Positions 1-64,000 of a stretch of DNA of 64,000 bases are shown piece by piece. The notes under the pieces were generated by a model. It was given only the letters and a program-made list of their open reading frames with translations. It had not been told where the DNA came from and did not search any database. The translations under genes and the position numbers were made by a program. The stretch is from Cellulophaga sp. L1A9. Its GTDB lineage: Bacteria; Bacteroidota; Bacteroidia; Flavobacteriales; Flavobacteriaceae. The first letter of the stretch is position 1. Every line of letters begins with the position of its first letter. The stretch is taken from positions 1,426,001 to 1,490,000 of the forward strand of contig NZ_CP047027.1 of assembly GCF_009797025.1 (NCBI RefSeq), written 5' to 3'.

Positions 1-1458
1 GGCTTTTTTGGTCTTTTTGAAGATAATCATGCTAATTTAAGCTGGAATTTTAACTTACTGCAAGAGTTGTATACCAATTACAGCATTGAACGATCGGAAG
101 ACAATTCTGTATTTGAACAGCTCAATGCCGCACCTATTTTCAGCGTACAAGAATCAAATGGTCCAAATGGCACCTCGCTATCCTACACGGATTCTATTCC
201 TAACAATAAAACATTTTACTATCGCATAAAAGGAAAAACAGCCTTCGGAGAAACGAGTCCACCTTCCGATGTAGTTTCAGGTAAAGCACAAGAAAATTTA
301 GCTTTTTCTCCAAGGATTACCCGAAAAGAAATCCCGACGGATTCTACAGCAACCCTCTTTTGGGAATTTGATCAAAAAGGAAATGATTTAATTACTGGTT
401 TTGAAGTGCACCGTGCGAACTCTGACGATGGTCCTTTTGAAGTCGTAAAAAAGAACATTTCTACTACAGCTCGTACAACAACGATTAATGGTTTAAAGAG
501 AGTAAATTATTTTACGGTCGTTGCTTTAGGAAAAAATGGAGTCAGGAGCGAATCTTTTGCTACTATGATTCAGCCGATAGATTCTACTCCCCCACTACCT
601 CCAATGGGATTAAGTGCTGCTTTAGACACAACAGGTATTTTACGCCTTAGTTGGAACAAAAATGCTGAAGAAGATTTAAAAGGATATCGAATATTCACAG
701 CTAATAATCCAGATGTGGAATTCAATGAAATAACTTCAAAAACGCATGTATCAGAAATATTTGTAGATACCATTCCAATAAAAAATTTAAATGAAAAAAT
801 CTATTTTAAAATTAAGGCCGAAGATTTCCGATACAATCAATCAAAATTTTCAGAAGTATTGATGGTTGACAAACCAGATATAAGTCCACCTTCCCCTCCT
901 TTTTTCAAACGATATTCCAGTAGTACTGACGGGATTGCACTTCAATGGACACCAAGTAGCAGTAAAGATGTGAATTCTCAAATAATTTACAGAAAAAATA
1001 ATGAAAAAACCGAGACTCTATGGGAACAAATTACAGAAATAAAATCAACCCTAGATAGCACATATACAGATAAATCTCTGCAAACAACAGGTTCTTATTC
1101 ATACACCATTATTGCTAAAGACAAGGTTGGTTTGGAAAGTTCAGTTACCGAGGCATTGACCTTGTTTTGGAATGGAAAGGGAATACAAGAAGAGGATATA
1201 AAATTCTCTGGCACTGTAGATCGCGAGTTACGTTTTATCAATCTTTCTTGGAAATTAAAAGATGTATCTATTGTTGAATATCGTTTATACCGTGGAGCCA
1301 CTAAAGACGATTTAAAATTATATAAAGTCATTGACGGTAGTTCTAAAAGTTACAACGATACACAGCTAGAAATTAATACGGAATACTGGTATGGCTTACA
1401 AGCTATATTGAATGGAGGAAGGACTAGTCCTATCAAAGAAATTAATTTAAAATATTAG
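1..1458 (+). CDS. Fibronectin type III repeat protein (5' end outside window)
   Basis: The reading frame is open from the first base to the TAG at 1456-1458, so the gene starts before the window; the TTG at 67 is only an internal codon. The visible ~485 residues are about five consecutive fibronectin type III-like beta-sandwich units, at roughly nt 70-290, 300-585, 590-870, 880-1170 and 1190-1458. They carry the usual linker prolines (TPPLPP, SPPSPP), core W, and Y-x-Y strands. No enzyme motif or C-terminal sorting signal is seen. Only 3 nt separate it from the next gene, so the two are probably co-transcribed. A cell-surface or periplasmic partner of the downstream adhesin-like protein is an inference from that spacing. 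Confidence 0.8.
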   Translation, partial: GFFGLFEDNHANLSWNFNLLQELYTNYSIERSEDNSVFEQLNAAPIFSVQESNGPNGTSLSYTDSIPNNKTFYYRIKGKTAFGETSPPSDVVSGKAQENLAFSPRITRKEIPTDSTATLFWEFDQKGNDLITGFEVHRANSDDGPFEVVKKNISTTARTTTINGLKRVNYFTVVALGKNGVRSESFATMIQPIDSTPPLPPMGLSAALDTTGILRLSWNKNAEEDLKGYRIFTANNPDVEFNEITSKTHVSEIFVDTIPIKNLNEKIYFKIKAEDFRYNQSKFSEVLMVDKPDISPPSPPFFKRYSSSTDGIALQWTPSSSKDVNSQIIYRKNNEKTETLWEQITEIKSTLDSTYTDKSLQTTGSYSYTIIAKDKVGLESSVTEALTLFWNGKGIQEEDIKFSGTVDRELRFINLSWKLKDVSIVEYRLYRGATKDDLKLYKVIDGSSKSYNDTQLEINTEYWYGLQAILNGGRTSPIKEINLKY

Positions 1459-1461
1459 GTT

Positions 1462-4400
1462 ATGATGAAGATTATAAATAGTTTATTAATTCTTTTTTTC
1501 TTCTTTTTTTTTACATGTTTACTTTTGGGTCAAACTACAAATTACAAAATAGAATATAATATAGAACATAATATGTATGATTATCCAAGTGATGATACAG
1601 ATGATGATGATTTTTCAGAATTAACAATTCGCTTTGCTTCTTCCAATATAATTATATATAATCAACAGCTTTATAGCCAAGTTGGAAAGACCACTATATT
1701 TGATGATGTAATTACTACCTCTAACCCAGAAACATCACTAACTTACTTCTATGATACTGAATGCCCTCAAAACAACTGGCAACCCTTTAATAAAACTGTT
1801 AACCATTTGTCTACAGGATGTAGGCAAGATATACTATCTAGTGAAATACAAGATTGGAGTCCTTGTGTAGATCTCGTTCATAACTATAGTCGAATAGTGC
1901 AACTTTCCAGTACTTTACGAGTATCAGCGATAAACATCAATGATTGTGACCCATTCACTATTCAGGTTGCAGAATGTGAAGATATACCTCTATCCTATGC
2001 CTTAGATTACTCATTAACAAATACACTGGGCAATGTAATAGCTGATGGAGAACTATCACCTTATAGTCTAAAATCCTCTAGATTCACCTTCGATTTAGCA
2101 GATGTTACAACAATAAATGGAAATGATTTAGGAACAATAACTATAACAGCACGGTTTGTAGCTGATGAAAATTCTCAAGAGAGCAGGCATTTTTTAAAAT
2201 GGGTCGGAGATATAATAGCCTGCTCCCCAGAACTCCAAAGTACCAGTAAAACTGACGAGACCTGTTTTGACGCTAAAGATGGTAGCGTAACCCTTACTTT
2301 TGATGGAGATGTTGATACAGCCAATAACTATGCGATGCGATATTTCGTATACGAAGGTGATCCGACAATTTTCCCTGAAAATCGTTTGACAGATGTTAAT
2401 CAACCCGTTTTAACAGGAATTCAAGTTTTAGCAGATCCTTTCATTACACTTGACACTAATTTTCAGGGAACCTATTCTGGATTAGAACGAGGTTCATATT
2501 TTATTGTTTATCAAGAAGTAGATTATTCAACCACTCCAGTTTCTGTAAAAAGTGGAGAAATAACACCGCAATTCACAATTGCTAGCCCCTCTCAAGTAAT
2601 TACTACTGGTACTTTTACTGCAGCAAGTTGTGGTAATCCTGCAGAAATTGCGTTTGCTGCTTCGGGTGGTGGTACGCCTAACGGTAACGCTCCTAGTGGC
2701 TATACATATCAATACAGTATAAATGATAGAACAAACTGGCAGCAAGCATCCAACCCTTTACTAATTACGCCGACTGCGAACCAACAAACCGTTTATGTGA
2801 GCGCTGTTGTTGTAGGGAGTACCGATTGTTATGGCACAGAATTATCCTATACCATTGCCCCAAGCACACCATCACTATCTATATCTTCTAATCCAACATT
2901 TGTTCCGCCTACGACGGATAACAGTACTGACGGTTCCATTCGAATAGAAATTGAAAATGGCTCACCTGGCTTTACCTATATCCTCAGTAAATTAAATAGT
3001 GCTACGAATACTTTTGTACCCGTTCAAAACGTTTCGAGTTCGTTTACTACAGTAGACTTCTTAGCAATTAATATTGGTACCTATAGCATTACCGTAACCG
3101 ATGCGGATGGCTGTCCACAAACTTCAGAAAATAGTGTGGTAACCAAAGAAACAATTCCACTTATCACCAATAATCCTACTACCGAAATCACTTGTTTTAA
3201 TAGCGCTGATGGTCGTGTAAGTGCTGCAATTTCAGGATTTAACACCAATTATAAATACCAATGGATCAGTAATGGTAGTGCTTCAGCAATTTTAACAGAG
3301 TCCGCTCCAATACAGTCCCTTTCCAATTTGAATACTGGAGGAACCTACACACTTCGCGTAGCTTCTGGCAGACTCTCTGACGCAGCCTTTTCTATGGCAA
3401 CAAATTATAACGAGGTAAGTTTTACGCTTGCTACCCCTGCACTAGTAACTATTAATAGTGCGCTCCCTAATAATACAAACTGTAATGGTAGTACTGACGG
3501 GTCTATTGTTCTAGACGTTTCCGGAGGAACAGCATATGAATACGCTATCGGAAATACACCTACAGATTGGCTGCCTTTGAGCAGCAATACCATCAATAAT
3601 TTAAGTGCCGGAAGCTATATCGTTACTATTAGAAATGAGAACGGGTGCGAATCACAACCTTCCTCTTCTATTTTCATTGATGAACCTAGCCTTTTAGAAG
3701 TTAATGAAGTTCCAAATAGTAGGCAAGATGCTACAACTAACGGAGGAAACGATGGAGCTATCTTCATTGATGTTACTGGCGGTGTAGCACCCTATACCTT
3801 TAATTGGACTGGACCAAATGGCTATTCTTCAACAAACCAAAACCTAAGTTTCTTGACTACGGGCGACTATTATCTTACGCTAACCGATGCCAATTTATGT
3901 ACGCAAAATTTAGGACCTATATTTATTAACGAACCAGGTCCATTAGCCATCACCTCCCTCGACCCTACCCATGTGCTATGTAAAGGCGAAGATTCTGGAA
4001 GTATTACCGCCTTAGTAACTGGTCTCCCTCCTTTTAATTATGAGTGGAGTAAGGATGGAGACCCTAGTTTTACGGCTCCTAATCAACCGACAATTTCTGG
4101 CTTATCCTTTGGAATTTATAATCTCGTATTATCGGATGCCACTGGAGACCCTTCCGTGACGCAATCTGTAACACTTACGGAACCTGCTGAAATTTTATCA
4201 GCTGCCTCTGCCACAAATACTGTAACATGTTTTAATGGTTCAGATGGGGAAATTACGATTATAGCTACTGGAGGTACTTCACCATATCAATATAATTTCG
4301 ATACTGGTTTAGGGTTTCAAAATAATCCAACTCTTGGAAATCTTGCTACGGGAACCTTTTCAAATATTATTGTCCAAGATGCTAATGGATGTACCTACAC

Positions 4401-6399
4401 CTTAGCTGATATTTTTGTTAATCAAGCAACAGAAATAAATATTGCTACAGATCATGTATTAAATATCTCTGAAGCTGGAGAAACCGATGGCGCCCTTTAC
4501 ACCACTACAACAGGTGGGAATCTACCTTATACATACTCTTGGTCAGGACCGGACAGTTATTCCGCGACAACTAAAGATATTACCGGATTAACATTAGGTC
4601 TTTATACGCTTACAGTTACTGATGCCAATAATTGTTCTACTGATAAATTATTCAACATTACGGAACCAGGCGAACTAATTGTTGATGTGCAGCAAACAAT
4701 TTTCTTAAACTGTAATGCAGAAACTACGGGGGAAATTACTGCCGATGTACAAGGAGGTGTTCTTAACTACACCTATGAATGGCACCAAATAATTAATGGA
4801 AATGATATCTCCCTAAGTGAGACCTCACCTATTTTGGGCGATTTACCAGCTGGTAGTTATTATTTGGTGGTTACTGATGCGAATGCTATATCCAGAACCT
4901 CATCAACAGTTATTATTACCGAACCAGAAGAATTACTAGCTACGCTAATTAATAAAGTTGATGTGCTATGTAGTGGAGAAGCTACAGGAAGTATTGACGT
5001 AGCAATAATTGGTGGTACTGCTCCATATACTTTCTATTGGAATAATACATTAAGCACACAAAATCTTGATGCACTACCTGCGGGCGACTATTATTTTGAT
5101 GTTATTGATGCCAATGGATGTTCTGACCAACTAGAAATTACTATTGAAGCTCCATTAAATCCGTTATCCATCAGCACAGAAACGGTTGTAGATGCTTCTC
5201 AATATCAAGGTACAGATGGAAGTATTTCTATTGAATTGTCTGGTGGTGCTCCTGCTTATACGATAGCATGGACTAAAGTTTCTGACAATACCTTTATCAG
5301 TTCTGAAAATAGTATAAATAATTTAACTGCTGGTGACTATCAAGTACTCGTGACAGATACTAACGGTTGTTCCTTAACAGAAGTATTCACTGTTAAACAA
5401 CCTGATATAATCGAAGAAACCATAATCGCACCTATTTGTGCAGGTGGTACGGATGGAAGTATTAGTCTTATCGTAAATAAAGGCAATGGTGCTTTTACAT
5501 TTAGTTGGAATACTGGAGCAACTACCGCCAATATTGATAATTTAAGTGCAGGAGAATATACGGTATTGATTACTGGTTTTGACGCTCCTATTTCTAGAAC
5601 GTACGTGGTTGAAGATCCATTACCTATTCAAGTGAATTTAGGAGATGACAGGGTACTCTGCGAGGGTCAAGTTTTAACCCTTGATGCTAGCGTAGAAAAT
5701 CCGGATGCTACTTACCTATGGACAGCAGATAATGGCTTCTCTAGTACAGAAGCTATCGTCACATTATCTGAACGAGGTAGCTACACGCTAAGTATTTCAA
5801 CGGCTACCGGTTGTACCGTAACAGGAACGATTACTATTGATGTGAGTACTGAAGAAATTAGCGCAGAATTAGCAGCATCGTCTCAAGTATTCGTGGGAGA
5901 ATCCTTGATATTAGTAGATATTAGCTACCCACTTCCTGAATCTATGGAATGGATCATTCCCGACAATGCAACAATAATTACCAGTACTACTGATGAAGCA
6001 GAAATTACTTTTGATACGCCCGGAGAATACGAGATAGGGATCATTACCCAAAGAGGATCGTGTACTGAAATTCAAACTAAAAAAGTATTGGTTCTCAATA
6101 ATGATCCAACGGTGGGTGCTGTGGATACTGAAAACGGACAAAAACTTGTAGAAGATTTTATCCTGTACCCTAATCCAACCTCTGGGATTTTCAATGCTCA
6201 AATTACAATGAGTGAAGTTGGTGCTATTAGTATTAAAGTATTCAGTTTTGCTAATAACAATCAAATAACTATTGTCAAAGAAAAAGGAAAAGCTACGTAC
6301 GATATCCCTTTTGATCTTTCAATCATGCCAGCAGGTGTGTATGCTGTACTTCTAGAAACACCTTATGGAACATCCCTAAGAAAAATAATTATCAAATAA
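1462..6399 (+). CDS. SprB-repeat surface protein with type IX secretion sorting domain
   Basis: A 1645-residue secreted protein. An N-terminal signal peptide (about residues 1-24, with a run of Phe) is followed by a unique region and then about a dozen SprB-type repeats of 80-100 residues. Each repeat carries a variant of C-x-G-x-x-DG-x-I near its start, GG-x-x-PY in the middle and G-x-Y-x-x-x-V-x-DANGC near its end. Two PKD/Ig-like units follow at about 1390-1560. The last ~80 residues fit a type A T9SS sorting domain (LYPNPTSG, then GVYAV and a basic end). The SprB family includes the gliding adhesin of Flavobacterium johnsoniae, but this protein is far shorter and no sprC/D/F-like neighbours are seen, so a surface-adhesin role is inferred. 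Start: first ATG of an ATGATG pair, 3 nt after the previous stop. Confidence 0.85.
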   Translation: MMKIINSLLILFFFFFFTCLLLGQTTNYKIEYNIEHNMYDYPSDDTDDDDFSELTIRFASSNIIIYNQQLYSQVGKTTIFDDVITTSNPETSLTYFYDTECPQNNWQPFNKTVNHLSTGCRQDILSSEIQDWSPCVDLVHNYSRIVQLSSTLRVSAININDCDPFTIQVAECEDIPLSYALDYSLTNTLGNVIADGELSPYSLKSSRFTFDLADVTTINGNDLGTITITARFVADENSQESRHFLKWVGDIIACSPELQSTSKTDETCFDAKDGSVTLTFDGDVDTANNYAMRYFVYEGDPTIFPENRLTDVNQPVLTGIQVLADPFITLDTNFQGTYSGLERGSYFIVYQEVDYSTTPVSVKSGEITPQFTIASPSQVITTGTFTAASCGNPAEIAFAASGGGTPNGNAPSGYTYQYSINDRTNWQQASNPLLITPTANQQTVYVSAVVVGSTDCYGTELSYTIAPSTPSLSISSNPTFVPPTTDNSTDGSIRIEIENGSPGFTYILSKLNSATNTFVPVQNVSSSFTTVDFLAINIGTYSITVTDADGCPQTSENSVVTKETIPLITNNPTTEITCFNSADGRVSAAISGFNTNYKYQWISNGSASAILTESAPIQSLSNLNTGGTYTLRVASGRLSDAAFSMATNYNEVSFTLATPALVTINSALPNNTNCNGSTDGSIVLDVSGGTAYEYAIGNTPTDWLPLSSNTINNLSAGSYIVTIRNENGCESQPSSSIFIDEPSLLEVNEVPNSRQDATTNGGNDGAIFIDVTGGVAPYTFNWTGPNGYSSTNQNLSFLTTGDYYLTLTDANLCTQNLGPIFINEPGPLAITSLDPTHVLCKGEDSGSITALVTGLPPFNYEWSKDGDPSFTAPNQPTISGLSFGIYNLVLSDATGDPSVTQSVTLTEPAEILSAASATNTVTCFNGSDGEITIIATGGTSPYQYNFDTGLGFQNNPTLGNLATGTFSNIIVQDANGCTYTLADIFVNQATEINIATDHVLNISEAGETDGALYTTTTGGNLPYTYSWSGPDSYSATTKDITGLTLGLYTLTVTDANNCSTDKLFNITEPGELIVDVQQTIFLNCNAETTGEITADVQGGVLNYTYEWHQIINGNDISLSETSPILGDLPAGSYYLVVTDANAISRTSSTVIITEPEELLATLINKVDVLCSGEATGSIDVAIIGGTAPYTFYWNNTLSTQNLDALPAGDYYFDVIDANGCSDQLEITIEAPLNPLSISTETVVDASQYQGTDGSISIELSGGAPAYTIAWTKVSDNTFISSENSINNLTAGDYQVLVTDTNGCSLTEVFTVKQPDIIEETIIAPICAGGTDGSISLIVNKGNGAFTFSWNTGATTANIDNLSAGEYTVLITGFDAPISRTYVVEDPLPIQVNLGDDRVLCEGQVLTLDASVENPDATYLWTADNGFSSTEAIVTLSERGSYTLSISTATGCTVTGTITIDVSTEEISAELAASSQVFVGESLILVDISYPLPESMEWIIPDNATIITSTTDEAEITFDTPGEYEIGIITQRGSCTEIQTKKVLVLNNDPTVGAVDTENGQKLVEDFILYPNPTSGIFNAQITMSEVGAISIKVFSFANNNQITIVKEKGKATYDIPFDLSIMPAGVYAVLLETPYGTSLRKIIIK
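1493..1512 (+). repeat. T7 and T9 homopolymer tracts in the signal-peptide codons
   Basis: Within the start of the SprB-repeat gene, a run of seven T (1493-1499) and a run of nine T (1504-1512) encode the Phe-rich core of the signal peptide. Slippage by one base would shift the frame close to the N-terminus and abolish the full protein. This is the geometry of a contingency (phase-variable) locus, but variation itself cannot be seen in one sequence. Confidence 0.5.
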
Positions 6400-6440
6400 C
6401 ATAGTATACTTACATTAAAAATCTAAAAAACTATAATGAC

Positions 6441-6495
6441 ATACTGTGCGTAGAACACCCCTGCCTATCGGCTGTCCCCTCAAGGGGACAATTCT
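6441..6495 (+). repeat. 55-nt direct repeat, copy 1
   Basis: Matches 6635-6689 at an offset of 194 nt with about three mismatches. The core contains GTCCCC-TCAA-GGGGAC, a perfect 6-bp hairpin with a 4-nt loop. No transposase or tRNA lies nearby. It is probably a dispersed hairpin-bearing repeat; its family was not identified. Confidence 0.7.
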
Positions 6496-6634
6496 TAGTG
6501 GAAACATTTTTCCTGCCTAAAAAAACCCACATTTGAAGGGGCGGCATAGCGTGAGCTATGAGCGAGCTATAGCTATGGCGGGGGATGTAAAAAGGTTCAA
6601 GAAAAAAAAGTAGGTTGAAACATAATAGCATAAA

Positions 6635-6689
6635 ATACTGTGCGCAGAACACCCCTGCCTATCGGCTGTCCCCTCAAAGGGACAATTCC
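6635..6689 (+). repeat. 55-nt direct repeat, copy 2
   Basis: Second copy of the element at 6441-6495. One arm of the internal hairpin has changed (CAAGGGGAC to CAAAGGGAC), weakening the stem by one pair. It ends about 90 nt before the M61 peptidase start codon. Confidence 0.7.
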
Positions 6690-6781
6690 TAATAGATACA
6701 TTTCTTACGGAAATAAATACTGTGAGCCCACTTTTTCTCTTAATTGAAAATACTATCTTAGTCCACCTAAATAGTATTTAA

Positions 6782-8590
6782 ATGAAACCACTACTCTTAC
6801 TCGCTACATTCCTTTTTTCAATTAGCAACATTGCACAAACCAATAGTTATACCATTTCTTTTGAAAATGCCGTGCACCACGAAGCAGAAATCACTGCTAT
6901 ATTCCCAGAAGTTACTTCAGAAATTTTTAGTGTTCGCATGAGTAGAACATCTCCAGGAAGGTATGCTTTGCATGAGTTTGCTAAAAACATCTACGCTGTT
7001 AGAGCAACAGATAGCAAAGGAAAAACTCTGACTATTGAACGCCCAAACCCATATCAATGGGATATTTCTGGACATGATGGCACCGTAAACATTAGCTATA
7101 CACTATTCGCAGATCGTGCAGATGGCACCTATTCTCAGATTGATGAAACCCATGCACATTTAAATATTCCAGCTACCTTTATGTATGCTCCTGAATTTTC
7201 CGAACGCAAGATTACAGTAGATTTCAATCCTAGAGAAGATCTAAATTGGAAAATAGCTACACAACTGCCTTTGGTTGCTAACAACACCTATAGCGCAGAC
7301 AACCTTCAATATTTTATGGATAGCCCTACGGAGTTGAGTAATTTTGGAATGCGCGAATTTGAGGTTACGGAAGCAAATGGGAAAAAGAAAAATATCCGCT
7401 TTGTATTGCATCATAATGGAACTGAAGCCGAACTAGATACCTATTTTGAGAAAATTAAAAAGACTGTTTTGGCTGAAAAAGAAGTTTTCGGGGAGCTTGC
7501 AGATTTTGATTATGGTACCTATACTTTTTTAGCTTGTTATATTCCTAATGCTTCTGGTGACGGAATGGAACACAGAAATTCTACCATCCTTACCAATACA
7601 CGAAGTCTTGCAGATGGCGGAATGGAAAAAAATATAGGAACCGTTTCTCATGAATTTTTTCATAGTTGGAATGTAGAACGCATCAGACCAAAAAGCTTAG
7701 AGCCTTTTAATTTTGAAGAAGCTAATATGAGTGGTGCGTTATGGTTTGCAGAAGGGTTTACCAGCTATTACACGAATCTTATATTATGTAGAACCAACCT
7801 GATTACCAATCAAGAATATGTTGAAGGTTTAACGGGCACCTTTAATTATGTGTGGAATTCTCCTGCAAGAACATTTTTTAATCCTATAGAAATGAGCTAC
7901 CAAGCTCCTTTTGTAGACGCAGCTACCTCCGTAGATCCTGTAAACCGAGAAAATACGTTTATATCTTATTATTCATACGGAAGTATTTTAGGCCTTGCTT
8001 TAGATTTATCCCTGAGAGAAAAAGGCTTGAATTTAGACGATTTTATGAAATTGGTATGGACTACCTACGGCAAAAATGAGATTCCGTATACGATAAATAA
8101 CCTTAACGAAAGCTTGAATACCTATGCAGGGAAGGCTTTTGGTGATGCCTTTTTTGATAACTATATTTATAAGAGTGACATGCCAAACTATACTGCGTTG
8201 TTTGAAACCGTTGGTGTACGCTTAAAACAAGAGACACAGATTCCAAGTTTTGGCGCTATCGTGGCTATCAATACAAAAATGCAAGGAGAAATAAAACGAA
8301 ATACTACGATAGGGAGTCCTGCCTATTTAGGCGGCCTAGATAAAGGTGATTTTATTACCCAAGTAAACGGACAAGCGTTACCGAGCACAACCAATTTTGA
8401 AGACTATATTAAAACATTCAAAATAGGAACGGAATTAGAAATTGATTTTCTTAGAAATAATATCCCGCAAAAAACAACTGTAAAGCTTGCTTCTAGTCCG
8501 GAGTATAGTATTGAACTCCTAGAAAAGCAAAATAAAAAACCATCGAAAAAGATATTAAAAAACAGAACTGCGTGGCTTACGATACAATAA
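6782..8590 (+). CDS. Peptidase M61 family protein with PDZ domain
   Basis: A 602-residue exported metallopeptidase of the M61 (glycyl aminopeptidase) family. An N-terminal signal peptide (about 1-20) precedes the M61 beta-sandwich N-domain. The zinc site is HEFFH at residues 290-294, with the third ligand E324 in the WFAEGFTSYY block, the spacing expected for a gluzincin. A PDZ domain occupies about residues 485-575 (SPAYLGGLDKGD, then VNG). The length is normal for the family. M61 enzymes are periplasmic or cell-surface aminopeptidases; the natural substrate is unknown. The ATG at 6782 opens directly on the signal peptide. The gene stands alone and ends at a strong convergent hairpin. Confidence 0.9.
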   Translation: MKPLLLLATFLFSISNIAQTNSYTISFENAVHHEAEITAIFPEVTSEIFSVRMSRTSPGRYALHEFAKNIYAVRATDSKGKTLTIERPNPYQWDISGHDGTVNISYTLFADRADGTYSQIDETHAHLNIPATFMYAPEFSERKITVDFNPREDLNWKIATQLPLVANNTYSADNLQYFMDSPTELSNFGMREFEVTEANGKKKNIRFVLHHNGTEAELDTYFEKIKKTVLAEKEVFGELADFDYGTYTFLACYIPNASGDGMEHRNSTILTNTRSLADGGMEKNIGTVSHEFFHSWNVERIRPKSLEPFNFEEANMSGALWFAEGFTSYYTNLILCRTNLITNQEYVEGLTGTFNYVWNSPARTFFNPIEMSYQAPFVDAATSVDPVNRENTFISYYSYGSILGLALDLSLREKGLNLDDFMKLVWTTYGKNEIPYTINNLNESLNTYAGKAFGDAFFDNYIYKSDMPNYTALFETVGVRLKQETQIPSFGAIVAINTKMQGEIKRNTTIGSPAYLGGLDKGDFITQVNGQALPSTTNFEDYIKTFKIGTELEIDFLRNNIPQKTTVKLASSPEYSIELLEKQNKKPSKKILKNRTAWLTIQ

Positions 8591-8598
8591 CATATTAG

Positions 8599-8639
8599 GA
8601 TTCACAAAGATTTCTCAAAATGAGGGATCTTTGTGAATC
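8599..8639. terminator. Convergent hairpin terminator
   Basis: GATTCACAAAGAT at 8599-8611 pairs perfectly with 8627-8639: a 13-bp stem with a 15-nt loop, inside which CTCA and TGAG can also pair. It lies between the stop codons of the M61 gene (+) and the small basic protein gene (-), so it can serve both strands. A long U tract is lacking on either side. Confidence 0.65.
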
Positions 8640-8673
8640 ACAATTAATATTGAATTAGAACCGTTCGTTGTAT

Positions 8674-8979
8674 TTACTCTAAAACAAAAACGACATTACG
8701 CTTCACTTTTGAAGCCGTAGTTTTTTTCATTTTAGACGCTATCAATTTTGAATACGCCAATTGATTCGCTGCTATTTGCTGTAAATCTTGCGATAATGGT
8801 TTCGATTTCTTTTTGGCTTCAACCGTTTCCGTAATTTGCTTTTTAGGTGAACCTTTAAAAAAATTAATACCGAACTCCGCCAGAATATGGTCTAAACTGT
8901 TCGTGGTTTGCTTTTTCGAAATTTTCAATTCGCGCTTAGAAGTGCCTTTAAACTCCTTTTTAAATAAAGTAGAAAACAT
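8674..8979 (-). CDS. Small basic protein of unknown function
   Basis: A 101-residue, strongly Lys-rich protein with no signal peptide or membrane segment and no recognised domain. It is probably a soluble cytoplasmic protein, largely helical in the second half (about residues 60-90, SQDLQQIAANQLAYSKLIASK). Coding on the minus strand is supported by an uninterrupted ATG-to-stop frame, the convergent terminator just past its stop, and the absence of any competing plus-strand frame. The charge would suit nucleic-acid or ribosome contact, but nothing in the sequence proves it. Confidence 0.6.
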   Translation of the reverse strand: MFSTLFKKEFKGTSKRELKISKKQTTNSLDHILAEFGINFFKGSPKKQITETVEAKKKSKPLSQDLQQIAANQLAYSKLIASKMKKTTASKVKRNVVFVLE

Positions 8980-9224
8980 AAGTGGTTAATTTGGGTTCTG
9001 TAAAGTTAACGAAACATTTTAAATAATCGTACAAAAAACAAATAAAATTAAAGAATTTTCCTACAAAATAAACAAGCACACCATAGACAACTCATTATCT
9101 GAAGATTAGAAGCTAGGCTGTTGAATAGGGAAAACATTAGTGCTGTGATAAAATCAAAAATAAAATTGATTGTAGTAAGTCGCTTAAAAATGCCCGAATT
9201 ACAAAAGTTATATTTTGAGAATTT

Positions 9225-9247
9225 AGGGGTTATCTATATATTCCCCT
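9225..9247 (+). promoter_or_regulatory. Weak hairpin ahead of the antiterminator gene
   Basis: AGGGG (9225-9229) can pair with CCCCT (9243-9247), and a short T run follows, about 20 nt before the antiterminator start codon. The 5-bp stem has a 13-nt loop. It could be a weak attenuator of the regulator gene, but a chance pairing is quite possible. Confidence 0.25.
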
Positions 9248-9266
9248 TTTATTAAGAGAAGTTTCT

Positions 9267-9740
9267 ATGAATTGGTATGTAATATATGTACAATCTAAAA
9301 AAGAAAAGAAGGTCGCAGAAATCTTGCAAAAAATGCAGATAGAAGTGTACTGCCCTCTTATTAAAGAAGTTAAACAGTGGAGCGATCGCAAAAAAACAGT
9401 GGAAAGTCCATTATTTAAATCCTACGTTTTTGTTAGACTTAAGGATAAAGAACGCTCTAACGTTTATGATGTTCCCGGTGTCGTACGTTATTTATTCTGG
9501 CTTGGGCAGCCCGCTATCGTCAGGGATGAAGAAATAGCTATTATTAAAAAATGGCTAGAAGATGATACTATTGAAGAAATAACCCTCAATAAACTATTAC
9601 CTGGCGATGAAATTCTCATTAAAAACGGCCCACTAAAAGACAAAAAGGCCATTATTCAAGAAGTAGGAAAAAAAAGAATGCGTTTGGCCATTCCTGGTTT
9701 GAGTATTATCATAAATGCTAAAATTAAAGACGTACTTTAA
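9267..9740 (+). CDS. UpxY-like (NusG/RfaH family) transcription antiterminator
   Basis: 157 residues, the usual size for specialised NusG paralogues. The N-terminal NGN domain (about 1-105) opens with NWYVIYVQSKKEKKVAEIL and includes YCPLIKEV, FKSYVFVRL and PGVVRYLFW. The C-terminal KOW-like domain (about 108-157) has LLPGDEILIKNGPLKDKKA. In Bacteroidota, UpxY proteins encoded first in capsular loci bind RNA polymerase and prevent premature termination in the long leader of their own operon. Its position directly upstream of a 572-nt leader and a polysaccharide operon fits this. The ops-like element in that leader, and again ahead of the second gmd, is the likely recruitment site (inference). 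Confidence 0.9.
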   Translation: MNWYVIYVQSKKEKKVAEILQKMQIEVYCPLIKEVKQWSDRKKTVESPLFKSYVFVRLKDKERSNVYDVPGVVRYLFWLGQPAIVRDEEIAIIKKWLEDDTIEEITLNKLLPGDEILIKNGPLKDKKAIIQEVGKKRMRLAIPGLSIIINAKIKDVL

Positions 9741-9965
9741 ACTATTACCCTGTCAGCGTACTTCCATACATCTACATAAACTCTTTAAAAATTTTCTTAT
9801 TATCAGAAACGTAAGTCGAGTTATTACAATATTATACTTGATTATTACCTCATCTTCCACCTAAAAAAGGTATTTCACCGACAAAAAACAACCTTCGTCT
9901 AAAATATTTTATGCTGAATACTTAAAATCGTTTAAGCATATCTCAAAGTGTTAGGGAAGTGAATC

Positions 9966-10192
9966 GAATATATTCACAAAGACCTCGTTTTAATTATCGA
10001 CTTCATAAATCGTAACACACTTTTTAAGGAAATCTTGTGCCATTAAATTTGCCTGCTTAATTTCGCTGCTTGATTGTTTTTACATTCTGTGGAAAACCAC
10101 AGAGATTAACCAAATAGCTAATCTACTTTAGCTAACTTTTAAAAACAATTTACAACCGTGACCTAATTATGTGGTTTACGGCGCGGAGCGCT
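9966..10192 (+). promoter_or_regulatory. Conserved polysaccharide-operon leader, copy 1
   Basis: About 227 nt that align with 33618-33846 ahead of the second gmd, with many substitutions and a net 2-nt indel. The best preserved parts are ACAAAGACCTC, TTATCGACTTCATAAATC, the hairpin CTGTGG-AAAA-CCACAG (10087-10102) followed by AGATTA, and the final 44 nt. Similarity stops right after the ops-like element. Conservation of non-coding sequence between two operons of the same type argues for a functional leader RNA or DNA element. Confidence 0.7.
10149..10192 (+). promoter_or_regulatory. ops-like element, copy 1 (candidate UpxY recruitment site)
   Basis: A 44-nt block with 42 identical positions in the other leader (33803-33846). 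It ends in GGCGCGGAGCGCT, in which GCGC-GGA-GCGC can form a tight hairpin. This resembles the enterobacterial ops site GGCGGTAGCGT, which folds on the non-template strand and recruits RfaH. The match is by eye and is not a proven homology. Confidence 0.55.
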
Positions 10193-10206
10193 ACTTTATA
10201 GCTATT

Positions 10207-10222
10207 AAAAGCCCCGCTTTTT
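10207..10222 (+). terminator. Terminator-like hairpin downstream of the ops-like element
   Basis: AAAAGC (10207-10212) pairs with GCTTTT (10216-10221) around a CCC loop, with one more T after it. The stem is weak, with only two GC pairs. Its place just after the ops-like element would suit a termination site bypassed by the antiterminator. The second leader has no equivalent, which weakens the case. Confidence 0.25.
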
Positions 10223-10312
10223 ACATCTAAATTTCATTAAAATTTAATTTTCGAAGTCTGACAATCGTTTATTCACGTATTTCGAACTAATAACCTTTAA
10301 CATAATCAACAT

Positions 10313-11425
10313 ATGAAAGTAGCATTTATCACAGGAGTAACGGGACAAGATGGCGCTTACTTGAGTGAATTTTTATTGAAAAAAGGATACCAAGTACATG
10401 GCCTTAAAAGAAGAGCGTCAATGTTTAATACAGATAGAATAGATCATCTGTATCAAGACCCACATATAGAAAATCGTAATTTTATTTTGCATTATGGGGA
10501 TATGACCGATAGTACCAACCTTATCCGTTTAATTCAAGAAATTCAACCAGACGAAATCTACAACCTTGCAGCAATGAGCCACGTACAAGTGTCTTTTGAA
10601 GTTCCTGAATATACAGGAAATGCAGATGGTTTAGGTACACTTCGTATTTTAGATGCTGTTCGTTTATTAGGTTTAGAAAAGAAAACACGTATTTACCAAG
10701 CCTCTACTTCAGAATTATATGGTAAAGTACAAGAAGTGCCACAATCAGAAACTACACCTTTCTACCCACGTAGCCCATATGCTGTTGCTAAAATGTACGC
10801 CTATTGGATTACCGTAAACTATAGAGAAGCGTATGGTATGTATGCCTGTAATGGTATTTTGTTTAACCATGAATCGCCTATTAGAGGAGAAACTTTTGTA
10901 ACACGTAAAATTACGCGTGCTGCTTCTAGAATTGCTCTTGGTTTACAAGACAAAATATACTTAGGAAATTTAGATGCCAAAAGAGATTGGGGTCATGCCA
11001 AAGATTATGTGCGTATGATGTGGATGATCTTACAAGCAGAAGAAGCTGAAGACTGGGTTATTGCTACCGGAAAAACAACTCCTGTTAGAGAATTTGTACG
11101 TATGGCTTTTGCTGAAGTTGGCGTAGAATTAGAATTTAAAGGTGAAGGCGTTGATGAAAAAGGATATGTAAAAGCATGTACCAATCCAGAATTCCAAATT
11201 GAAATAGGAAAAGAAGTATTGGCCGTAGATCCTAAATACTTTAGACCTACAGAAGTAGATTTATTAATTGGTGATGCTACAAAAGCAAATACCAAATTAG
11301 GGTGGATTCCTGAGTATGATTTACAAGATTTGGTAAAAGATATGATGAAGAACGATGTGAAATTAATGCAGAAAGATCAGTTCTTAAAAGAAGGTGGTTA
11401 CAACACCTTTAACTATTTCGAATAA
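10313..11425 (+). CDS. gmd: GDP-mannose 4,6-dehydratase (copy A)
   Basis: 370 residues. It converts GDP-D-mannose to GDP-4-keto-6-deoxymannose, the first step to GDP-L-fucose, in the cytoplasm using bound NADP. Evidence: extended-SDR Rossmann start [12 protein letters not shown] (residues 6-17), the R-R motif LKRRAS, substrate loop ASTSELYG, and the catalytic Y156-x3-K160 in SPYAVAK. Length and order match the family throughout. It is the first gene of line A, followed 97 nt later by fcl. The protein appears identical to the second copy at 33977. No manC or manB is present, so GDP-mannose must come from elsewhere in the genome. Confidence 0.97.
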
Positions 11426-11448
11426 ATCTAATTTTTAGTTCAAAATAC

Positions 11449-11486
11449 AGCACCAATGCCTTTAGCACAACTTAGGTATTGGTGCT
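11449..11486 (+). promoter_or_regulatory. Hairpin in the gmd-fcl spacer (copy A)
   Basis: AGCACCAATGCC (11449-11460) pairs with 11475-11486: 12 bp with one G-U and a 14-nt loop. No U run follows, so it is not a normal intrinsic terminator. It may stabilise or process the mRNA between gmd and fcl. The same structure occurs in the other copy. Confidence 0.5.
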
Positions 11487-11522
11487 AAATAATAAAGTTT
11501 CATCTCAGTTTAACGAATACAC

Positions 11523-12605
11523 ATGGAGAAAGACGCAAAAATATACATAGCTGGTCATAGAGGTTTAGTGGGTAGTGCCATTATAAAAAACTTAGAAGCT
11601 AGAGGGTATACCAATTTTATTACCCGCACTCATAAAGAATTAGACCTTACAGACAGCACTGCGGTACAAACATTTTTTGCTACAGAAAAACCAGAATATG
11701 TGTTTTTGGCTGCTGCTAAAGTTGGTGGTATTGTTGCCAATAATACTTACCGAGCAGATTTTATCTATGCCAACTTAATGATACAGAATAATGTGATTCA
11801 TCAAAGTTATGTGCACGATGTTAAAAAATTAATGTTTTTAGGGAGTACGTGTATCTACCCAAAAAACTGTCCGCAACCCATGAAAGAGGACTATCTCTTA
11901 ACAGATACCCTAGAGTACACTAATGAGCCCTATGCTATTGCTAAAATTGCAGGGATTAAAATGTGTGAGAGTTACAACCTGCAGTATGACCGTAACTTTA
12001 TTTCGGTAATGCCTACCAATTTATACGGTCCTAATGACAATTTCGATTTAGAGAAATCGCATGTATTACCAGCATTAATTCGTAAAATGCATTTGGGTAA
12101 AGCTTTAGAAAATCAAGATTGGAATACGCTACGCAAAGATTTAAACAAGCTTCCTATTGAAGGAATCAATGGGGCGTCTATGGATGAAGACATCTACTCT
12201 ATCCTAGATAAATACGGCATTCAGAAAAAAGGAGACACTGTACATTTAGAAATTTGGGGTTCTGGTAAACCTATGCGCGAATTTCTATGGAGTGAAGATA
12301 TGGCAGATGCTTGTGTGTTCTTAATGGAAGAACGCGATTTTAAAGATTGCTACGATACAAAAACCAAAGAGATTAGAAATACTCATATTAATATTGGTAC
12401 AGGGGTAGATATTTCTATCAAAGATTTAGCAAAATTAGTTAAAGAGACTATTGGGTTTAAAGGGAAATTATATTTCAATGCGGATAAACCTGATGGAACC
12501 ATGAAAAAATTAACAGACCCCTCTAAACTTCACGGCTTAGGATGGAAACATAAGATAGAATTACAAGAAGGCGTACGAAAAATGTACGAATGGTACACAG
12601 AATAG
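11523..12605 (+). CDS. fcl: GDP-L-fucose synthase (copy A)
   Basis: 360 residues. The epimerase/reductase that turns GDP-4-keto-6-deoxymannose into GDP-L-fucose with NADPH. Evidence: Rossmann motif [11 protein letters not shown] (10-20), substrate loop GSTCIYPK, and the catalytic Y137-x3-K141 in NEPYAIAK. It is about 40 residues longer than the E. coli enzyme because of an insertion around residues 190-235, which I recall as usual in Bacteroidota. It is identical to the second copy except for one T/A change and the last ~15 residues, where copy A ends in MYEWYTE. Together with gmd it supplies the activated 6-deoxy sugar for line A. Confidence 0.96.
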
Positions 12606-12838
12606 AACCATAGCTGCACTACCAACGTATATAAAGTGTGCATACACATAGCCCCGAAATATCCTACTAAAACAGCCACTATGACTAAACTTTTGAATAT
12701 CCTACAGCAATTCACAATAAACAAGACCACCTACCGTACTGGTCATGATATCCAAAAAAATACCCATCCGTAATTTTTTTTGAATGGATAGTTTAAAATT
12801 TCAAAAGCCCAAATCATAGAATATTAGAAAAGTCATCA

Positions 12839-14188
12839 ATGAAAAAGTCATATTTCGTTATACCATTATCGTTTATATTTCATATAATTACTATTAATAT
12901 TATTCTGTATTTATTAATTCCTGAAACCTATAGGTCTGGATTTAGTATTCTCTATTATAACATTACATGGCTTATAGTAACCTATGCTATAGATTTTTAT
13001 CCTACGGCACGGAGAGAAGGTTTTACCACAAATGTTCGGAATTTCTTTATGCTTTTCCTTATTTATGGGTTAGTATTCTTTACCTCCTTCACTTTTCTAG
13101 GCGATCACCATTACAAACCAGCATACCTTACTTTAGTATATCTGCTAATTTGTTTAATGCTCACCCTATTTCGTTTACTTTTTTATTGGGCCAGAAATTT
13201 ATACCGGACAAAGGGTTTAAGTAAAGGTGTTAGAGCAGTGGTTATAGGACGCGATAAGAATTTAAAAAAACTACGTCGTATTTTTGATACTGGAAGCTAT
13301 GGCTACAAATACATGGGATATTTCGATAATACTAAATCAGATAGTCCAACCTATTTAGGTAAAATACAAGACGCTTATGCTTATATTTTCGAGAATAATG
13401 TAGAAGAAGTCTACTGTATGGCTTCAAGACTTTCAAAAGATGAAATTAAAGAACTCATGCGCATAGCAGACAATAGTTTAAAAAAAATTAAGATTGTTCC
13501 TGACAACAAAGAACTCTTTTCAAGAGCAATGTCTATAGAATTATATGGCGAAGTTCCTGTATTAAACTTACGAGCGTCTCCTTTAGAATTGGAGTATGCT
13601 AATGTCGTGAAACGTGTTTTCGATATAATTTTTTCTAGTTTAGTTATTCTATTTGTACTTTCATGGTTAACACCATTAGTTTGGATTTTAATGAAGCTAG
13701 ATTCAAAAGGCCCATTATTCTTTAAACAAAGTCGTCATGGGGTAAACAGAAACTCTTTTGATTGTTACAAGTTTAGATCTATGACCAAGAGTGATACTAG
13801 TGATACTAAAATGGCCACAAAAAATGACATGCGGATTACAAAACTGGGTAGAATCTTAAGAAAAACCAGTATAGATGAGTTACCACAATTTATCAATGTT
13901 CTAAAAGGCGAAATGAGTGTTGTGGGTCCAAGACCACACATGCAATTACATACAGAGCAATTTGAAAAATCTGTAGATAAATATTTAGTGCGCCACTTTT
14001 TAAAACCAGGCATCACCGGCTTAGCACAAATAAAAGGCTATCGTGGCGAAATTTTAGAGCAATCTGATATTGTAAACCGGGTACGTTATGATATTTTTTA
14101 TATGGAAAAATGGTCTATTCAATTAGACATATCTATAATTTATTACACCGTGGCTAACGCCATTCGGGGCGAAGAAAGAGCCTATTAA
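12839..14188 (+). CDS. Undecaprenyl-phosphate sugar-1-phosphate transferase, WcaJ type (copy A)
   Basis: 449 residues. A polyprenyl glycosylphosphotransferase that starts repeat-unit synthesis by moving a sugar-1-phosphate (commonly glucose in this subfamily) from a nucleotide sugar to undecaprenyl phosphate. Four to five hydrophobic segments fill residues 1-120, followed by a nucleotide-binding-like domain (VVIGRDKNLKKLRRIF), a re-entrant helix near 265-285 and the C-terminal transferase domain. That domain shows DELPQ (346-350), VGPRP (362-366) and PGITGLAQI (390-398). A close paralogue of the same length lies at 53345, with the C-terminal halves most alike. It is followed 56 nt later by wzc. 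Confidence 0.93.
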   Translation: MKKSYFVIPLSFIFHIITINIILYLLIPETYRSGFSILYYNITWLIVTYAIDFYPTARREGFTTNVRNFFMLFLIYGLVFFTSFTFLGDHHYKPAYLTLVYLLICLMLTLFRLLFYWARNLYRTKGLSKGVRAVVIGRDKNLKKLRRIFDTGSYGYKYMGYFDNTKSDSPTYLGKIQDAYAYIFENNVEEVYCMASRLSKDEIKELMRIADNSLKKIKIVPDNKELFSRAMSIELYGEVPVLNLRASPLELEYANVVKRVFDIIFSSLVILFVLSWLTPLVWILMKLDSKGPLFFKQSRHGVNRNSFDCYKFRSMTKSDTSDTKMATKNDMRITKLGRILRKTSIDELPQFINVLKGEMSVVGPRPHMQLHTEQFEKSVDKYLVRHFLKPGITGLAQIKGYRGEILEQSDIVNRVRYDIFYMEKWSIQLDISIIYYTVANAIRGEERAY

Positions 14189-14244
14189 TAGTATACAACC
14201 ATTAGCAAACTACCATTCAATATAATATTTTCACTCTTAAGATA

Positions 14245-16545
14245 ATGACAGAAACAAATCCAGATTTAAATTCGTTTGAGCAAAATAATATTCGCACTAT
14301 CATAGGTAAGTATTTGAAATTTTGGCCATTATTCGCAGTTAGCTTAGTTATTGCAATTGCAGCCATCATACTTTATATAAGATATTATGCTGAAAATGAG
14401 TATGAAATACAAAGTGCCATCTTACTAAAAAATGTAGAAGCAGGACAAGGTTTTGGTGATTTAGGTGATTTTGCAAGCATGGGGCTAATTAAGAGCTCAC
14501 ATAGTTTAGAAGATGAGATAGGAATTTTAACGTCTATTGGAGTCATGGAAGAAGTGATATCAAAAAATAATTATAACATCACCTACTATATTGCTGGAAG
14601 TATCCGTGATGTTGAAGTTTATGGCCAAAAAGTACCCATTAATATCACTGTAGATGAAACTGTTGATAATTTAATTTATGATGTACCCATTTCGATCAAA
14701 TTTATTGATTCCGCCACCTATGAACTTATTACCGTTGTTGAAGATAAGGAACTAAAATCACAACATACTTTTGGTGAAGTTGTTACAACATCTTACGGCA
14801 CATTTACCATTGCCACTAAAGGCGAAGCACTTAAACTAAAGGAATCAAAAAATTTATATTTTAAAATAGGAAATAAGGATGATTTAATATCTAGTTTTCT
14901 TAAAAAGCTTAGTGTTGTACCTGCAAATAAAACAGGGAGCTCATTAAACCTCAATTTCATCTCTAATGATAAAATAAAAGGTGAAGAGATTCTTTCTAAA
15001 CTTATTGAGACTTATATTGAGAAAACCATCAAATATGAAAACGAGTTAGCCGAAAATACCATCAAAATGATCGATGATAGGTTAAACTTATTATCTGGTG
15101 AAATTGAAGATGTAGAAAAAACAGTGGTAGATTTTAAAACTGAAAATACGGTAACAAATATTGCCAATAATGCCGATACGTATGTGCAACAGTCTAATGA
15201 CTATAAAAACAGAGTAGCAGAATATCAAACTCAAATTAACGTATTGGAAGGGGTTGAATTTTCATTACAAAATGGGAATAACGAAACTACAATTGGGGGT
15301 GCGGCAATTAATGACCCATCTGTTAACAATTTAATCGCTCAATACAACCAAGCCTTAGCGGAAAAACAAAAATTATCACAATCTGCTTCTAGCTCTAACC
15401 CCTTAGTAGCTAATTTAGATGAAAATTTAAGTAGCCTTAGACAGTCCATTATTCAAAATGTGCGAAGTGTAAAAAATGGCTATTCCATCGCCCGTGGTAA
15501 TTTATCTGCCAATGCAAATCGGTATGATTATCAAATTGCTAAAGTTCCGGGAATGGAAAAAAAACTGTTAGACATTAGCCGTGACAAAAGCACGAAAGAA
15601 GGACTTTATCTTTTTTTACTACAAAAAAGAGAAGAAGAAGTGCTTTCTTTAGCCGCTCCAGTTTCCTCAACAAGAATTGTCGATTATCCTAAAGCTGGAA
15701 AATTCCCTATTAGTCCAAATAAAAAGTTACTTTATTTCTCAGGTCTACTTTTAGGATTATTCATACCAGTTTCGTTACTATATTTGAAAGATGCTTTAAA
15801 CAATAAAATTTCGAGCGTAGAAGAGCTAACTCAAAATTCAGCAGCTCCTTTTCTTGGAGAAATTGCACGCAGCAAAAATAACACTATAGTGGTCACTGAA
15901 GATCGGGCAACTTCACCAGAGGCCGAATTATTCAGGCTGTTACTTTTCAATTTAAATTTCCTAAAGAAAACAGAGAAGAATCAAACTATTTTAGTAACCT
16001 CCACAGAAAAGGGTGAAGGAAAAACTTTTATCGCCTCTAATCTAGCCTTGACCTTTGCTTCAAACGGCGAAAAAGTAGTCGTTTTAACTTTCGATTTACG
16101 AGAGCCTAAATTAATGGAAAATTTCAATCTTCCTAACTCTCCTGGAATTACGGATTTTATTGTCAAAAAAGGCTTAGATGTAGATCAAATTATTCAAAAA
16201 CATCCTAGTATCGATGATTTCTATTTGGTAGGCTCGGGAAGTACGATGAATCAAGTCGGTCGCTTAATGGTCAGTAATAGAATAGGCGTACTTATGGATG
16301 TTTTAAAACAAGAGTACGATCGTATCATTATTGATACGGCCCCAATAGGTCTTATTTCTGATGCCTTTGCTTTGAATACCTATATAGATAGTACAATTTA
16401 TGTGGTTCGTAAAGACAAAACAAAAAAACAATCTTTAAAAGTTATCAATTCTATCTATGAAAATGATCGTTTAAAAAATACTATGGTCGTTTTTAATGAT
16501 ACAAAAGCTGCAGCCTCTTATGGGTACGGCTCAATTAAAGGATAA
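14245..16545 (+). CDS. wzc: Wzc-type polysaccharide co-polymerase / tyrosine autokinase (copy A)
   Basis: 766 residues. An inner-membrane protein controlling chain length and export. TM1 is at about 30-50, followed by a Wzz-type periplasmic domain with long coiled-coil stretches (about 265-460). TM2 lies near 495-512 after a Pro-rich SPNKK segment. The cytoplasmic BY-kinase domain has Walker A GEGKT (590-594), an A' region VVLTFDLREP (about 612-621) and Walker B IIIDTAP (about 694-700). A' usually reads DxD; here the first Asp is replaced (TFD). The C-terminal tail has few tyrosines (ASYGYG). The copy at 54782 has the same architecture but is clearly divergent. Confidence 0.92.
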   Translation: MTETNPDLNSFEQNNIRTIIGKYLKFWPLFAVSLVIAIAAIILYIRYYAENEYEIQSAILLKNVEAGQGFGDLGDFASMGLIKSSHSLEDEIGILTSIGVMEEVISKNNYNITYYIAGSIRDVEVYGQKVPINITVDETVDNLIYDVPISIKFIDSATYELITVVEDKELKSQHTFGEVVTTSYGTFTIATKGEALKLKESKNLYFKIGNKDDLISSFLKKLSVVPANKTGSSLNLNFISNDKIKGEEILSKLIETYIEKTIKYENELAENTIKMIDDRLNLLSGEIEDVEKTVVDFKTENTVTNIANNADTYVQQSNDYKNRVAEYQTQINVLEGVEFSLQNGNNETTIGGAAINDPSVNNLIAQYNQALAEKQKLSQSASSSNPLVANLDENLSSLRQSIIQNVRSVKNGYSIARGNLSANANRYDYQIAKVPGMEKKLLDISRDKSTKEGLYLFLLQKREEEVLSLAAPVSSTRIVDYPKAGKFPISPNKKLLYFSGLLLGLFIPVSLLYLKDALNNKISSVEELTQNSAAPFLGEIARSKNNTIVVTEDRATSPEAELFRLLLFNLNFLKKTEKNQTILVTSTEKGEGKTFIASNLALTFASNGEKVVVLTFDLREPKLMENFNLPNSPGITDFIVKKGLDVDQIIQKHPSIDDFYLVGSGSTMNQVGRLMVSNRIGVLMDVLKQEYDRIIIDTAPIGLISDAFALNTYIDSTIYVVRKDKTKKQSLKVINSIYENDRLKNTMVVFNDTKAAASYGYGSIKG

Positions 16546-16592
16546 ATTTTTTAAACATTTAATAATAAACTTTACTTGGCTTTACTAAAATT

Positions 16593-17957
16593 ATGTCCTT
16601 AAAAAAAAGATTAGTAAATAATGGCTTGGCCTCAATACTTTCAAAAGGAGTCCGTGTATTAGAGCAACTATTTTTAGTACCCTTTTTTATTGCTGCTTGG
16701 GGAGCCGCATATTATGGTGAGTGGATTACTTTAACCATAATCCCTAGCGTAATGGCCTTTTCTAATTTAGGATTTGGTTCTGCAGCAGCAAATAGCCTAG
16801 TATTAACATATGCTTCAGGAGACAAACAAAAGGCCGCAGACATAAGTAAGACAGGTTTTTATATTATTACCATAATGGTATTTATTGCAATAGTACTAGG
16901 GGCTATAGCAATATATGTGCTAGATATATTCCATGTTTTTGATAAGTCATTAATAGACAGTCAAGATGCTATTTTAGCGGTTTCAATTCTTATTATAGCT
17001 AGGTTATTAAACTTTTACGATCAATTAATTGAATCATTTTATAGAGCAGCTCAAAGGGCTGCATTAAGCATAAACCTTTTAACTATAAGAGCTGCACTAA
17101 ATTTGGCCGCTGGTTTATTAGTATTATTGCTTGAATACGGTATTGTTGCATTTGCAATTTCACAATTAATGGTAACAGTTCTTTTTAGCATTTTATATTG
17201 GTTAAAGGGAAGATCTGTTTTAGGCTTGTATAAAAACTTTACAGGAACGAAAGATGCTGTAATATTAAAAGGAATTACGACAAAAGGATTAAGTTATTTA
17301 ATGCTACCCGTTTGGCAAATAATTTACTTTCAGGGAACTACATTTGTCGTACGGATTGTTTTAGGACCAGAGGCAGTAGCTATATTTAACACTGCGCGAA
17401 CCTTGAGCAGGTCACTTAATCAATTATTGTATTTGGTTGAACCCACAGTATTTCCTGAATTACAAATTGCGATAGGTAAAAATGATTGGAAAACTGCTAA
17501 ACAAATATTTAGAGTCTCAATAATTGGTGTGTTCTTATTATCATTAATTGGCGTAATATTCTTAGCTATTTTTGGTTTATGGTTTTATAATATCTGGACC
17601 AATAATGAATTAGAACTTCCACGAGCAATGTGGTATACTTTAATTTCGGCTATGCTTTTCAATGCTCTGTGGTATACTTCTGAAATGGTATTTCGAGCTG
17701 TTAATCAACCAAAAAGAATGGGGATCTATGGCATAATCGCAGCAATTCTATCTGTATTACTAACGTATCTTTTTGCAACATTCTATGGCATTACTGGAGC
17801 TGCTATTGGCGCCGTATCCTTAGATCTAATATTAGTATTTCTTGTTGTACCAAATGGGTGCAAAATAATGAAAATGTCCCTCAGCGATTTAGTTTCACAT
17901 GGTGCGGATGACTTTAAAGAATTATTTCAAAAAATTTCAAAAAAAATAAAAAAATAA
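16593..17957 (+). CDS. wzx: Wzx-type polysaccharide flippase (line A)
   Basis: 454 residues, almost wholly hydrophobic, with about 12-14 predicted membrane segments. The N-terminus has the polysaccharide-transporter-family signature of a short basic start (MSLKKRLVNNGLASILSKG) followed by VPFFIAAWGAAYYGEW. Members flip undecaprenyl-linked repeat units across the inner membrane. It lies 47 nt after wzc and 34 nt before the polymerase, the classical order for a Wzx/Wzy locus. Composition is AT-richer than gmd-fcl. The donor oligosaccharide cannot be inferred. Confidence 0.87.
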   Translation: MSLKKRLVNNGLASILSKGVRVLEQLFLVPFFIAAWGAAYYGEWITLTIIPSVMAFSNLGFGSAAANSLVLTYASGDKQKAADISKTGFYIITIMVFIAIVLGAIAIYVLDIFHVFDKSLIDSQDAILAVSILIIARLLNFYDQLIESFYRAAQRAALSINLLTIRAALNLAAGLLVLLLEYGIVAFAISQLMVTVLFSILYWLKGRSVLGLYKNFTGTKDAVILKGITTKGLSYLMLPVWQIIYFQGTTFVVRIVLGPEAVAIFNTARTLSRSLNQLLYLVEPTVFPELQIAIGKNDWKTAKQIFRVSIIGVFLLSLIGVIFLAIFGLWFYNIWTNNELELPRAMWYTLISAMLFNALWYTSEMVFRAVNQPKRMGIYGIIAAILSVLLTYLFATFYGITGAAIGAVSLDLILVFLVVPNGCKIMKMSLSDLVSHGADDFKELFQKISKKIKK

Positions 17958-17991
17958 AACGATATATAATCGATTTTAAGAAATCTATCAT

Positions 17992-19554
17992 ATGGTAGAA
18001 AATAAAAACTATACAATAACTCTAATTAAAAAAATCTTAAGATTATTATTAATCTTAGGAGTTGTGGCGGAAATGATCTTTTTTCCTTCACTACCCAACT
18101 TCTATGGTTGTGTAATGGCAATTATAAGTTTAGCTATTTTTTCATATTTTTTTAAATTAAAATATATAAAATTATTTCCTTTTGCCTTCTGCATGTATTT
18201 ATCTATGTTCCTATATAGATTTCTACCTTTAATCGCAACACTGGCAGAAGGCAAACCAATAACCTATGGTTTTGAAAGAGCCTATGATACGTTTGTCTAT
18301 GAAATAATTCTTTTTCTAATATCATCCTTGGCTTTCTATCTTGCCTGCAGATATAATGCTAAAACATATCAAAATAACATAATAAAAAGAACGCTCTTTA
18401 AATTAAAGTTTTTTGAAATAACCCCAGAGATACTATGGGGAATGGGACTAATAGGATTAGTTGTAAGATTATATAATTTAAGTACTGGAGCCGTTGAATA
18501 TGGTGATGTTGGAGGAAAATTTTTAGTTGGATTAGATTATTTAATGTTTGCTCCTCTATGCTTATTTTTTCCAAGTTTTCTAAATGTAAAATTTAATCAA
18601 AAAAAATTATTATGGTTATATACTCTGGTAATCTTTTTAATAAACATTGCGTCCAACAAAAGACATCTTATTATAACACCTTTTGGAATTTTCGGTGTAC
18701 TGTCTATGCTGTTTTTAATTATTAATAATAAAAAGATAACAACCATTATATCACCAACCAAAATGATTATTGGCGGAATCTTATTATTTGTAGGTCTTAA
18801 TTTCCTGAGTAATGTCTCATTAGCAATGTTATACACCAGAGAAACAATGCTTTACAATCAGGAACTAAGAAACAATGCCAATAAAATGGAGGCGTTTAAC
18901 GAAACTATAGAGACAGTCCAAAACGAACAATTAATGGATCGTCTAAAGGAAATAAAAGATAAAATACAAGTCCGAAAGACCCAATATTCTCAAGGATGGA
19001 CAGAAGATTATGTTGATAATTTCATGCTAGAGCGCTATGCCAATATGCGTATTACAGATGAAACTTTATATTATGCCGAAAAAAGAGGATATGGGAACAA
19101 GCAAATGTTTGAGTTATTTCAAAATAATATTCTCGCCTTAGTACCTACGCCAATATTAGGATTTTTCGGAGTTCAATTTGATAAAACAGAATTGGAATTT
19201 TCAAGAGGAGATTTTTTATATGGATCGGGATATGGAATGTATCGCGTAACTAGTCATGTTGGTGATGGATTGGCAACCTTTGGTTATTGGTATTTTATAC
19301 TTCAATTTATCACTTTTTTCATTGTTTTTAAATTACTCAATTCTTTCGTATATCTAGCTAATGAAACTATGGTATATGCTCCTTATGCCTTAATGAATGT
19401 ATTTACCTTCTTAGGAATGTTTAGAAATTCTGGAGGAATTCTTATAGATGTCAAATTCATTTTAAGAGGATATTTAGAAGGCTTAGTTACGTATTTAATT
19501 ATATTTTATATGATTAGGCAAGTAATAAGTTTTGTGAAAAATATTAAAAAATAA
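17992..19554 (+). CDS. wzy: Wzy-type O-antigen/exopolysaccharide polymerase (line A)
   Basis: 520 residues with about 10-12 hydrophobic segments. A large hydrophilic loop lies around residues 285-410, and residues 420-430 are aromatic/Gly-rich. This is the usual layout of Wzy polymerases, which join flipped repeat units at the periplasmic face. Sequence conservation in the family is poor, so the call rests on topology and on its place directly after the flippase. Very AT-rich coding, as is typical for wzy. A second candidate polymerase at 44923 belongs to line B. Confidence 0.72.
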   Translation: MVENKNYTITLIKKILRLLLILGVVAEMIFFPSLPNFYGCVMAIISLAIFSYFFKLKYIKLFPFAFCMYLSMFLYRFLPLIATLAEGKPITYGFERAYDTFVYEIILFLISSLAFYLACRYNAKTYQNNIIKRTLFKLKFFEITPEILWGMGLIGLVVRLYNLSTGAVEYGDVGGKFLVGLDYLMFAPLCLFFPSFLNVKFNQKKLLWLYTLVIFLINIASNKRHLIITPFGIFGVLSMLFLIINNKKITTIISPTKMIIGGILLFVGLNFLSNVSLAMLYTRETMLYNQELRNNANKMEAFNETIETVQNEQLMDRLKEIKDKIQVRKTQYSQGWTEDYVDNFMLERYANMRITDETLYYAEKRGYGNKQMFELFQNNILALVPTPILGFFGVQFDKTELEFSRGDFLYGSGYGMYRVTSHVGDGLATFGYWYFILQFITFFIVFKLLNSFVYLANETMVYAPYALMNVFTFLGMFRNSGGILIDVKFILRGYLEGLVTYLIIFYMIRQVISFVKNIKK

Positions 19555-19570
19555 ATTTTCAAGCTTACTA

Positions 19571-20719
19571 ATGAATATAGTGTTTTTAATACATCAGGAA
19601 GGGTCATTAGGGTACAGCATGAAGCGCTATACAGAATCGTTAGCTAATAAGCTCAGTAATAAAGGATATCAAACTCAAATCTGGGCACCAAGACTAATAT
19701 TATCTAAAAATAGAAAAAATAAAGGCTTTGGTAAATGGTTACGTTATATTGATCAATACCTTCTATTTCCATTCTCGTTTAAGTGGAAAAATATTAATAC
19801 AGATAAAAACACCATTTATGTATTAATTGATCAAGCTTTAGGAATATGGACTCCATTAGTAAAAAACAAAAAGCATGTCGTTCATTGTCATGATTTTATA
19901 GCCTTAAAATCTGCACAAGGATTAATACCCGAAAACCCGACAGCTTGGACTGGTAGAATATATCAATACCTGATTTTGAATGGTTTTAGAAAAGCTTCAA
20001 ATTTTATTTCAATTTCGAAAAACACTCAAAAAGAATTAGGAGGTTTTTTAAATAAAAAACCAATAATTAACGCTCAAATTTATAACGCTATAGATCAAAA
20101 ATTTAAAATTGGATCTATTAATAACGCTAGAATAAGCATTGGAGAACAGATTAACACTGATGTTAGTGGAGGGTATATCTTACATATAGGCAGCAATACA
20201 TTTTACAAAAATAGAAATGGCGTTTTAAATATATATATCCAGTGGCGAAAATTAAGTAAAAAAAAGACGCCCTTAATAATGATTGGTTCTGCGGCTACCG
20301 CAACTATGTTAAAGTTAAGGGAAGAATCTCAATATAGTGAAGATATTCACTTTTTAACTAGAGTTGAAGATGCTATTCTAATTCAGGCCTATCAAGGTGC
20401 TACTGTTTTTATTTTTCCTTCATTATTAGAAGGTTTTGGATTTCCTATAATTGAAGCGATGGCATGCGGTTGCCCTGTAATAACAACAGATAAAGCGCCT
20501 ATGAACGAAATTGGCGGTGAAGCTGCCACATACATATCAGCAACGAATAAAAAAACAATTGTTAATAAAGGTGCATTTGCCATTGAAACTATATTAAATT
20601 ATTCAAAAGAAACTAGAGAAGAATTAATTCAAAAATCTCTTCTAAATGCAAAAAAATATCAAGATGAAACTTTTGTTAACGATATTGAAAATATCTATTT
20701 AAAAATAATGGCTAACTAA
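19571..20719 (+). CDS. Family 4 glycosyltransferase
   Basis: 382 residues with a GT-B fold. The N-terminal half begins MNIVFLIHQEGSLGYSMKRY. The C-terminal half carries LHIGSNTFYKNRNG and the EX7E-type motif EGFGFPIIE (287-295), followed by AMACGCPVITTD. The conserved acids contact the nucleotide-sugar donor in retaining GT4 enzymes. It probably adds one sugar to the lipid-linked repeat unit at the cytoplasmic face. Only 16 nt after wzy, so same operon. Donor and linkage are unknown. Confidence 0.88.
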   Translation: MNIVFLIHQEGSLGYSMKRYTESLANKLSNKGYQTQIWAPRLILSKNRKNKGFGKWLRYIDQYLLFPFSFKWKNINTDKNTIYVLIDQALGIWTPLVKNKKHVVHCHDFIALKSAQGLIPENPTAWTGRIYQYLILNGFRKASNFISISKNTQKELGGFLNKKPIINAQIYNAIDQKFKIGSINNARISIGEQINTDVSGGYILHIGSNTFYKNRNGVLNIYIQWRKLSKKKTPLIMIGSAATATMLKLREESQYSEDIHFLTRVEDAILIQAYQGATVFIFPSLLEGFGFPIIEAMACGCPVITTDKAPMNEIGGEAATYISATNKKTIVNKGAFAIETILNYSKETREELIQKSLLNAKKYQDETFVNDIENIYLKIMAN

Positions 20720-20739
20720 AAATTGATGAACTGATAGTA

Positions 20740-21675
20740 ATGAAAAAACGTTTTGAATGGATAGATAACATAAGAGGTCTAATGATAATATTAGTCGCCC
20801 TAGGGCATATCATAGTAGATGGCAGTATAGATAACACCTTTAATTCTATCATGAGAATGCCTACATTTTTTATGATAAGTGGTTTCTTATTTAAATTTAA
20901 ACCTTACAAAGAATATTTAAAGCATAAATTCATTCATCTAATTATACCCTATTTTGTATATCTAGTTCCAATCTTAGCGCTGCAAATGTATTTTGAAGAA
21001 AAAAGCTATTTAGAATATTTTGGAAGGTTAGTATTGGGTGGGCCATTTTTATACACTTGGACAGGTGTATTTTGGTTTATTACATGCCTATTCTTCACGC
21101 AACAAATATTCAATTTACTAAACGGGTGGAAAATTCAAAAGATTGCACTCTTAATGTTCCTATTTTTAATTCTAGCATATACAAATCAACTGTATTTTCA
21201 AACAATAAATATTCCATTGAGCTTAAATATTTGTTTATATTCTTGTCCTTTATTCTTTACGGGATTTTTATTTAAAAAATTAATTGGCGAAGTACATTTA
21301 GCTAAAATTGTGCCGATAATATCAATAATAATTATTTTTATTGCCAGCACTTTCTATTTCAATGAGCTCTACATTAATATGAAGCTAGCAAATTATGGCA
21401 TCCCATTTTTAAGTTTTATTCTAAGTATATTATCTGCATTTTGCATGATAAAACTTTTTAAATCTTTTGAAAAAAATGTTGGCCTTAATATTGTCGGAAA
21501 AGCATCTATGGTTATTATGTATCTTCATTTACCCATTAATTACTTAATTCTGAATTTCTACCCCAACTTTAACCAATGGCTACTCCTATTAATTGCCATA
21601 AGTATCCCGACATGTTTATATTACGTGTTTCGAAGAAATAACATTACAAAAAAATATCTTTTAGGGGAGCGCTAA
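20740..21675 (+). CDS. Acyltransferase family 3 membrane protein
   Basis: 311 residues with about ten membrane segments. It starts with the family signature WIDNIRGLMIILVALGHI, in which H23 is the expected catalytic histidine. The GGPFLYTWTGVFWFITCLFF region resembles the second conserved block. Members O-acetylate (or otherwise acylate) surface sugars using a cytoplasmic acyl donor. In this operon it most likely decorates the line A polymer. The acyl group and acceptor are unknown. Confidence 0.85.
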   Translation: MKKRFEWIDNIRGLMIILVALGHIIVDGSIDNTFNSIMRMPTFFMISGFLFKFKPYKEYLKHKFIHLIIPYFVYLVPILALQMYFEEKSYLEYFGRLVLGGPFLYTWTGVFWFITCLFFTQQIFNLLNGWKIQKIALLMFLFLILAYTNQLYFQTINIPLSLNICLYSCPLFFTGFLFKKLIGEVHLAKIVPIISIIIIFIASTFYFNELYINMKLANYGIPFLSFILSILSAFCMIKLFKSFEKNVGLNIVGKASMVIMYLHLPINYLILNFYPNFNQWLLLLIAISIPTCLYYVFRRNNITKKYLLGER

Positions 21676-21732
21676 AAAAACTTAAATTAAAAAATAAAAG
21701 GTCTTTCTTAATTAGTTAATCCTTACTCAATA

Positions 21733-22161
21733 ATGCAAAAACAACCTGAAAAATACGTGCAAATAATAGGATTTTCTTTATTTACTATTGGTATTGCACT
21801 GATATTTCTATTCAGTTGGAAAACTAATCCAAATGTAGGGGAGTATAGTTTTTTACCTGATTGGCTTATCAATTGGGCGGATCAATATCGAAACAGTAGA
21901 AAACGAACAGCTGTCCCTTTTGTTTTCTTAGGTTTTTTAGCGGGAATCTATCTAATCTATATCCAAAAAAAGAGTCTTCGATTTTGGATTTTAACGGGAA
22001 TAATTTTAGTACTTACCGTTATCATTGCAGAACTCGGACAATACTTCATCCCCTCTAGAAGCCCTGACCTTAAAGATGTACTTTGGGGAAGTATTGGCGC
22101 AGGTCTTGGTTTACTACCAATTTTTATATTTTACAAAATAACAAAACGACTAAAAAAATAG
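21733..22161 (+). CDS. VanZ-like family membrane protein
   Basis: 142 residues with four hydrophobic segments. The C-terminal half has the VanZ-type signature IAELGQYFIPSRSPDLKDVLWGSIG, with the conserved E..Q and D..D positions. VanZ-like proteins are widespread in Bacteroidota and their biochemical role is unknown; in enterococci VanZ affects teicoplanin sensitivity. It ends 4 nt before the next gene, so it is co-transcribed with the polysaccharide genes, but a role in the pathway is not shown. Confidence 0.78.
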   Translation: MQKQPEKYVQIIGFSLFTIGIALIFLFSWKTNPNVGEYSFLPDWLINWADQYRNSRKRTAVPFVFLGFLAGIYLIYIQKKSLRFWILTGIILVLTVIIAELGQYFIPSRSPDLKDVLWGSIGAGLGLLPIFIFYKITKRLKK

Positions 22162-22165
22162 CACC

Positions 22166-23416
22166 TTGGAGCAAATTTTTAAAAAAAATATTTTATTTAT
22201 AGGGTATAACTTTTCACCTGAATTAACTGGTATTGGAAAATATTCTGGAGAAATGATGCATTGGCTGGCTGAACATGGCCATAAATGTACCGTACTTACT
22301 GCGTACCCCTATTATCCGTATTGGAAAGTTCAAGAACCCTATCGGAAAAATCGTTTTTGGTATAAAAAGGAAGTGAAAAAATATCCTTCTGGCGGGAAAT
22401 TAACCGTAATACGTTGTCCCATGTATGTACCTACAAATCCAAGCGGATTGAAACGGATGCTTTTAGATACATCCTTTTCTATTTCTGCTTTTATGGCAAT
22501 ACTTCCTAAATTGTTTCAAAAAAAATATGATTGGGTAATTTCCATTGCGCCTTCTTTTCAGTTTGGTCTTTTAGGTGTTTTATATAAAAAAATTAAGGGA
22601 GCTAAACATTTACATCATATTCAAGACCTTCAAATTGAAGCGGCACAAGATTTAGGACTAATTAAATCTCCCGCACTTCTAAAATTATTATACGGAACCG
22701 AACGCTTTATATTCAAACATACCGATGTGGTGAGCAGCATTTCTGATGGAATGATGGAACGGATAGAACGAAAAGCAAAAAAATCATTACTGTTCTTCCC
22801 AAATTGGACGGATACTAAAACATTTCATCCTTTAAGCGATAAAGCTGCTTTAAAAGCACAGTTTGGCTATAAGGCTACGGACTGGGTAGTACTCTATTCG
22901 GGAGCTATCGGCGAAAAACAAGGTTTAGAAGCAATTTTACACGCTGCGGATGCTTTAAAAACAAAACAAGCCATACAGTTTGTCATCTGCGGTACTGGTC
23001 CTTACAAAGAAAAATTAATCACCATGACCCAAAAGATGAACTTAACTAATATTCATTTTTCACCCTTACAACCTATGGAGGCTTTTAATGCTTTTTTAAA
23101 CATGGCCGATTTGCATTTGGTCATACAAAAAGAAAAGGCCAGTGACTTAGTGATGCCTTCCAAATTAACTACTATTTTAGCCGTTGGAGGCTTGGCGTTG
23201 GTTACGGCAAACAAGACGGCAAGTTTGCATAAATTAATACATAGATATGGCATGGGCATCGTGGTAGATGCCGAAAATCAAGACGCTCTAAATACAGGGA
23301 TTTTAAAAGCTTTTGAAGACACAAACACTAAAAAAATGACCGATGCAGCTAGAGCTTATGCACAACAATTTTTAGCCATGGAAAACATAATGAGTGCTTT
23401 TGAAAAACAGCTCTAA
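22166..23416 (+). CDS. WcaI-like family 4 glycosyltransferase
   Basis: 416 residues with a GT-B fold. The N-terminus NILFIGYNFSPELTGIGKYSGEM is typical of colanic-acid WcaI-type (putative fucosyl) transferases. HHIQDLQIEAA and the C-terminal SDLVMPSKLTTILA, where the usual EX7E region is replaced, also fit. GDP-fucose from gmd-fcl is a reasonable donor, but that is inference. A TTG at 22166 is taken as start because the first ATG (about 22254) would cut off the first Rossmann strand. It lies only 4 nt after the VanZ-like stop. Confidence 0.87.
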   Translation: MEQIFKKNILFIGYNFSPELTGIGKYSGEMMHWLAEHGHKCTVLTAYPYYPYWKVQEPYRKNRFWYKKEVKKYPSGGKLTVIRCPMYVPTNPSGLKRMLLDTSFSISAFMAILPKLFQKKYDWVISIAPSFQFGLLGVLYKKIKGAKHLHHIQDLQIEAAQDLGLIKSPALLKLLYGTERFIFKHTDVVSSISDGMMERIERKAKKSLLFFPNWTDTKTFHPLSDKAALKAQFGYKATDWVVLYSGAIGEKQGLEAILHAADALKTKQAIQFVICGTGPYKEKLITMTQKMNLTNIHFSPLQPMEAFNAFLNMADLHLVIQKEKASDLVMPSKLTTILAVGGLALVTANKTASLHKLIHRYGMGIVVDAENQDALNTGILKAFEDTNTKKMTDAARAYAQQFLAMENIMSAFEKQL

Positions 23417-23480
23417 TTCACAATGTACTATAAGAATGCATTTGGTCGATGATTAGTACTATTTATCTATAATTGTGAGA

Positions 23481-23511
23481 AAATAAATACTATCGCAGTA
23501 TCTTTATTTTC
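23481..23511 (+). terminator. Hairpin with T tract in a mid-operon gap
   Basis: ATACT (23487-23491) pairs with AGTAT (23497-23501). After a 2-nt bulge, AAATAA (23481-23486) pairs with TTATTT (23504-23509), and T-rich sequence with an eight-T run follows. It sits in the 184-nt gap between the WcaI-like gene and the CapK-like gene, the largest gap inside line A. It could cause partial termination unless the antiterminator is bound. The stem is AT-rich and weak. Confidence 0.3.
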
Positions 23512-23600
23512 TAATTTTTTTTATCAGATTCAGCCAAACCAGAGAATTCTAAGCAATACTTCTTGTCTTAAAACGTTGGTATATTAAAAACGAATAACAT

Positions 23601-24929
23601 ATGGGGAATAGCTTCGCTAAAGCAGTTTTTTCGTTTAAAACAAAAATTTTAAATCCAAAACTAAACCGCTTACATCAAAAGACCAAAAAAAGGCTAAAAG
23701 AACCTAATTTAGATAAGTACAATTTAGAAAAACGCCAAGAACTTATTCATCATGCAATAACAAATTCAACCTTTTATAATAAAAAATACGGCAAACTAAA
23801 TTTACCTGAAAATGGAACTATAACAACAGGAGACTTTTTAAAGATACCACCTCTAACAAGGGCAGAATTAGTAGAAAATTTTGAAAATATTAAAATAAAA
23901 AATGTTTCTTCTGTTGGTGTTAAAAAAGTAAAAACTTCTGGAAGTACAGGGCATCCAATATCTATATTAAGAGACTTACGAAATCCAGAAACTCCTATTC
24001 GCTGGCGCATATTAAATTGGTGGGGCATAGAACCATGGGAAAATCAAGCCTTCATTTATCGTTATAAACGTCCATTTTCTGAGCGTATCAGTAATGCCTT
24101 ATTATGGTGGCCCACAAAACGTATTTTTTTAGCGGCTGCTAATCCCACTAAAGAACACTTAGAGAAATTCGTAACTGATTTTAACAGCATAAAACCTTCA
24201 CTTTTACAAGGCTATGTAGATGTTGTTTTTGAATTTGCCTTATATCTATTAGATAACAATATAAAAATTCATCCTCCAAAAATGGTATGGGTAACCTCTG
24301 CCCCATTATTTGAAGAACAACGTGAGTTAATGCAAAAGGCTTTTGGAGCACCAGTTTGCGATCAATATGGGAATACCGAAATTATGTTAATCGCAGCAGA
24401 ATGTCCTGAACAGAAAGGCTTGCACATTATGCAAGATACCGTACATATTGAGTTTGTAGATAAAGAAAACCAACCGGTACCCCCAAATACTACCGGAAGA
24501 ATATTATTAACAGATTTGACAAATTATGCCTTTCCTTTAATCCGTTATGATATTGGTGATGAAGGAAGGTTTATGGATGAAATGTGTAGTTGTGGTAAAC
24601 AACTTCCTTTAATGGAGAACGTACGAGGGAGACAAGCACATAATATTCAAACACCTTCTGGTTTAAGAATTCGAGGGGAACATTTGATGGCTATGTTTAA
24701 TGGGCATATGAAGAATTTTAAAGAAATACAATTACGCCAAGAGGCAGATTATTCGGTTTCTATGGAATATGTACCTAGGGGGCATCATAATCATAGCAAA
24801 GAAATTCAGAATATGGCAGAATTAATCATGCAACGTTCGCGGCAAGAAATTAAAGTATATCCCAAAGAAGTACAAAAAATACAACAAGTAGGCAGAAAAA
24901 CACCTTTAATTGTAAGTAATTTAAAATAG
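23601..24929 (+). CDS. CapK / phenylacetate-CoA ligase-like adenylating enzyme
   Basis: 442 residues of the AMP-binding (ANL) superfamily, CapK/PaaK branch. The phosphate-binding loop is TSGSTG (112-117), the adenine/Mg motif is DQYGNTE (254-260), and RYDIGDEG forms the later core motif. A Cys cluster (MCSCGKQ) follows, as in many CapK relatives. Such genes recur in capsule loci but no product has been assigned to them. The enzyme probably activates a carboxylic acid for transfer to a sugar or amino group. The directly following ATP-grasp gene (21 nt) suggests a joint pathway (inference). Confidence 0.85.
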   Translation: MGNSFAKAVFSFKTKILNPKLNRLHQKTKKRLKEPNLDKYNLEKRQELIHHAITNSTFYNKKYGKLNLPENGTITTGDFLKIPPLTRAELVENFENIKIKNVSSVGVKKVKTSGSTGHPISILRDLRNPETPIRWRILNWWGIEPWENQAFIYRYKRPFSERISNALLWWPTKRIFLAAANPTKEHLEKFVTDFNSIKPSLLQGYVDVVFEFALYLLDNNIKIHPPKMVWVTSAPLFEEQRELMQKAFGAPVCDQYGNTEIMLIAAECPEQKGLHIMQDTVHIEFVDKENQPVPPNTTGRILLTDLTNYAFPLIRYDIGDEGRFMDEMCSCGKQLPLMENVRGRQAHNIQTPSGLRIRGEHLMAMFNGHMKNFKEIQLRQEADYSVSMEYVPRGHHNHSKEIQNMAELIMQRSRQEIKVYPKEVQKIQQVGRKTPLIVSNLK

Positions 24930-24950
24930 GTATAACGTTTACCTTTTTTT

Positions 24951-26000
24951 ATGAGCCCTATAAAAAGCCTAGTGAAAGAACAAATAGAAAAATATGATTG
25001 GTATCGTTACCACCATATATCTAATACTATTGCCCAAAATACACTCCAAAATCTAGAAAAAGAAAAAGGAAAATTTCCACTCACATTAAAAAAGAAATCT
25101 GATGCTTACGCTAGAGAAATTTTAGGGTGGAAAGGGTTTTCCCCATGGCTTTATGTGTATAGCCACTTTTCTGAAGTGTTCAAGGAAGGCTGGATTCCTG
25201 ACAATTTTTATGGAAAAGTAGTCATTCCTAAGATCCAAGGAGATTATGGCAAAATATCTTATTTAAAACCGATAACTCACAAATTATTTGAAGAGAAACC
25301 TTGCCCCGATTTAGGATATTTAATCAATTGTCGGTGTTTTGATAATAATTATAATCCTGTTCTGCAGGCAGATTTTAAGAATTTATTATTTAAGAATACG
25401 GACAAAGTGATATGCAAGTTAGATCAATCTTGTCAAGGGAAGGGTGTTCACGTATTTCAATATAAGGAATTCGAAATTTCAAAAATTTTGGAATTAGGAA
25501 ATTGTGTCATTCAAAAATACATCCAACAACATCATTTTTTTAATGCTTTCACAACAGATTCTGTTGCAACCATAAGATTAACTACGGTCATTGATTGTAA
25601 TTTTCAAGTTAGCTTGCGAGCAGCATATCTTCGTTTGGGAAGAAAACACAACACACATGTATCATCAGAGGATCATATTCGTATTTCAATAAATATGGAC
25701 AATGGGGCTCTTAACTCTTTGGGATATCTTCCTAATTGGCATAAAATTGAACAACACCCAGATACCTTAGAAAAATTTGATCATAAATTGATTCCTAATT
25801 TTGAAGAATGCAAAAAATTAGTAGAACGATTACATAAGAGAGTTCCTATGGTGCAAGCCATTGGATGGGATCTTATTGTAGATACAAATAATGAACCTAT
25901 TGTAATGGAATGGAATGGCTATAGCAATGATATTAAATTTTCAGAAGCTAGTCAAGGCCCGTGTTTTAAAGATCTAGCCTGGAATAAGCTACGTATATAA
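24951..26000 (+). CDS. Sugar-transfer-associated ATP-grasp family protein
   Basis: 349 residues. The C-terminal two-thirds resemble the ATP-grasp family that accompanies sugar-transfer and capsule genes. KVICKLDQSCQGKGV is the ATP-binding Lys/Gly loop and IQKYIQQH the linker. TIRLTTV and AIGWDLIVD..EPIVMEWNG supply the Mg-binding acid/Asn end. ATP-grasp enzymes join a carboxylate to an amine or thiol through an acyl-phosphate. No signal peptide. Possible tasks are amide-linked decoration of an amino sugar or processing the product of the CapK-like neighbour; neither is proven. Confidence 0.8.
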   Translation: MSPIKSLVKEQIEKYDWYRYHHISNTIAQNTLQNLEKEKGKFPLTLKKKSDAYAREILGWKGFSPWLYVYSHFSEVFKEGWIPDNFYGKVVIPKIQGDYGKISYLKPITHKLFEEKPCPDLGYLINCRCFDNNYNPVLQADFKNLLFKNTDKVICKLDQSCQGKGVHVFQYKEFEISKILELGNCVIQKYIQQHHFFNAFTTDSVATIRLTTVIDCNFQVSLRAAYLRLGRKHNTHVSSEDHIRISINMDNGALNSLGYLPNWHKIEQHPDTLEKFDHKLIPNFEECKKLVERLHKRVPMVQAIGWDLIVDTNNEPIVMEWNGYSNDIKFSEASQGPCFKDLAWNKLRI

Positions 26001-26062
26001 AATGTCATGATTGGTGACATCGAATCATTTTGAGCTAACCACAACAAACCATAAAGAAATTT

Positions 26063-27046
26063 ATGAAAATTAATTATTATTTCAGACATCCTAAAGTAGG
26101 TCATTCCATACATCGTGTATTTAGAACACTAATAGAAGAATTAGAGAAATCTGCTGAAATTTCTATTTTAGAAATGCCCAACAAAGGGTCAATGCCTTTA
26201 GATCTTTTAAAGAATAACATCTACACCTACAAAAGCAGAGATAAAAATAAGATACATCATGTAACAGGTCATATTCATGATGTACTTTTAGCGCTAGTAG
26301 GAGTTAAAACAGTATTAACCATTCACGATCTCGTTTTTTTAGATAACGTGAAAAACCCAATTAAAAAGTTTTACAAGTGGCTTTTTTGGCTATATCTGCC
26401 TTTGAAAATAGCGGATAAAGTTGTTTGTATTTCTAACCAAACAAAACAAAACATTTTAAGCAAAATAAATACTGATAAGCTTTTGGTTATTCATAATGCA
26501 GTAGATCCTATATTTAGTTTTCAAGAAAAAGAATTTAATAAAAAGAAGCCGATCATTCTTCATATCGGAACAGGCTGGAATAAAAACTTAATAAAAAGTA
26601 TTGAAGCCCTAGAAGGTATTCCTTGCCATCTTCGCATTATTGGAAAAATAAAAGAAGATCAAATAAATTTTTTAAATAAGCACGGAGTTGAATACTCAAA
26701 CGCTCTAAATTTAACTGACTTAGATATAAAAAACGAATATCTTAACTGTGATATAGTGAACTTCCCTTCTATCTATGAAGGTTTTGGAATGCCTATCATA
26801 GAAGGGCAACAAACCGGAAGAATAGTGGTTACCTCGAAAATTGAACCCATGATTGAAGTAGCGCAAGAAGCTGCTGCATTTGTTCAACCTGATGATGTTG
26901 CTTCTATTAGACGAACATATCTTAAAATAATTAATGACGATTTATTTCGAGAAGAAACGATTAAAAATGGGCAAATAAACGCCCAACGATTCTCAGTGAA
27001 AAATATCTCCAAGCAGTATATTGAACTTTATAAAAAATTATCTTAA
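26063..27046 (+). CDS. Family 4 glycosyltransferase
   Basis: 327 residues, a short GT-B enzyme. The N-terminal part has HHVTGHIHDVLLAL and TIHDLVFLD. The C-terminal donor domain has LHIGTGWNKNL and the EX7E motif EGFGMPIIE (239-247), followed by GQQTGRIVVTS. It is probably a retaining transferase adding a sugar to the line A repeat unit. The stop codon is followed after one base by the next ATG, so the two glycosyltransferases are tightly coupled. Confidence 0.87.
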   Translation: MKINYYFRHPKVGHSIHRVFRTLIEELEKSAEISILEMPNKGSMPLDLLKNNIYTYKSRDKNKIHHVTGHIHDVLLALVGVKTVLTIHDLVFLDNVKNPIKKFYKWLFWLYLPLKIADKVVCISNQTKQNILSKINTDKLLVIHNAVDPIFSFQEKEFNKKKPIILHIGTGWNKNLIKSIEALEGIPCHLRIIGKIKEDQINFLNKHGVEYSNALNLTDLDIKNEYLNCDIVNFPSIYEGFGMPIIEGQQTGRIVVTSKIEPMIEVAQEAAAFVQPDDVASIRRTYLKIINDDLFREETIKNGQINAQRFSVKNISKQYIELYKKLS

Positions 27047-27047
27047 A

Positions 27048-28220
27048 ATGAAAATACTTCGAGTAATACCTAGTATGCACCCTAAACAAGGAGGGCCTTG
27101 CCAAGGTATAAGAAATTCAATACCTGAACTAGAAAAACTTGGTATTCATAATGAGGTAGTTTGTTTAGATGAAACTATTTCTGATTATGGGATTAAAGAC
27201 CCTTTTCCTATTCACACTTTAGGATCAAGTACCACACCTTGGAAATATCATAAAAATTTAATCCCTTGGCTTTTATCAAACTTTCAAAGGTTTGATGTGG
27301 TCATAATTCATGGTCTATGGACCTATCATAGTCATGGGACTATTAAGGCTATTCTAAAGTATAGAAAAGAAAATTCCATTTCGCCCAAAGTTTACGCTAT
27401 GCCACATGGTATGCTAGATCCTTATTTTCAAAAAGCAAAAGAAAGAAAGCTTAAAGCCTTGCGAAATGATGTGTATTGGAAAATGTTTGAAAATAATGTT
27501 ATTAATAAAGCAGATGGGGTCTTATTTACTTGTGAGGAAGAATTATTATTAGCACGCACTACTTTTCCGAATTACAAACCCCAACGTGAAATTAATGTAG
27601 GCTATGGTATTCAAGCACCACCATCCTATACGGCTTCTATGAAAGAGGTCTTAAAAGATAAAGTACCGCTTTGGAACGACAAACCTTTCTTGATTTTCCT
27701 AAGCAGAATTCACACCAAAAAAGGAGTTGATTTATTAATTAAGGCCTACCTAAATCTTGAAGAAGAGTTAGAGAATTTGCCGCAGTTAATTATTGCTGGA
27801 CCAGGTCTGGAAGAAGCATATGGTAAAGAACTACTAAAATTAGCATCAAGTTCTTCCAATATATTATTTCCCGGAATGCTCAGCGGTGATGCCAAATGGG
27901 GTGCTTTTTATGAAAGTGAAGCTTTCATATTACCCAGTCATCAAGAAAATTTTGGTATCGCTGTCGTAGAAGCCTTAGCTTGTAGCAAACCTGTATTAAT
28001 TAGCGATAAAGTAAACATATGGCGCGAAATTACTTCTGAAAATGGAGGATTTGTTCAAAATGATACCGAAGCAGACACCTATACGCTTTTAAAACAATGG
28101 TTAGCATTGGCTCCCTCAGAAAAATCTAAAATGAGCGAAAATGCCCAAAAAGTATACGCAACAAAATTTACAATAGCACAAGGGGCTAAATCGCTACTTG
28201 CCGGATTAAAGACAAATTAA
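27048..28220 (+). CDS. Family 4 glycosyltransferase
   Basis: 390 residues from the ATG at 27048; a TTG at 27021 would overlap the previous gene and add nine residues that do not look natural. The protein begins MKILRVIPSMHPKQGGP, a common GT4 opening, with HGLWTYHS and PHGMLDPYF in the acceptor domain. FLSRIHTKKGVDLLI and EX7E-type ENFGIAVVE (300-308) lie in the donor domain. It is one base from each neighbour, so translational coupling is likely. It would supply another linkage of the line A repeat unit. Confidence 0.9.
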   Translation: MKILRVIPSMHPKQGGPCQGIRNSIPELEKLGIHNEVVCLDETISDYGIKDPFPIHTLGSSTTPWKYHKNLIPWLLSNFQRFDVVIIHGLWTYHSHGTIKAILKYRKENSISPKVYAMPHGMLDPYFQKAKERKLKALRNDVYWKMFENNVINKADGVLFTCEEELLLARTTFPNYKPQREINVGYGIQAPPSYTASMKEVLKDKVPLWNDKPFLIFLSRIHTKKGVDLLIKAYLNLEEELENLPQLIIAGPGLEEAYGKELLKLASSSSNILFPGMLSGDAKWGAFYESEAFILPSHQENFGIAVVEALACSKPVLISDKVNIWREITSENGGFVQNDTEADTYTLLKQWLALAPSEKSKMSENAQKVYATKFTIAQGAKSLLAGLKTN

Positions 28221-28221
28221 A

Positions 28222-28797
28222 ATGGACAATTTTAAATCAAAGGTACAGTTAAATGATTTTGACTCCACACTAGGTTTAAACCGTGGAGCAAGCCGGATAA
28301 AAGAACTCTTGTGGTACATCATTAAAGTCTTCTTTTTCTTAAGTGCCTTACCTTACCCAAGTGCATTAAAGGTATGGTTATTAAAGCAATTTGGTGCAGA
28401 AATCGGGATCGGTGTGGTCATCAAACCTAGGGTTAACATCCATTTCCCATGGAAACTGAAGGTAGGCGATCATGTATGGATTGGAGAAGAAGCCTTTTTA
28501 CTCAATTTTGAGTTATTAACCATTGGCAACCATGTTTGTATTTCACAACGCAGCTTTTTATGCGGAGGAAACCATGATTTCCGCAACCCTGCTATGCCCT
28601 ATAGAAATGGTCCAATTACGTTAAAAGATGGTTCTTGGGTAGGTGCTTGTTGCTTTATTGGCCCTAACGTTACAATTGGAACAGATACCGTAATCACCGT
28701 TGGCTCAATAATCGTAGCTAATCAAGAAAACAATAGAGTAATCACACAAGTACCTACGAACCAAAGTAAAACTAGATGGAAAATAAAAAATAACTAA
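28222..28797 (+). CDS. WcaF-like hexapeptide acetyltransferase
   Basis: 191 residues of the left-handed beta-helix acetyltransferase family, closest in pattern to colanic-acid WcaF. Evidence: KVWLLKQFGAEIGIGVVIKPRVNIHFPW, then hexapeptide turns (VGDHVWIGEEAF, IGNHVCISQRSFLCGGNHDF with the catalytic-type His) and GACCFIGPNVTIG. It transfers acetyl from acetyl-CoA to a sugar hydroxyl. It is the last plus-strand gene of line A. Its stop codon overlaps by 3 nt the stop codon of the convergent lipoprotein gene, leaving no room for a separate terminator. Confidence 0.9.
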   Translation: MDNFKSKVQLNDFDSTLGLNRGASRIKELLWYIIKVFFFLSALPYPSALKVWLLKQFGAEIGIGVVIKPRVNIHFPWKLKVGDHVWIGEEAFLLNFELLTIGNHVCISQRSFLCGGNHDFRNPAMPYRNGPITLKDGSWVGACCFIGPNVTIGTDTVITVGSIIVANQENNRVITQVPTNQSKTRWKIKNN

Positions 28798-31061
28798 TAT
28801 TGACTACCTCTTACCAATTTGAGTGTAACCTCAATTTTGCCAGTATTGTTAAAATCTTCATTACCATAAATATAAACATCTCTATGTCCTGCAGAGGCAA
28901 TTACTTCATTAACTAAATTTGTTTTAATACCGGTAGTCTTAGATATAGTGCCTAACAAATTATCTTTGAAGGTATTACTTGTTCCTAAACTAACAATTGA
29001 GCCAGAGACTAAACTTTCTAAGGTATTTACACTTACATGTTCTACGGTAAAACCAGCTGGAATATTTATATCCAGTTTTTGACTATTGCCTAGACCTAAA
29101 TCTACCACTTCCGTACGCGTCCATTGATCCTGTTGAAAATTATCAATTTGCTCAATAATATAATCATTACTAGTGTCTATTACTTTAGCATAATTTGTAT
29201 TTGGATTATCGCTATTAGCAAACAACATTCTACAATTTTCTTCTCGAAAATCTCCATCTATAGTTCTCCAACCATTGACTGTTACTTCATAATGATTATT
29301 AGCCCCACTGCTTAAGGTTTCTTCATTGTGAAATATGACCCCTCTATTTAATTGACTAGAGGTATGTTTTTCTATAGACAAACTAGAATTAACGATTGTA
29401 TTATTTGAACCAAAAATTCCAAAAAATCCAGCATCATCTGTATTCAATTCATTGACAAATACATTCACATTATCCCATAAAATGTGATTTCCGAAAGTAT
29501 AATCCATAGGATAAAAAGTAGAAACTGCTGAATTGTCTTTAATAACAATGTTCTCAAAGATTGTATTCTCCATTTCTTCTCCAACAAATCTAAGAGAAGC
29601 ATATTTAACATCCTCCTCAAAAATTTCTGTTCTACTTTCAGAATATAAGTTTTTTATTACGCTATTTTTTAGATCACCTATATCCGCAATACCATCCCTT
29701 CTATAAGATTTGTAATTATCTACAGATACATTATATTGCACCCCTACCAACTTCAGAGAATTACAAAACCCACTATTCTCTATTCCTGTTTTCCTAACAT
29801 TATTTACTCCCACATATTCTCCCTCATCAATAGTATTATTGATTTCAACATTTGTAACCGTATAATTTTTTGAACTATCATTATTCAAATAAATTAAGTG
29901 CGGTGGAGGAAAATGATATAAAGTTCCATTGTAACCCCCAAGATAAGTCCCATCTAACTTTTGGGCATCTGAGTACCTATATGACTTTAAACCTTCTGAT
30001 TTTAAATCTTGAACAATCCCTTGAATACCCATAATAACACCATCCATCACAACATTATTAAGTAAAATATTTTTACTTACAGTGGTTTCTCCAGAAGTAC
30101 CTGTAACCATTTGATCTGAGGTATATTGCTCCTTAAATTTGATTCCCCAAGGAATAAATCTATCAGCGGTATCGCCTTTAGCTACAAATTTGACATTATC
30201 ATACTCGATGTAAGTTGACGCCTCAATTGAAAATATTGCATAAAATGATGTTGGACCCCTAAACATTGGATAACTAGAATTGAAAACGACTCCTCTTTCA
30301 GATGTCATGAATTCTTTCAATCTAGTTAAATTGGCACTATTTATATCTGCGAAAGCATTTATGGAAGCGTCATATTTATTATCCCACAATAAAGTAATAT
30401 TCTTAAAAACTAAATTTTCAGATAGGACTATATAAAATGCAGGTGATAACATATTATTAATAATAATATTGGCATCATTCTTTCCTTCTATCCAAGTGTT
30501 ATCTTCTAAGAAAATAGATTTGGTTCCCGTTTCTTCAACATCTAAGAATATATTTTTATCTACCATTACTCGTGCAGATACCGCATGTGCTTGAGCCAAA
30601 GTTGCTACAAAAACATCACGATCATCCGTGATACCATTCATAACCGCACCAAACCAATAAGGCATTAAATACTGTTCTTCTACAAAAGTTCCTGCTAAAT
30701 CTACAGCATCAAACACCTGGTATTTTGTTTTTGAAACGATAGTACTAGTACCATCACCAGTTACCGTTCCATTACTTAATGATCCCCCAGTAAAATATAA
30801 GGTAACATTTTCTGGTAAAACAATGGTCTCACCATTAAGGTCAACATCAAATTGAATATCCCATACCGCATCCTTATATTCATCAGGAATTGTAGTCCAA
30901 TCAAAATCTACAGGGATTACGATAGCATTTTCAACATCAATGATTACTTCTTCTTCAGCAAGTAATACGGTTTCGGTAAATTCGGAATCTTTTTTACAAG
31001 AAACTCCAGAAAAAAGGAGGCACACCGCCATCAATACGGTACTCAACATACTTCGATTCAT
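28794..31061 (-). CDS. Right-handed beta-helix (pectate-lyase-like) surface lipoprotein
   Basis: 755 residues from the ATG at 31061; the frame runs 35 codons further upstream, but this ATG opens directly on a lipoprotein signal (Cys at residue 22 in FSGVSCKK). After a ~100-residue N-terminal domain comes YWFGAVMNGITDDRDVF, a variant of the FGAxGDGxTDD signature of pectate-lyase-3 type beta-helices, then many short beta-helix coils rich in N, I and V (IIINNM, FKNITLLW). Such folds occur in polysaccharide lyases, epimerases and phage-type depolymerases. It is likely outer-membrane anchored and acts on, or binds, the local polymer (inference). It has its own promoter on the minus strand. Confidence 0.72.
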   Translation of the reverse strand: MNRSMLSTVLMAVCLLFSGVSCKKDSEFTETVLLAEEEVIIDVENAIVIPVDFDWTTIPDEYKDAVWDIQFDVDLNGETIVLPENVTLYFTGGSLSNGTVTGDGTSTIVSKTKYQVFDAVDLAGTFVEEQYLMPYWFGAVMNGITDDRDVFVATLAQAHAVSARVMVDKNIFLDVEETGTKSIFLEDNTWIEGKNDANIIINNMLSPAFYIVLSENLVFKNITLLWDNKYDASINAFADINSANLTRLKEFMTSERGVVFNSSYPMFRGPTSFYAIFSIEASTYIEYDNVKFVAKGDTADRFIPWGIKFKEQYTSDQMVTGTSGETTVSKNILLNNVVMDGVIMGIQGIVQDLKSEGLKSYRYSDAQKLDGTYLGGYNGTLYHFPPPHLIYLNNDSSKNYTVTNVEINNTIDEGEYVGVNNVRKTGIENSGFCNSLKLVGVQYNVSVDNYKSYRRDGIADIGDLKNSVIKNLYSESRTEIFEEDVKYASLRFVGEEMENTIFENIVIKDNSAVSTFYPMDYTFGNHILWDNVNVFVNELNTDDAGFFGIFGSNNTIVNSSLSIEKHTSSQLNRGVIFHNEETLSSGANNHYEVTVNGWRTIDGDFREENCRMLFANSDNPNTNYAKVIDTSNDYIIEQIDNFQQDQWTRTEVVDLGLGNSQKLDINIPAGFTVEHVSVNTLESLVSGSIVSLGTSNTFKDNLLGTISKTTGIKTNLVNEVIASAGHRDVYIYGNEDFNNTGKIEVTLKLVRGSQY

Positions 31062-31576
31062 TTTAATTAATTTTGTAGGTTTTTCCTTATAGAAATAATT
31101 GGGGATTTCCCTATAAAGAAAATATTTCATCGTTATAACGCAAAGATATACGGTTAAAGTGCTCAATCAGATGTATTTTTAGCACATTTGCCAACATCAC
31201 ATTTTATTTTTGGCTTTAAAAAGAATACCTCAAAAATCTAACAACTATCATGTTTTTATCACATTAATTTATTGAAGAATACCAGCCATTTTAAGGATAT
31301 GTTATTTTTATATGATATAAATCATGCCATTATCAATAAAATTGAACTAAATAGCATTAAAAATTAGGGATAATTAAGCATCAATAGGCGATAAAAAGTA
31401 AGTAATCCTATTTCATTAGGCCTGAAACGAAGAAAAACTGACGGTTGGTTTTAGTACTGAAGTTCATTTTTTTTAATTTTTGAGTGAAAGAAACACAAAT
31501 CGCATTGTATGAACTTATTTCAATTCCAAAACGTCCAAATTAAAAACTTTAAAGTATATATAACATAGCACCCCTA
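31062..31576. other. Divergent intergenic region
   Basis: 515 nt between the minus-strand beta-helix lipoprotein gene and the plus-strand dehydrogenase gene. It holds a minus-strand -7 octamer (listed separately). A TATTTTTG on the plus strand at 31205-31212 matches TAnnTTTG, but it is about 365 nt from the downstream start codon and has poor -33 spacing. No RNA gene, repeat or strong hairpin was seen. Confidence 0.5.
31141..31148 (-). promoter_or_regulatory. Bacteroidota -7 promoter element for the beta-helix lipoprotein
   Basis: The minus strand reads TATCTTTG, an exact TAnnTTTG octamer, 80 nt before the ATG at 31061. A partial TTG-type -33 element lies about 16 nt further upstream. The same octamer precedes atpD. 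Confidence 0.5.
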
Positions 31577-33334
31577 ATGTTAAAAATGAAACTAAAAAAA
31601 ATATTTTTAATAGTTGTATCCGTTACCTTAGTTATTCTTGTGTTTTACCCCAACAGACTAAATAGATATGTGAGAAGAACATTTCGAGTATATGCCACTA
31701 CGCCCAAAGGGGAGTTAGCAGGAGTCCAATTCCAAAAAATAACATTAGACGACAGGGTAAAAGGGCAATATACCAGTTTGGTAATGGGCCCAGATCATAA
31801 ATTGTATGCAAGTGCTATAAATGGAGAAATAAAACGCTTTATAATTCTGCCTTCGGGTGAGTTGGTTTTAGAGCAAACATTTAAACCTTATGGTAATGCA
31901 TCAAAATTTACAATTGGTTTGGCTTTTGACCCTGCCGCAACATCTGATAGTTTAATCGTTTGGACTACATTTTCGGAAACTCCGAGCAGCTGGGTCGTGT
32001 TTCCTGATATCCAAGAACCGGTTAGCACCAAAAATTGGGCAGGTTGTATGGCACGCATGCAGTTAAGCAGTTCGTCCGCCCAAGTCATAAAAAATGATTT
32101 GGTCTTAAAAGATCTCCCTCGTTTTGGACCCAACCATGAAAATTTTGCCAATTCTATCGTCTTCGGACCAGATGGAAAGCTTTATTTTGGTCAAGGCGCC
32201 AATACAGGAATGGGTTGGTGCGATTGTGAACCCAACCAGGAACCCACTCGAGAGGCTTTACTATCTGCTACTATCTTATGTCTTGATCTTGGTAAATTAC
32301 CAAAAAAATTACCCCTATCAGTGAAGACGTTGGACGGGGGTGGAAACTATGATCCCTATACTGCAATGGCACCATTAAAAATATATGCTACAGGTGTACG
32401 TAATGGTTATGACCTAGTATGGCATAGCAATGGCCAACTTTACACCACTATAAATGGTTCAGGGGGCAATGAGAACACCCCAACGTCAGATCCTGAATCG
32501 TCTTATTATATTCCGCCAAATGCAACAATACAATATACGGGTCCAAAAAATATCCCCGCTGTAATTGGCGCACAACCAGATCAAAATGATTTTCTGGCAC
32601 GTGTAGTGGAGGGCGGCTATTATGGGCATCCTAACCCACTTAGGGCAGAATATGTATTGAATGATGGAGATGCTGCTTTAGATAATTCTGAATACAACGG
32701 AGTAAAAGCAGATGCCAATTTTAAAGGGTTTACCTACGATTTTGGACCTCATGTTGCTCCTACGGGTATTGCTGAATATAAAAGTAATTCTTTTAATGGA
32801 AGACTAAAAGGATGCTTAATTGTGGCACGAATGGTACACAATGATTTGGTATTCTTAAGACCTGGTGGCAAAGAAAATGATATTGCTCAAGATTATGACG
32901 GATTAAAAATGGGCTTAGGATTAGAAGGCGAACCCCTAGATGTCTTGGAAGATACCGCAACAGGAAATATTTATGTATCAGGATTCAGCAATAAAACCAT
33001 CACCTTGTTCCGTCCCACGGAATGGAAACCTGAAAGACTTGCACATTATAGTAAAAACGAACCAAAAAAGAAAATAAATTCTTTATGGGGAGGGAAAGCC
33101 ATCTACGAGAATAATTGCCAGATGTGCCACGGAGCGATAGGACAAGGTGCAATAGGACCAAGTTTAATTGATGAGGAATGGATCAATGGAAAAGAGAACA
33201 TTATACAAACCATAGAAAACGGATCTGGTCATGGCAGCATGCCGGCTTGGAAAATTAAACTTTCAAGCAATGATACCAAATGGGTTGTACGCTATATTCT
33301 ATCCTTGGAGAAAAAGGAGAAAAAAGTAAAATAA
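31577..33334 (+). CDS. Membrane-anchored sugar dehydrogenase-like beta-propeller with C-terminal cytochrome c
   Basis: 585 residues. One N-terminal hydrophobic anchor (about 6-25) is followed by a six-blade-propeller-like region of the soluble glucose/sorbosone dehydrogenase type (GPDHKLYASA, FGPDGKLYFGQG, ATGVRNGYDLVWHSNGQLY). The C-terminal cytochrome c domain has heme motif CQMCH and a likely axial Met in GHGSMPAW. Such proteins oxidise sugars with PQQ and pass electrons to heme. The periplasmic location follows from the anchor and heme. It lies between the two polysaccharide lines, and a role in either pathway is unproven. The second ATG (31586) is a possible start. Confidence 0.8.
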   Translation: MLKMKLKKIFLIVVSVTLVILVFYPNRLNRYVRRTFRVYATTPKGELAGVQFQKITLDDRVKGQYTSLVMGPDHKLYASAINGEIKRFIILPSGELVLEQTFKPYGNASKFTIGLAFDPAATSDSLIVWTTFSETPSSWVVFPDIQEPVSTKNWAGCMARMQLSSSSAQVIKNDLVLKDLPRFGPNHENFANSIVFGPDGKLYFGQGANTGMGWCDCEPNQEPTREALLSATILCLDLGKLPKKLPLSVKTLDGGGNYDPYTAMAPLKIYATGVRNGYDLVWHSNGQLYTTINGSGGNENTPTSDPESSYYIPPNATIQYTGPKNIPAVIGAQPDQNDFLARVVEGGYYGHPNPLRAEYVLNDGDAALDNSEYNGVKADANFKGFTYDFGPHVAPTGIAEYKSNSFNGRLKGCLIVARMVHNDLVFLRPGGKENDIAQDYDGLKMGLGLEGEPLDVLEDTATGNIYVSGFSNKTITLFRPTEWKPERLAHYSKNEPKKKINSLWGGKAIYENNCQMCHGAIGQGAIGPSLIDEEWINGKENIIQTIENGSGHGSMPAWKIKLSSNDTKWVVRYILSLEKKEKKVK

Positions 33335-33617
33335 GATGCCGTAAATCTCTTACCTTTTAATAGTAGCAGCTAAACTAAATAAACACATCCTATAAGAATT
33401 AATATACCTACACCCCTGCCAAACTAAAACCATAGTGTCCCTTCTATTATTCATCGCACAAAATACGCCGATAATCTGCATATTATTTCCTCCTTACAGG
33501 ATACCGCTTTATCGATGAATTACACTTTATCGGTAAAATTTACCATACACCTGAGGAGGCATTTTATGGCGACTTAAACGTCCTTGTACTAATCTCAGAT
33601 TGTTAAGGACGAGCATG

Positions 33618-33846
33618 GAATATTTACACAAAGACCTCCTTTTTATTATCGACTTCATAAATCTTAACATACTTTTTATAGAAATCTTGTGCTATGAAGA
33701 TTGCCCGTTTAATTTTGCCGTTGAATTTATTTTGACTCTATGTGGAAAACCACAGAGATTAAGTATTAGGCTAACTTACCTTAGCATACTTATAAAAAAT
33801 AGTTTACAACCGTGACCCAATTATGTGGCTTACGGCGCGGAGCGCT
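33618..33846 (+). promoter_or_regulatory. Conserved polysaccharide-operon leader, copy 2
   Basis: Homologue of 9966-10192. The shared hairpin is TGTGG-AAAA-CCACA (33741-33754), again followed by GAGATTA. The copies differ far more than the adjacent gmd genes do. The most conserved part is the terminal 44-nt block, and similarity ends there. Confidence 0.7.
33803..33846 (+). promoter_or_regulatory. ops-like element, copy 2
   Basis: Differs from 10149-10192 only at two C/T positions and ends in the identical GGCGCGGAGCGCT with its small GCGC-GGA-GCGC hairpin. It lies 130 nt upstream of the second gmd. No second antiterminator gene is present, so the single UpxY-like protein could act at both sites (inference). 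Confidence 0.55.
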
Positions 33847-33976
33847 GAAAAAGACTTAAGTTTTATAGCAAACAACCTCCCTTTCTAAAAATAATTCCAT
33901 AAAATTTAACTATCAAAGCTTCTCCAAAAAACTAATTGGCGTACTTTGATCTAATAACCTTTAATTTAATCAACAT

Positions 33977-35089
33977 ATGAAAGTAGCATTTATCACAGGA
34001 GTAACGGGACAAGATGGCGCTTACTTGAGTGAATTTTTATTGAAAAAAGGATACCAAGTACATGGCCTTAAAAGAAGAGCGTCAATGTTTAATACAGATA
34101 GAATAGATCATCTGTATCAAGACCCACATATAGAAAATCGTAATTTTATTTTGCATTATGGGGATATGACCGATAGTACCAACCTTATCCGTTTAATTCA
34201 AGAAATTCAACCAGACGAAATTTACAACCTTGCAGCAATGAGTCACGTACAAGTGTCTTTTGAAGTTCCTGAATATACAGGAAATGCAGATGGTTTAGGT
34301 ACACTCCGTATTTTAGATGCTGTTCGTTTATTAGGTTTAGAAAAGAAAACACGTATTTACCAAGCCTCTACTTCAGAATTATATGGTAAAGTACAAGAAG
34401 TGCCACAATCAGAAACTACACCTTTCTACCCACGTAGCCCATATGCTGTTGCTAAAATGTACGCCTATTGGATTACCGTAAACTATAGAGAAGCGTATGG
34501 TATGTATGCCTGTAATGGTATTTTGTTTAACCATGAATCGCCTATTAGAGGAGAAACTTTTGTAACCCGTAAAATTACGCGTGCTGCTTCTAGAATTGCT
34601 CTTGGTTTACAAGACAAAATATACTTAGGAAATTTAGATGCCAAAAGAGATTGGGGTCATGCCAAAGATTATGTGCGTATGATGTGGATGATCTTACAAG
34701 CAGAAGAAGCTGAGGACTGGGTTATTGCTACCGGAAAAACAACTCCTGTTAGAGAATTTGTACGTATGGCTTTTGCTGAAGTTGGCGTAGAATTAGAATT
34801 TAAAGGTGAAGGCGTTGATGAAAAAGGATATGTAAAAGCATGTACCAATCCAGAATTCCAAATTGAAATAGGAAAAGAAGTATTGGCCGTAGATCCTAAA
34901 TATTTTAGACCTACAGAAGTAGATTTATTAATTGGTGATGCTACAAAAGCAAATACCAAATTAGGGTGGATTCCTGAGTATGATTTACAAGATTTGGTAA
35001 AAGATATGATGAAGAACGATGTGAAATTAATGCAGAAAGATCAGTTCTTAAAAGAAGGTGGTTACAACACCTTTAACTACTTCGAATAA
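33977..35089 (+). CDS. gmd: GDP-mannose 4,6-dehydratase (copy B)
   Basis: 370 residues, translated protein apparently identical to copy A although the DNA differs at about seven positions. The same features are present: TGVTGQDG at the N-terminus and Y156-x3-K160 in SPYAVAK. It would make GDP-4-keto-6-deoxymannose in parallel with copy A. First gene of line B, with its own ops-like leader. Retaining two copies may give each operon its own GDP-fucose supply. Confidence 0.97.
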
Positions 35090-35112
35090 ATCTAATTTTT
35101 AGTTCAAAATAC

Positions 35113-35150
35113 AGCACCAATGCCTTTAGCACAACTTAGGTATTGGTGCT
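35113..35150 (+). promoter_or_regulatory. Hairpin in the gmd-fcl spacer (copy B)
   Basis: Same 12-bp stem and 14-nt loop as at 11449-11486, unchanged in sequence. No U tract follows. Confidence 0.5.
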
Positions 35151-35186
35151 AAATAATAAAGTTTCATCTCAGTTTAACGAATACAC

Positions 35187-36275
35187 ATGGAGAAAGACGC
35201 AAAAATATACATAGCTGGTCATAGAGGTTTAGTGGGTAGTGCCATTATAAAAAACTTAGAAGCTAGAGGGTATACCAATTTTATTACCCGCACTCATAAA
35301 GAATTAGACCTTACAGACAGCACTGCGGTACAAACATTTTTTGCTACAGAAAAACCAGAATATGTGTTTTTGGCTGCTGCTAAAGTTGGTGGTATTGTTG
35401 CCAATAATACTTACCGAGCAGATTTCATCTATGCCAACTTAATGATACAGAATAATGTGATTCATCAAAGTTATGTGCACGATGTTAAAAAATTAATGTT
35501 TTTAGGGAGTACGTGTATCTACCCAAAAAACTGTCCGCAACCCATGAAAGAGGACTATCTCTTAACAGATACCCTAGAGTACACTAATGAGCCCTATGCT
35601 ATTGCTAAAATTGCAGGGATTAAAATGTGTGAGAGTTACAACCTGCAGTATGACCGTAACTTTATTTCGGTAATGCCTACCAATTTATACGGTCCTAATG
35701 ACAATTTCGATTTAGAGAAATCGCATGTATTACCAGCATTAATTCGTAAAATGCATTTGGGTAAAGCTTTAGAAAATCAAGATTGGAATACGCTACGCAA
35801 AGATTTAAACAAGCTTCCTATTGAAGGAATCAATGGGGCGTCTATGGATGAAGACATCTACTCTATCCTAGATAAATACGGCATTCAGAAAAAAGGAGAC
35901 ACTGTACATTTAGAAATTTGGGGTTCTGGTAAACCTATGCGCGAATTTCTATGGAGTGAAGATATGGCAGATGCTTGTGTGTTCTTAATGGAAGAACGCG
36001 ATTTTAAAGATTGTTACGATACAAAAGCCAAAGAGATTAGAAATACTCATATTAATATTGGTACAGGGGTAGATATTTCTATCAAAGATTTAGCAAAATT
36101 AGTTAAAGAGACTATTGGGTTTAAAGGGAAATTATATTTCAATGCGGATAAACCTGATGGAACCATGAAAAAATTAACCGATCCGTCTAAACTTCACGGC
36201 TTAGGATGGAAACATAAGATAGAATTGCAAGAAGGTGTGCAAAAAGTGTATGACTGGTACTTGAAGCAAGCATAA
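35187..36275 (+). CDS. fcl: GDP-L-fucose synthase (copy B)
   Basis: 362 residues, matching copy A up to the last ~15 residues apart from one Ala for Thr around residue 281. The C-terminus is different (VYDWYLKQA) and two residues longer. Rossmann AGHRGLVGS and Y137-x3-K141 are intact, so the enzyme should be active. It completes GDP-L-fucose synthesis for line B. A 281-nt AT-rich gap separates it from the next gene. Confidence 0.96.
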   Translation: MEKDAKIYIAGHRGLVGSAIIKNLEARGYTNFITRTHKELDLTDSTAVQTFFATEKPEYVFLAAAKVGGIVANNTYRADFIYANLMIQNNVIHQSYVHDVKKLMFLGSTCIYPKNCPQPMKEDYLLTDTLEYTNEPYAIAKIAGIKMCESYNLQYDRNFISVMPTNLYGPNDNFDLEKSHVLPALIRKMHLGKALENQDWNTLRKDLNKLPIEGINGASMDEDIYSILDKYGIQKKGDTVHLEIWGSGKPMREFLWSEDMADACVFLMEERDFKDCYDTKAKEIRNTHINIGTGVDISIKDLAKLVKETIGFKGKLYFNADKPDGTMKKLTDPSKLHGLGWKHKIELQEGVQKVYDWYLKQA

Positions 36276-36556
36276 AAAACTCTATTTATTTAAAAAAATA
36301 GAAGCGCAATAGCCTTTTATGCACTGAGACATATTTTCAATAATAAAACAATAAGTAGACTTTTGAAGGGATTTCAAGTATAAATCGGAATTAAAATTTT
36401 ATTGGAACTCATTGATTGGCATCTTTCATTTGTTAAATTTTCAAGAATAATTTGGTCTACCTGCATTTTAAGCTATACAATATCTCACATAAAAATATTT
36501 ACAAGACTGATTAGAATAAACCTTAATTATAAACATTGAATAAAATAAACTTTAAT

Positions 36557-37528
36557 ATGAAAGACCGTAATTATGGTATTGATATTTTAAAATTTATTGC
36601 GGCAATAATGATAACTAACAGCCATTATATACCGCTTTATGAGAATCACAACATTAGTTTTGCAACATTGGGTGTTCATGGCAACGCGTTATTCTTTTTT
36701 GTTTCTGGGTTTTTCTTAACAAACATTGAGAATAAAGACGGTAAATACGTGAGGTTTGATTATTGGATTAAGAAAAAAATAATACGGTTATGGCCTACAC
36801 TTATAGTCTTTTTTGTCTTTGCTAACTTAATATTTGCTAAAAATATTAATTGGTATGATTTTTTGTTGGCAGGTGAATATTGGTTTGTTAGATGCTTTAT
36901 TATTAGTTTTTCAATAATATATTTTATAATTAAATATTTTAAAAAATACACAAAACAGATTTTAGCAATTACTATTATACTCACCGCAATTTTAATTTTA
37001 ATATTACCCAAACAAAACGGGAGTATTTATCATTCATTCCACTATATCTGTTATTTCAGTTCAATGATGTTAGGAGTCAATATAAGCCTGTATAAAGAAA
37101 GGATAATTACTAAAAACTTGTTTGTTGATTTTATACTTTGCGCGGTATCTTTTCTTATGTATTTTGTTATAATGATTTTTGGAAAAGGAAAAACAGATAA
37201 TTGGTATTACATACAATTACTTGCTGCACTTCCGCTATTGTCTTTTCTTTATTATTCTTACAAAGTTGTAAGCTATAAATGGTGTAGTAAATTAGCCAGC
37301 TATAAAATCTGGCCGTTTATATTTTTCGTATCCTCTTTAACGTATGAAATTTACATTGTGCAATTTAGTGTGATTACTGATGCCTATAATAAATGGTATC
37401 CGTTAAATACCATAATTGTTTTTGGGCTCATACTTTCTGTAGCCTATATTTTAAGAGTTTTAACAAATATATTTTTACAATTGTTTTCAAGTAAAGATTG
37501 GAATTTTAAACAATTGATTCGTTTATAA
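36557..37528 (+). CDS. Acyltransferase family 3 membrane protein
   Basis: 323 residues from the ATG at 36557; a TTG at 36536 would add seven residues before the natural-looking MKDRNYGIDILKF. About ten membrane segments, with the family's N-terminal signature DILKFIAAIMITNSHY and candidate catalytic H23. Probably O-acylates a sugar of the line B polymer. The codons are extremely AT-rich (long runs of I, F, Y, K and N) compared with gmd-fcl just upstream, which hints at separate acquisition. Confidence 0.8.
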   Translation: MKDRNYGIDILKFIAAIMITNSHYIPLYENHNISFATLGVHGNALFFFVSGFFLTNIENKDGKYVRFDYWIKKKIIRLWPTLIVFFVFANLIFAKNINWYDFLLAGEYWFVRCFIISFSIIYFIIKYFKKYTKQILAITIILTAILILILPKQNGSIYHSFHYICYFSSMMLGVNISLYKERIITKNLFVDFILCAVSFLMYFVIMIFGKGKTDNWYYIQLLAALPLLSFLYYSYKVVSYKWCSKLASYKIWPFIFFVSSLTYEIYIVQFSVITDAYNKWYPLNTIIVFGLILSVAYILRVLTNIFLQLFSSKDWNFKQLIRL

Positions 37529-37650
37529 TTTAAAAGTGTGTTTCAACGCAAAATATAATTTAAAATTTCATTAACATATAAAGGGGACTAAAACAATTTG
37601 ATTGAAATTATCAAAGCCCTATTAACTATAATAATTAAAATAAATAAAGA

Positions 37651-39177
37651 TTGGATCAAGCAAAACGCGTAGCAAAAAATACTGGATTTTTATATGCCAA
37701 GATGTTAATATCTATGGTAATTTCCTTATACGCCACTAGGTTAGTTTTAAATGCTTTGGGGATTGTTGATTATGGTATATTCAATTTGGTTGGTGGCGTA
37801 ATAGCCATGTTATCTTTTTTGAATGCCTCCATGACAGTGTCTTCACAACGTTATTTTTCAGTAGAGTTGGGTAAAAATAATTCGTCACGATTAAAAGATA
37901 TTTTTAAATCAAGTACTTATTTGCATCTCCTAATTGGCTTTGTTGTTGTTTTAATCCTTGAAATTTTAGGAGTTTTCATTTTTGACGGATTTTTAAATAT
38001 TCCATCCGATAGAATTACCACTGCAAAATGGGTATACCAATTTATGATTTTTAGTGCATTTTTTACAATGAATTCAGTGCCCTTTGATGCTGTTATAAAT
38101 TCTCACGAGAACATGTTATTTGATGCAATTGTAGGTATTTTTGAATCTTTCTTAAAACTTGGCATTGCAATTTGGTTAATTTATTATGATGCGGATAGGC
38201 TTTTGCTTTACGCAATATTAGTGGCTAGTCTAACCATCTTTATTCGGATTGTAAAAAGTGTTTATTGTATCAGAAAATATCCAGAATGTAAAATTGATTT
38301 TAAAGAGAATTTGGATAAACCTCTATTTAATGAGATGCTGAACTTTGCAAGTTGGAATTTGATCGGTTCTTTAGCTGGTATTGGAAGAAATCAAGGCTTA
38401 GCATTGATTTTAAACTTATTTTTTGGGGCAGTTGTTAATGCCGCCTATGGGGTAGCAAATCAAGTGGCAGGACAGTTAAATGCTTTTTCATCTATGATGT
38501 TAAAAGCGGTGAACCCACAAATAATGAAGAGCGAAGGTGCAAGTGACCGATTCAGAATGTTACGTATTGCAATGACCTCAAGTAAATTAAGTTTTCTCTT
38601 ATTAGCACTATTTGCCATACCATGTATTTTCGAGATGAATAATATATTAACCTTATGGCTAAAAGAAGTCCCAGAGTATACTGTTATTTTTTGTAACCTG
38701 ATTTTAATTGCCGCTATGACAAATCAATTAACAATAGGTCTCGCTTCCGCTTTGCAGGCAACAGGTAAAATAAAACTGTATCAGACAGTGGTTGGTTTAT
38801 TACTACTTGTGAATTTACCCATAGCCTACTTTCTTTTAAAAATGGGTTTTCCTGCATATTCGGCACTAATAAGTTATATCGCGATTGAGGCTTTAGCTTG
38901 TTGTTTTCGAATAATGTTTCTGAAAAATATAGCTGGGTTATCTATAAAGCACTATTTAGACCGGGTCTTATTTCGAATAATATTACCAGTCTTATTTTCA
39001 GTGATTGCATGCTATTTTATTACCACAATGGTTCAAATGTCTTTACGTTTTTTGGTTACGGGAGTAGTTTCGGCATTAGTGTTATTTACATCAATATATT
39101 TCTTTGGATTGTATAAAGAAGAAAAACAAATTGTGGCTTCATTAGTAAGTTTTGTAAAAGGTAAAATAAAAAATTAA
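37651..39177 (+). CDS. wzx: Wzx-type polysaccharide flippase (line B)
   Basis: 508 residues with about 12-14 membrane segments. The N-terminus AKNTGFLYAKMLISMVISLYATRLVLNALGIVDYGIFNL is typical of Bacteroidota O-antigen/exopolysaccharide flippases. It would move the line B lipid-linked repeat unit across the inner membrane. A TTG at 37651 is chosen as start because the first ATG (37702) would remove conserved residues of the first helix region. It is not closely related to the line A flippase, so the two probably serve different glycans. Confidence 0.88.
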   Translation: MDQAKRVAKNTGFLYAKMLISMVISLYATRLVLNALGIVDYGIFNLVGGVIAMLSFLNASMTVSSQRYFSVELGKNNSSRLKDIFKSSTYLHLLIGFVVVLILEILGVFIFDGFLNIPSDRITTAKWVYQFMIFSAFFTMNSVPFDAVINSHENMLFDAIVGIFESFLKLGIAIWLIYYDADRLLLYAILVASLTIFIRIVKSVYCIRKYPECKIDFKENLDKPLFNEMLNFASWNLIGSLAGIGRNQGLALILNLFFGAVVNAAYGVANQVAGQLNAFSSMMLKAVNPQIMKSEGASDRFRMLRIAMTSSKLSFLLLALFAIPCIFEMNNILTLWLKEVPEYTVIFCNLILIAAMTNQLTIGLASALQATGKIKLYQTVVGLLLLVNLPIAYFLLKMGFPAYSALISYIAIEALACCFRIMFLKNIAGLSIKHYLDRVLFRIILPVLFSVIACYFITTMVQMSLRFLVTGVVSALVLFTSIYFFGLYKEEKQIVASLVSFVKGKIKN

Positions 39178-39197
39178 ACGTTCTAAAAAATAACTAA

Positions 39198-40322
39198 ATG
39201 AAAACAATAGGTATTTTAACTTTACCGCTTCACAATAATTTTGGAGGAATTCTGCAGTCGTATGCTTTACAGTCTTTTTTGACGAAAAAGGGGCATAACG
39301 TTATACTGATAGATAGGCAGTATGATGACAACCTTTTGCTTAATTTAAAATATGCGATCAAGCGACTTAGTGATAAAACTAAGTTTAAGAGTAAGAAACA
39401 AAAAGAACTTATTAATGCAAATCCAACTCAATTTATTCATACGTACATGCAACCAAAAACTGCACGAATTACTTCTGAAAAACAACTAAAGCAAGTGATT
39501 GGTGTTACTGACTTTGACGCTGTTATCGTGGGTAGTGATCAAGTTTGGCGGTTAGAGTATTCAGATAGTATTAAGTATAATTTATTTCTAGATTTTATTA
39601 AAAATCCGAAAACAAAAAAGATGTCTTACGCAGCATCCTTCGGAGTAGATAATTGGAAACATCCCGTAGATGTAACAACGAAGGTAAAGACCTTATTGAA
39701 ATCATTTGATGAAATTTCGGTAAGAGAAGACTCTGGCGTGATGATTTGTGAAAATGTATTTGATGTTGATGCAATACAACACGTAGACCCTACCATGTTA
39801 CTTCAAAAGGAAGATTATATTACCCTGGTTGAAAAAGAAAATGAACCAAAAAGTCCTGGCGACATACTAGTTTACATGTTAGACGTAACTGGTGATCGTC
39901 AGGAAGTAATTAGTGCTATTGAAAAAGAGCTGCACGGTAAAGCATTCATGGCCAATAAAAAATCTTCTAATTTAGACTATGACCTTAAAGATGCAATATA
40001 CCCAACAATTACAAGTTGGCTAAAAGGGTTTATGGATGCGAAGTACGTAGTAGTAGATTCGTTTCATGGCTGTGTTTTTTCCATATTGTTTAATAAACCG
40101 TTTGTTGCTTATGGTAATAAGGAAAGAGGGTTAACAAGATTTACATCTATGCTGAAATTATTTGGTTTAGAAGGAAGATTAATTTTAGATAAAAAAGAAC
40201 TTACAAAAGACTTGATTCATGCACCTATAGATTGGCCTGCAGTAAATACTAAGTTAGCAGCGTTGCGCTCAGTATCTGAAAAGTATCTCAATAATGTCAA
40301 TAAAGACAAGAAAACGCGATAA
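39198..40322 (+). CDS. Polysaccharide pyruvyl transferase family protein
   Basis: 374 residues. The family transfers pyruvate from phosphoenolpyruvate as a ketal onto sugars, adding negative charge. The N-terminal block is ILTLPLHNNFGGILQSYALQ. The characteristic GSDQVW (112-117) is followed by SYAASFG, and the C-terminal DSFHGCVFSILFNKPFVAYG supplies the conserved His. No signal peptide; cytoplasmic. It lies 20 nt after the flippase. Some members of this fold act on other substrates, so pyruvylation is likely but not certain. Confidence 0.88.
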   Translation: MKTIGILTLPLHNNFGGILQSYALQSFLTKKGHNVILIDRQYDDNLLLNLKYAIKRLSDKTKFKSKKQKELINANPTQFIHTYMQPKTARITSEKQLKQVIGVTDFDAVIVGSDQVWRLEYSDSIKYNLFLDFIKNPKTKKMSYAASFGVDNWKHPVDVTTKVKTLLKSFDEISVREDSGVMICENVFDVDAIQHVDPTMLLQKEDYITLVEKENEPKSPGDILVYMLDVTGDRQEVISAIEKELHGKAFMANKKSSNLDYDLKDAIYPTITSWLKGFMDAKYVVVDSFHGCVFSILFNKPFVAYGNKERGLTRFTSMLKLFGLEGRLILDKKELTKDLIHAPIDWPAVNTKLAALRSVSEKYLNNVNKDKKTR

Positions 40323-40351
40323 AGTATAAATAATTTAGCATACCAAAAGTC

Positions 40352-41305
40352 ATGATCAGTGTCGTAATTCCACTATATAATAAAGCACATACCATAACAA
40401 GAACCTTGTCAACGGTACTTGAACAAACTTTTTCTGAATTCGAAATTGTTATTATTAATGACGGTAGTACTGACAAGGGTACTGATGTAATATCGAATTA
40501 CACTAATGATAAGCGTGTACGCATAATAGATCAAGTAAATCAAGGGGTAAGTGTTGCCCGTAATCAAGGGGTTTTACATGCTAAATATGAATATATTGCT
40601 TTCTTAGATGGTGATGATGAGTGGTTGCCCACTTATTTAGAAACCATGTATGCTGCAATTACTGAATTTCCCAATGCCGGTTTTATTTGTTGTGCGGGTA
40701 AAGTGAGATCTGGTGGTAGAGATTATCTTAGATTAGCTGATAAATATAGTGATCAAATAGTTGAAATAGATTTTTTTCAAAATCCACATGTATTTTTGCA
40801 CTCGAGTGCTACCGTGGTAACTAAAACTATTTTTAATACTACTTCTGGTTTTCCAGTAGGGATGAAACAGAATGAAGATTATGCGCTTTTTTTCTTGTTA
40901 GGTTTATTAAGCACGGTTGTTTACTGTGGTTATCCCTTGAGTATTTATGTTGGTGATGTGCAAGGGCAGGCTACTACTGCCACCTTTGAAGAGGTAATGT
41001 CTGATATCATAAAACGATATAATTTAGTTTTCAAAGCGTACAATAGTCAAAGTAAAAGTAATAAGAGTTTTGTAATCTTTATGAAATATGAATTAAGACA
41101 CACCTTTTTAATACTTATCAATCAAAATAAATATAATTTATTACAGAAATTTATTGATGGTTTAGATCAAGGAATAATTACTCAATTTTCTGGTTTAGAG
41201 AGATATTTTTTTAAAAACGAATATTTAAAACCTTTAGCTAAAGCACTAATTTATAGTAGTAAATTAAGATGGCGTTTAAGAAAATATCCAAGAATCAAAT
41301 ATTAA
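40352..41305 (+). CDS. Family 2 glycosyltransferase
   Basis: 317 residues with a GT-A fold. It opens ISVVIPLYNKAHTI and has NDGSTD (36-41) for the nucleotide and DGDD (86-89) as the metal-binding DxD motif. The C-terminal ~100 residues are basic and may lie on the membrane. An inverting transferase for the line B repeat unit is the likely role; donor unknown. Confidence 0.88.
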   Translation: MISVVIPLYNKAHTITRTLSTVLEQTFSEFEIVIINDGSTDKGTDVISNYTNDKRVRIIDQVNQGVSVARNQGVLHAKYEYIAFLDGDDEWLPTYLETMYAAITEFPNAGFICCAGKVRSGGRDYLRLADKYSDQIVEIDFFQNPHVFLHSSATVVTKTIFNTTSGFPVGMKQNEDYALFFLLGLLSTVVYCGYPLSIYVGDVQGQATTATFEEVMSDIIKRYNLVFKAYNSQSKSNKSFVIFMKYELRHTFLILINQNKYNLLQKFIDGLDQGIITQFSGLERYFFKNEYLKPLAKALIYSSKLRWRLRKYPRIKY

Positions 41306-41313
41306 CAAATACG

Positions 41314-41349
41314 AATACATATTTTTTTATATATAAAAAAATATGTATT
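41314..41349 (+). promoter_or_regulatory. 15-bp perfect AT hairpin between genes
   Basis: 41314-41328 is perfectly complementary to 41335-41349 with a 6-nt ATATAT loop. It lies just past the GT2 stop and contains the first in-frame ATG (41343) of the next frame inside its stem. No T tract follows, so it is not a standard terminator. It supports using the ATG at 41376 as start. Confidence 0.5.
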
Positions 41350-41375
41350 TAAAAGGTCATAACAATATTACGTCA

Positions 41376-42326
41376 ATGAAAGCAATTTTAAAATTATTAA
41401 AAAAAGGGCATAAAACACTTTTCCCCAATGCGCATGTAGAGGGTAGAAACTGGAAAATGTTCTCACATAAAGAGTATGCAAACCAATTGGTTTATGAAGC
41501 TTTAATGGCAGATAAACCTTGTATGATTGCGCGTTTTGGATCTACTGAGTTAACGACATTAACTAATTATATTGGAATCAGAATAAACAATCAGAATAAA
41601 CAAGATTTTATCACAGGCAAAAGTTTAAAATGGTGGTGGGAACCAGCAATATTAAAACAAATGCAAGTGTGGAGTGGTTTCTTCCCTCCTACGCAAGAAA
41701 AAATAGAAGCATTTTGTGATCTGATGCTACATGATACACCACAAGTGGATATCTTGGGCTCTTGGCTAACGGAAGAACAGAATGTTGCGCAGGGTTTAGT
41801 AAATGCTAAAAGAGTAATATTAGAAGATTTAGAACCTTTTTTCACCAAAAATCCGTGGACAAAAGCTCTAGCAGGTAAAAAGGTATTAGTGGTACACCCT
41901 TTTGCAGAAACAATTGAAAAACAATATCTAAAAAGAGAACTGCTTTTTGATAATGGCTTACTTCCAGAATTTGAATTGAAAACAATCAAAGCGGTACAAA
42001 GTGTTGCAGGAGTAGAAACTGAATTCGAAGATTGGTTTGATGCTCTGAACCACATGAAATTGCAAATTGATGCTACTGCTTATGATATTTGTATAATTGG
42101 CTGTGGTGCTTATGGTTTCCCTTTAGCTGCACATGTTAAGCGTAGCGGTAAAAAAGCTGTACATATGGCCGGAGCTACACAACTGTTGTTTGGTATTAAA
42201 GGGAAGCGGTGGGAAAACTATGTGGTATGGCCTTACATGAACTTATTTAATGAACATTGGGTACGTCCAGGTGAAAACGAAAAACCTAAAAATGCCAATG
42301 CCGTAGAAGGGGCTTGTTATTGGTAA
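41376..42326 (+). CDS. GT-D fold (DUF1792-like) glycosyltransferase candidate
   Basis: 316 residues from the ATG at 41376 ([11 protein letters not shown]). An alternative ATG at 41343 lies inside a perfect hairpin. The block ARFGSTEL (residues 52-59) resembles the RFGDGE motif of GT-D enzymes, whose Asp-x-Glu binds metal and nucleotide sugar; here the Asp position is Ser. [15 protein letters not shown] and [20 protein letters not shown], then [19 protein letters not shown] sequence ([16 protein letters not shown]), complete the pattern as I recall it. Context among glycosyltransferases supports the call. Donor and linkage are unknown. Confidence 0.62.
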
Positions 42327-42337
42327 ATGGTATCTAT

Positions 42338-43012
42338 ATGACGTTTATTAAAAAAATTGCGCGTTTAATGTTGTTCCCTGTCGGATTGCTGAAGGGCTTA
42401 TTTGTTTTGGCAAATAAAAATGCTCGAGATATACAAAATACGAAGCGTTTTTCTAATTCTAAGATTGAAAATGGGGCTTGTTTCAATGATGATGTATGTA
42501 TAGGTGAAAATTCTAGAGTTTGTGAAAATGTAGTTATCAATCATGCCTCGATTGGCACATTTACTTATATTAATTACGGAAGTTTAATACAACACGCAGA
42601 AATAGGAAATTTTTGTTCTATTTCGCATGGTGTGCGCATCGGTTTAGGTGCACACCCAACAAATTTAATTTCTACCTCTCCATTGTTTTACAAGGTTCAA
42701 AATGCCTTCAATTATAAATTAATTGACAAAGATGTAGAATTTAAACAAAACCAAAAAATCACTATTGGACATGATGTATGGATTGGTGCGGAATCATTAA
42801 TAATGGATGGAGTAACTATTGGTCATGGAGTGGTAGTAGCCGCAGGTGCAGTAGTCACTAAAAATGTACCAGCTTATGCCATTGTAGGTGGTGTTCCTGC
42901 AAAAATTATTCGTTATAGATTCAATAACGAAAAAATAAATATGTTATTAAATTCAGAATGGTGGAACATGGATTTAAAAGACATTGTTACTTTTATGATG
43001 GCAAATAGATAA
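42338..43012 (+). CDS. CatB-related hexapeptide O-acetyltransferase
   Basis: 224 residues from the ATG at 42338, 11 nt after the previous stop; a TTG at 42314 would overlap it. Left-handed beta-helix hexapeptide repeats run from about 50 ([20 protein letters not shown]) to 190. The xenobiotic/CatB-type loop [18 protein letters not shown] holds the catalytic-type His, and [22 protein letters not shown] is followed by [12 protein letters not shown]. It acetylates a sugar hydroxyl or amino group from acetyl-CoA. It belongs to line B by spacing. Confidence 0.88.
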
Positions 43013-43102
43013 TGTTTTAATTAAAATATATCAATTTTTCATCATTAAAGTTACCTGCTAAAAGGAAAGTAAAACTTCAGTAAGAATAAATTAACAACTA
43101 CT

Positions 43103-43774
43103 ATGATAAAGACTATCGCATCTGTATTAAATAAATTGTTGCTACATTCTAGAAATGATTGGAAAGATATTTATTCTGGTATTTTTTTACTCGTGCGTAT
43201 TCTTAAAGAGGAAAATAATACCATAAAAATTACTGGCGCTAAAACATCTAAAAGTATATTTCAGATTACAGGCACGGGCAATAGTATAATATCAGAAGCT
43301 GAGCTGATTGAAGAATCTCAAATTGTAATCAATGGACAAAATAATTCACTCAAGATTGCTAAAGGTGTAAAATTGCGAAAAGCAAATATTATTATTAGAG
43401 GCTCTAATTGTCATATTACAATAGGCAGTGGAACAACTTTTGGCGGTGTTAGAATGGTAAATGTTGGTACTGACAACTTGGTAGAAATAGGAGAAAATTG
43501 TTTGTTTTCTGATCAAATTGAAATTTGGGCTAGTGACACTCATAGCATATTTAACGAGGATAATCAAAAAATTAATAAAGAACAACCCGTGTTCATTGGG
43601 GATAATGTCTGGGTAGGTAGTCGCGTAATTATTTTGAAAGGGATTGAAATAAGTGATGGCGCCATTATAGGAATGGGAACAATTGTTTCAAGAAACATTC
43701 CATCGAAAACTATTTCAGTAGGTATTCCAAATAAAGTGATCAAAGAAAATGTCCGTTGGACCAATGAATACTAA
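43103..43774 (+). CDS. Hexapeptide-repeat acyltransferase (WbbJ-like)
   Basis: 223 residues. After a ~60-residue N-terminal region come irregular beta-helix coils (ISEAELIEESQIVINGQNN) and then canonical hexapeptide turns. WASDTHSIF carries a candidate catalytic His, and IGDNVWVGSRVIILKGIEISDGAIIGMGTIV and VGIPNKVIKENVRW follow. A sugar O-acetyltransferase role fits the family and context. It lies 90 nt after the CatB-like gene and 20 nt before the next glycosyltransferase. Confidence 0.83.
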   Translation: MIKTIASVLNKLLLHSRNDWKDIYSGIFLLVRILKEENNTIKITGAKTSKSIFQITGTGNSIISEAELIEESQIVINGQNNSLKIAKGVKLRKANIIIRGSNCHITIGSGTTFGGVRMVNVGTDNLVEIGENCLFSDQIEIWASDTHSIFNEDNQKINKEQPVFIGDNVWVGSRVIILKGIEISDGAIIGMGTIVSRNIPSKTISVGIPNKVIKENVRWTNEY

Positions 43775-43794
43775 TATTTCATAAGTATAGAATT

Positions 43795-44904
43795 ATGCGT
43801 GTACTACACATTTTTAACGAATTAAAATTTTCTGGCGCGGAAATTATGTATGCAAACGCTGCGCCTTTATTTCAGGCTAGAGGTGTGGAAATGCTAGCAT
43901 TAAGCACAGGTGAGAAAGTTGGTGATTTTCTTCCTAGATTCAAAACTGAAGCTATTGAAGTTCATTATATGAAACTTCCTATTAACACATATAATCCTAT
44001 ATTCTTAATACGTTATTTTATAAAAGTTTATAAATTTATTAAAACCTACAAAATAGATGTAATTCATATACATCGTTCAAAACATTTTTGGTTTTTTTCA
44101 TTAGTCGGTTATTTATCAGGAAAAAGAGTAGTACGTACCGTACATAATGTTTTTAAGCACAGAAGTTGGACTTGGATTAAAGGGTTCTTAGAAAGATTTA
44201 CTGCATCTAAAATTTTTAAAGTAAAGTTTCAAACCATAGGAAAAAGTGTTTACGAGAATGAATTAAATTATTATAAAAATGACTCCATAGTTGTTAATAA
44301 TTGGTATGACAGTACTAAATTTTTTCCCATTCAAGATGAAATAGAAAAACAACGTTACCGCGAAATTTTAGAAATACCCAAAGATTCTTTTGTAATTATT
44401 TCAACGGGGGGATGTAGCCATGTAAAGAATCATCATGATGTAATAAAAGCACTGGCTATACTAAATAAAAATCTTGAGTGCATCTATTTGCATTTAGGAC
44501 AAGGACATACAGAAGAAGAAGAACATAGTTTAGCTAGAGAATTAAATGTATTCGATAAAATTCAATTTTTAGGCAATCGGCCTAACGTTAGAGATTATTT
44601 GATAGCCTCAGATGTCTATGTGATGCCCTCACAATTTGAGGGCTTAAGCATCGCGGCTATTGAAGCTATGGCAAGTGGAATACCCTCAGTATTATATAAT
44701 GCCCCAGGCTTGCGGGACTTAATTGTAAATAATGATAATGGTTTTTTAATTGAACCTAGTTATGAGGAATTAGCAAGAGCAGTAATTAAATTGTACGAGG
44801 ATAAAAAACTTAACGCACTCATGGGTAAGAATGCCAACAAATATGTTGAACAGTATTTTTCTGTAGAAAAAGGCGTTGAAGGTATTATGAAATTATATAA
44901 TTAA
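43795..44904 (+). CDS. Family 4 glycosyltransferase
   Basis: 369 residues with a GT-B fold. It starts MRVLHIFNELKFSGAEIMYANAA-like sequence (Gly loop SGAE), with RTVHNVFKHR in the acceptor half. In the donor half are STGGCSHVKNHH and the EX7E motif EGLSIAAIE (282-290), followed by AMASGIPSVLY. Probably a retaining transferase for the line B repeat unit. Only 18 nt separate it from the polymerase gene that follows. Confidence 0.9.
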   Translation: MRVLHIFNELKFSGAEIMYANAAPLFQARGVEMLALSTGEKVGDFLPRFKTEAIEVHYMKLPINTYNPIFLIRYFIKVYKFIKTYKIDVIHIHRSKHFWFFSLVGYLSGKRVVRTVHNVFKHRSWTWIKGFLERFTASKIFKVKFQTIGKSVYENELNYYKNDSIVVNNWYDSTKFFPIQDEIEKQRYREILEIPKDSFVIISTGGCSHVKNHHDVIKALAILNKNLECIYLHLGQGHTEEEEHSLARELNVFDKIQFLGNRPNVRDYLIASDVYVMPSQFEGLSIAAIEAMASGIPSVLYNAPGLRDLIVNNDNGFLIEPSYEELARAVIKLYEDKKLNALMGKNANKYVEQYFSVEKGVEGIMKLYN

Positions 44905-44922
44905 TTCAAGTTTAGTTTTATA

Positions 44923-46200
44923 ATGCAAAAAGAAAATAGGAAATATCTAACCATTATAATGTTCTTAATTGCGGTTCAGACCATTTCTCCATGGACTTTT
45001 GTACCAGTAGGTACAACAGTCATTTGGTGGGCCATGAATACTATCGCTTTAATTGCTATTCTTCTAATTAAAAATCAATTTTACGACACCTCTAATAATC
45101 GCAATGCTACAATCGTATTTGTATATTTAACATGGAACATCAGCTCTATCGTTCGTGGTTGTTTTGTTGCTGAAAACTATTGGGAATGGAAAAATTTAGT
45201 AACCATGGGTTTTGTACTCTTATTACCATTAACGATTTATATTAGCACCAACCGTCAAATGGTACAAAATATTTTTAATACGTATATGAAATACATTTTG
45301 CCAGCGTTTTTTCTTTTTGCTGTTTTAATGAGTAGAGGTGCCTACGGTGTATACCTTATCCCAATAAGTTTTACACTACTATTTTTACCTTTACTTACCA
45401 AAAAATGGAGAATAGCCATGTTGTGTTTTGCTATATTAGGAATAACGGCAAGTTTTGCGGCACGTAGTAATGTCATCAAATTTATTGTGCCTTTCGCCTT
45501 TGGCTTGTTGTATTACTTGCGCCCATTTGTGGAAAAACAAATTCTAGGTTTGGGTCGTATTTTGTTACTAGGTTTACCGATTGTCCTATTTATTCTAGGG
45601 CTTACAGGTCAATTTAATGTTTTTAAAATCAGTGATTACGTAAAGGGTGAGTATTCAACACAAAGTAGTAGTGGCGAAGAAGAAGATTTGACAGCGGATA
45701 CTAGAACGGGTTTATATATTGAGGTAATCGCTTCTTCAATTATAAATGATTATGTTTGGTGGGGTAGAACTCCTGCGCGCGGTAATGATTCCGTCTTGTT
45801 TGGTGCTGAAATAGAAGCACAAACAGGAACAGGAAAATTTGAACGTTATGCTAACGAAGTATCCATCTTAAATGTGTTTACCTGGACAGGCCTTGTTGGT
45901 GTATTCTTATATTTTTTAGTCTTTTTAAGAGCCTCTTATTTGGCTTTATATACATCTAAAAGTTGGTATATGAAAATATTATCCATATATGTCTGCTTCC
46001 GTTGGACCTATGGTTGGGTAGAAGATTTTAGTCGTTTTGATCTTTCCTATATTTTCTTGTGGATTATAATAGGCATGTGTTATTCGTCCTCATTTAGAAA
46101 TATGACCGATGGGGAATTTAAATATTGGGTACGCGGTATTTTTGATATCCGCTACCGTAAAGCAACCCTTAAAAGGGTGCGTGTTATTAAACAATCTTAA
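44923..46200 (+). CDS. wzy: O-antigen ligase/polymerase family membrane protein (Wzy candidate, line B)
   Basis: 425 residues with about ten to eleven membrane segments. A hydrophilic periplasmic loop at about 245-310 contains SSSGEEEDLTADTRTGLYIE and then WWGRTPARGND. The R/G-rich loop between late helices is the mark of the Wzy/WaaL family. Position amid glycosyltransferases and a flippase favours polymerase over ligase. A basic C-terminal tail (RYRKATLKRVR) faces the cytoplasm. Unlike the line A polymerase, so a different glycan is likely. Confidence 0.75.
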   Translation: MQKENRKYLTIIMFLIAVQTISPWTFVPVGTTVIWWAMNTIALIAILLIKNQFYDTSNNRNATIVFVYLTWNISSIVRGCFVAENYWEWKNLVTMGFVLLLPLTIYISTNRQMVQNIFNTYMKYILPAFFLFAVLMSRGAYGVYLIPISFTLLFLPLLTKKWRIAMLCFAILGITASFAARSNVIKFIVPFAFGLLYYLRPFVEKQILGLGRILLLGLPIVLFILGLTGQFNVFKISDYVKGEYSTQSSSGEEEDLTADTRTGLYIEVIASSIINDYVWWGRTPARGNDSVLFGAEIEAQTGTGKFERYANEVSILNVFTWTGLVGVFLYFLVFLRASYLALYTSKSWYMKILSIYVCFRWTYGWVEDFSRFDLSYIFLWIIIGMCYSSSFRNMTDGEFKYWVRGIFDIRYRKATLKRVRVIKQS

Positions 46201-46205
46201 TTTTT

Positions 46206-47030
46206 ATGTATAAAATAGCGGTATTACTTACCTGTTTTAATAGGGTAGATAAAACCTTGGCTTGTCTGGAGAATTTATTCGCTTCTGTTCCAGATAATAT
46301 GGTGCTAAAGGTTTTTTTAGTAGACGATGGGTCTACCGATGGAACAGGAGTTAGCGTTCGTGAAAAATTTCCACAAGTACAGGTTATTCAAGGTACAGGC
46401 AGTTTGTACTGGAACAGAGGAATGCATTTAGCCTGGGATACGGCAGCGAATACCGATGAATTTGACTATTACATCTTATTAAATGATGACACCTTCTTAT
46501 ATCCAAACGCACTAGAAGAAGTTTTAACGTGTGCGATCGAGAAGGATAATAATGTAGTAGTTTGTGCTGCTTTCTGTAGCGAAGAAACCAAAAAATTCAC
46601 CTATGGAGGTCAAACGAAAAAAGGGGAGCCCGTAATACCTAATGGCACCATTCAAGAATGCCATAGCATTAATGGTAACTGCTTGTTAGTCCCTAAAAAA
46701 GTGCACGATAGTGTCGGCAACTTAGATCCTATTTTTCCGCATGCCATTGGCGATTTTGATTATGGCCAACGCGCTATGGCTAACGGCTTTAAACTAATAA
46801 CCACTAAACGCTATTTAGGCACTTGTGAAAGTAATGACTATTTACCCAAATGGTGTTACAGCAATGTACCCTTTAAAGAAAGACTTAAAGCCTTGTACTC
46901 CCCTTTAGGCAATAGCCACCCTAAATATTATTTTATTTATATAAAAAGACATTTTGGTTTAGGCTTAGCCTTAAAACATATGCTATCTATTCACCTCAGA
47001 CTTTTAATACCTAATTTATGGAAACAGTAG
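46206..47030 (+). CDS. Family 2 glycosyltransferase (rhamnosyltransferase-like)
   Basis: 274 residues with a GT-A fold. It begins MYKIAVLLTCFNRVDKTLAC and has DDGSTDGT (40-47), then GTGSLYWNRGMHLAW and NDD (93-95) as the metal site. GSLYWNRGM with LLNDDT recalls the WcaA/rhamnosyltransferase subgroup. The gene starts 5 nt after wzy and overlaps the next gene by 13 nt, so it is firmly in the operon. Donor unknown. Confidence 0.88.
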   Translation: MYKIAVLLTCFNRVDKTLACLENLFASVPDNMVLKVFLVDDGSTDGTGVSVREKFPQVQVIQGTGSLYWNRGMHLAWDTAANTDEFDYYILLNDDTFLYPNALEEVLTCAIEKDNNVVVCAAFCSEETKKFTYGGQTKKGEPVIPNGTIQECHSINGNCLLVPKKVHDSVGNLDPIFPHAIGDFDYGQRAMANGFKLITTKRYLGTCESNDYLPKWCYSNVPFKERLKALYSPLGNSHPKYYFIYIKRHFGLGLALKHMLSIHLRLLIPNLWKQ

Positions 47031-47896
47031 ACAACACTATTTTCCAAATAGACAATCCTAAAGTAAAAGCTACTTACACCAATACTGATAATTTCAAAGT
47101 GAAATTACATGAAGGAGAGAATGTGCAAAAAGACCTGTGTATACTGTATTTTAGTAGTAATGAATTATATTACCCAAATACGGCTAAAGCTTTTGAAAAT
47201 AGTATTTTGGTAAAGGATAAATTTGAATGGCAACGTAATTTTCTAAGAATCGCACACAAGCATATTTTTATTCGCGATATTCAAAAGCAATGGTATATAG
47301 AAGGTATTAGTGCAACCAATAACACCCCAGATAAACTATTTGAATTATTTCAAGAATTGACTAAAGGTTTTAGGGTCTATACTATTGGTAGTTCTGCGGG
47401 AGGTTTTGCAGCAATGCTTTATGGTGGATTATTAAAAGCGGAACGTGTATATGCCTTTAATGCTCAGTTAAATTTAAATTTAATCGTGCAAAACTCGAAC
47501 CCTATTACAGACCCTTTATTGTATAAATATAAAGATACAGAGCGCGCCAAATATTATTTAATTGACAACTTTATAAATAAGGGAACCGATTATTTTTATT
47601 TTCAATCCAGTAAATCTTCGTTCGACATTAATCAGTATGCAGGCTTTCACAAAAAAGAAGAAATTTTAAGAGTACCCTTTAAAACTGCTAACCATGGCTT
47701 CCCTTTTTTAAGACATAATTTAGGTCATGTTTTAAAATTAGATAAAGAACAGTTAATCGCACTTTCTAAGAAAGAATACCATCCTTTTCTTTTTTCCGTA
47801 AGCATTGATGGTTGGTTAAAAACAATCAATACTGTAGGTGTAACGGTCATAAATCGATTTAAAAAGAAGTTGATAGAGAAAAAAGCAAGGTATTAA
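47018..47896 (+). CDS. Alpha/beta-hydrolase-like protein of the polysaccharide locus
   Basis: 292 residues. The segment YTIGSSAGGFAAMLYGG contains a G-x-S-x-G nucleophile elbow (G124-S125-S126-A127-G128) between a beta-strand and a helix, as in alpha/beta hydrolases. A later NHGFPFLRHN may provide the catalytic His. There is no signal peptide, so action is cytoplasmic on precursors. Possible roles are de-esterification of, or acyl transfer to, a sugar intermediate. The start overlaps the preceding glycosyltransferase by 13 nt, and no better ATG follows nearby. I do not recognise a named family. Confidence 0.6.
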   Translation: METVDNTIFQIDNPKVKATYTNTDNFKVKLHEGENVQKDLCILYFSSNELYYPNTAKAFENSILVKDKFEWQRNFLRIAHKHIFIRDIQKQWYIEGISATNNTPDKLFELFQELTKGFRVYTIGSSAGGFAAMLYGGLLKAERVYAFNAQLNLNLIVQNSNPITDPLLYKYKDTERAKYYLIDNFINKGTDYFYFQSSKSSFDINQYAGFHKKEEILRVPFKTANHGFPFLRHNLGHVLKLDKEQLIALSKKEYHPFLFSVSIDGWLKTINTVGVTVINRFKKKLIEKKARY

Positions 47897-47927
47897 TAAA
47901 AGTAAGTAAATTTAGGTAAGAATTCTC

Positions 47928-49145
47928 ATGGTAAATAAGAAAGTTATTTTGTCTGCATACTCCTGTGATCCTTCAAAAGGGTCTGAACCTGGTAATGGTT
48001 TTAATTGGGCAGATCAATTGAGTAAATATGGGCATCAGGTTTATTGCATTACCACAAGTAAGGGTAAAGAAGCCATAGAAGAAGCGAGGAAAAACAATCC
48101 TAACTTAGAGGTTGCCTATGTTGATTTGCCTTTCGGCTTAGATAAAATGTACTACTGGACCCAACTGGGCATGTACATGCATTATTTAACATGGCAATGG
48201 TTGGCGTACAGACATGCGAAACAGGCCCATAAAAAAATGAATTTTGATTTAACACATCATGTCACTTGGGGAAGTTTACAACAAGGTTCGTTTATGTACA
48301 AATTACCGATACCATTTATTTTTGGCCCCGCTGGTGGGGGTCAAAAAGCTCCTGAGGCCTTTAAACATTATTTTAATCAACACTGGACTACTGAAATAAA
48401 AAGAGAAAAAATAAGTGTATTACTACAAAAATTGAACCCTGCGTGTAAAGCGATGATAAGGCGAGCCAAAATTGTGTTGGCTACCAATTTAGATACATTG
48501 AATATGGCCAAGGCTATGGGTGCTAAAAATGTTGAACACATTTTAGATGCTGCTTTACCAAGTACATTTTTCGAAGACACGGAAATGCCAACTAGGAATA
48601 ATAAAACAGAATTAAAGTTACTTTGGGTTGGTCGTTTTTTACCTCGCAAAGGTATTTTATTAGTACTTGAAGTAATGAATGAGCTTAAAAAACATCCGAA
48701 TATCACCTTGACCGTTGTAGGCGATGGAGAAATGAGAGACGCATTTTTAACTAAGTGCAAAGAGTATGAATTAGAGAATCAAATAAATTGGGTAGGTAAA
48801 GTACCTTTTGCTCAGGTAAAATCTTACTACGCAAGTCATGACGCCTTTTTCTTTACTTCATTGCGAGATTCTTCGCCAGCTCAACTCATTGAAGCCATGG
48901 CATTTGGCTTGCCTATAATTACCTTAGACCTTCATGGACAAAGTTTAATGGTAAATTCTGACAAGGGTATTAAGGTAAGTGTTCAAAAACCAGAAAAAAC
49001 TATTGAAGAATTAACCAACTTCATAGTTAAACTAGATCACAATAGAGATGAATTATTAAGATTGTCTGAAAATGCTTATTTATACGCAAAAGACCAGACA
49101 TGGCCAAAGAAAATAAAACTTGTCTCCGAACGGTTTTACCAATGA
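47928..49145 (+). CDS. Family 4 glycosyltransferase
   Basis: 405 residues with a GT-B fold. The N-terminus VILSAYSCDPSKGSEPGNGFNWADQL is characteristic of a Bacteroidota GT4 subgroup. HHVTWGSLQQGSF and FGPAGGGQKAPE lie in the acceptor half, and LLWVGRFLPRKGILLVLE in the donor half. The EX7E motif has Asp in first place (D314 to E322, DSSPAQLIE), which this subgroup may tolerate. It would add one sugar of the line B unit. A 123-nt gap with a hairpin follows. Confidence 0.89.
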   Translation: MVNKKVILSAYSCDPSKGSEPGNGFNWADQLSKYGHQVYCITTSKGKEAIEEARKNNPNLEVAYVDLPFGLDKMYYWTQLGMYMHYLTWQWLAYRHAKQAHKKMNFDLTHHVTWGSLQQGSFMYKLPIPFIFGPAGGGQKAPEAFKHYFNQHWTTEIKREKISVLLQKLNPACKAMIRRAKIVLATNLDTLNMAKAMGAKNVEHILDAALPSTFFEDTEMPTRNNKTELKLLWVGRFLPRKGILLVLEVMNELKKHPNITLTVVGDGEMRDAFLTKCKEYELENQINWVGKVPFAQVKSYYASHDAFFFTSLRDSSPAQLIEAMAFGLPIITLDLHGQSLMVNSDKGIKVSVQKPEKTIEELTNFIVKLDHNRDELLRLSENAYLYAKDQTWPKKIKLVSERFYQ

Positions 49146-49234
49146 TAAATAACGGGCAATCAATTTCAACAATCTCCCTCCAGTAAAATTGATCCTCTCG
49201 TAAATTCATTTTGAACCAAATATTAACCAAATTA

Positions 49235-49261
49235 ATTACACATGTACCAAACATGTGTAAT
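49235..49261 (+). promoter_or_regulatory. 11-bp perfect hairpin at the start of the AsnB-like gene
   Basis: ATTACACATGT (49235-49245) is the exact complement of 49251-49261, with an ACCAA loop. The stem contains the first in-frame ATG (49242), and the preferred ATG is 8 nt past the hairpin at 49269. It could hide or expose the translation start region. There is no T tract. Confidence 0.45.
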
Positions 49262-49268
49262 CAAAAGT

Positions 49269-50753
49269 ATGAGTTTAAAAAATTTAAAATTTAGAAGACA
49301 GTTTTTATTGTCCCCTAAAGCATGTCCTGAACTGGACTATTGGAACAACCATGAATTGGGCAAACACCATTTGCACGTACACCCTGATTGTTTACAAACC
49401 TCAGCGACCAATACTAATAAAAAAGGCGTCTTGCTTGGCCATGTTTTGGATCCCCGAAAACCAGAATTATCACCTAATGACATTCTAGAAATACTACTGC
49501 AACAAACTGATAAAAATGGTATTGCAAAAGTGTTATATGGCTTAGTCGGTAGGTTTGTACTCATCATAGAGGAAGAAAATAATTTCACTTTTTTTAACGA
49601 TGCCTGTGGTCTAAAATCATTTTTTTATACCCAGCAGAAAAATGAATTTTATGCAGCATCACAACCCTTGCTTTTAAAACTCGTTACAGAAAATGTAATT
49701 GTTAAGGGGGAGCGCTTTGATAGCTATCGTAATTCTGATTATGTAAAAAGCAGTAAAGAAAACTGGTTCCCTAGTGGTACCTCGCTATATCCAGATGTCT
49801 ATCATTTAGTAGCCAATCATTATTTAAAAAGTGAAACCCTAAAACAAACTAGGTACTGGCCTGTTAAAAAATTAGAAATTGACAATTACGAGGAAGCCAG
49901 ACAAAAATTTGCAGAACTTTTAAAACTTACGGTAGAAACCGGTAGTAGAAAATATAATCTAGGACTAGGCTTAACTAGTGGATTTGATAGTAGAATATTA
50001 TTAAGTGCCAGTAAAAAAGTAACAGAAAACATGCTTTTTTACACCTTGCAGTATAGAAATTTAGACCAGCACTCCAATGATATCAGGATTCCGATATCCT
50101 TATCAAAAAAAACAGGCTTCTCACATGAAGTAATGGACTGTAGGTTACAGACTACCAACCAGTTTAAAAAAATATACCTTGCTAATTCTGACATGGCACA
50201 CTTGAATGATTGGGGTCATATCGCCTATGGTATTTCACAAAACTTACCAGAAGGAACCATGTCTGTAAAAGGGAGTTGTTCCGAAACAGGAAGATGTTTC
50301 TTTTATAAAAATGGCATTCATCCAGAATTGAAGTCTAGCCAAGACATCATGAGTATTAATCCTAAATGGAAGGGGATACCGTTTATAGAAAACCAAATTG
50401 CAGCTTGGTATGACGAGGTTAAAGATCCTAATACCAATAAAGGCTATAACATTTTAGACTTGTTTCATTGGGAAGTAAGCACTGGCAGTTGGCAAACACA
50501 GAGCCAGTTAGAATGGGATATTGTACACGACACTTTTACCCCATTTAACAATCGGGAGTTATTAGACCTCATGCTTCATATTGACACCAAGTACCGATCA
50601 AAACCAGATTACACTTTGTATAAAGACACTATGAAAACCTTATGGCCAGAAGTATTACTAGAACCTATAAACCCCGAAACACCCAAAGTAAAATTAAAAT
50701 ATAAATTCAAGAGTATATTGGCCAAATTAGGCTTTGAAAAGTACAACCGATAA
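49269..50753 (+). CDS. Asparagine synthase-like ATP-dependent amidotransferase
   Basis: 494 residues from the ATG at 49269. The C-terminal domain has the ATP-pyrophosphatase loop SGFDS (237-241), within LTSGFDSRI, as in asparagine synthase B relatives. The N-terminal ~200 residues look like the glutaminase (Ntn) domain (GLVGRFVLIIEEE, NDACGLKSFFY) but lack the Cys2 nucleophile needed to use glutamine, and start instead MSLKNLKF. It may therefore use free ammonia or an amine, or form another amide, as do beta-lactam synthetase and lasso-peptide cyclase relatives. In this locus, amidation of a uronic acid is a reasonable guess. Confidence 0.75.
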   Translation: MSLKNLKFRRQFLLSPKACPELDYWNNHELGKHHLHVHPDCLQTSATNTNKKGVLLGHVLDPRKPELSPNDILEILLQQTDKNGIAKVLYGLVGRFVLIIEEENNFTFFNDACGLKSFFYTQQKNEFYAASQPLLLKLVTENVIVKGERFDSYRNSDYVKSSKENWFPSGTSLYPDVYHLVANHYLKSETLKQTRYWPVKKLEIDNYEEARQKFAELLKLTVETGSRKYNLGLGLTSGFDSRILLSASKKVTENMLFYTLQYRNLDQHSNDIRIPISLSKKTGFSHEVMDCRLQTTNQFKKIYLANSDMAHLNDWGHIAYGISQNLPEGTMSVKGSCSETGRCFFYKNGIHPELKSSQDIMSINPKWKGIPFIENQIAAWYDEVKDPNTNKGYNILDLFHWEVSTGSWQTQSQLEWDIVHDTFTPFNNRELLDLMLHIDTKYRSKPDYTLYKDTMKTLWPEVLLEPINPETPKVKLKYKFKSILAKLGFEKYNR

Positions 50754-50776
50754 ATATAAGTACCCCTTAACACAAC

Positions 50777-50797
50777 ATTCTTTTTAAAAAAAAGAAT
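50777..50797 (+). promoter_or_regulatory. 9-bp AT hairpin upstream of a glycosyltransferase gene
   Basis: ATTCTTTTT (50777-50785) pairs with AAAAAGAAT (50789-50797) around AAA, 20 nt before the next start codon. Weak, all but two pairs A-T. Confidence 0.3.
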
Positions 50798-50817
50798 AGA
50801 ACCCTAATTTTATTTAG

Positions 50818-51717
50818 ATGATTAAACCCGCTCCAATACTCCTATTTACCTATAAGAGGCTAGATGCTTTAAAAAACACTATTGATGCTTTAAAGAAAAA
50901 TGAATTAGCCTCAGATTCAGATTTATTCATATTTTCAGACGGGCCAAAACAAGAAAAGGATAAAAAGATTATAGAAGATATAAGGGTGTATTTAAAAACT
51001 ATTGATGGTTTTAAATCGGTAACTATTAGTGCTTCCCCTACCAACAAAGGGTTAGCAAATTCCATAATTGGTGGTGTAAGCAGGGTAATGGAACAATCCG
51101 AAACCGTAATTGTTTTAGAAGATGACTTGCTCACTACACCAAATTTTTTGACTTATATGAACCAAGCCTTATCAAAATATACCACCGAAGAAAAGATATT
51201 TTCCATTTCTGGGTATTCCTTTGATTTGCGTATTAAAGATCAAAACCCAAACACGACTTATTTACTAAACCGCGGTTGGTCTTGGGGTTGGGCCACATGG
51301 CGCGATCGCTGGGAGAAAGTAGATTGGGACGTAGCTTCTTATGCTGAATTTTCAGAAAACAAAAAAGAACGTAAAGAATTTGCCAAAGGAGGTTCTGATT
51401 TAAATGCGATGTTAGACAAACAGATGACAGGCAAGTTAGATTCTTGGGCCATACGCTGGTTCTACCATCAATTTAAAATAGGAGGCTTAACATTATATCC
51501 CTTAGGCTCAAAAATATACAATGATGGTTTTGATGAATTTGCGACACATACCAATGGATCAGAAAAAAGATACCTCCCCTATTTAGATAAAGAACACAGC
51601 TTGAATTTTGATTTTCCTGAGACTGTAAGTATAAGTCACGAATACCAAAAAAAATTTCAATCTAAAATGGGCCTTATGGCGCGCATTAGATCTAAAATTG
51701 AAACCCTTCTTAAATAA
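50818..51717 (+). CDS. GNT-I-like glycosyltransferase
   Basis: 299 residues with a GT-A fold. It begins APILLFTYKRLDALKNTIDAL. IFSDGPK (38-44) is the first donor motif and VLEDDLLTTPNFL, with EDD at 101-103, is the metal site. RGWSWGWATWRDRW is typical of bacterial relatives of the GNT-I/GT13 and sugar-transferase group. It would be an inverting transferase for the line B unit; the sugar is unknown. The gene is followed 8 nt later by an acetyltransferase gene. Confidence 0.85.
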   Translation: MIKPAPILLFTYKRLDALKNTIDALKKNELASDSDLFIFSDGPKQEKDKKIIEDIRVYLKTIDGFKSVTISASPTNKGLANSIIGGVSRVMEQSETVIVLEDDLLTTPNFLTYMNQALSKYTTEEKIFSISGYSFDLRIKDQNPNTTYLLNRGWSWGWATWRDRWEKVDWDVASYAEFSENKKERKEFAKGGSDLNAMLDKQMTGKLDSWAIRWFYHQFKIGGLTLYPLGSKIYNDGFDEFATHTNGSEKRYLPYLDKEHSLNFDFPETVSISHEYQKKFQSKMGLMARIRSKIETLLK

Positions 51718-51725
51718 GTAAAATC

Positions 51726-52316
51726 ATGATAAAAGATGCTGTTCGAAAATTACGGTTTTATTACCTCCAAAAAGTAAAATGGAAGAAGTACACCATTGGT
51801 GAAAATTTCTACGCAGGAATGCGCGTGCATCTTTGGGCTAAAAATTCATTAGTCATTGGAAAAAATTTCTATATCGGAAGGGATTCACAAATAGAAACAG
51901 ACTGTAGTATTGGTGATAATGTAATATTTGGTAATAAAGTGGCCATTGTAGGTAAATATGATCATCATTATCAGCAAATTGGGGTTCCTATACGTATGGC
52001 TTCAAGAATAAGAGATGATGCTTATAATTGGAAAGGACTAACCAGTAAAACCATCATCGAAGATGATGTTTGGATAGGCTATGGTGCTATTATTATGAGC
52101 GGAGTAATCCTTAAAAAAGGTTCTATAATTGCTGCAGGTGCCGTAGTCACTAAAGATACTGAGCCTTATAGCATCTTTGGAGGCAACCCTGCTAAAAAAA
52201 TATGCTCCCGTTTTGATACGGATGAGGATTTAAAAAAACATATAACATTAGAGAACGATTTTTTAAACCAAAATCGTTCGTATACAGGTGTTCAAGGAAT
52301 TCCTGTTCAAAAATAA
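51726..52316 (+). CDS. Hexapeptide-repeat acetyltransferase
   Basis: 196 residues of the left-handed beta-helix family. Turns run from IGENFYAGM and IGKNFYIGRDSQIETDCSIGDNV to IIEDDVWIGYGAIIMSGVILKKGS and GGNPAKKICSRF. GKYDHHYQQIG supplies the likely catalytic His. It probably O-acetylates a sugar of the line B repeat unit; the basic N-terminus may sit near the membrane. It is one of three beta-helix acyltransferases in this line. Confidence 0.88.
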   Translation: MIKDAVRKLRFYYLQKVKWKKYTIGENFYAGMRVHLWAKNSLVIGKNFYIGRDSQIETDCSIGDNVIFGNKVAIVGKYDHHYQQIGVPIRMASRIRDDAYNWKGLTSKTIIEDDVWIGYGAIIMSGVILKKGSIIAAGAVVTKDTEPYSIFGGNPAKKICSRFDTDEDLKKHITLENDFLNQNRSYTGVQGIPVQK

Positions 52317-52428
52317 TTACTAGTCCAAGGGTCGCATCCTCAATGTCCCAAACCCATTAAAATGCGAACCTATTTACTTTTTTTGATTTCCAAATTAACC
52401 ATTTTAGTAACTCATAAAAACCAAATTT

Positions 52429-53244
52429 ATGAATACATTTTCAACCACATCCTGTTTAGGATACCGCGTGTTTACCGATCATCTTGATCATTTACCCAAA
52501 ACAAAAAATACGGTAATTAATACCATCAATCAGTACTCGTACTGTATGGCAAAAAAGGATGCCCTATTTAAAAAAACATTGCATGCCTCAGATGTGCTTT
52601 TACCGGATGGTATCGGTATTACTTTTGCAGCCAAGTTTTTATATGGAAAAAAAATAAAGAAAATTGCAGGTGCAGATTTACATGCTTATTTTCTAAATTC
52701 CTTAGAAAAAAAAGGAGGTTCTTGTTTTTATTTAGGCGCTTCTCCAGAAACCTTAGAGAAGATAAAAATTAAAATGCAACAGGAATATCCAAATATTAAG
52801 GTTGGGGCATATTCTCCGCCATTTAAGAAAACATTTTCCACGGTAGATAATGCTCAAATGATTACAGCAGTAAATAATTTTAATCCCGATGTACTCTTTA
52901 TTGGTATGACAGCTCCAAAACAAGAAAAATGGAGTTTTGACCATAAAGACGCCTTAAACACTGGGTATATTTGTGCCATAGGTGCTGTATTTGATTTTTA
53001 TGCAGGCACCGTTGCCCGGCCCAGTGAAGTTTGGCAAAAATTAGGGCTAGAATGGTTGGGCAGATTAATTAAAGAACCCAGAAGAATGTGGACCCGATAT
53101 GTCACTCATGGTTTTATATATTTAGGCTACCTACTCCAAGCGAAACTTAAAGGCCCAGAACTTGAAACAGAAGCAAAAAATGCTCCTAAGACAGAAACTA
53201 AGGCTAAAATTAAGACTGCAATTGAAATTGAAGTTGAAAACTAA
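52429..53244 (+). CDS. WecG/TagA/CpsF family glycosyltransferase
   Basis: 271 residues, family GT26. Transfers a sugar (ManNAc or ManNAcA in known members) to the lipid-linked first sugar, usually as the second step of assembly. LLPDGIGI (D60, aligned with the catalytic-base region of TagA), GADLHAYFL, FIGMTAPKQEKW and AIGAVFDFYAG..RP are all present, followed by the C-terminal GLEWLGRLIKEPRRMWTRY that anchors family members. An extra Glu/Lys/Thr-rich tail of ~30 residues is odd. Lying beside the initiating transferase supports a second-step role. Confidence 0.92.
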   Translation: MNTFSTTSCLGYRVFTDHLDHLPKTKNTVINTINQYSYCMAKKDALFKKTLHASDVLLPDGIGITFAAKFLYGKKIKKIAGADLHAYFLNSLEKKGGSCFYLGASPETLEKIKIKMQQEYPNIKVGAYSPPFKKTFSTVDNAQMITAVNNFNPDVLFIGMTAPKQEKWSFDHKDALNTGYICAIGAVFDFYAGTVARPSEVWQKLGLEWLGRLIKEPRRMWTRYVTHGFIYLGYLLQAKLKGPELETEAKNAPKTETKAKIKTAIEIEVEN

Positions 53245-53275
53245 AACACTATTACCGCCTTATCATTACTACTTA

Positions 53276-53296
53276 AAAAATACGGTATGTATTTTT
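53276..53296 (+). promoter_or_regulatory. 8-bp hairpin upstream of the second WcaJ-type gene
   Basis: AAAAATAC (53276-53283) pairs with GTATTTTT (53289-53296) around GGTAT. The five-T end of the second arm is followed by CTCC. It could be a weak terminator or attenuator between wecG and the initiating transferase gene. Confidence 0.3.
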
Positions 53297-53344
53297 CTCC
53301 ACTAAAAAAATAATTTTTAAATACAGAGCATAGCAAAAAAATTA

Positions 53345-54694
53345 ATGAAGAAGTCATATTTTGTCATTCCATTATCGTTTGTATTTCATATTATCTCCCT
53401 GAACCTTATCCTGTTCTTATCAGTACCAAAGGTCTACGATCATGGGTATAGTATATTGTATTACAATATCTCTTGGTTGATTGTTACTTATAGTATTGAT
53501 TTTTATCCCACTGCACGAAGAGAAGGTTTTGGCACCAATTTAAAGAACTTTATCATTCTTTTTATCTTGTTTGGTTTGGTCTATTTTACCTCTTTTACTT
53601 TTTTAGGAGATCAATCTTATCCGGTACCCTATTTGGTGCTTATCTATGTTCTCATTTGTCTGATGCTAACGGCCTATCGTTTGCTATTTTATTGGGCTCG
53701 AAATTTATACCGCGCTAAGGGATATAGCCAAGGGGTGAGGGTTGCCGTCATAGGAAGAGATAAAAATTTAAAAAAATTAAGACGCATTTTTGATACTCCA
53801 GAGTATGGCTATACTTATATGGGGTATTTTGACAATTCGAAATCTAAAAGTAAGACCTATTTGGGCTCTATTGAAGAATCATATAACTACATTTTCGAAA
53901 ATAATGTAGAGGAAGTCTATTGTATGGCTTCGAGATTATCTAAAGATGAAATCCAAGCCTTGATGCGCATTGCAGACAATAGTTTTAAAAAAATTAAAAT
54001 AGTCCCTGATAATAAAGAGTTATTTTCCAGAGCCATGTCTATTGAATTGTATGGCGAAGTACCTGTTTTAAATTTAAGAGCCTCCCCCCTAGAATTAGAA
54101 TACGCCAATGTGGTAAAACGTATTTTTGATATTATGTTTTCTAGTCTCGCCATCCTATTTATACTTTCTTGGTTAACTCCATTGGTTTGGGTTTTAATGA
54201 AAATTGATTCTAAGGGACCGTTGTTTTTTAAACAAAAAAGGCATGGAGTCAATAGAAATACATTCTTATGTTATAAGTTTAGATCAATGACAAAGAATGA
54301 AGACAGTGATACGCAGATGGCGACTAAGGGAGACATGCGGATTACAAAGTTGGGCCGTATCTTACGCAAAACTAGTATTGATGAATTGCCCCAATTTTTT
54401 AATGTACTTCAAGGCAACATGAGTGTAGTAGGCCCAAGACCCCATATGCAGTTACATACAGAGCAATATGAAAAATCTGTCGATAAATATTTAGTCCGCC
54501 ACTTTTTAAAACCCGGAATTACTGGGCTGGCGCAAATAAAAGGCTATCGAGGCGAGATTGTAGAAAATTCTGATATTGTAAACCGAGTACGTTATGATAT
54601 CTTTTACATGGAAAAATGGTCCCTACAATTAGACTTAAGAATAATTTATTATACGGTACTTAATGCCATCCGTGGCGAAGAACGTGCCTATTAA
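53345..54694 (+). CDS. Undecaprenyl-phosphate sugar-1-phosphate transferase, WcaJ type (copy B)
   Basis: 449 residues, colinear without gaps with the copy at 12839. DELPQ, VGPRP and PGITGLAQI are all present. The N-terminal membrane domain differs at many positions, while the central and C-terminal parts are nearly the same, so both enzymes probably use the same nucleotide sugar. It starts the line B repeat unit on undecaprenyl phosphate. Upstream is wecG and downstream wzc, so the initiation and control genes lie at the end of line B, whereas they lie near the start of line A. Confidence 0.93.
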   Translation: MKKSYFVIPLSFVFHIISLNLILFLSVPKVYDHGYSILYYNISWLIVTYSIDFYPTARREGFGTNLKNFIILFILFGLVYFTSFTFLGDQSYPVPYLVLIYVLICLMLTAYRLLFYWARNLYRAKGYSQGVRVAVIGRDKNLKKLRRIFDTPEYGYTYMGYFDNSKSKSKTYLGSIEESYNYIFENNVEEVYCMASRLSKDEIQALMRIADNSFKKIKIVPDNKELFSRAMSIELYGEVPVLNLRASPLELEYANVVKRIFDIMFSSLAILFILSWLTPLVWVLMKIDSKGPLFFKQKRHGVNRNTFLCYKFRSMTKNEDSDTQMATKGDMRITKLGRILRKTSIDELPQFFNVLQGNMSVVGPRPHMQLHTEQYEKSVDKYLVRHFLKPGITGLAQIKGYRGEIVENSDIVNRVRYDIFYMEKWSLQLDLRIIYYTVLNAIRGEERAY

Positions 54695-54781
54695 ATTCTA
54701 TATTCGTCAGAAGACCTAAAGTACCCAATAAACATATAAAAAAAATAGTATATTAAACACTTATTAAATTACCCTCAATTT

Positions 54782-57139
54782 ATGGAAAAGGAACAATACA
54801 GATATTTGCCTGTTTCGGAAGATGAAAGCACTTTAAATGTACGCGAGATTCTAAGCAAATATTTACGGTACTGGCCATGGTTTCTAATTTTATTATGCCT
54901 AAGCTTAGGAGCCGCAATCACTTACCTGAAATATGCCCCCAAAACCTTTCAGACCGTATCTAGTATTATCATTAATGATGAAGAAAATGGCAGTTCTTCA
55001 GGAGCATCTTCTTCTGGAATGCAAATAGATCTTTTAAGTGGCTTAAAAACCAATAGTATTGCCAATGAATTGGGCTTATTGCGTTCCAAACGTTTAATGT
55101 TTAATACGGCGAAAGCTTTAAATTTAAATGTGGTTTATTTAGATGATTCTGGTTTTACGGTCAATGAATTATACGACCAGACTCCTGTAATCATTCAAAT
55201 GCTTCGTTTTGATGAAAAACTCTTAGAGAAGGCTATTGCCGCTGAAAACAACACGTTTAGGATCCGTAAAAAAGGAACAGAAAATTTTGAACTAATTAAT
55301 GAAACCAAAAAGAGTACAAAGACCATAAAATACGATACTCCAGTTGAATTAGATTTTGCTGATTTCACTGTAAAAGCTAATAATGAAAATTCTTTGTTTT
55401 CCAGCACATGGGAAAGTGTACTGGTAACCTTTATTCCATTGAATAATGTTGCCGAAAATTATTCTAAAAAGTTAGCCGTAAACATCGTCGAGGAAAAATC
55501 TACCTTACTAGAATTAGGGCTAGAAGATAGGGTAAGCCAAAAAGCCGAAGATATTTTAAATCAACTGGTCTACGAATACAACAAGGAAGCCATTGAAGAT
55601 AAAAATTTAATTGCGAAAAATACGGCTGATTTTATTGACGAACGTTTACAAATCATTAACGGGGAATTAGATTCTGTAGAATCTGGCAAGGAAAATTATA
55701 AAGAACAAAATAGACTTACTGATATTGGGGTAGAATCTTCTATGCTAATCCAAAATGTAAGTGAGTTTAATAAAGAACAGCAACAAATACAAACCCAATT
55801 AGAATTGACGCAGTCGATTTTAAGTTATGCCGATAATGATAGCTATAACTTATTCCCTTCCAATTTAGGCTTGGATAATTCTTCATCTAATGAACTTATT
55901 TCTGAATACAATGCCTTAGTCATTGAACGGAATAGGTTGGCCGCAAGTTCTACAGAACAAAACCCTGTCGTAAAAGGCATGTCAGACCAAATTAACCGAT
56001 TAAAATACAATTTAAAGTCCAATCTAGAAGGTACGCGCAACAATTTAATGATTTCGCAAGATAATCTACGAAGAAAATCTGGTTCCTTAGGCTTTCAAAT
56101 GTCGCAAATTCCTGGCCAAGAACGTCAGGTAAGGGGTATTGAACGACAACAGGGGATTAAAGAAGCCTTGTACTTGTACTTACTCCAAAAACGAGAAGAA
56201 AACACCTTAGCCTTATCGGTTTCTGCGCCCAAAGCAAAAATTGTTGATGAGGCCTTTAGCACACGAAATAGCATCTCCCCTAGTCCTAAAATTGTCTTAG
56301 GAGGAGCACTTATACTAGCTTTACTAATTCCTGTTGTATTTATTAGAGGCCGAGAATTGTGGAACAATAAAATAGAAAGTAGAGCCGATGTAGAAAAAGG
56401 TTCTAAAGACATTCCCATTTTAGCAGAATTGCCTAAACTCAACAAAAAAGACAATGAGTTCATTCTAAAAAATGATCGTTCGGTATTGGCAGAATCCTTT
56501 AGGATCCTCTCTGCCAACTTGCAGTATGCGATGATTAACAATATGGGCGATAATGGTGGAAAAACCATTTTTGTAACCTCTACAACTAAGGGAGAAGGAA
56601 AAACTTTTGTGGCAGTGAATCTTGCCATTACGCTCGCATTATCTGGAAAAAAAGTACTTCTAATGGGTGGGGATTTAAGAAACCCCCAATTTCATCGTTT
56701 TGACACTAATTTAAAAAAAGTGTTTGGAGTGAGCGATTATTTGGTGAATAGGAATTTAGAATTATCAGAATTGTATCGAGCTACGGACTTACATGAAAGT
56801 TTAAAAATCTTACCTTCAGGCACGATCCCTCCCAACCCAGCAGAATTATTTCAAATGGAACGCTTAGGAGCCATGTTTGAGCAATTGCAAGAAGAGTTTG
56901 ATTATATCGTAGTAGATACCGCACCAGCACTACTCGTTGCGGATACTTTTTTAATCAACAGGTTTGCTTTGGTTACCTTATATGTGGTGCGTTCTGAAGT
57001 GACTAAAAAAGAAGCCTTGAAATTTGTAAATGATTCCAAAAAAACAGGGAAATTGAAAAATGTAAGTTTTGTCATTAATGACCTGAAGTTAAATAATTTC
57101 GCCTATGGCAATAAATACGGATATTCCTACGGGGACTAA
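54782..57139 (+). CDS. wzc: Wzc-type polysaccharide co-polymerase / tyrosine autokinase (copy B)
   Basis: 785 residues. TM1 is at about 32-50 in RYWPWFLILLCLSLGAAITYL, followed by a Wzz-type periplasmic domain with coiled coil (about 270-480). TM2 lies near 505-522 after SPSPK. The kinase domain has Walker A GEGKT (604-608), A' VLLMGGDLRNP and Walker B IVVDTAP (about 709-715). The C-terminal tail is richer in Tyr (FAYGNKYGYSYGD) than copy A, a better autophosphorylation cluster. It is well diverged from copy A, which suggests control of a different polymer. The gene ends the locus, 15 nt before the start of a strong terminator. Confidence 0.93.
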   Translation: MEKEQYRYLPVSEDESTLNVREILSKYLRYWPWFLILLCLSLGAAITYLKYAPKTFQTVSSIIINDEENGSSSGASSSGMQIDLLSGLKTNSIANELGLLRSKRLMFNTAKALNLNVVYLDDSGFTVNELYDQTPVIIQMLRFDEKLLEKAIAAENNTFRIRKKGTENFELINETKKSTKTIKYDTPVELDFADFTVKANNENSLFSSTWESVLVTFIPLNNVAENYSKKLAVNIVEEKSTLLELGLEDRVSQKAEDILNQLVYEYNKEAIEDKNLIAKNTADFIDERLQIINGELDSVESGKENYKEQNRLTDIGVESSMLIQNVSEFNKEQQQIQTQLELTQSILSYADNDSYNLFPSNLGLDNSSSNELISEYNALVIERNRLAASSTEQNPVVKGMSDQINRLKYNLKSNLEGTRNNLMISQDNLRRKSGSLGFQMSQIPGQERQVRGIERQQGIKEALYLYLLQKREENTLALSVSAPKAKIVDEAFSTRNSISPSPKIVLGGALILALLIPVVFIRGRELWNNKIESRADVEKGSKDIPILAELPKLNKKDNEFILKNDRSVLAESFRILSANLQYAMINNMGDNGGKTIFVTSTTKGEGKTFVAVNLAITLALSGKKVLLMGGDLRNPQFHRFDTNLKKVFGVSDYLVNRNLELSELYRATDLHESLKILPSGTIPPNPAELFQMERLGAMFEQLQEEFDYIVVDTAPALLVADTFLINRFALVTLYVVRSEVTKKEALKFVNDSKKTGKLKNVSFVINDLKLNNFAYGNKYGYSYGD

Positions 57140-57153
57140 GGAGCAAATAACTA

Positions 57154-57199
57154 AACTAAAAAAGGGTGTACTAACAATATAGTACACCCTTTTTTAGTT
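57154..57199 (+). terminator. Intrinsic terminator of the polysaccharide locus
   Basis: A 19-bp perfect stem: 57154-57172 pairs with 57181-57199 around an 8-nt loop. The stem contains GGGTGTACT/AGTACACCC and a six-T run (57190-57195) in the distal arm. It lies 15 nt after the second wzc stop codon and marks the operon end. The A/T symmetry would let it also work on the minus strand. Confidence 0.85.
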
Positions 57200-57432
57200 A
57201 TTCATTAAGACAGAAAAGTTTATTAAAATATTTATGATTCAATCCTTTACCCAACCATAACTTCCTTAATTTCAAAGAGTTTTACGCGATTTATTTCTAT
57301 CAGTATCCTAGTTATAGGTGTCACTTTTTGCATTAAATCTCAGAAAACCCGCTCAAAAAAGTTAAAATCAAATAAATTTAGGTATTTCAACGAATAAATA
57401 TAACATTACATCCCTTAACTGGAAAAAATAAA

Positions 57433-57440
57433 TAGTTTTG
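57433..57440 (+). promoter_or_regulatory. Bacteroidota -7 promoter element for the lyase-like lipoprotein
   Basis: TAGTTTTG fits TAnnTTTG exactly and lies 37 nt before the ATG at 57477. No good TTTG -33 element is seen upstream. The strong terminator further upstream means this gene needs its own promoter. Confidence 0.4.
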
Positions 57441-57476
57441 TCAAACCCAAATTAAGTTACCTATACCTACCTATTT

Positions 57477-59261
57477 ATGATATTAAACTTGAACCCTCGT
57501 TTAGCAAATCTCCTAGTAACAGGAGTTGTACTATCTACTATGCTATTGGCCTGCTCTAATGATACTGATAATCTACTGGCCCAAGTAGTAGATGACAGTA
57601 GTGAAATCAATATAATTGTTGATGATAATTTCTCAGTAGTACCTGGCGCTGTAGAAGCCCTTGACGTTTTAGAGAATGACACCTTTTCTGATATGGAGGC
57701 GGTAAGTATAACGCAGGTATCTCAACCATCCAATGGTAATGTTACAGTAAATGAAGATAATACTATTGAATATAGTGCACCAGAGAGTTCCTCAGAAATC
57801 TCTGATACGTTTACGTACACTACTCAATCTAAAAACACTGCTGGAAAACTGACCTCAAATACGGGGAATGTAACCATTATAATTACTCAGGATACAGAAT
57901 CTAAACAAAGTGACAACTTAAACTATCTATTTACTGACACAGCTAAAAACATACTAAAAGAAAGGTTTGAAAGTGACTATACAACAGGTACAGGATTTAC
58001 AAGTGATTTCGTAAGAGCAAAACTAGGTGTTGCTACTTTTACAGCCAACCCATCCTTAGGTAGGCCAACTTACGGTCAGAGCCCAAATATTAGTTCAGAA
58101 AGACAGATAATATATTATGCTGCCTTGAAAGCGTATGTGTTTGAAGACGTCAGTTTAGCAAATTTAGTGGCTACGGAATTTTTAGCAGAAGTTAACACTA
58201 ATGACTTATCTGACATTTGGTGGTCTACTAATCCAAATTTTGGTGTTGATTCTGATTTATGGCTACAATCAGCATCAATGTTAAAGATGATGAAATCTTA
58301 TCATCTGATTAAAAACATTCAAACTACATTAAGTGATACTGATAAATCAACTATTGAAACCTTTATTAATAAATATGCTGCTTATGCCAAAAACTGGGTT
58401 GATTTTTACTACGACCAATATTTTGGTTCAGGGTGGGAACTAAACGGTGTTTCAAATTTTGGTAATGGCGCACTTGCTACTGAGATAGATTCCCAAACGG
58501 CATATCCAATTGAAGATAGTGAAGGTAATAAATTAACAGAATATGCAGTTTCAGGAAGACAAAATGTTTTTAATAATAGAAACATTGAAACTGTAAATTT
58601 TTTACACGGCTGGGCGATAAGTAATAATGATGTAGAGGCCGAATTAACAACTAGACAGTTTTTTAAGATTGTTATAAAATATGGATTATGGAGTAACGGT
58701 ACTTTTTTTGAAACCATGAGAAATAAAAATGATTACAACATAAATGGACTAGGTGTTTTATATTCTTTTTCAACACTTTCCGCAATGGTTCATATAGCTC
58801 ACAGAGATGCAATGGCTAATAATTATCCAAATGATAAGCTTTACGACTACGAAACTACAGAGGGGATAGTTCAAGGTTCAACTAATCTTACATCTTCACA
58901 ATATTTAGGAGGAAGCACCACAGATGGTATTACCAAAAAATCGTTAAAAACTTTTATAAAAGGACAAAGTAATTACTATAGAAATACAGCCAACGGCGGT
59001 TGGAATGATGTGCGGTATTATAATGGAAGACCTATAGATATGACCGGAACTTGCGAAAGAGATTATTCCGTACCACAAGCAATAGCAAATATCTACTATA
59101 AAGACAACGACATTAAAGATTTTTACATATACAATAATAGTATAGGTTATCCGGCAAAAAATAGTTATATGGACGGTTCTTATTTTGGTTCTGACGGAAA
59201 CATTGGCACTTCTTTATTAGGTGGTGCTTGGTTTGAACAAGAAAATAATTTCTTTAATTAA
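57477..59261 (+). CDS. Lipoprotein with Ig-like domain and alginate-lyase-like catalytic region (putative)
   Basis: 594 residues. A lipoprotein signal ends at C26 (TMLLACSN). An Ig/cadherin-like domain follows (about 50-135: VLENDT, SQPSNGNVTV, DTFTYTT), as in surface proteins with such modules. The remaining ~430 residues look helical. FETMRNKNDYNINGLGVLYSFSTLSAMVHIAHRDA resembles the E..R...YH..AL..L..IA pattern of alginate-lyase-type alpha/alpha toroids, and NWVDFYYDQY and FLHGW may line the cleft. It is plausibly an outer-membrane polysaccharide lyase. It stands directly behind the polysaccharide locus but has its own promoter. Confidence 0.6.
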   Translation: MILNLNPRLANLLVTGVVLSTMLLACSNDTDNLLAQVVDDSSEINIIVDDNFSVVPGAVEALDVLENDTFSDMEAVSITQVSQPSNGNVTVNEDNTIEYSAPESSSEISDTFTYTTQSKNTAGKLTSNTGNVTIIITQDTESKQSDNLNYLFTDTAKNILKERFESDYTTGTGFTSDFVRAKLGVATFTANPSLGRPTYGQSPNISSERQIIYYAALKAYVFEDVSLANLVATEFLAEVNTNDLSDIWWSTNPNFGVDSDLWLQSASMLKMMKSYHLIKNIQTTLSDTDKSTIETFINKYAAYAKNWVDFYYDQYFGSGWELNGVSNFGNGALATEIDSQTAYPIEDSEGNKLTEYAVSGRQNVFNNRNIETVNFLHGWAISNNDVEAELTTRQFFKIVIKYGLWSNGTFFETMRNKNDYNINGLGVLYSFSTLSAMVHIAHRDAMANNYPNDKLYDYETTEGIVQGSTNLTSSQYLGGSTTDGITKKSLKTFIKGQSNYYRNTANGGWNDVRYYNGRPIDMTGTCERDYSVPQAIANIYYKDNDIKDFYIYNNSIGYPAKNSYMDGSYFGSDGNIGTSLLGGAWFEQENNFFN

Positions 59262-59608
59262 AAATACGTCACTTTTTTTATTCTTTTGACCAATACATCA
59301 TTTTGAGGAATCTATTTATTTAGTATTTATTTATCTTTTACTATCCATTGAGCCTAAAAAGAGTCAAGAGAAAAATCATGCTACAAATTAATCAGATGAT
59401 GGAATAAGTGTCATCATGGAAAAATCAATTGCATATAATAAAAATAGATTGAAAGGTACTATCTCATTCTAGAAAGAGATAAGAAAGTAGTAAGTTACCT
59501 ACTACGAATATTTTAGTGATAGCAACAATTGTAAAATTTGATACAATTAGAAATTGTACTTAATCTTCAGAATTACACCCAAGAATTCTTTATTTTTACT
59601 GTCCAAAA
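59262..59608. other. Intergenic region
   Basis: 347 nt, AT-rich, no gene seen. Two small hairpins are possible: ATGATG (59396-59401) with CATCAT (59412-59417), and a TATCTC/GAGATA pair near 59460-59480. A TAAAATTTG near 59535 is one base too long for a -7 octamer. Nothing is firm enough to call a promoter. Confidence 0.5.
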
Positions 59609-60163
59609 ATGCGTCTTATTCCAATGAAAATTTCCTATACAACATCAAAAACCACGGAAGAACTAACACAAATATTAGTTTTACAGCAAGCAAACCTCTA
59701 CCGTAACGTCTCAAACGAAGAAAAATTGGCAGAAGGCTTTGTTACCGTTGAACATTCTTTTGAACTTTTAAAAGAAATGAATGACGTTTGCCCACATACG
59801 ATAGCCATAGATGAACAAGGAAATTTAGCGGGGTACGCCTTAAGCATGCATCCATCGTTTAAAGACAAAATAGACGTTCTTAAGCCCATGTTTGAAGTAA
59901 TAGACCCATTGATAGCTCCAGAAGAAAAATACATGCTTATGGGGCAAATTTGCGTTTCTAAAAATCACAGAAAACAAGGGGTATTTAGAGGGCTATACCA
60001 ACACATGCAAAAGCAGGTGGCTCCAGAATTTGAAGCTATTATTACCGAAGTAGATGCAAAAAACACCCGATCTATACAAGCACATAATGCTGTTGGTTTT
60101 GTAGCAATTGCGAGATATACTGCAAATGACCAAGAATGGGTGGTCATTTCTTTAAAAGCATAA
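59609..60163 (+). CDS. GNAT family N-acetyltransferase
   Basis: 184 residues. The central/C-terminal part carries the acetyl-CoA binding motif of GNAT enzymes: LMGQICVSKNHRKQGVFRGLYQHM, with the R/Q-x-x-G-x-G/A-like loop read as RKQGVF. EVDAKNTRSIQAHNAVGF is the conserved beta4-alpha4 block. Acceptor unknown; not obviously part of the polysaccharide locus. The ATG at 59609 is used, and the one at 59624 (MKISYTT) is equally possible. It converges on atpC with a shared terminator between them. Confidence 0.88.
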   Translation: MRLIPMKISYTTSKTTEELTQILVLQQANLYRNVSNEEKLAEGFVTVEHSFELLKEMNDVCPHTIAIDEQGNLAGYALSMHPSFKDKIDVLKPMFEVIDPLIAPEEKYMLMGQICVSKNHRKQGVFRGLYQHMQKQVAPEFEAIITEVDAKNTRSIQAHNAVGFVAIARYTANDQEWVVISLKA

Positions 60164-60181
60164 ACTAAAAACATACCGCAT

Positions 60182-60215
60182 AAAAAAAGCCATACGTTTC
60201 AGTATGGCTTTTTTT
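60182..60215. terminator. Bidirectional intrinsic terminator
   Basis: A7-GCCATAC (60182-60195) pairs perfectly with GTATGGC-T7 (60202-60215) around a 6-nt loop. It gives a T run after the stem in both directions. It serves the GNAT gene on the plus strand and atpD-atpC on the minus strand. Confidence 0.88.
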
Positions 60216-60234
60216 TAGTATAAAATTTTTAAGC

Positions 60235-60516
60235 TTAGTCTGCTAGAACGATTACTTTGTTGTCTTTCATCTCAACAGTACCGCTAGAAATTGCTAATGT
60301 TATTGCTCCAGTAACCGACTTAGAAAATTTAGTTTTATAAGCCTCTGCAACAACAACATTGCTCCCTTGAATTTTAACTACACCGTCTTGTAACAAAGAA
60401 ACAATCGGGGCGTGATTCGCTAACATTTGAAACTCACCATTGATACCAGGTACAGTTACCGAAGTAACTTCTCCTGAAAATAAGGTGGCTTCTGGTGATA
60501 CGATTTCTAAATACAT
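60235..60516 (-). CDS. atpC: F1Fo ATP synthase epsilon subunit
   Basis: 93 residues. The beta-sandwich N-domain is complete: MYLEIVSPEATLFSGEVTSVTVPGINGEFQMLANHAPIVSLL, then a G..KI and a final KVIVLAD strand. The two C-terminal helices found in E. coli epsilon (139 residues) are absent, so the usual epsilon-CTD auto-inhibition cannot operate. To my knowledge short epsilon subunits are normal in Bacteroidota. The subunit connects the gamma shaft to the c-ring. Transcribed after atpD; a perfect hairpin lies in the 64-nt spacer. Confidence 0.95.
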   Translation of the reverse strand: MYLEIVSPEATLFSGEVTSVTVPGINGEFQMLANHAPIVSLLQDGVVKIQGSNVVVAEAYKTKFSKSVTGAITLAISSGTVEMKDNKVIVLAD

Positions 60517-60537
60517 TTTTTTAGTATTAAGTAGTTA

Positions 60538-60571
60538 GTAAAACGTATTAAGCTTCCTTAATACGTTTTAC
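60538..60571 (-). promoter_or_regulatory. 14-bp perfect hairpin between atpD and atpC
   Basis: 60538-60551 pairs perfectly with 60558-60571 around a 6-nt loop. On the transcribed minus strand no U run follows the stem, so it is unlikely to be a full terminator. It could protect the atpD 3' end or mark an RNase site, helping to set more beta than epsilon subunits. Confidence 0.6.
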
Positions 60572-60580
60572 TTATATTAT

Positions 60581-62092
<1,512 letters not shown>

Positions 62093-62170
62093 CTAAGTAT
62101 TTATGTTTAGAATTAAAGCGTCTGAGAAATACAATCCGCTATGTTTTAGCTTCCTGTGTTTTTCAGGCTG

Positions 62171-62178
62171 CAAAGATA
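62171..62178 (-). promoter_or_regulatory. Bacteroidota -7 promoter element for atpD-atpC
   Basis: The minus strand reads TATCTTTG, an exact TAnnTTTG, giving a 5' leader of about 75 nt to the atpD ATG at 62089. The -33 region is AT-rich with no clear TTTG. The same octamer precedes the beta-helix lipoprotein gene. Confidence 0.5.
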
Positions 62179-62226
62179 TGTTTTTAACTTTTAATTAGAA
62201 ATTGTTTTTTTCTTTTTTATCCACAT

Positions 62227-62251
62227 AAAAAAAGCACCCTAAAAAAGGTGC
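62227..62251 (-). terminator. Intrinsic terminator of the SGNH lipoprotein gene
   Basis: On the minus strand GCACC (62251-62247) pairs with GGTGC (62238-62234) around an 8-nt T-rich loop, and seven T follow (62233-62227). It lies about 30 nt past the stop of the hydrolase gene and ahead of the atpD promoter. Confidence 0.7.
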
Positions 62252-62278
62252 CTTTAAAAACGATACTTTATGCTATAC

Positions 62279-63757
62279 CTACTGTAAACCAGCAGCATAG
62301 TTTGTTGGATACGCTGCAGGATCTAATAAAGAACCCGAAGCCTCAAAGTTAGAACCATAAGTAACATCTATTGCTTTCATAAATTCATTCGCTAAAAATG
62401 AATACCCTCTAGCTGTTGGATGCACCCCATCTAAAGAAAAAGCACCACCCGTAGCTAAACTTGATGTTAATATAAAGTCTCCCGTTGAAATTCCCGAAGA
62501 AGCCAACTCACTTAAAATACTATTTACATCTACCAAAGCCAAACCAGCCTGACTAGCATTAGCAGCTATGATGCTATTAAATGCGCTTATCGCTGTAGCT
62601 ATTTCTTCTTGCTCACTAGGCAATAATACCCATTTATCTTCTAAAGGAATTTGAGTACCATACCCTAATGGTATTTGTGAAGACAAGGGCAAAACAAATA
62701 AATCTGCTGCTGTACCCTGTCTATAACTAGGAATAGCAAATGCACTTAAATCCGTCAAATCCTCATCTATTATAACCAATGCATTATTTAGCCCTTCTGC
62801 GAAATTAATTGTTCTTTGATCTACTTCTTCTTGAGTTAACAGGCCATTTGCAAAGGCAAACTGTAAGCCGCCATTGTAGGTAGCATACCCACCATTTAAA
62901 GCGTCAGCAGTGGCTGCATCTAAAGGAACTGGATTATAAGGTACTGTTGTAAAATGCGGAATACTGGTTACATTAGGAATATTAGCCACAACGCCTTGAG
63001 CTCCGCCAGCTGTTAAAGCTCCAATTAATGTAGCATACGTTGCACTAAACCCTACTCCTACAGCACCATCTACCGGAGTTAATGGATCAGTACCATCACC
63101 ACCAGACAAAGCATAGCCCAACACATCATTATTACCAATCCATAATGAAAAGAATGTTGGCTGTTGTGCTAATGTTAAATCTAACATGCTAGCATTTGGT
63201 GTTGTTCCAGTCATACGAACAAAATACGGATTCGCTAATTGCGGCGCCAAATTTGCAATGTTACCATAACCTGGTGCTAGTAAATGAAAACTTTTTGCCC
63301 CAGGAACTCCCATGTTATTAAAGGGACCCGTTGGATTATTAAAGGCTAAATCTGTACTTACCGTAACTGGCCCTATAATAGACTCTAATGAAACCGGACC
63401 GGCCCCACCAAATACCAAGCGCGGTTCTAAAATACGCGTACCACCAACAGCAATTCCTCCAAAATTATCATTCATTAAGGGCTGCGTAAAATCTCCACCG
63501 CCTATTAAAGCAAATTTCTGAGACAGCATATTTGGCAATGAATTTTCCTGCGATGCAATAAACAAGGCATTATCTGTAAAACCCGCTGTTAATGAATTTC
63601 CTATAGCTACAAAATTAGAAAAGTCTGCAGAACCCGCTACAAGAGCAGGAGCATCCACCATTAATTCTGCCTCTATTCTATCTACATCTTCAATATCATT
63701 ACAGGCAAAAAAAGTAAGTGACACCGCAGACAACAGGATATATTTTATATTCTTCAT
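62279..63757 (-). CDS. SGNH/GDSL-hydrolase-type lipoprotein
   Basis: 492 residues. A lipoprotein signal ends at C19 (LTFFACND). SGNH block I is GNSLTAG (53-59) with nucleophile candidate S55, block III is WIGNNDVLGY, and block V is DGVHPTARGY with the Asp/His pair. About 130 residues longer than simple GDSL lipases because of Gly/Asn-rich inserts. Probably an outer-membrane-anchored esterase or lipase. It lies 17 nt behind a TonB-dependent receptor gene, so the pair may take up and de-esterify a lipid or acylated glycan (inference). Confidence 0.85.
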   Translation of the reverse strand: MKNIKYILLSAVSLTFFACNDIEDVDRIEAELMVDAPALVAGSADFSNFVAIGNSLTAGFTDNALFIASQENSLPNMLSQKFALIGGGDFTQPLMNDNFGGIAVGGTRILEPRLVFGGAGPVSLESIIGPVTVSTDLAFNNPTGPFNNMGVPGAKSFHLLAPGYGNIANLAPQLANPYFVRMTGTTPNASMLDLTLAQQPTFFSLWIGNNDVLGYALSGGDGTDPLTPVDGAVGVGFSATYATLIGALTAGGAQGVVANIPNVTSIPHFTTVPYNPVPLDAATADALNGGYATYNGGLQFAFANGLLTQEEVDQRTINFAEGLNNALVIIDEDLTDLSAFAIPSYRQGTAADLFVLPLSSQIPLGYGTQIPLEDKWVLLPSEQEEIATAISAFNSIIAANASQAGLALVDVNSILSELASSGISTGDFILTSSLATGGAFSLDGVHPTARGYSFLANEFMKAIDVTYGSNFEASGSLLDPAAYPTNYAAGLQ

Positions 63758-63774
63758 CTTAATTTTTTAGTTTA

Positions 63775-64000
63775 TTAGTTATTAATTGTCCAAGATAGGT
63801 AGTACATAGATCCTATAAATCCTGTACCGAAAGCCGTGAAGTACTCATCACCTAGAATATTGGTGCCTCCTAATTTGAAAGAAGATTTAATACTTGGAAC
63901 TGCGTAGCTTATTTGAGCATCTAACGTATGGAACTCAGGAACAACACCATTACCGAAAGTAGCCTCCCAGAAATAATCATCACTAAATCTATACGCCAAG
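63775..64000 (-). CDS. TonB-dependent receptor, C-terminal end (5' part outside window)
   Basis: The last ~75 residues of a frame that is open to the window edge. The alternating beta-strand pattern (FHTLDAQISYAVP, SSFKLGGTNILGDEYFTAFG) and the terminal aromatic strand MYYLSWTINN are typical of the end of an outer-membrane TonB receptor barrel; N(I/L)xDxxY is the common penultimate block. The stop lies 17 nt before the lipoprotein start, so the genes form an operon. The transported substrate cannot be told from this piece. Confidence 0.78.
   Translation of the reverse strand, partial: LAYRFSDDYFWEATFGNGVVPEFHTLDAQISYAVPSIKSSFKLGGTNILGDEYFTAFGTGFIGSMYYLSWTINN

Follow-up and report, generated by a model that had tools for sequence, protein, structure and literature searches.

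A conserved leader element as the likely recruitment site of UpxY antiterminators in polysaccharide operons of Bacteroidota

Two polysaccharide operons and a single upxY gene

The window, a stretch of 64,000 nucleotides from Cellulophaga sp. L1A9, contains a gene for an UpxY-family protein and two polysaccharide operons, each preceded by a predicted promoter and by one copy of a short leader element. Operon contents were read from ORFs and from family matches for part of these ORFs. The features are:

9267–9740, + strand: upxY, UpxY-family NusG paralogue of 157 amino acids
10035–10065, + strand: predicted promoter of operon A, TTG-N20-TAATTTCG, 104 nt upstream of box A
10156–10181, + strand: nascent-RNA hairpin A from folding, a predicted pause hairpin with the box as its 3' arm
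10169–10180, + strand: box A, ATGTGGTTTACG, profile positions 1–12 (consensus aTGtGACTGAgG)
10181–10192, + strand: mini-hairpin A, GCGC-GGA-GCGC plus a T, which is profile position 24 and the predicted RNA 3' end of the pause
10313–28797, + strand: operon A, with gmd, fcl, sugar transferase, Wzc-like, flippase-like, glycosyltransferase and other genes
33687–33717, + strand: predicted promoter of operon B, TTG-N20-TAATTTTG, 106 nt upstream of box B
33810–33835, + strand: nascent-RNA hairpin B, from folding
33823–33834, + strand: box B, ATGTGGCTTACG, from the profile positions
33835–33846, + strand: mini-hairpin B, GCGC-GGA-GCGC plus a T, from the profile and third-pair covariation
33977–57139, + strand: operon B, with gmd, fcl, acyltransferase, flippase-like, pyruvyl transferase, WecG-type glycosyltransferase, sugar transferase and Wzc-like genes

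The product of the gene at 9267–9740 matches the NusG family of Pfam (E = 8.6e-21) and scores 140.3 bits on the NCBIfam profile antiterm_UpxY (NF033644), which has a cut-off of 100; an earlier note on this DNA had called it UpxY-like, and the name can stand. The protein misses the cut-offs for the RfaH equivalog (71.8 versus 144.5 bits) and for LoaP (70.2 versus 125 bits). The solved structures nearest to it by sequence are those of RfaH (E = 1.2e-12), and its AlphaFold model (pLDDT 81.8) matches NusG and RfaH in the PDB. In its C-terminal half the model shows strands and no helical, autoinhibitory KOW domain of the RfaH type; with a pTM of just 0.57 it is not decisive on this point. In an alignment read by eye, Arg73 of RfaH corresponds to Pro70 of UpxY and Lys10 to Gln9, both of which we count against an ops-like reading, although lysine is the consensus at the latter position among 29 relatives.

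When the 5.07 Mb genome was searched with an UpxY alignment, the gene at 9267 was the one match at E ≤ 1e-12, and it encodes the only UpxY above the family cut-off. A second NusG-family gene, which probably encodes the housekeeping NusG, falls short of the cut-off at 61.8 bits on the UpxY profile.

Directly 3' of upxY lies operon A, opening with gmd, fcl, a sugar transferase gene and a Wzc-like gene. As no ORF of at least 100 amino acids was found between the end of upxY (9740) and gmd (10313), an upxZ of that size is not adjacent to upxY. Operon B is without an upxY of its own; the genes within operon A, and likewise those within operon B, are presumed to be co-transcribed. Between the operons an ORF of 790 amino acids without a Pfam match occupies the opposite strand (28794–31166). 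The gmd-fcl cassettes (10313–12605 and 33977–36275) share 1106 of 1113 nucleotides in gmd (99.4%, with 370 of 370 amino acids identical), 97 of 97 in the spacer and 98.2% in fcl. This near-identity, set against leaders that are 69–88% identical outside the element, suggests that the coding part of the cassette recently underwent duplication or gene conversion.

The two leaders (9966–10192 and 33618–33846) do precede the two gmd genes, as had been described, and their last 44 nucleotides (10149–10192 and 33803–33846) are identical at 42 of 44 positions, which agrees with the two differences reported before. Both blocks terminate in GGCGCGGAGCGCT, and the GCGC-GGA-GCGC hairpin is present at the end of either copy. 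The similarity had also been said to stop exactly at the block end: a sharp drop is found there, to 68.7% identity with 20 gap positions over the following 120/130 nucleotides, although short matching stretches return near the gmd start codons. Within the leaders, the 24 nucleotides of box and hairpin are identical at 23 positions, against 69–88% for the remaining segments. The genome contains just two copies of the 12-mer GCGCGGAGCGCT, a 23-letter pattern allowing up to three mismatches finds the same two places only, and the element profile (E ≤ 0.05), for which both copies are training sequences, finds them and none besides. As a sole probe the 12-mer was rejected: it occurs in 10 of 299 genomes of the family, with the upstream box, judged by eye, only in G000.

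We take TTG-N20-TAnnTTyG to be the Bacteroidota-type promoter consensus. Under this assumption the RNA would start near 10072 in operon A and near 33724 in operon B; the first part of each "leader" is therefore promoter region, and its first 100 or so nucleotides are probably untranscribed. Among 87 distinct element loci, 18 have the promoter pattern at most 320 nt ahead of the element (23 of 92 if duplicate loci are counted), versus 3.8% of shuffles; its strict form is missing from L009–L014. The segments directly upstream of the two predicted promoters (9966–10034 and 33618–33686) are 88% identical and could possibly bind another regulator. Neither leader contains an intrinsic terminator (a G+C-rich stem followed by a T run), and no Rfam 15 family matches the window at its gathering score; three weak Rfam matches (E = 0.83–3.4) were discarded. 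Leader RNA A (10072–10192, element included) folds strongly, with a z-score of −5.5 relative to shuffles, and leader RNA B (33724–33846, element included) more weakly (z = −2.4). A TGTGG-AAAA-CCACA hairpin is common to the leader RNAs of copy A, copy B and L009.

Recurrence of the element with upxY

A protein search yielded 15 loci in named genomes. At the eleven closest, from Cellulophaga, Maribacter and Arenibacter, the element lies 308–500 nt past the upxY stop codon. The first genes, judged by translated starts and checked with Pfam in L010, L012 and L016, are, L018 apart, gmd or sugar transferase genes; in L018 the first long ORF begins later than at the other closest loci. Since these loci open with either gene, what the element goes with is UpxY and the beginning of the operon, and not gmd. 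A search of the complete genomes of these relatives, with up to three mismatches allowed, finds the element once in 10 of 11 and more often in that of L014.

Among 36 Maribacter genomes, the window-type motif (up to three mismatches) is present in 10 of 14 with UpxY and in 1 of 22 without (Fisher test, 4e-5). All ten of the former are on the UpxY strand, 373–419 nt past the end of the UpxY match. The other four genomes with UpxY contain a divergent gene (G318), a second UpxY subtype (G329), a more diverged element (G336) and a gene fragment (G337); the match without UpxY (G312) has three mismatches and a GGT loop. Behind the second Maribacter subtype, which shares about 50% identity, comes ATGTGG-ATTTAACGGC-GGA-GCCGTT, another stem with the same loop. 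This second-subtype element (L069, L070, L071 and L066) has the stem AACGGC/GCCGTT and a GGA loop. In G306, G309 and G313 the second subtype is encoded about 69–76 kb from the first UpxY.

On a wider scale, 345 genomes were searched from the class of the window, which we take to be Bacteroidia in GTDB naming, and UpxY was found in 109. Thirty of the class upxY loci came with this search and 80 were added later; they were pooled with the earlier loci, eight among the weakest or truncated UpxY matches being left out, and L023 and L072 are without an UpxY ORF. Motif discovery by expectation-maximisation on 109 class upxY loci, a set that excluded the window, the loci of the protein-search relatives and the Maribacter loci, returned aTGtGACTGAgGtGGCGAAGCtGTGa as the top motif, which is the element; its log-likelihood is 703, and the distinct motif ranked next reaches 346. 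An antisense run of the motif finder gave the same motif reverse-complemented and so does not serve as a negative control.

At a profile score of at least 12, the element is found in 88 of 141 upxY loci in the sense orientation and in 4 of 141 in antisense, with about 1% of shuffles scoring as high. With five duplicate loci removed these figures become 84 and 4 of 136, and for the class loci alone 61 of 109 pass. Of the 84 elements, 26 precede upxY, in many cases by no more than 120 nt, and 58 follow it, at about 35–700 nt in clear cases. The other 53 of the 141 loci score below 12; a relaxed scan of these gave eight sense and two antisense matches, the convincing ones being L019 and L061 (the same locus) and L091.

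Searched genome-wide, the exact pattern TGKGACTKANNNGGCGRAGC is present in 54 of 109 class genomes with UpxY versus 1 of 236 without, and with one mismatch allowed in 74 of 109 versus 15 of 236, the positives being partly so by construction because the pattern was derived from these loci. No match at up to one mismatch was found in 35 of the 109. A reversed control pattern gave 19 matches, counted manually, versus 129 sites for the true pattern. Five of the 15 one-mismatch sites in genomes without UpxY were inspected: three are inside ORFs, L209 has no overlying ORF, and the fifth, L204, was left unplaced, its locus being truncated. The sole UpxY-negative genome with exact matches, G668, has two, one of them upstream of a Poly_export gene (L243); our guess is that its UpxY lies outside the assembly. 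All co-occurrence figures given here are plain counts of genomes or loci that ignore kinship.

The earlier note had suggested looking for the block across flavobacterial genomes. For the family of the window (Flavobacteriaceae, by its named relatives), 299 genomes, most of them outside the discovery set, were searched with a profile built from 75 aligned elements and also for UpxY. At E ≤ 0.01 the element is present in 37 of 67 genomes with UpxY versus 1 of 232 without. Removing four discovery-set genomes leaves 34 of 63 versus 1 of 232, and removing two more that possibly overlap earlier loci leaves 32 of 61 with UpxY. The remaining 30 of 67 UpxY genomes of the family have no match at E ≤ 0.01, and overall no element was recognised in about half of the genomes with UpxY. 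The looser threshold of E ≤ 0.05 yields 61 sites in 51 genomes, five of which lack UpxY; 37 of the 61 sites lie at most 1.5 kb from upxY, and all 37 are on its strand.

Of the 129 class sites, 40 far from upxY were taken, 38 in genomes with UpxY and two in G668. At 30 of these, one downstream ORF was scanned, usually the first (the second for L215, L225 and L229). This ORF belongs to a definite polysaccharide family in 14 cases (UDP-sugar dehydrogenase, Poly_export, sugar-nucleotide enzymes or sugar transferase) and to a compatible one in six (cytidylyltransferase, MBOAT or ABC); in five more the next ORF is definitely a polysaccharide gene. Five are unexplained, namely L225 and, from G374 and G615, two repeat copies each. 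Outside the scan were sites without an ORF (L214, L216 and L244), a masked one (L246), two inside an ORF (L220 and L240) and repeat copies (L213, L218, L236 and L237). In the family set, eight of 24 far sites were examined and all eight precede a polysaccharide gene, in one case gmd. These raw counts, uncorrected for how common such genes are, speak against the block lying mostly away from polysaccharide operons, an outcome the earlier note had named as fatal to its idea. As far sites mostly precede polysaccharide genes, UpxY probably acts in trans.

Some sites belong to dispersed repeats. G374 has six similar ones (L213–L218), each roughly 250 nt or longer, in which the element is matched in full; of their neighbours two were scanned, an HsdM and a Fic gene, neither of them a polysaccharide gene. 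In G615 four repeats (L234–L237) contain TGTGACTGAGnnTGCGAAGCCGTA, and as the two scanned neighbours are again not polysaccharide genes, the element may there have been picked up by a mobile repeat.

Conservation and pairing within the element

The element has three parts: an RNA hairpin with a TGTGACTGA box as its 3' arm, a C-GNA-G mini-hairpin, and a pause-like T-G. In the unbiased profile, the core is conserved as C (96%), G (97%), A or G (97%), A (97%), G (94%) and C (93%). For the hairpin counts, elements had to contain CGNAG, by which L151 and L176 were dropped; the first pair and the loop G and A are thus fixed by choice. The middle loop base, free in this selection, is A in 50, G in 27, C in one and T in none of 78 distinct elements.

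Pairing was assessed in an alignment of 75 rows, drawn from 76 references. L163, L181 and L182 were left out as doubtful, L163 and L182 being the two elements with a broken second pair, and L073, which is copy A of the window, was also left out. In these CGNAG-selected rows the C-G and G-C pairs are invariant. The third pair varies: it is most often G-T (32 of 75), which is weak in DNA, followed by G-C (25), C-G (8), T-G (6), A-T (1) and others (3). Paired cells in the mini-hairpin amount to 98.7%, versus 88.8% in shuffled alignments, and none of 500 shuffles is as high; double changes number 14, versus 3.0 in shuffles, and every one of them is in the third pair. Extending the stem to five pairs lowers the paired fraction to 85.1% (versus 78.0% shuffled), so that good support overall is limited to three pairs.

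In 78 of 83 distinct loci an RNA hairpin has the box as its 3' arm, a count that is weak by itself as controls give 60–68. Folding energy is the stronger signal: the mean is −7.94, versus −5.87 (standard deviation 0.22) when upstream segments are swapped among loci and −5.63 (standard deviation 0.24) in shuffles. Nearest-neighbour folding of isolated oligonucleotides did not separate the DNA from the RNA form of the mini-hairpin and gave no special stability to the DNA. We nevertheless prefer the non-template DNA form because GNA and GNNA loops closed by at least two G-C pairs are described in PMC4686876 as giving exceptionally stable DNA mini-hairpins, GCGAAGC melting at 78 °C; the mini-hairpin would then act as non-template DNA.

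Proposed recruitment of UpxY and alternative readings

We consider it likely that the UpxY antiterminator is recruited at this element, which would make it a counterpart of the ops site used by RfaH. The earlier note had proposed that the two window copies recruit the antiterminator encoded at 9267. Properties computed directly from the genomes, namely the element itself, its conservation and covariation, its strand, its co-occurrence with UpxY and its operon context, favour that proposal and support a wider reach than the one first envisaged. One UpxY and two elements also fit the idea that a single regulator would drive both operons. Weighing against recruitment are the UpxY loci and genomes in which no element was recognised, the matches within the repeats of G374 and G615, those of the reversed control pattern, the frequent G-T third pair and the lack of special stability of the DNA form in nearest-neighbour folding.

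RNA polymerase would start at the promoter about 105 nt upstream and then reach the element, where a nascent-RNA hairpin with the TGTGACTGA-type box as its 3' arm would form. The polymerase would pause at the T-G directly after the hairpin sequence, allowing the GC-GNA-GC of the exposed non-template strand to fold into the mini-hairpin. We infer that the NGN domain of UpxY binds here by reading the mini-hairpin together with the box in the upstream duplex. UpxY would remain on the polymerase and, as is expected from its family, suppress termination along the polysaccharide operon. A single UpxY could serve in this way both the operon adjoining its gene and, in trans, the one 24 kb away that has a promoter and element only.

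In an alternative reading, UpxY would recognise the nascent RNA, as the longer hairpin or as the GNA hairpin in RNA form, instead of non-template DNA. LoaP is a precedent: like UpxY at the present locus, it is a NusG paralogue with a hairpin in the leader (dfn), and LoaP is described in PMC12691694 as associating with this RNA element. An RNA hairpin does lie directly upstream of the mini-hairpin, and leader RNA A folds far more strongly than its shuffles, B less so. The best-conserved part of the element, in contrast, is C-GNA-G, with a loop class that is special for DNA, and the sequence of the box is more conserved than pairing alone would require. The protein also falls under the LoaP cut-off, and PMC12691694 credits UpxY with upstream-duplex contacts. 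A further difference from LoaP is that the dfn hairpin is described there as causing no discernible pause. We regard recognition of RNA as unlikely, although it is the most serious competitor to recruitment through non-template DNA.

The element could also be a mere pause or attenuation signal that co-occurs with UpxY through the polysaccharide operons they share. It has a pause-like sequence and an RNA hairpin, and the operons are long; yet it is rare in genomes without UpxY (1 of 232 in the family at E ≤ 0.01, 1 of 236 in the class for the exact pattern and 1 of 22 in Maribacter) and neither leader has an intrinsic terminator, which makes this improbable. Still less credible is a double-stranded operator for an unrelated DNA-binding regulator: there is an inverted repeat downstream of a predicted promoter, but its strand is fixed (37 of 37 sites near upxY, and 88 sense versus 4 antisense loci), the GNA loop is asymmetric, the box is one-sided and the site is about 105 nt past the promoter. 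That the copies are alike through duplication of the gmd-fcl cassette and without function, as the 99.4% and 98.2% identities of gmd and fcl might suggest, can practically be dismissed, since the element is 23/24 identical against 69–88% elsewhere in the leaders and is found together with UpxY in many genomes, ahead of different genes.

The preferred reading, recruitment of UpxY by the element, has much in common with what is known of Bacteroides. Chatzidaki-Livanis 2009 is said to have described UpxY antitermination of Bacteroides capsule operons. According to Saba et al. 2024, UpxY reportedly recognises the paused polymerase through non-template and upstream duplex DNA, with nascent-RNA hairpins helping. 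The three parts of the present element match this description, and because the fit is close we rate the novelty of the element lower. In the literature searched, a scope that stopped short of the full text of Saba et al. 2024 (Nat Commun 15:10862), we recognised no flavobacterial or class-wide UpxY element. As in Bacteroides, an UpxY-family protein, polysaccharide operons and an element in the leader go together; the Bacteroides fragilis UpxY proteins activate their own capsule operons, as stated in PMC7593976, and prevent premature termination within 5' leaders, as stated in PMC7819879. Unlike in the Bacteroides systems, upxY lies here upstream of the predicted promoter and the element, not behind the leader, one UpxY faces two operons, and an upxZ of at least 100 amino acids is not adjacent.

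For comparison with ops we take GGCGGTAGCGTG as its letters, along with the general pause consensus. With these letters, the last part of the element, GGCGAAGCTGTG, fits the 12-nt ops frame, with GG at −11/−10 and T-G at −1/+1; the window copies keep G−10 and T−1 and have C at −11. Both hairpins consist of two G-C pairs and a closing G-A pair. In ops, whose hairpin reads GC-GNNA-GC, these pairs are G2:C9, C3:G8 and G4:A7, and the polymerase pauses at U11 (PMC11001881). Against this geometry, the GNA loop of the present element has one loop base fewer. Also unlike RfaH and ops, there is a conserved upstream box with an RNA hairpin, and the protein remains far below the RfaH cut-off.

It is conceivable, with about as much speaking for it as against, that the Bacteroidota possess a class-wide counterpart of ops, a GC-GNA-GC non-template mini-hairpin with a box that is the arm of an RNA pause hairpin, serving several operons in trans, and that RfaH (GNNA) and UpxY (GNA) share one structural code, built on exceptionally stable DNA mini-hairpins, in which the loop bases choose the factor. 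A 2020 paper (PMC7593976) calls the recruitment of NusG paralogues encoded in their own operons unknown, and the 2024 structural paper (PMC11001881) raises the question of whether further factors are recruited by non-template hairpins that differ in their loop bases. A well-defined element whose loop rule can be tested would be a direct candidate answer to the recruitment question for many Bacteroidota.

UpxY regulons would also become predictable from sequence, including those in which one UpxY faces five elements (G434) or four (G466 and G604), most of them before polysaccharide genes. At L219, L249 and L251, the first gene after the element encodes a protein of 174–181 amino acids without a Pfam match, winged-helix-like by eye, and is followed by a UDP-sugar dehydrogenase or export gene.
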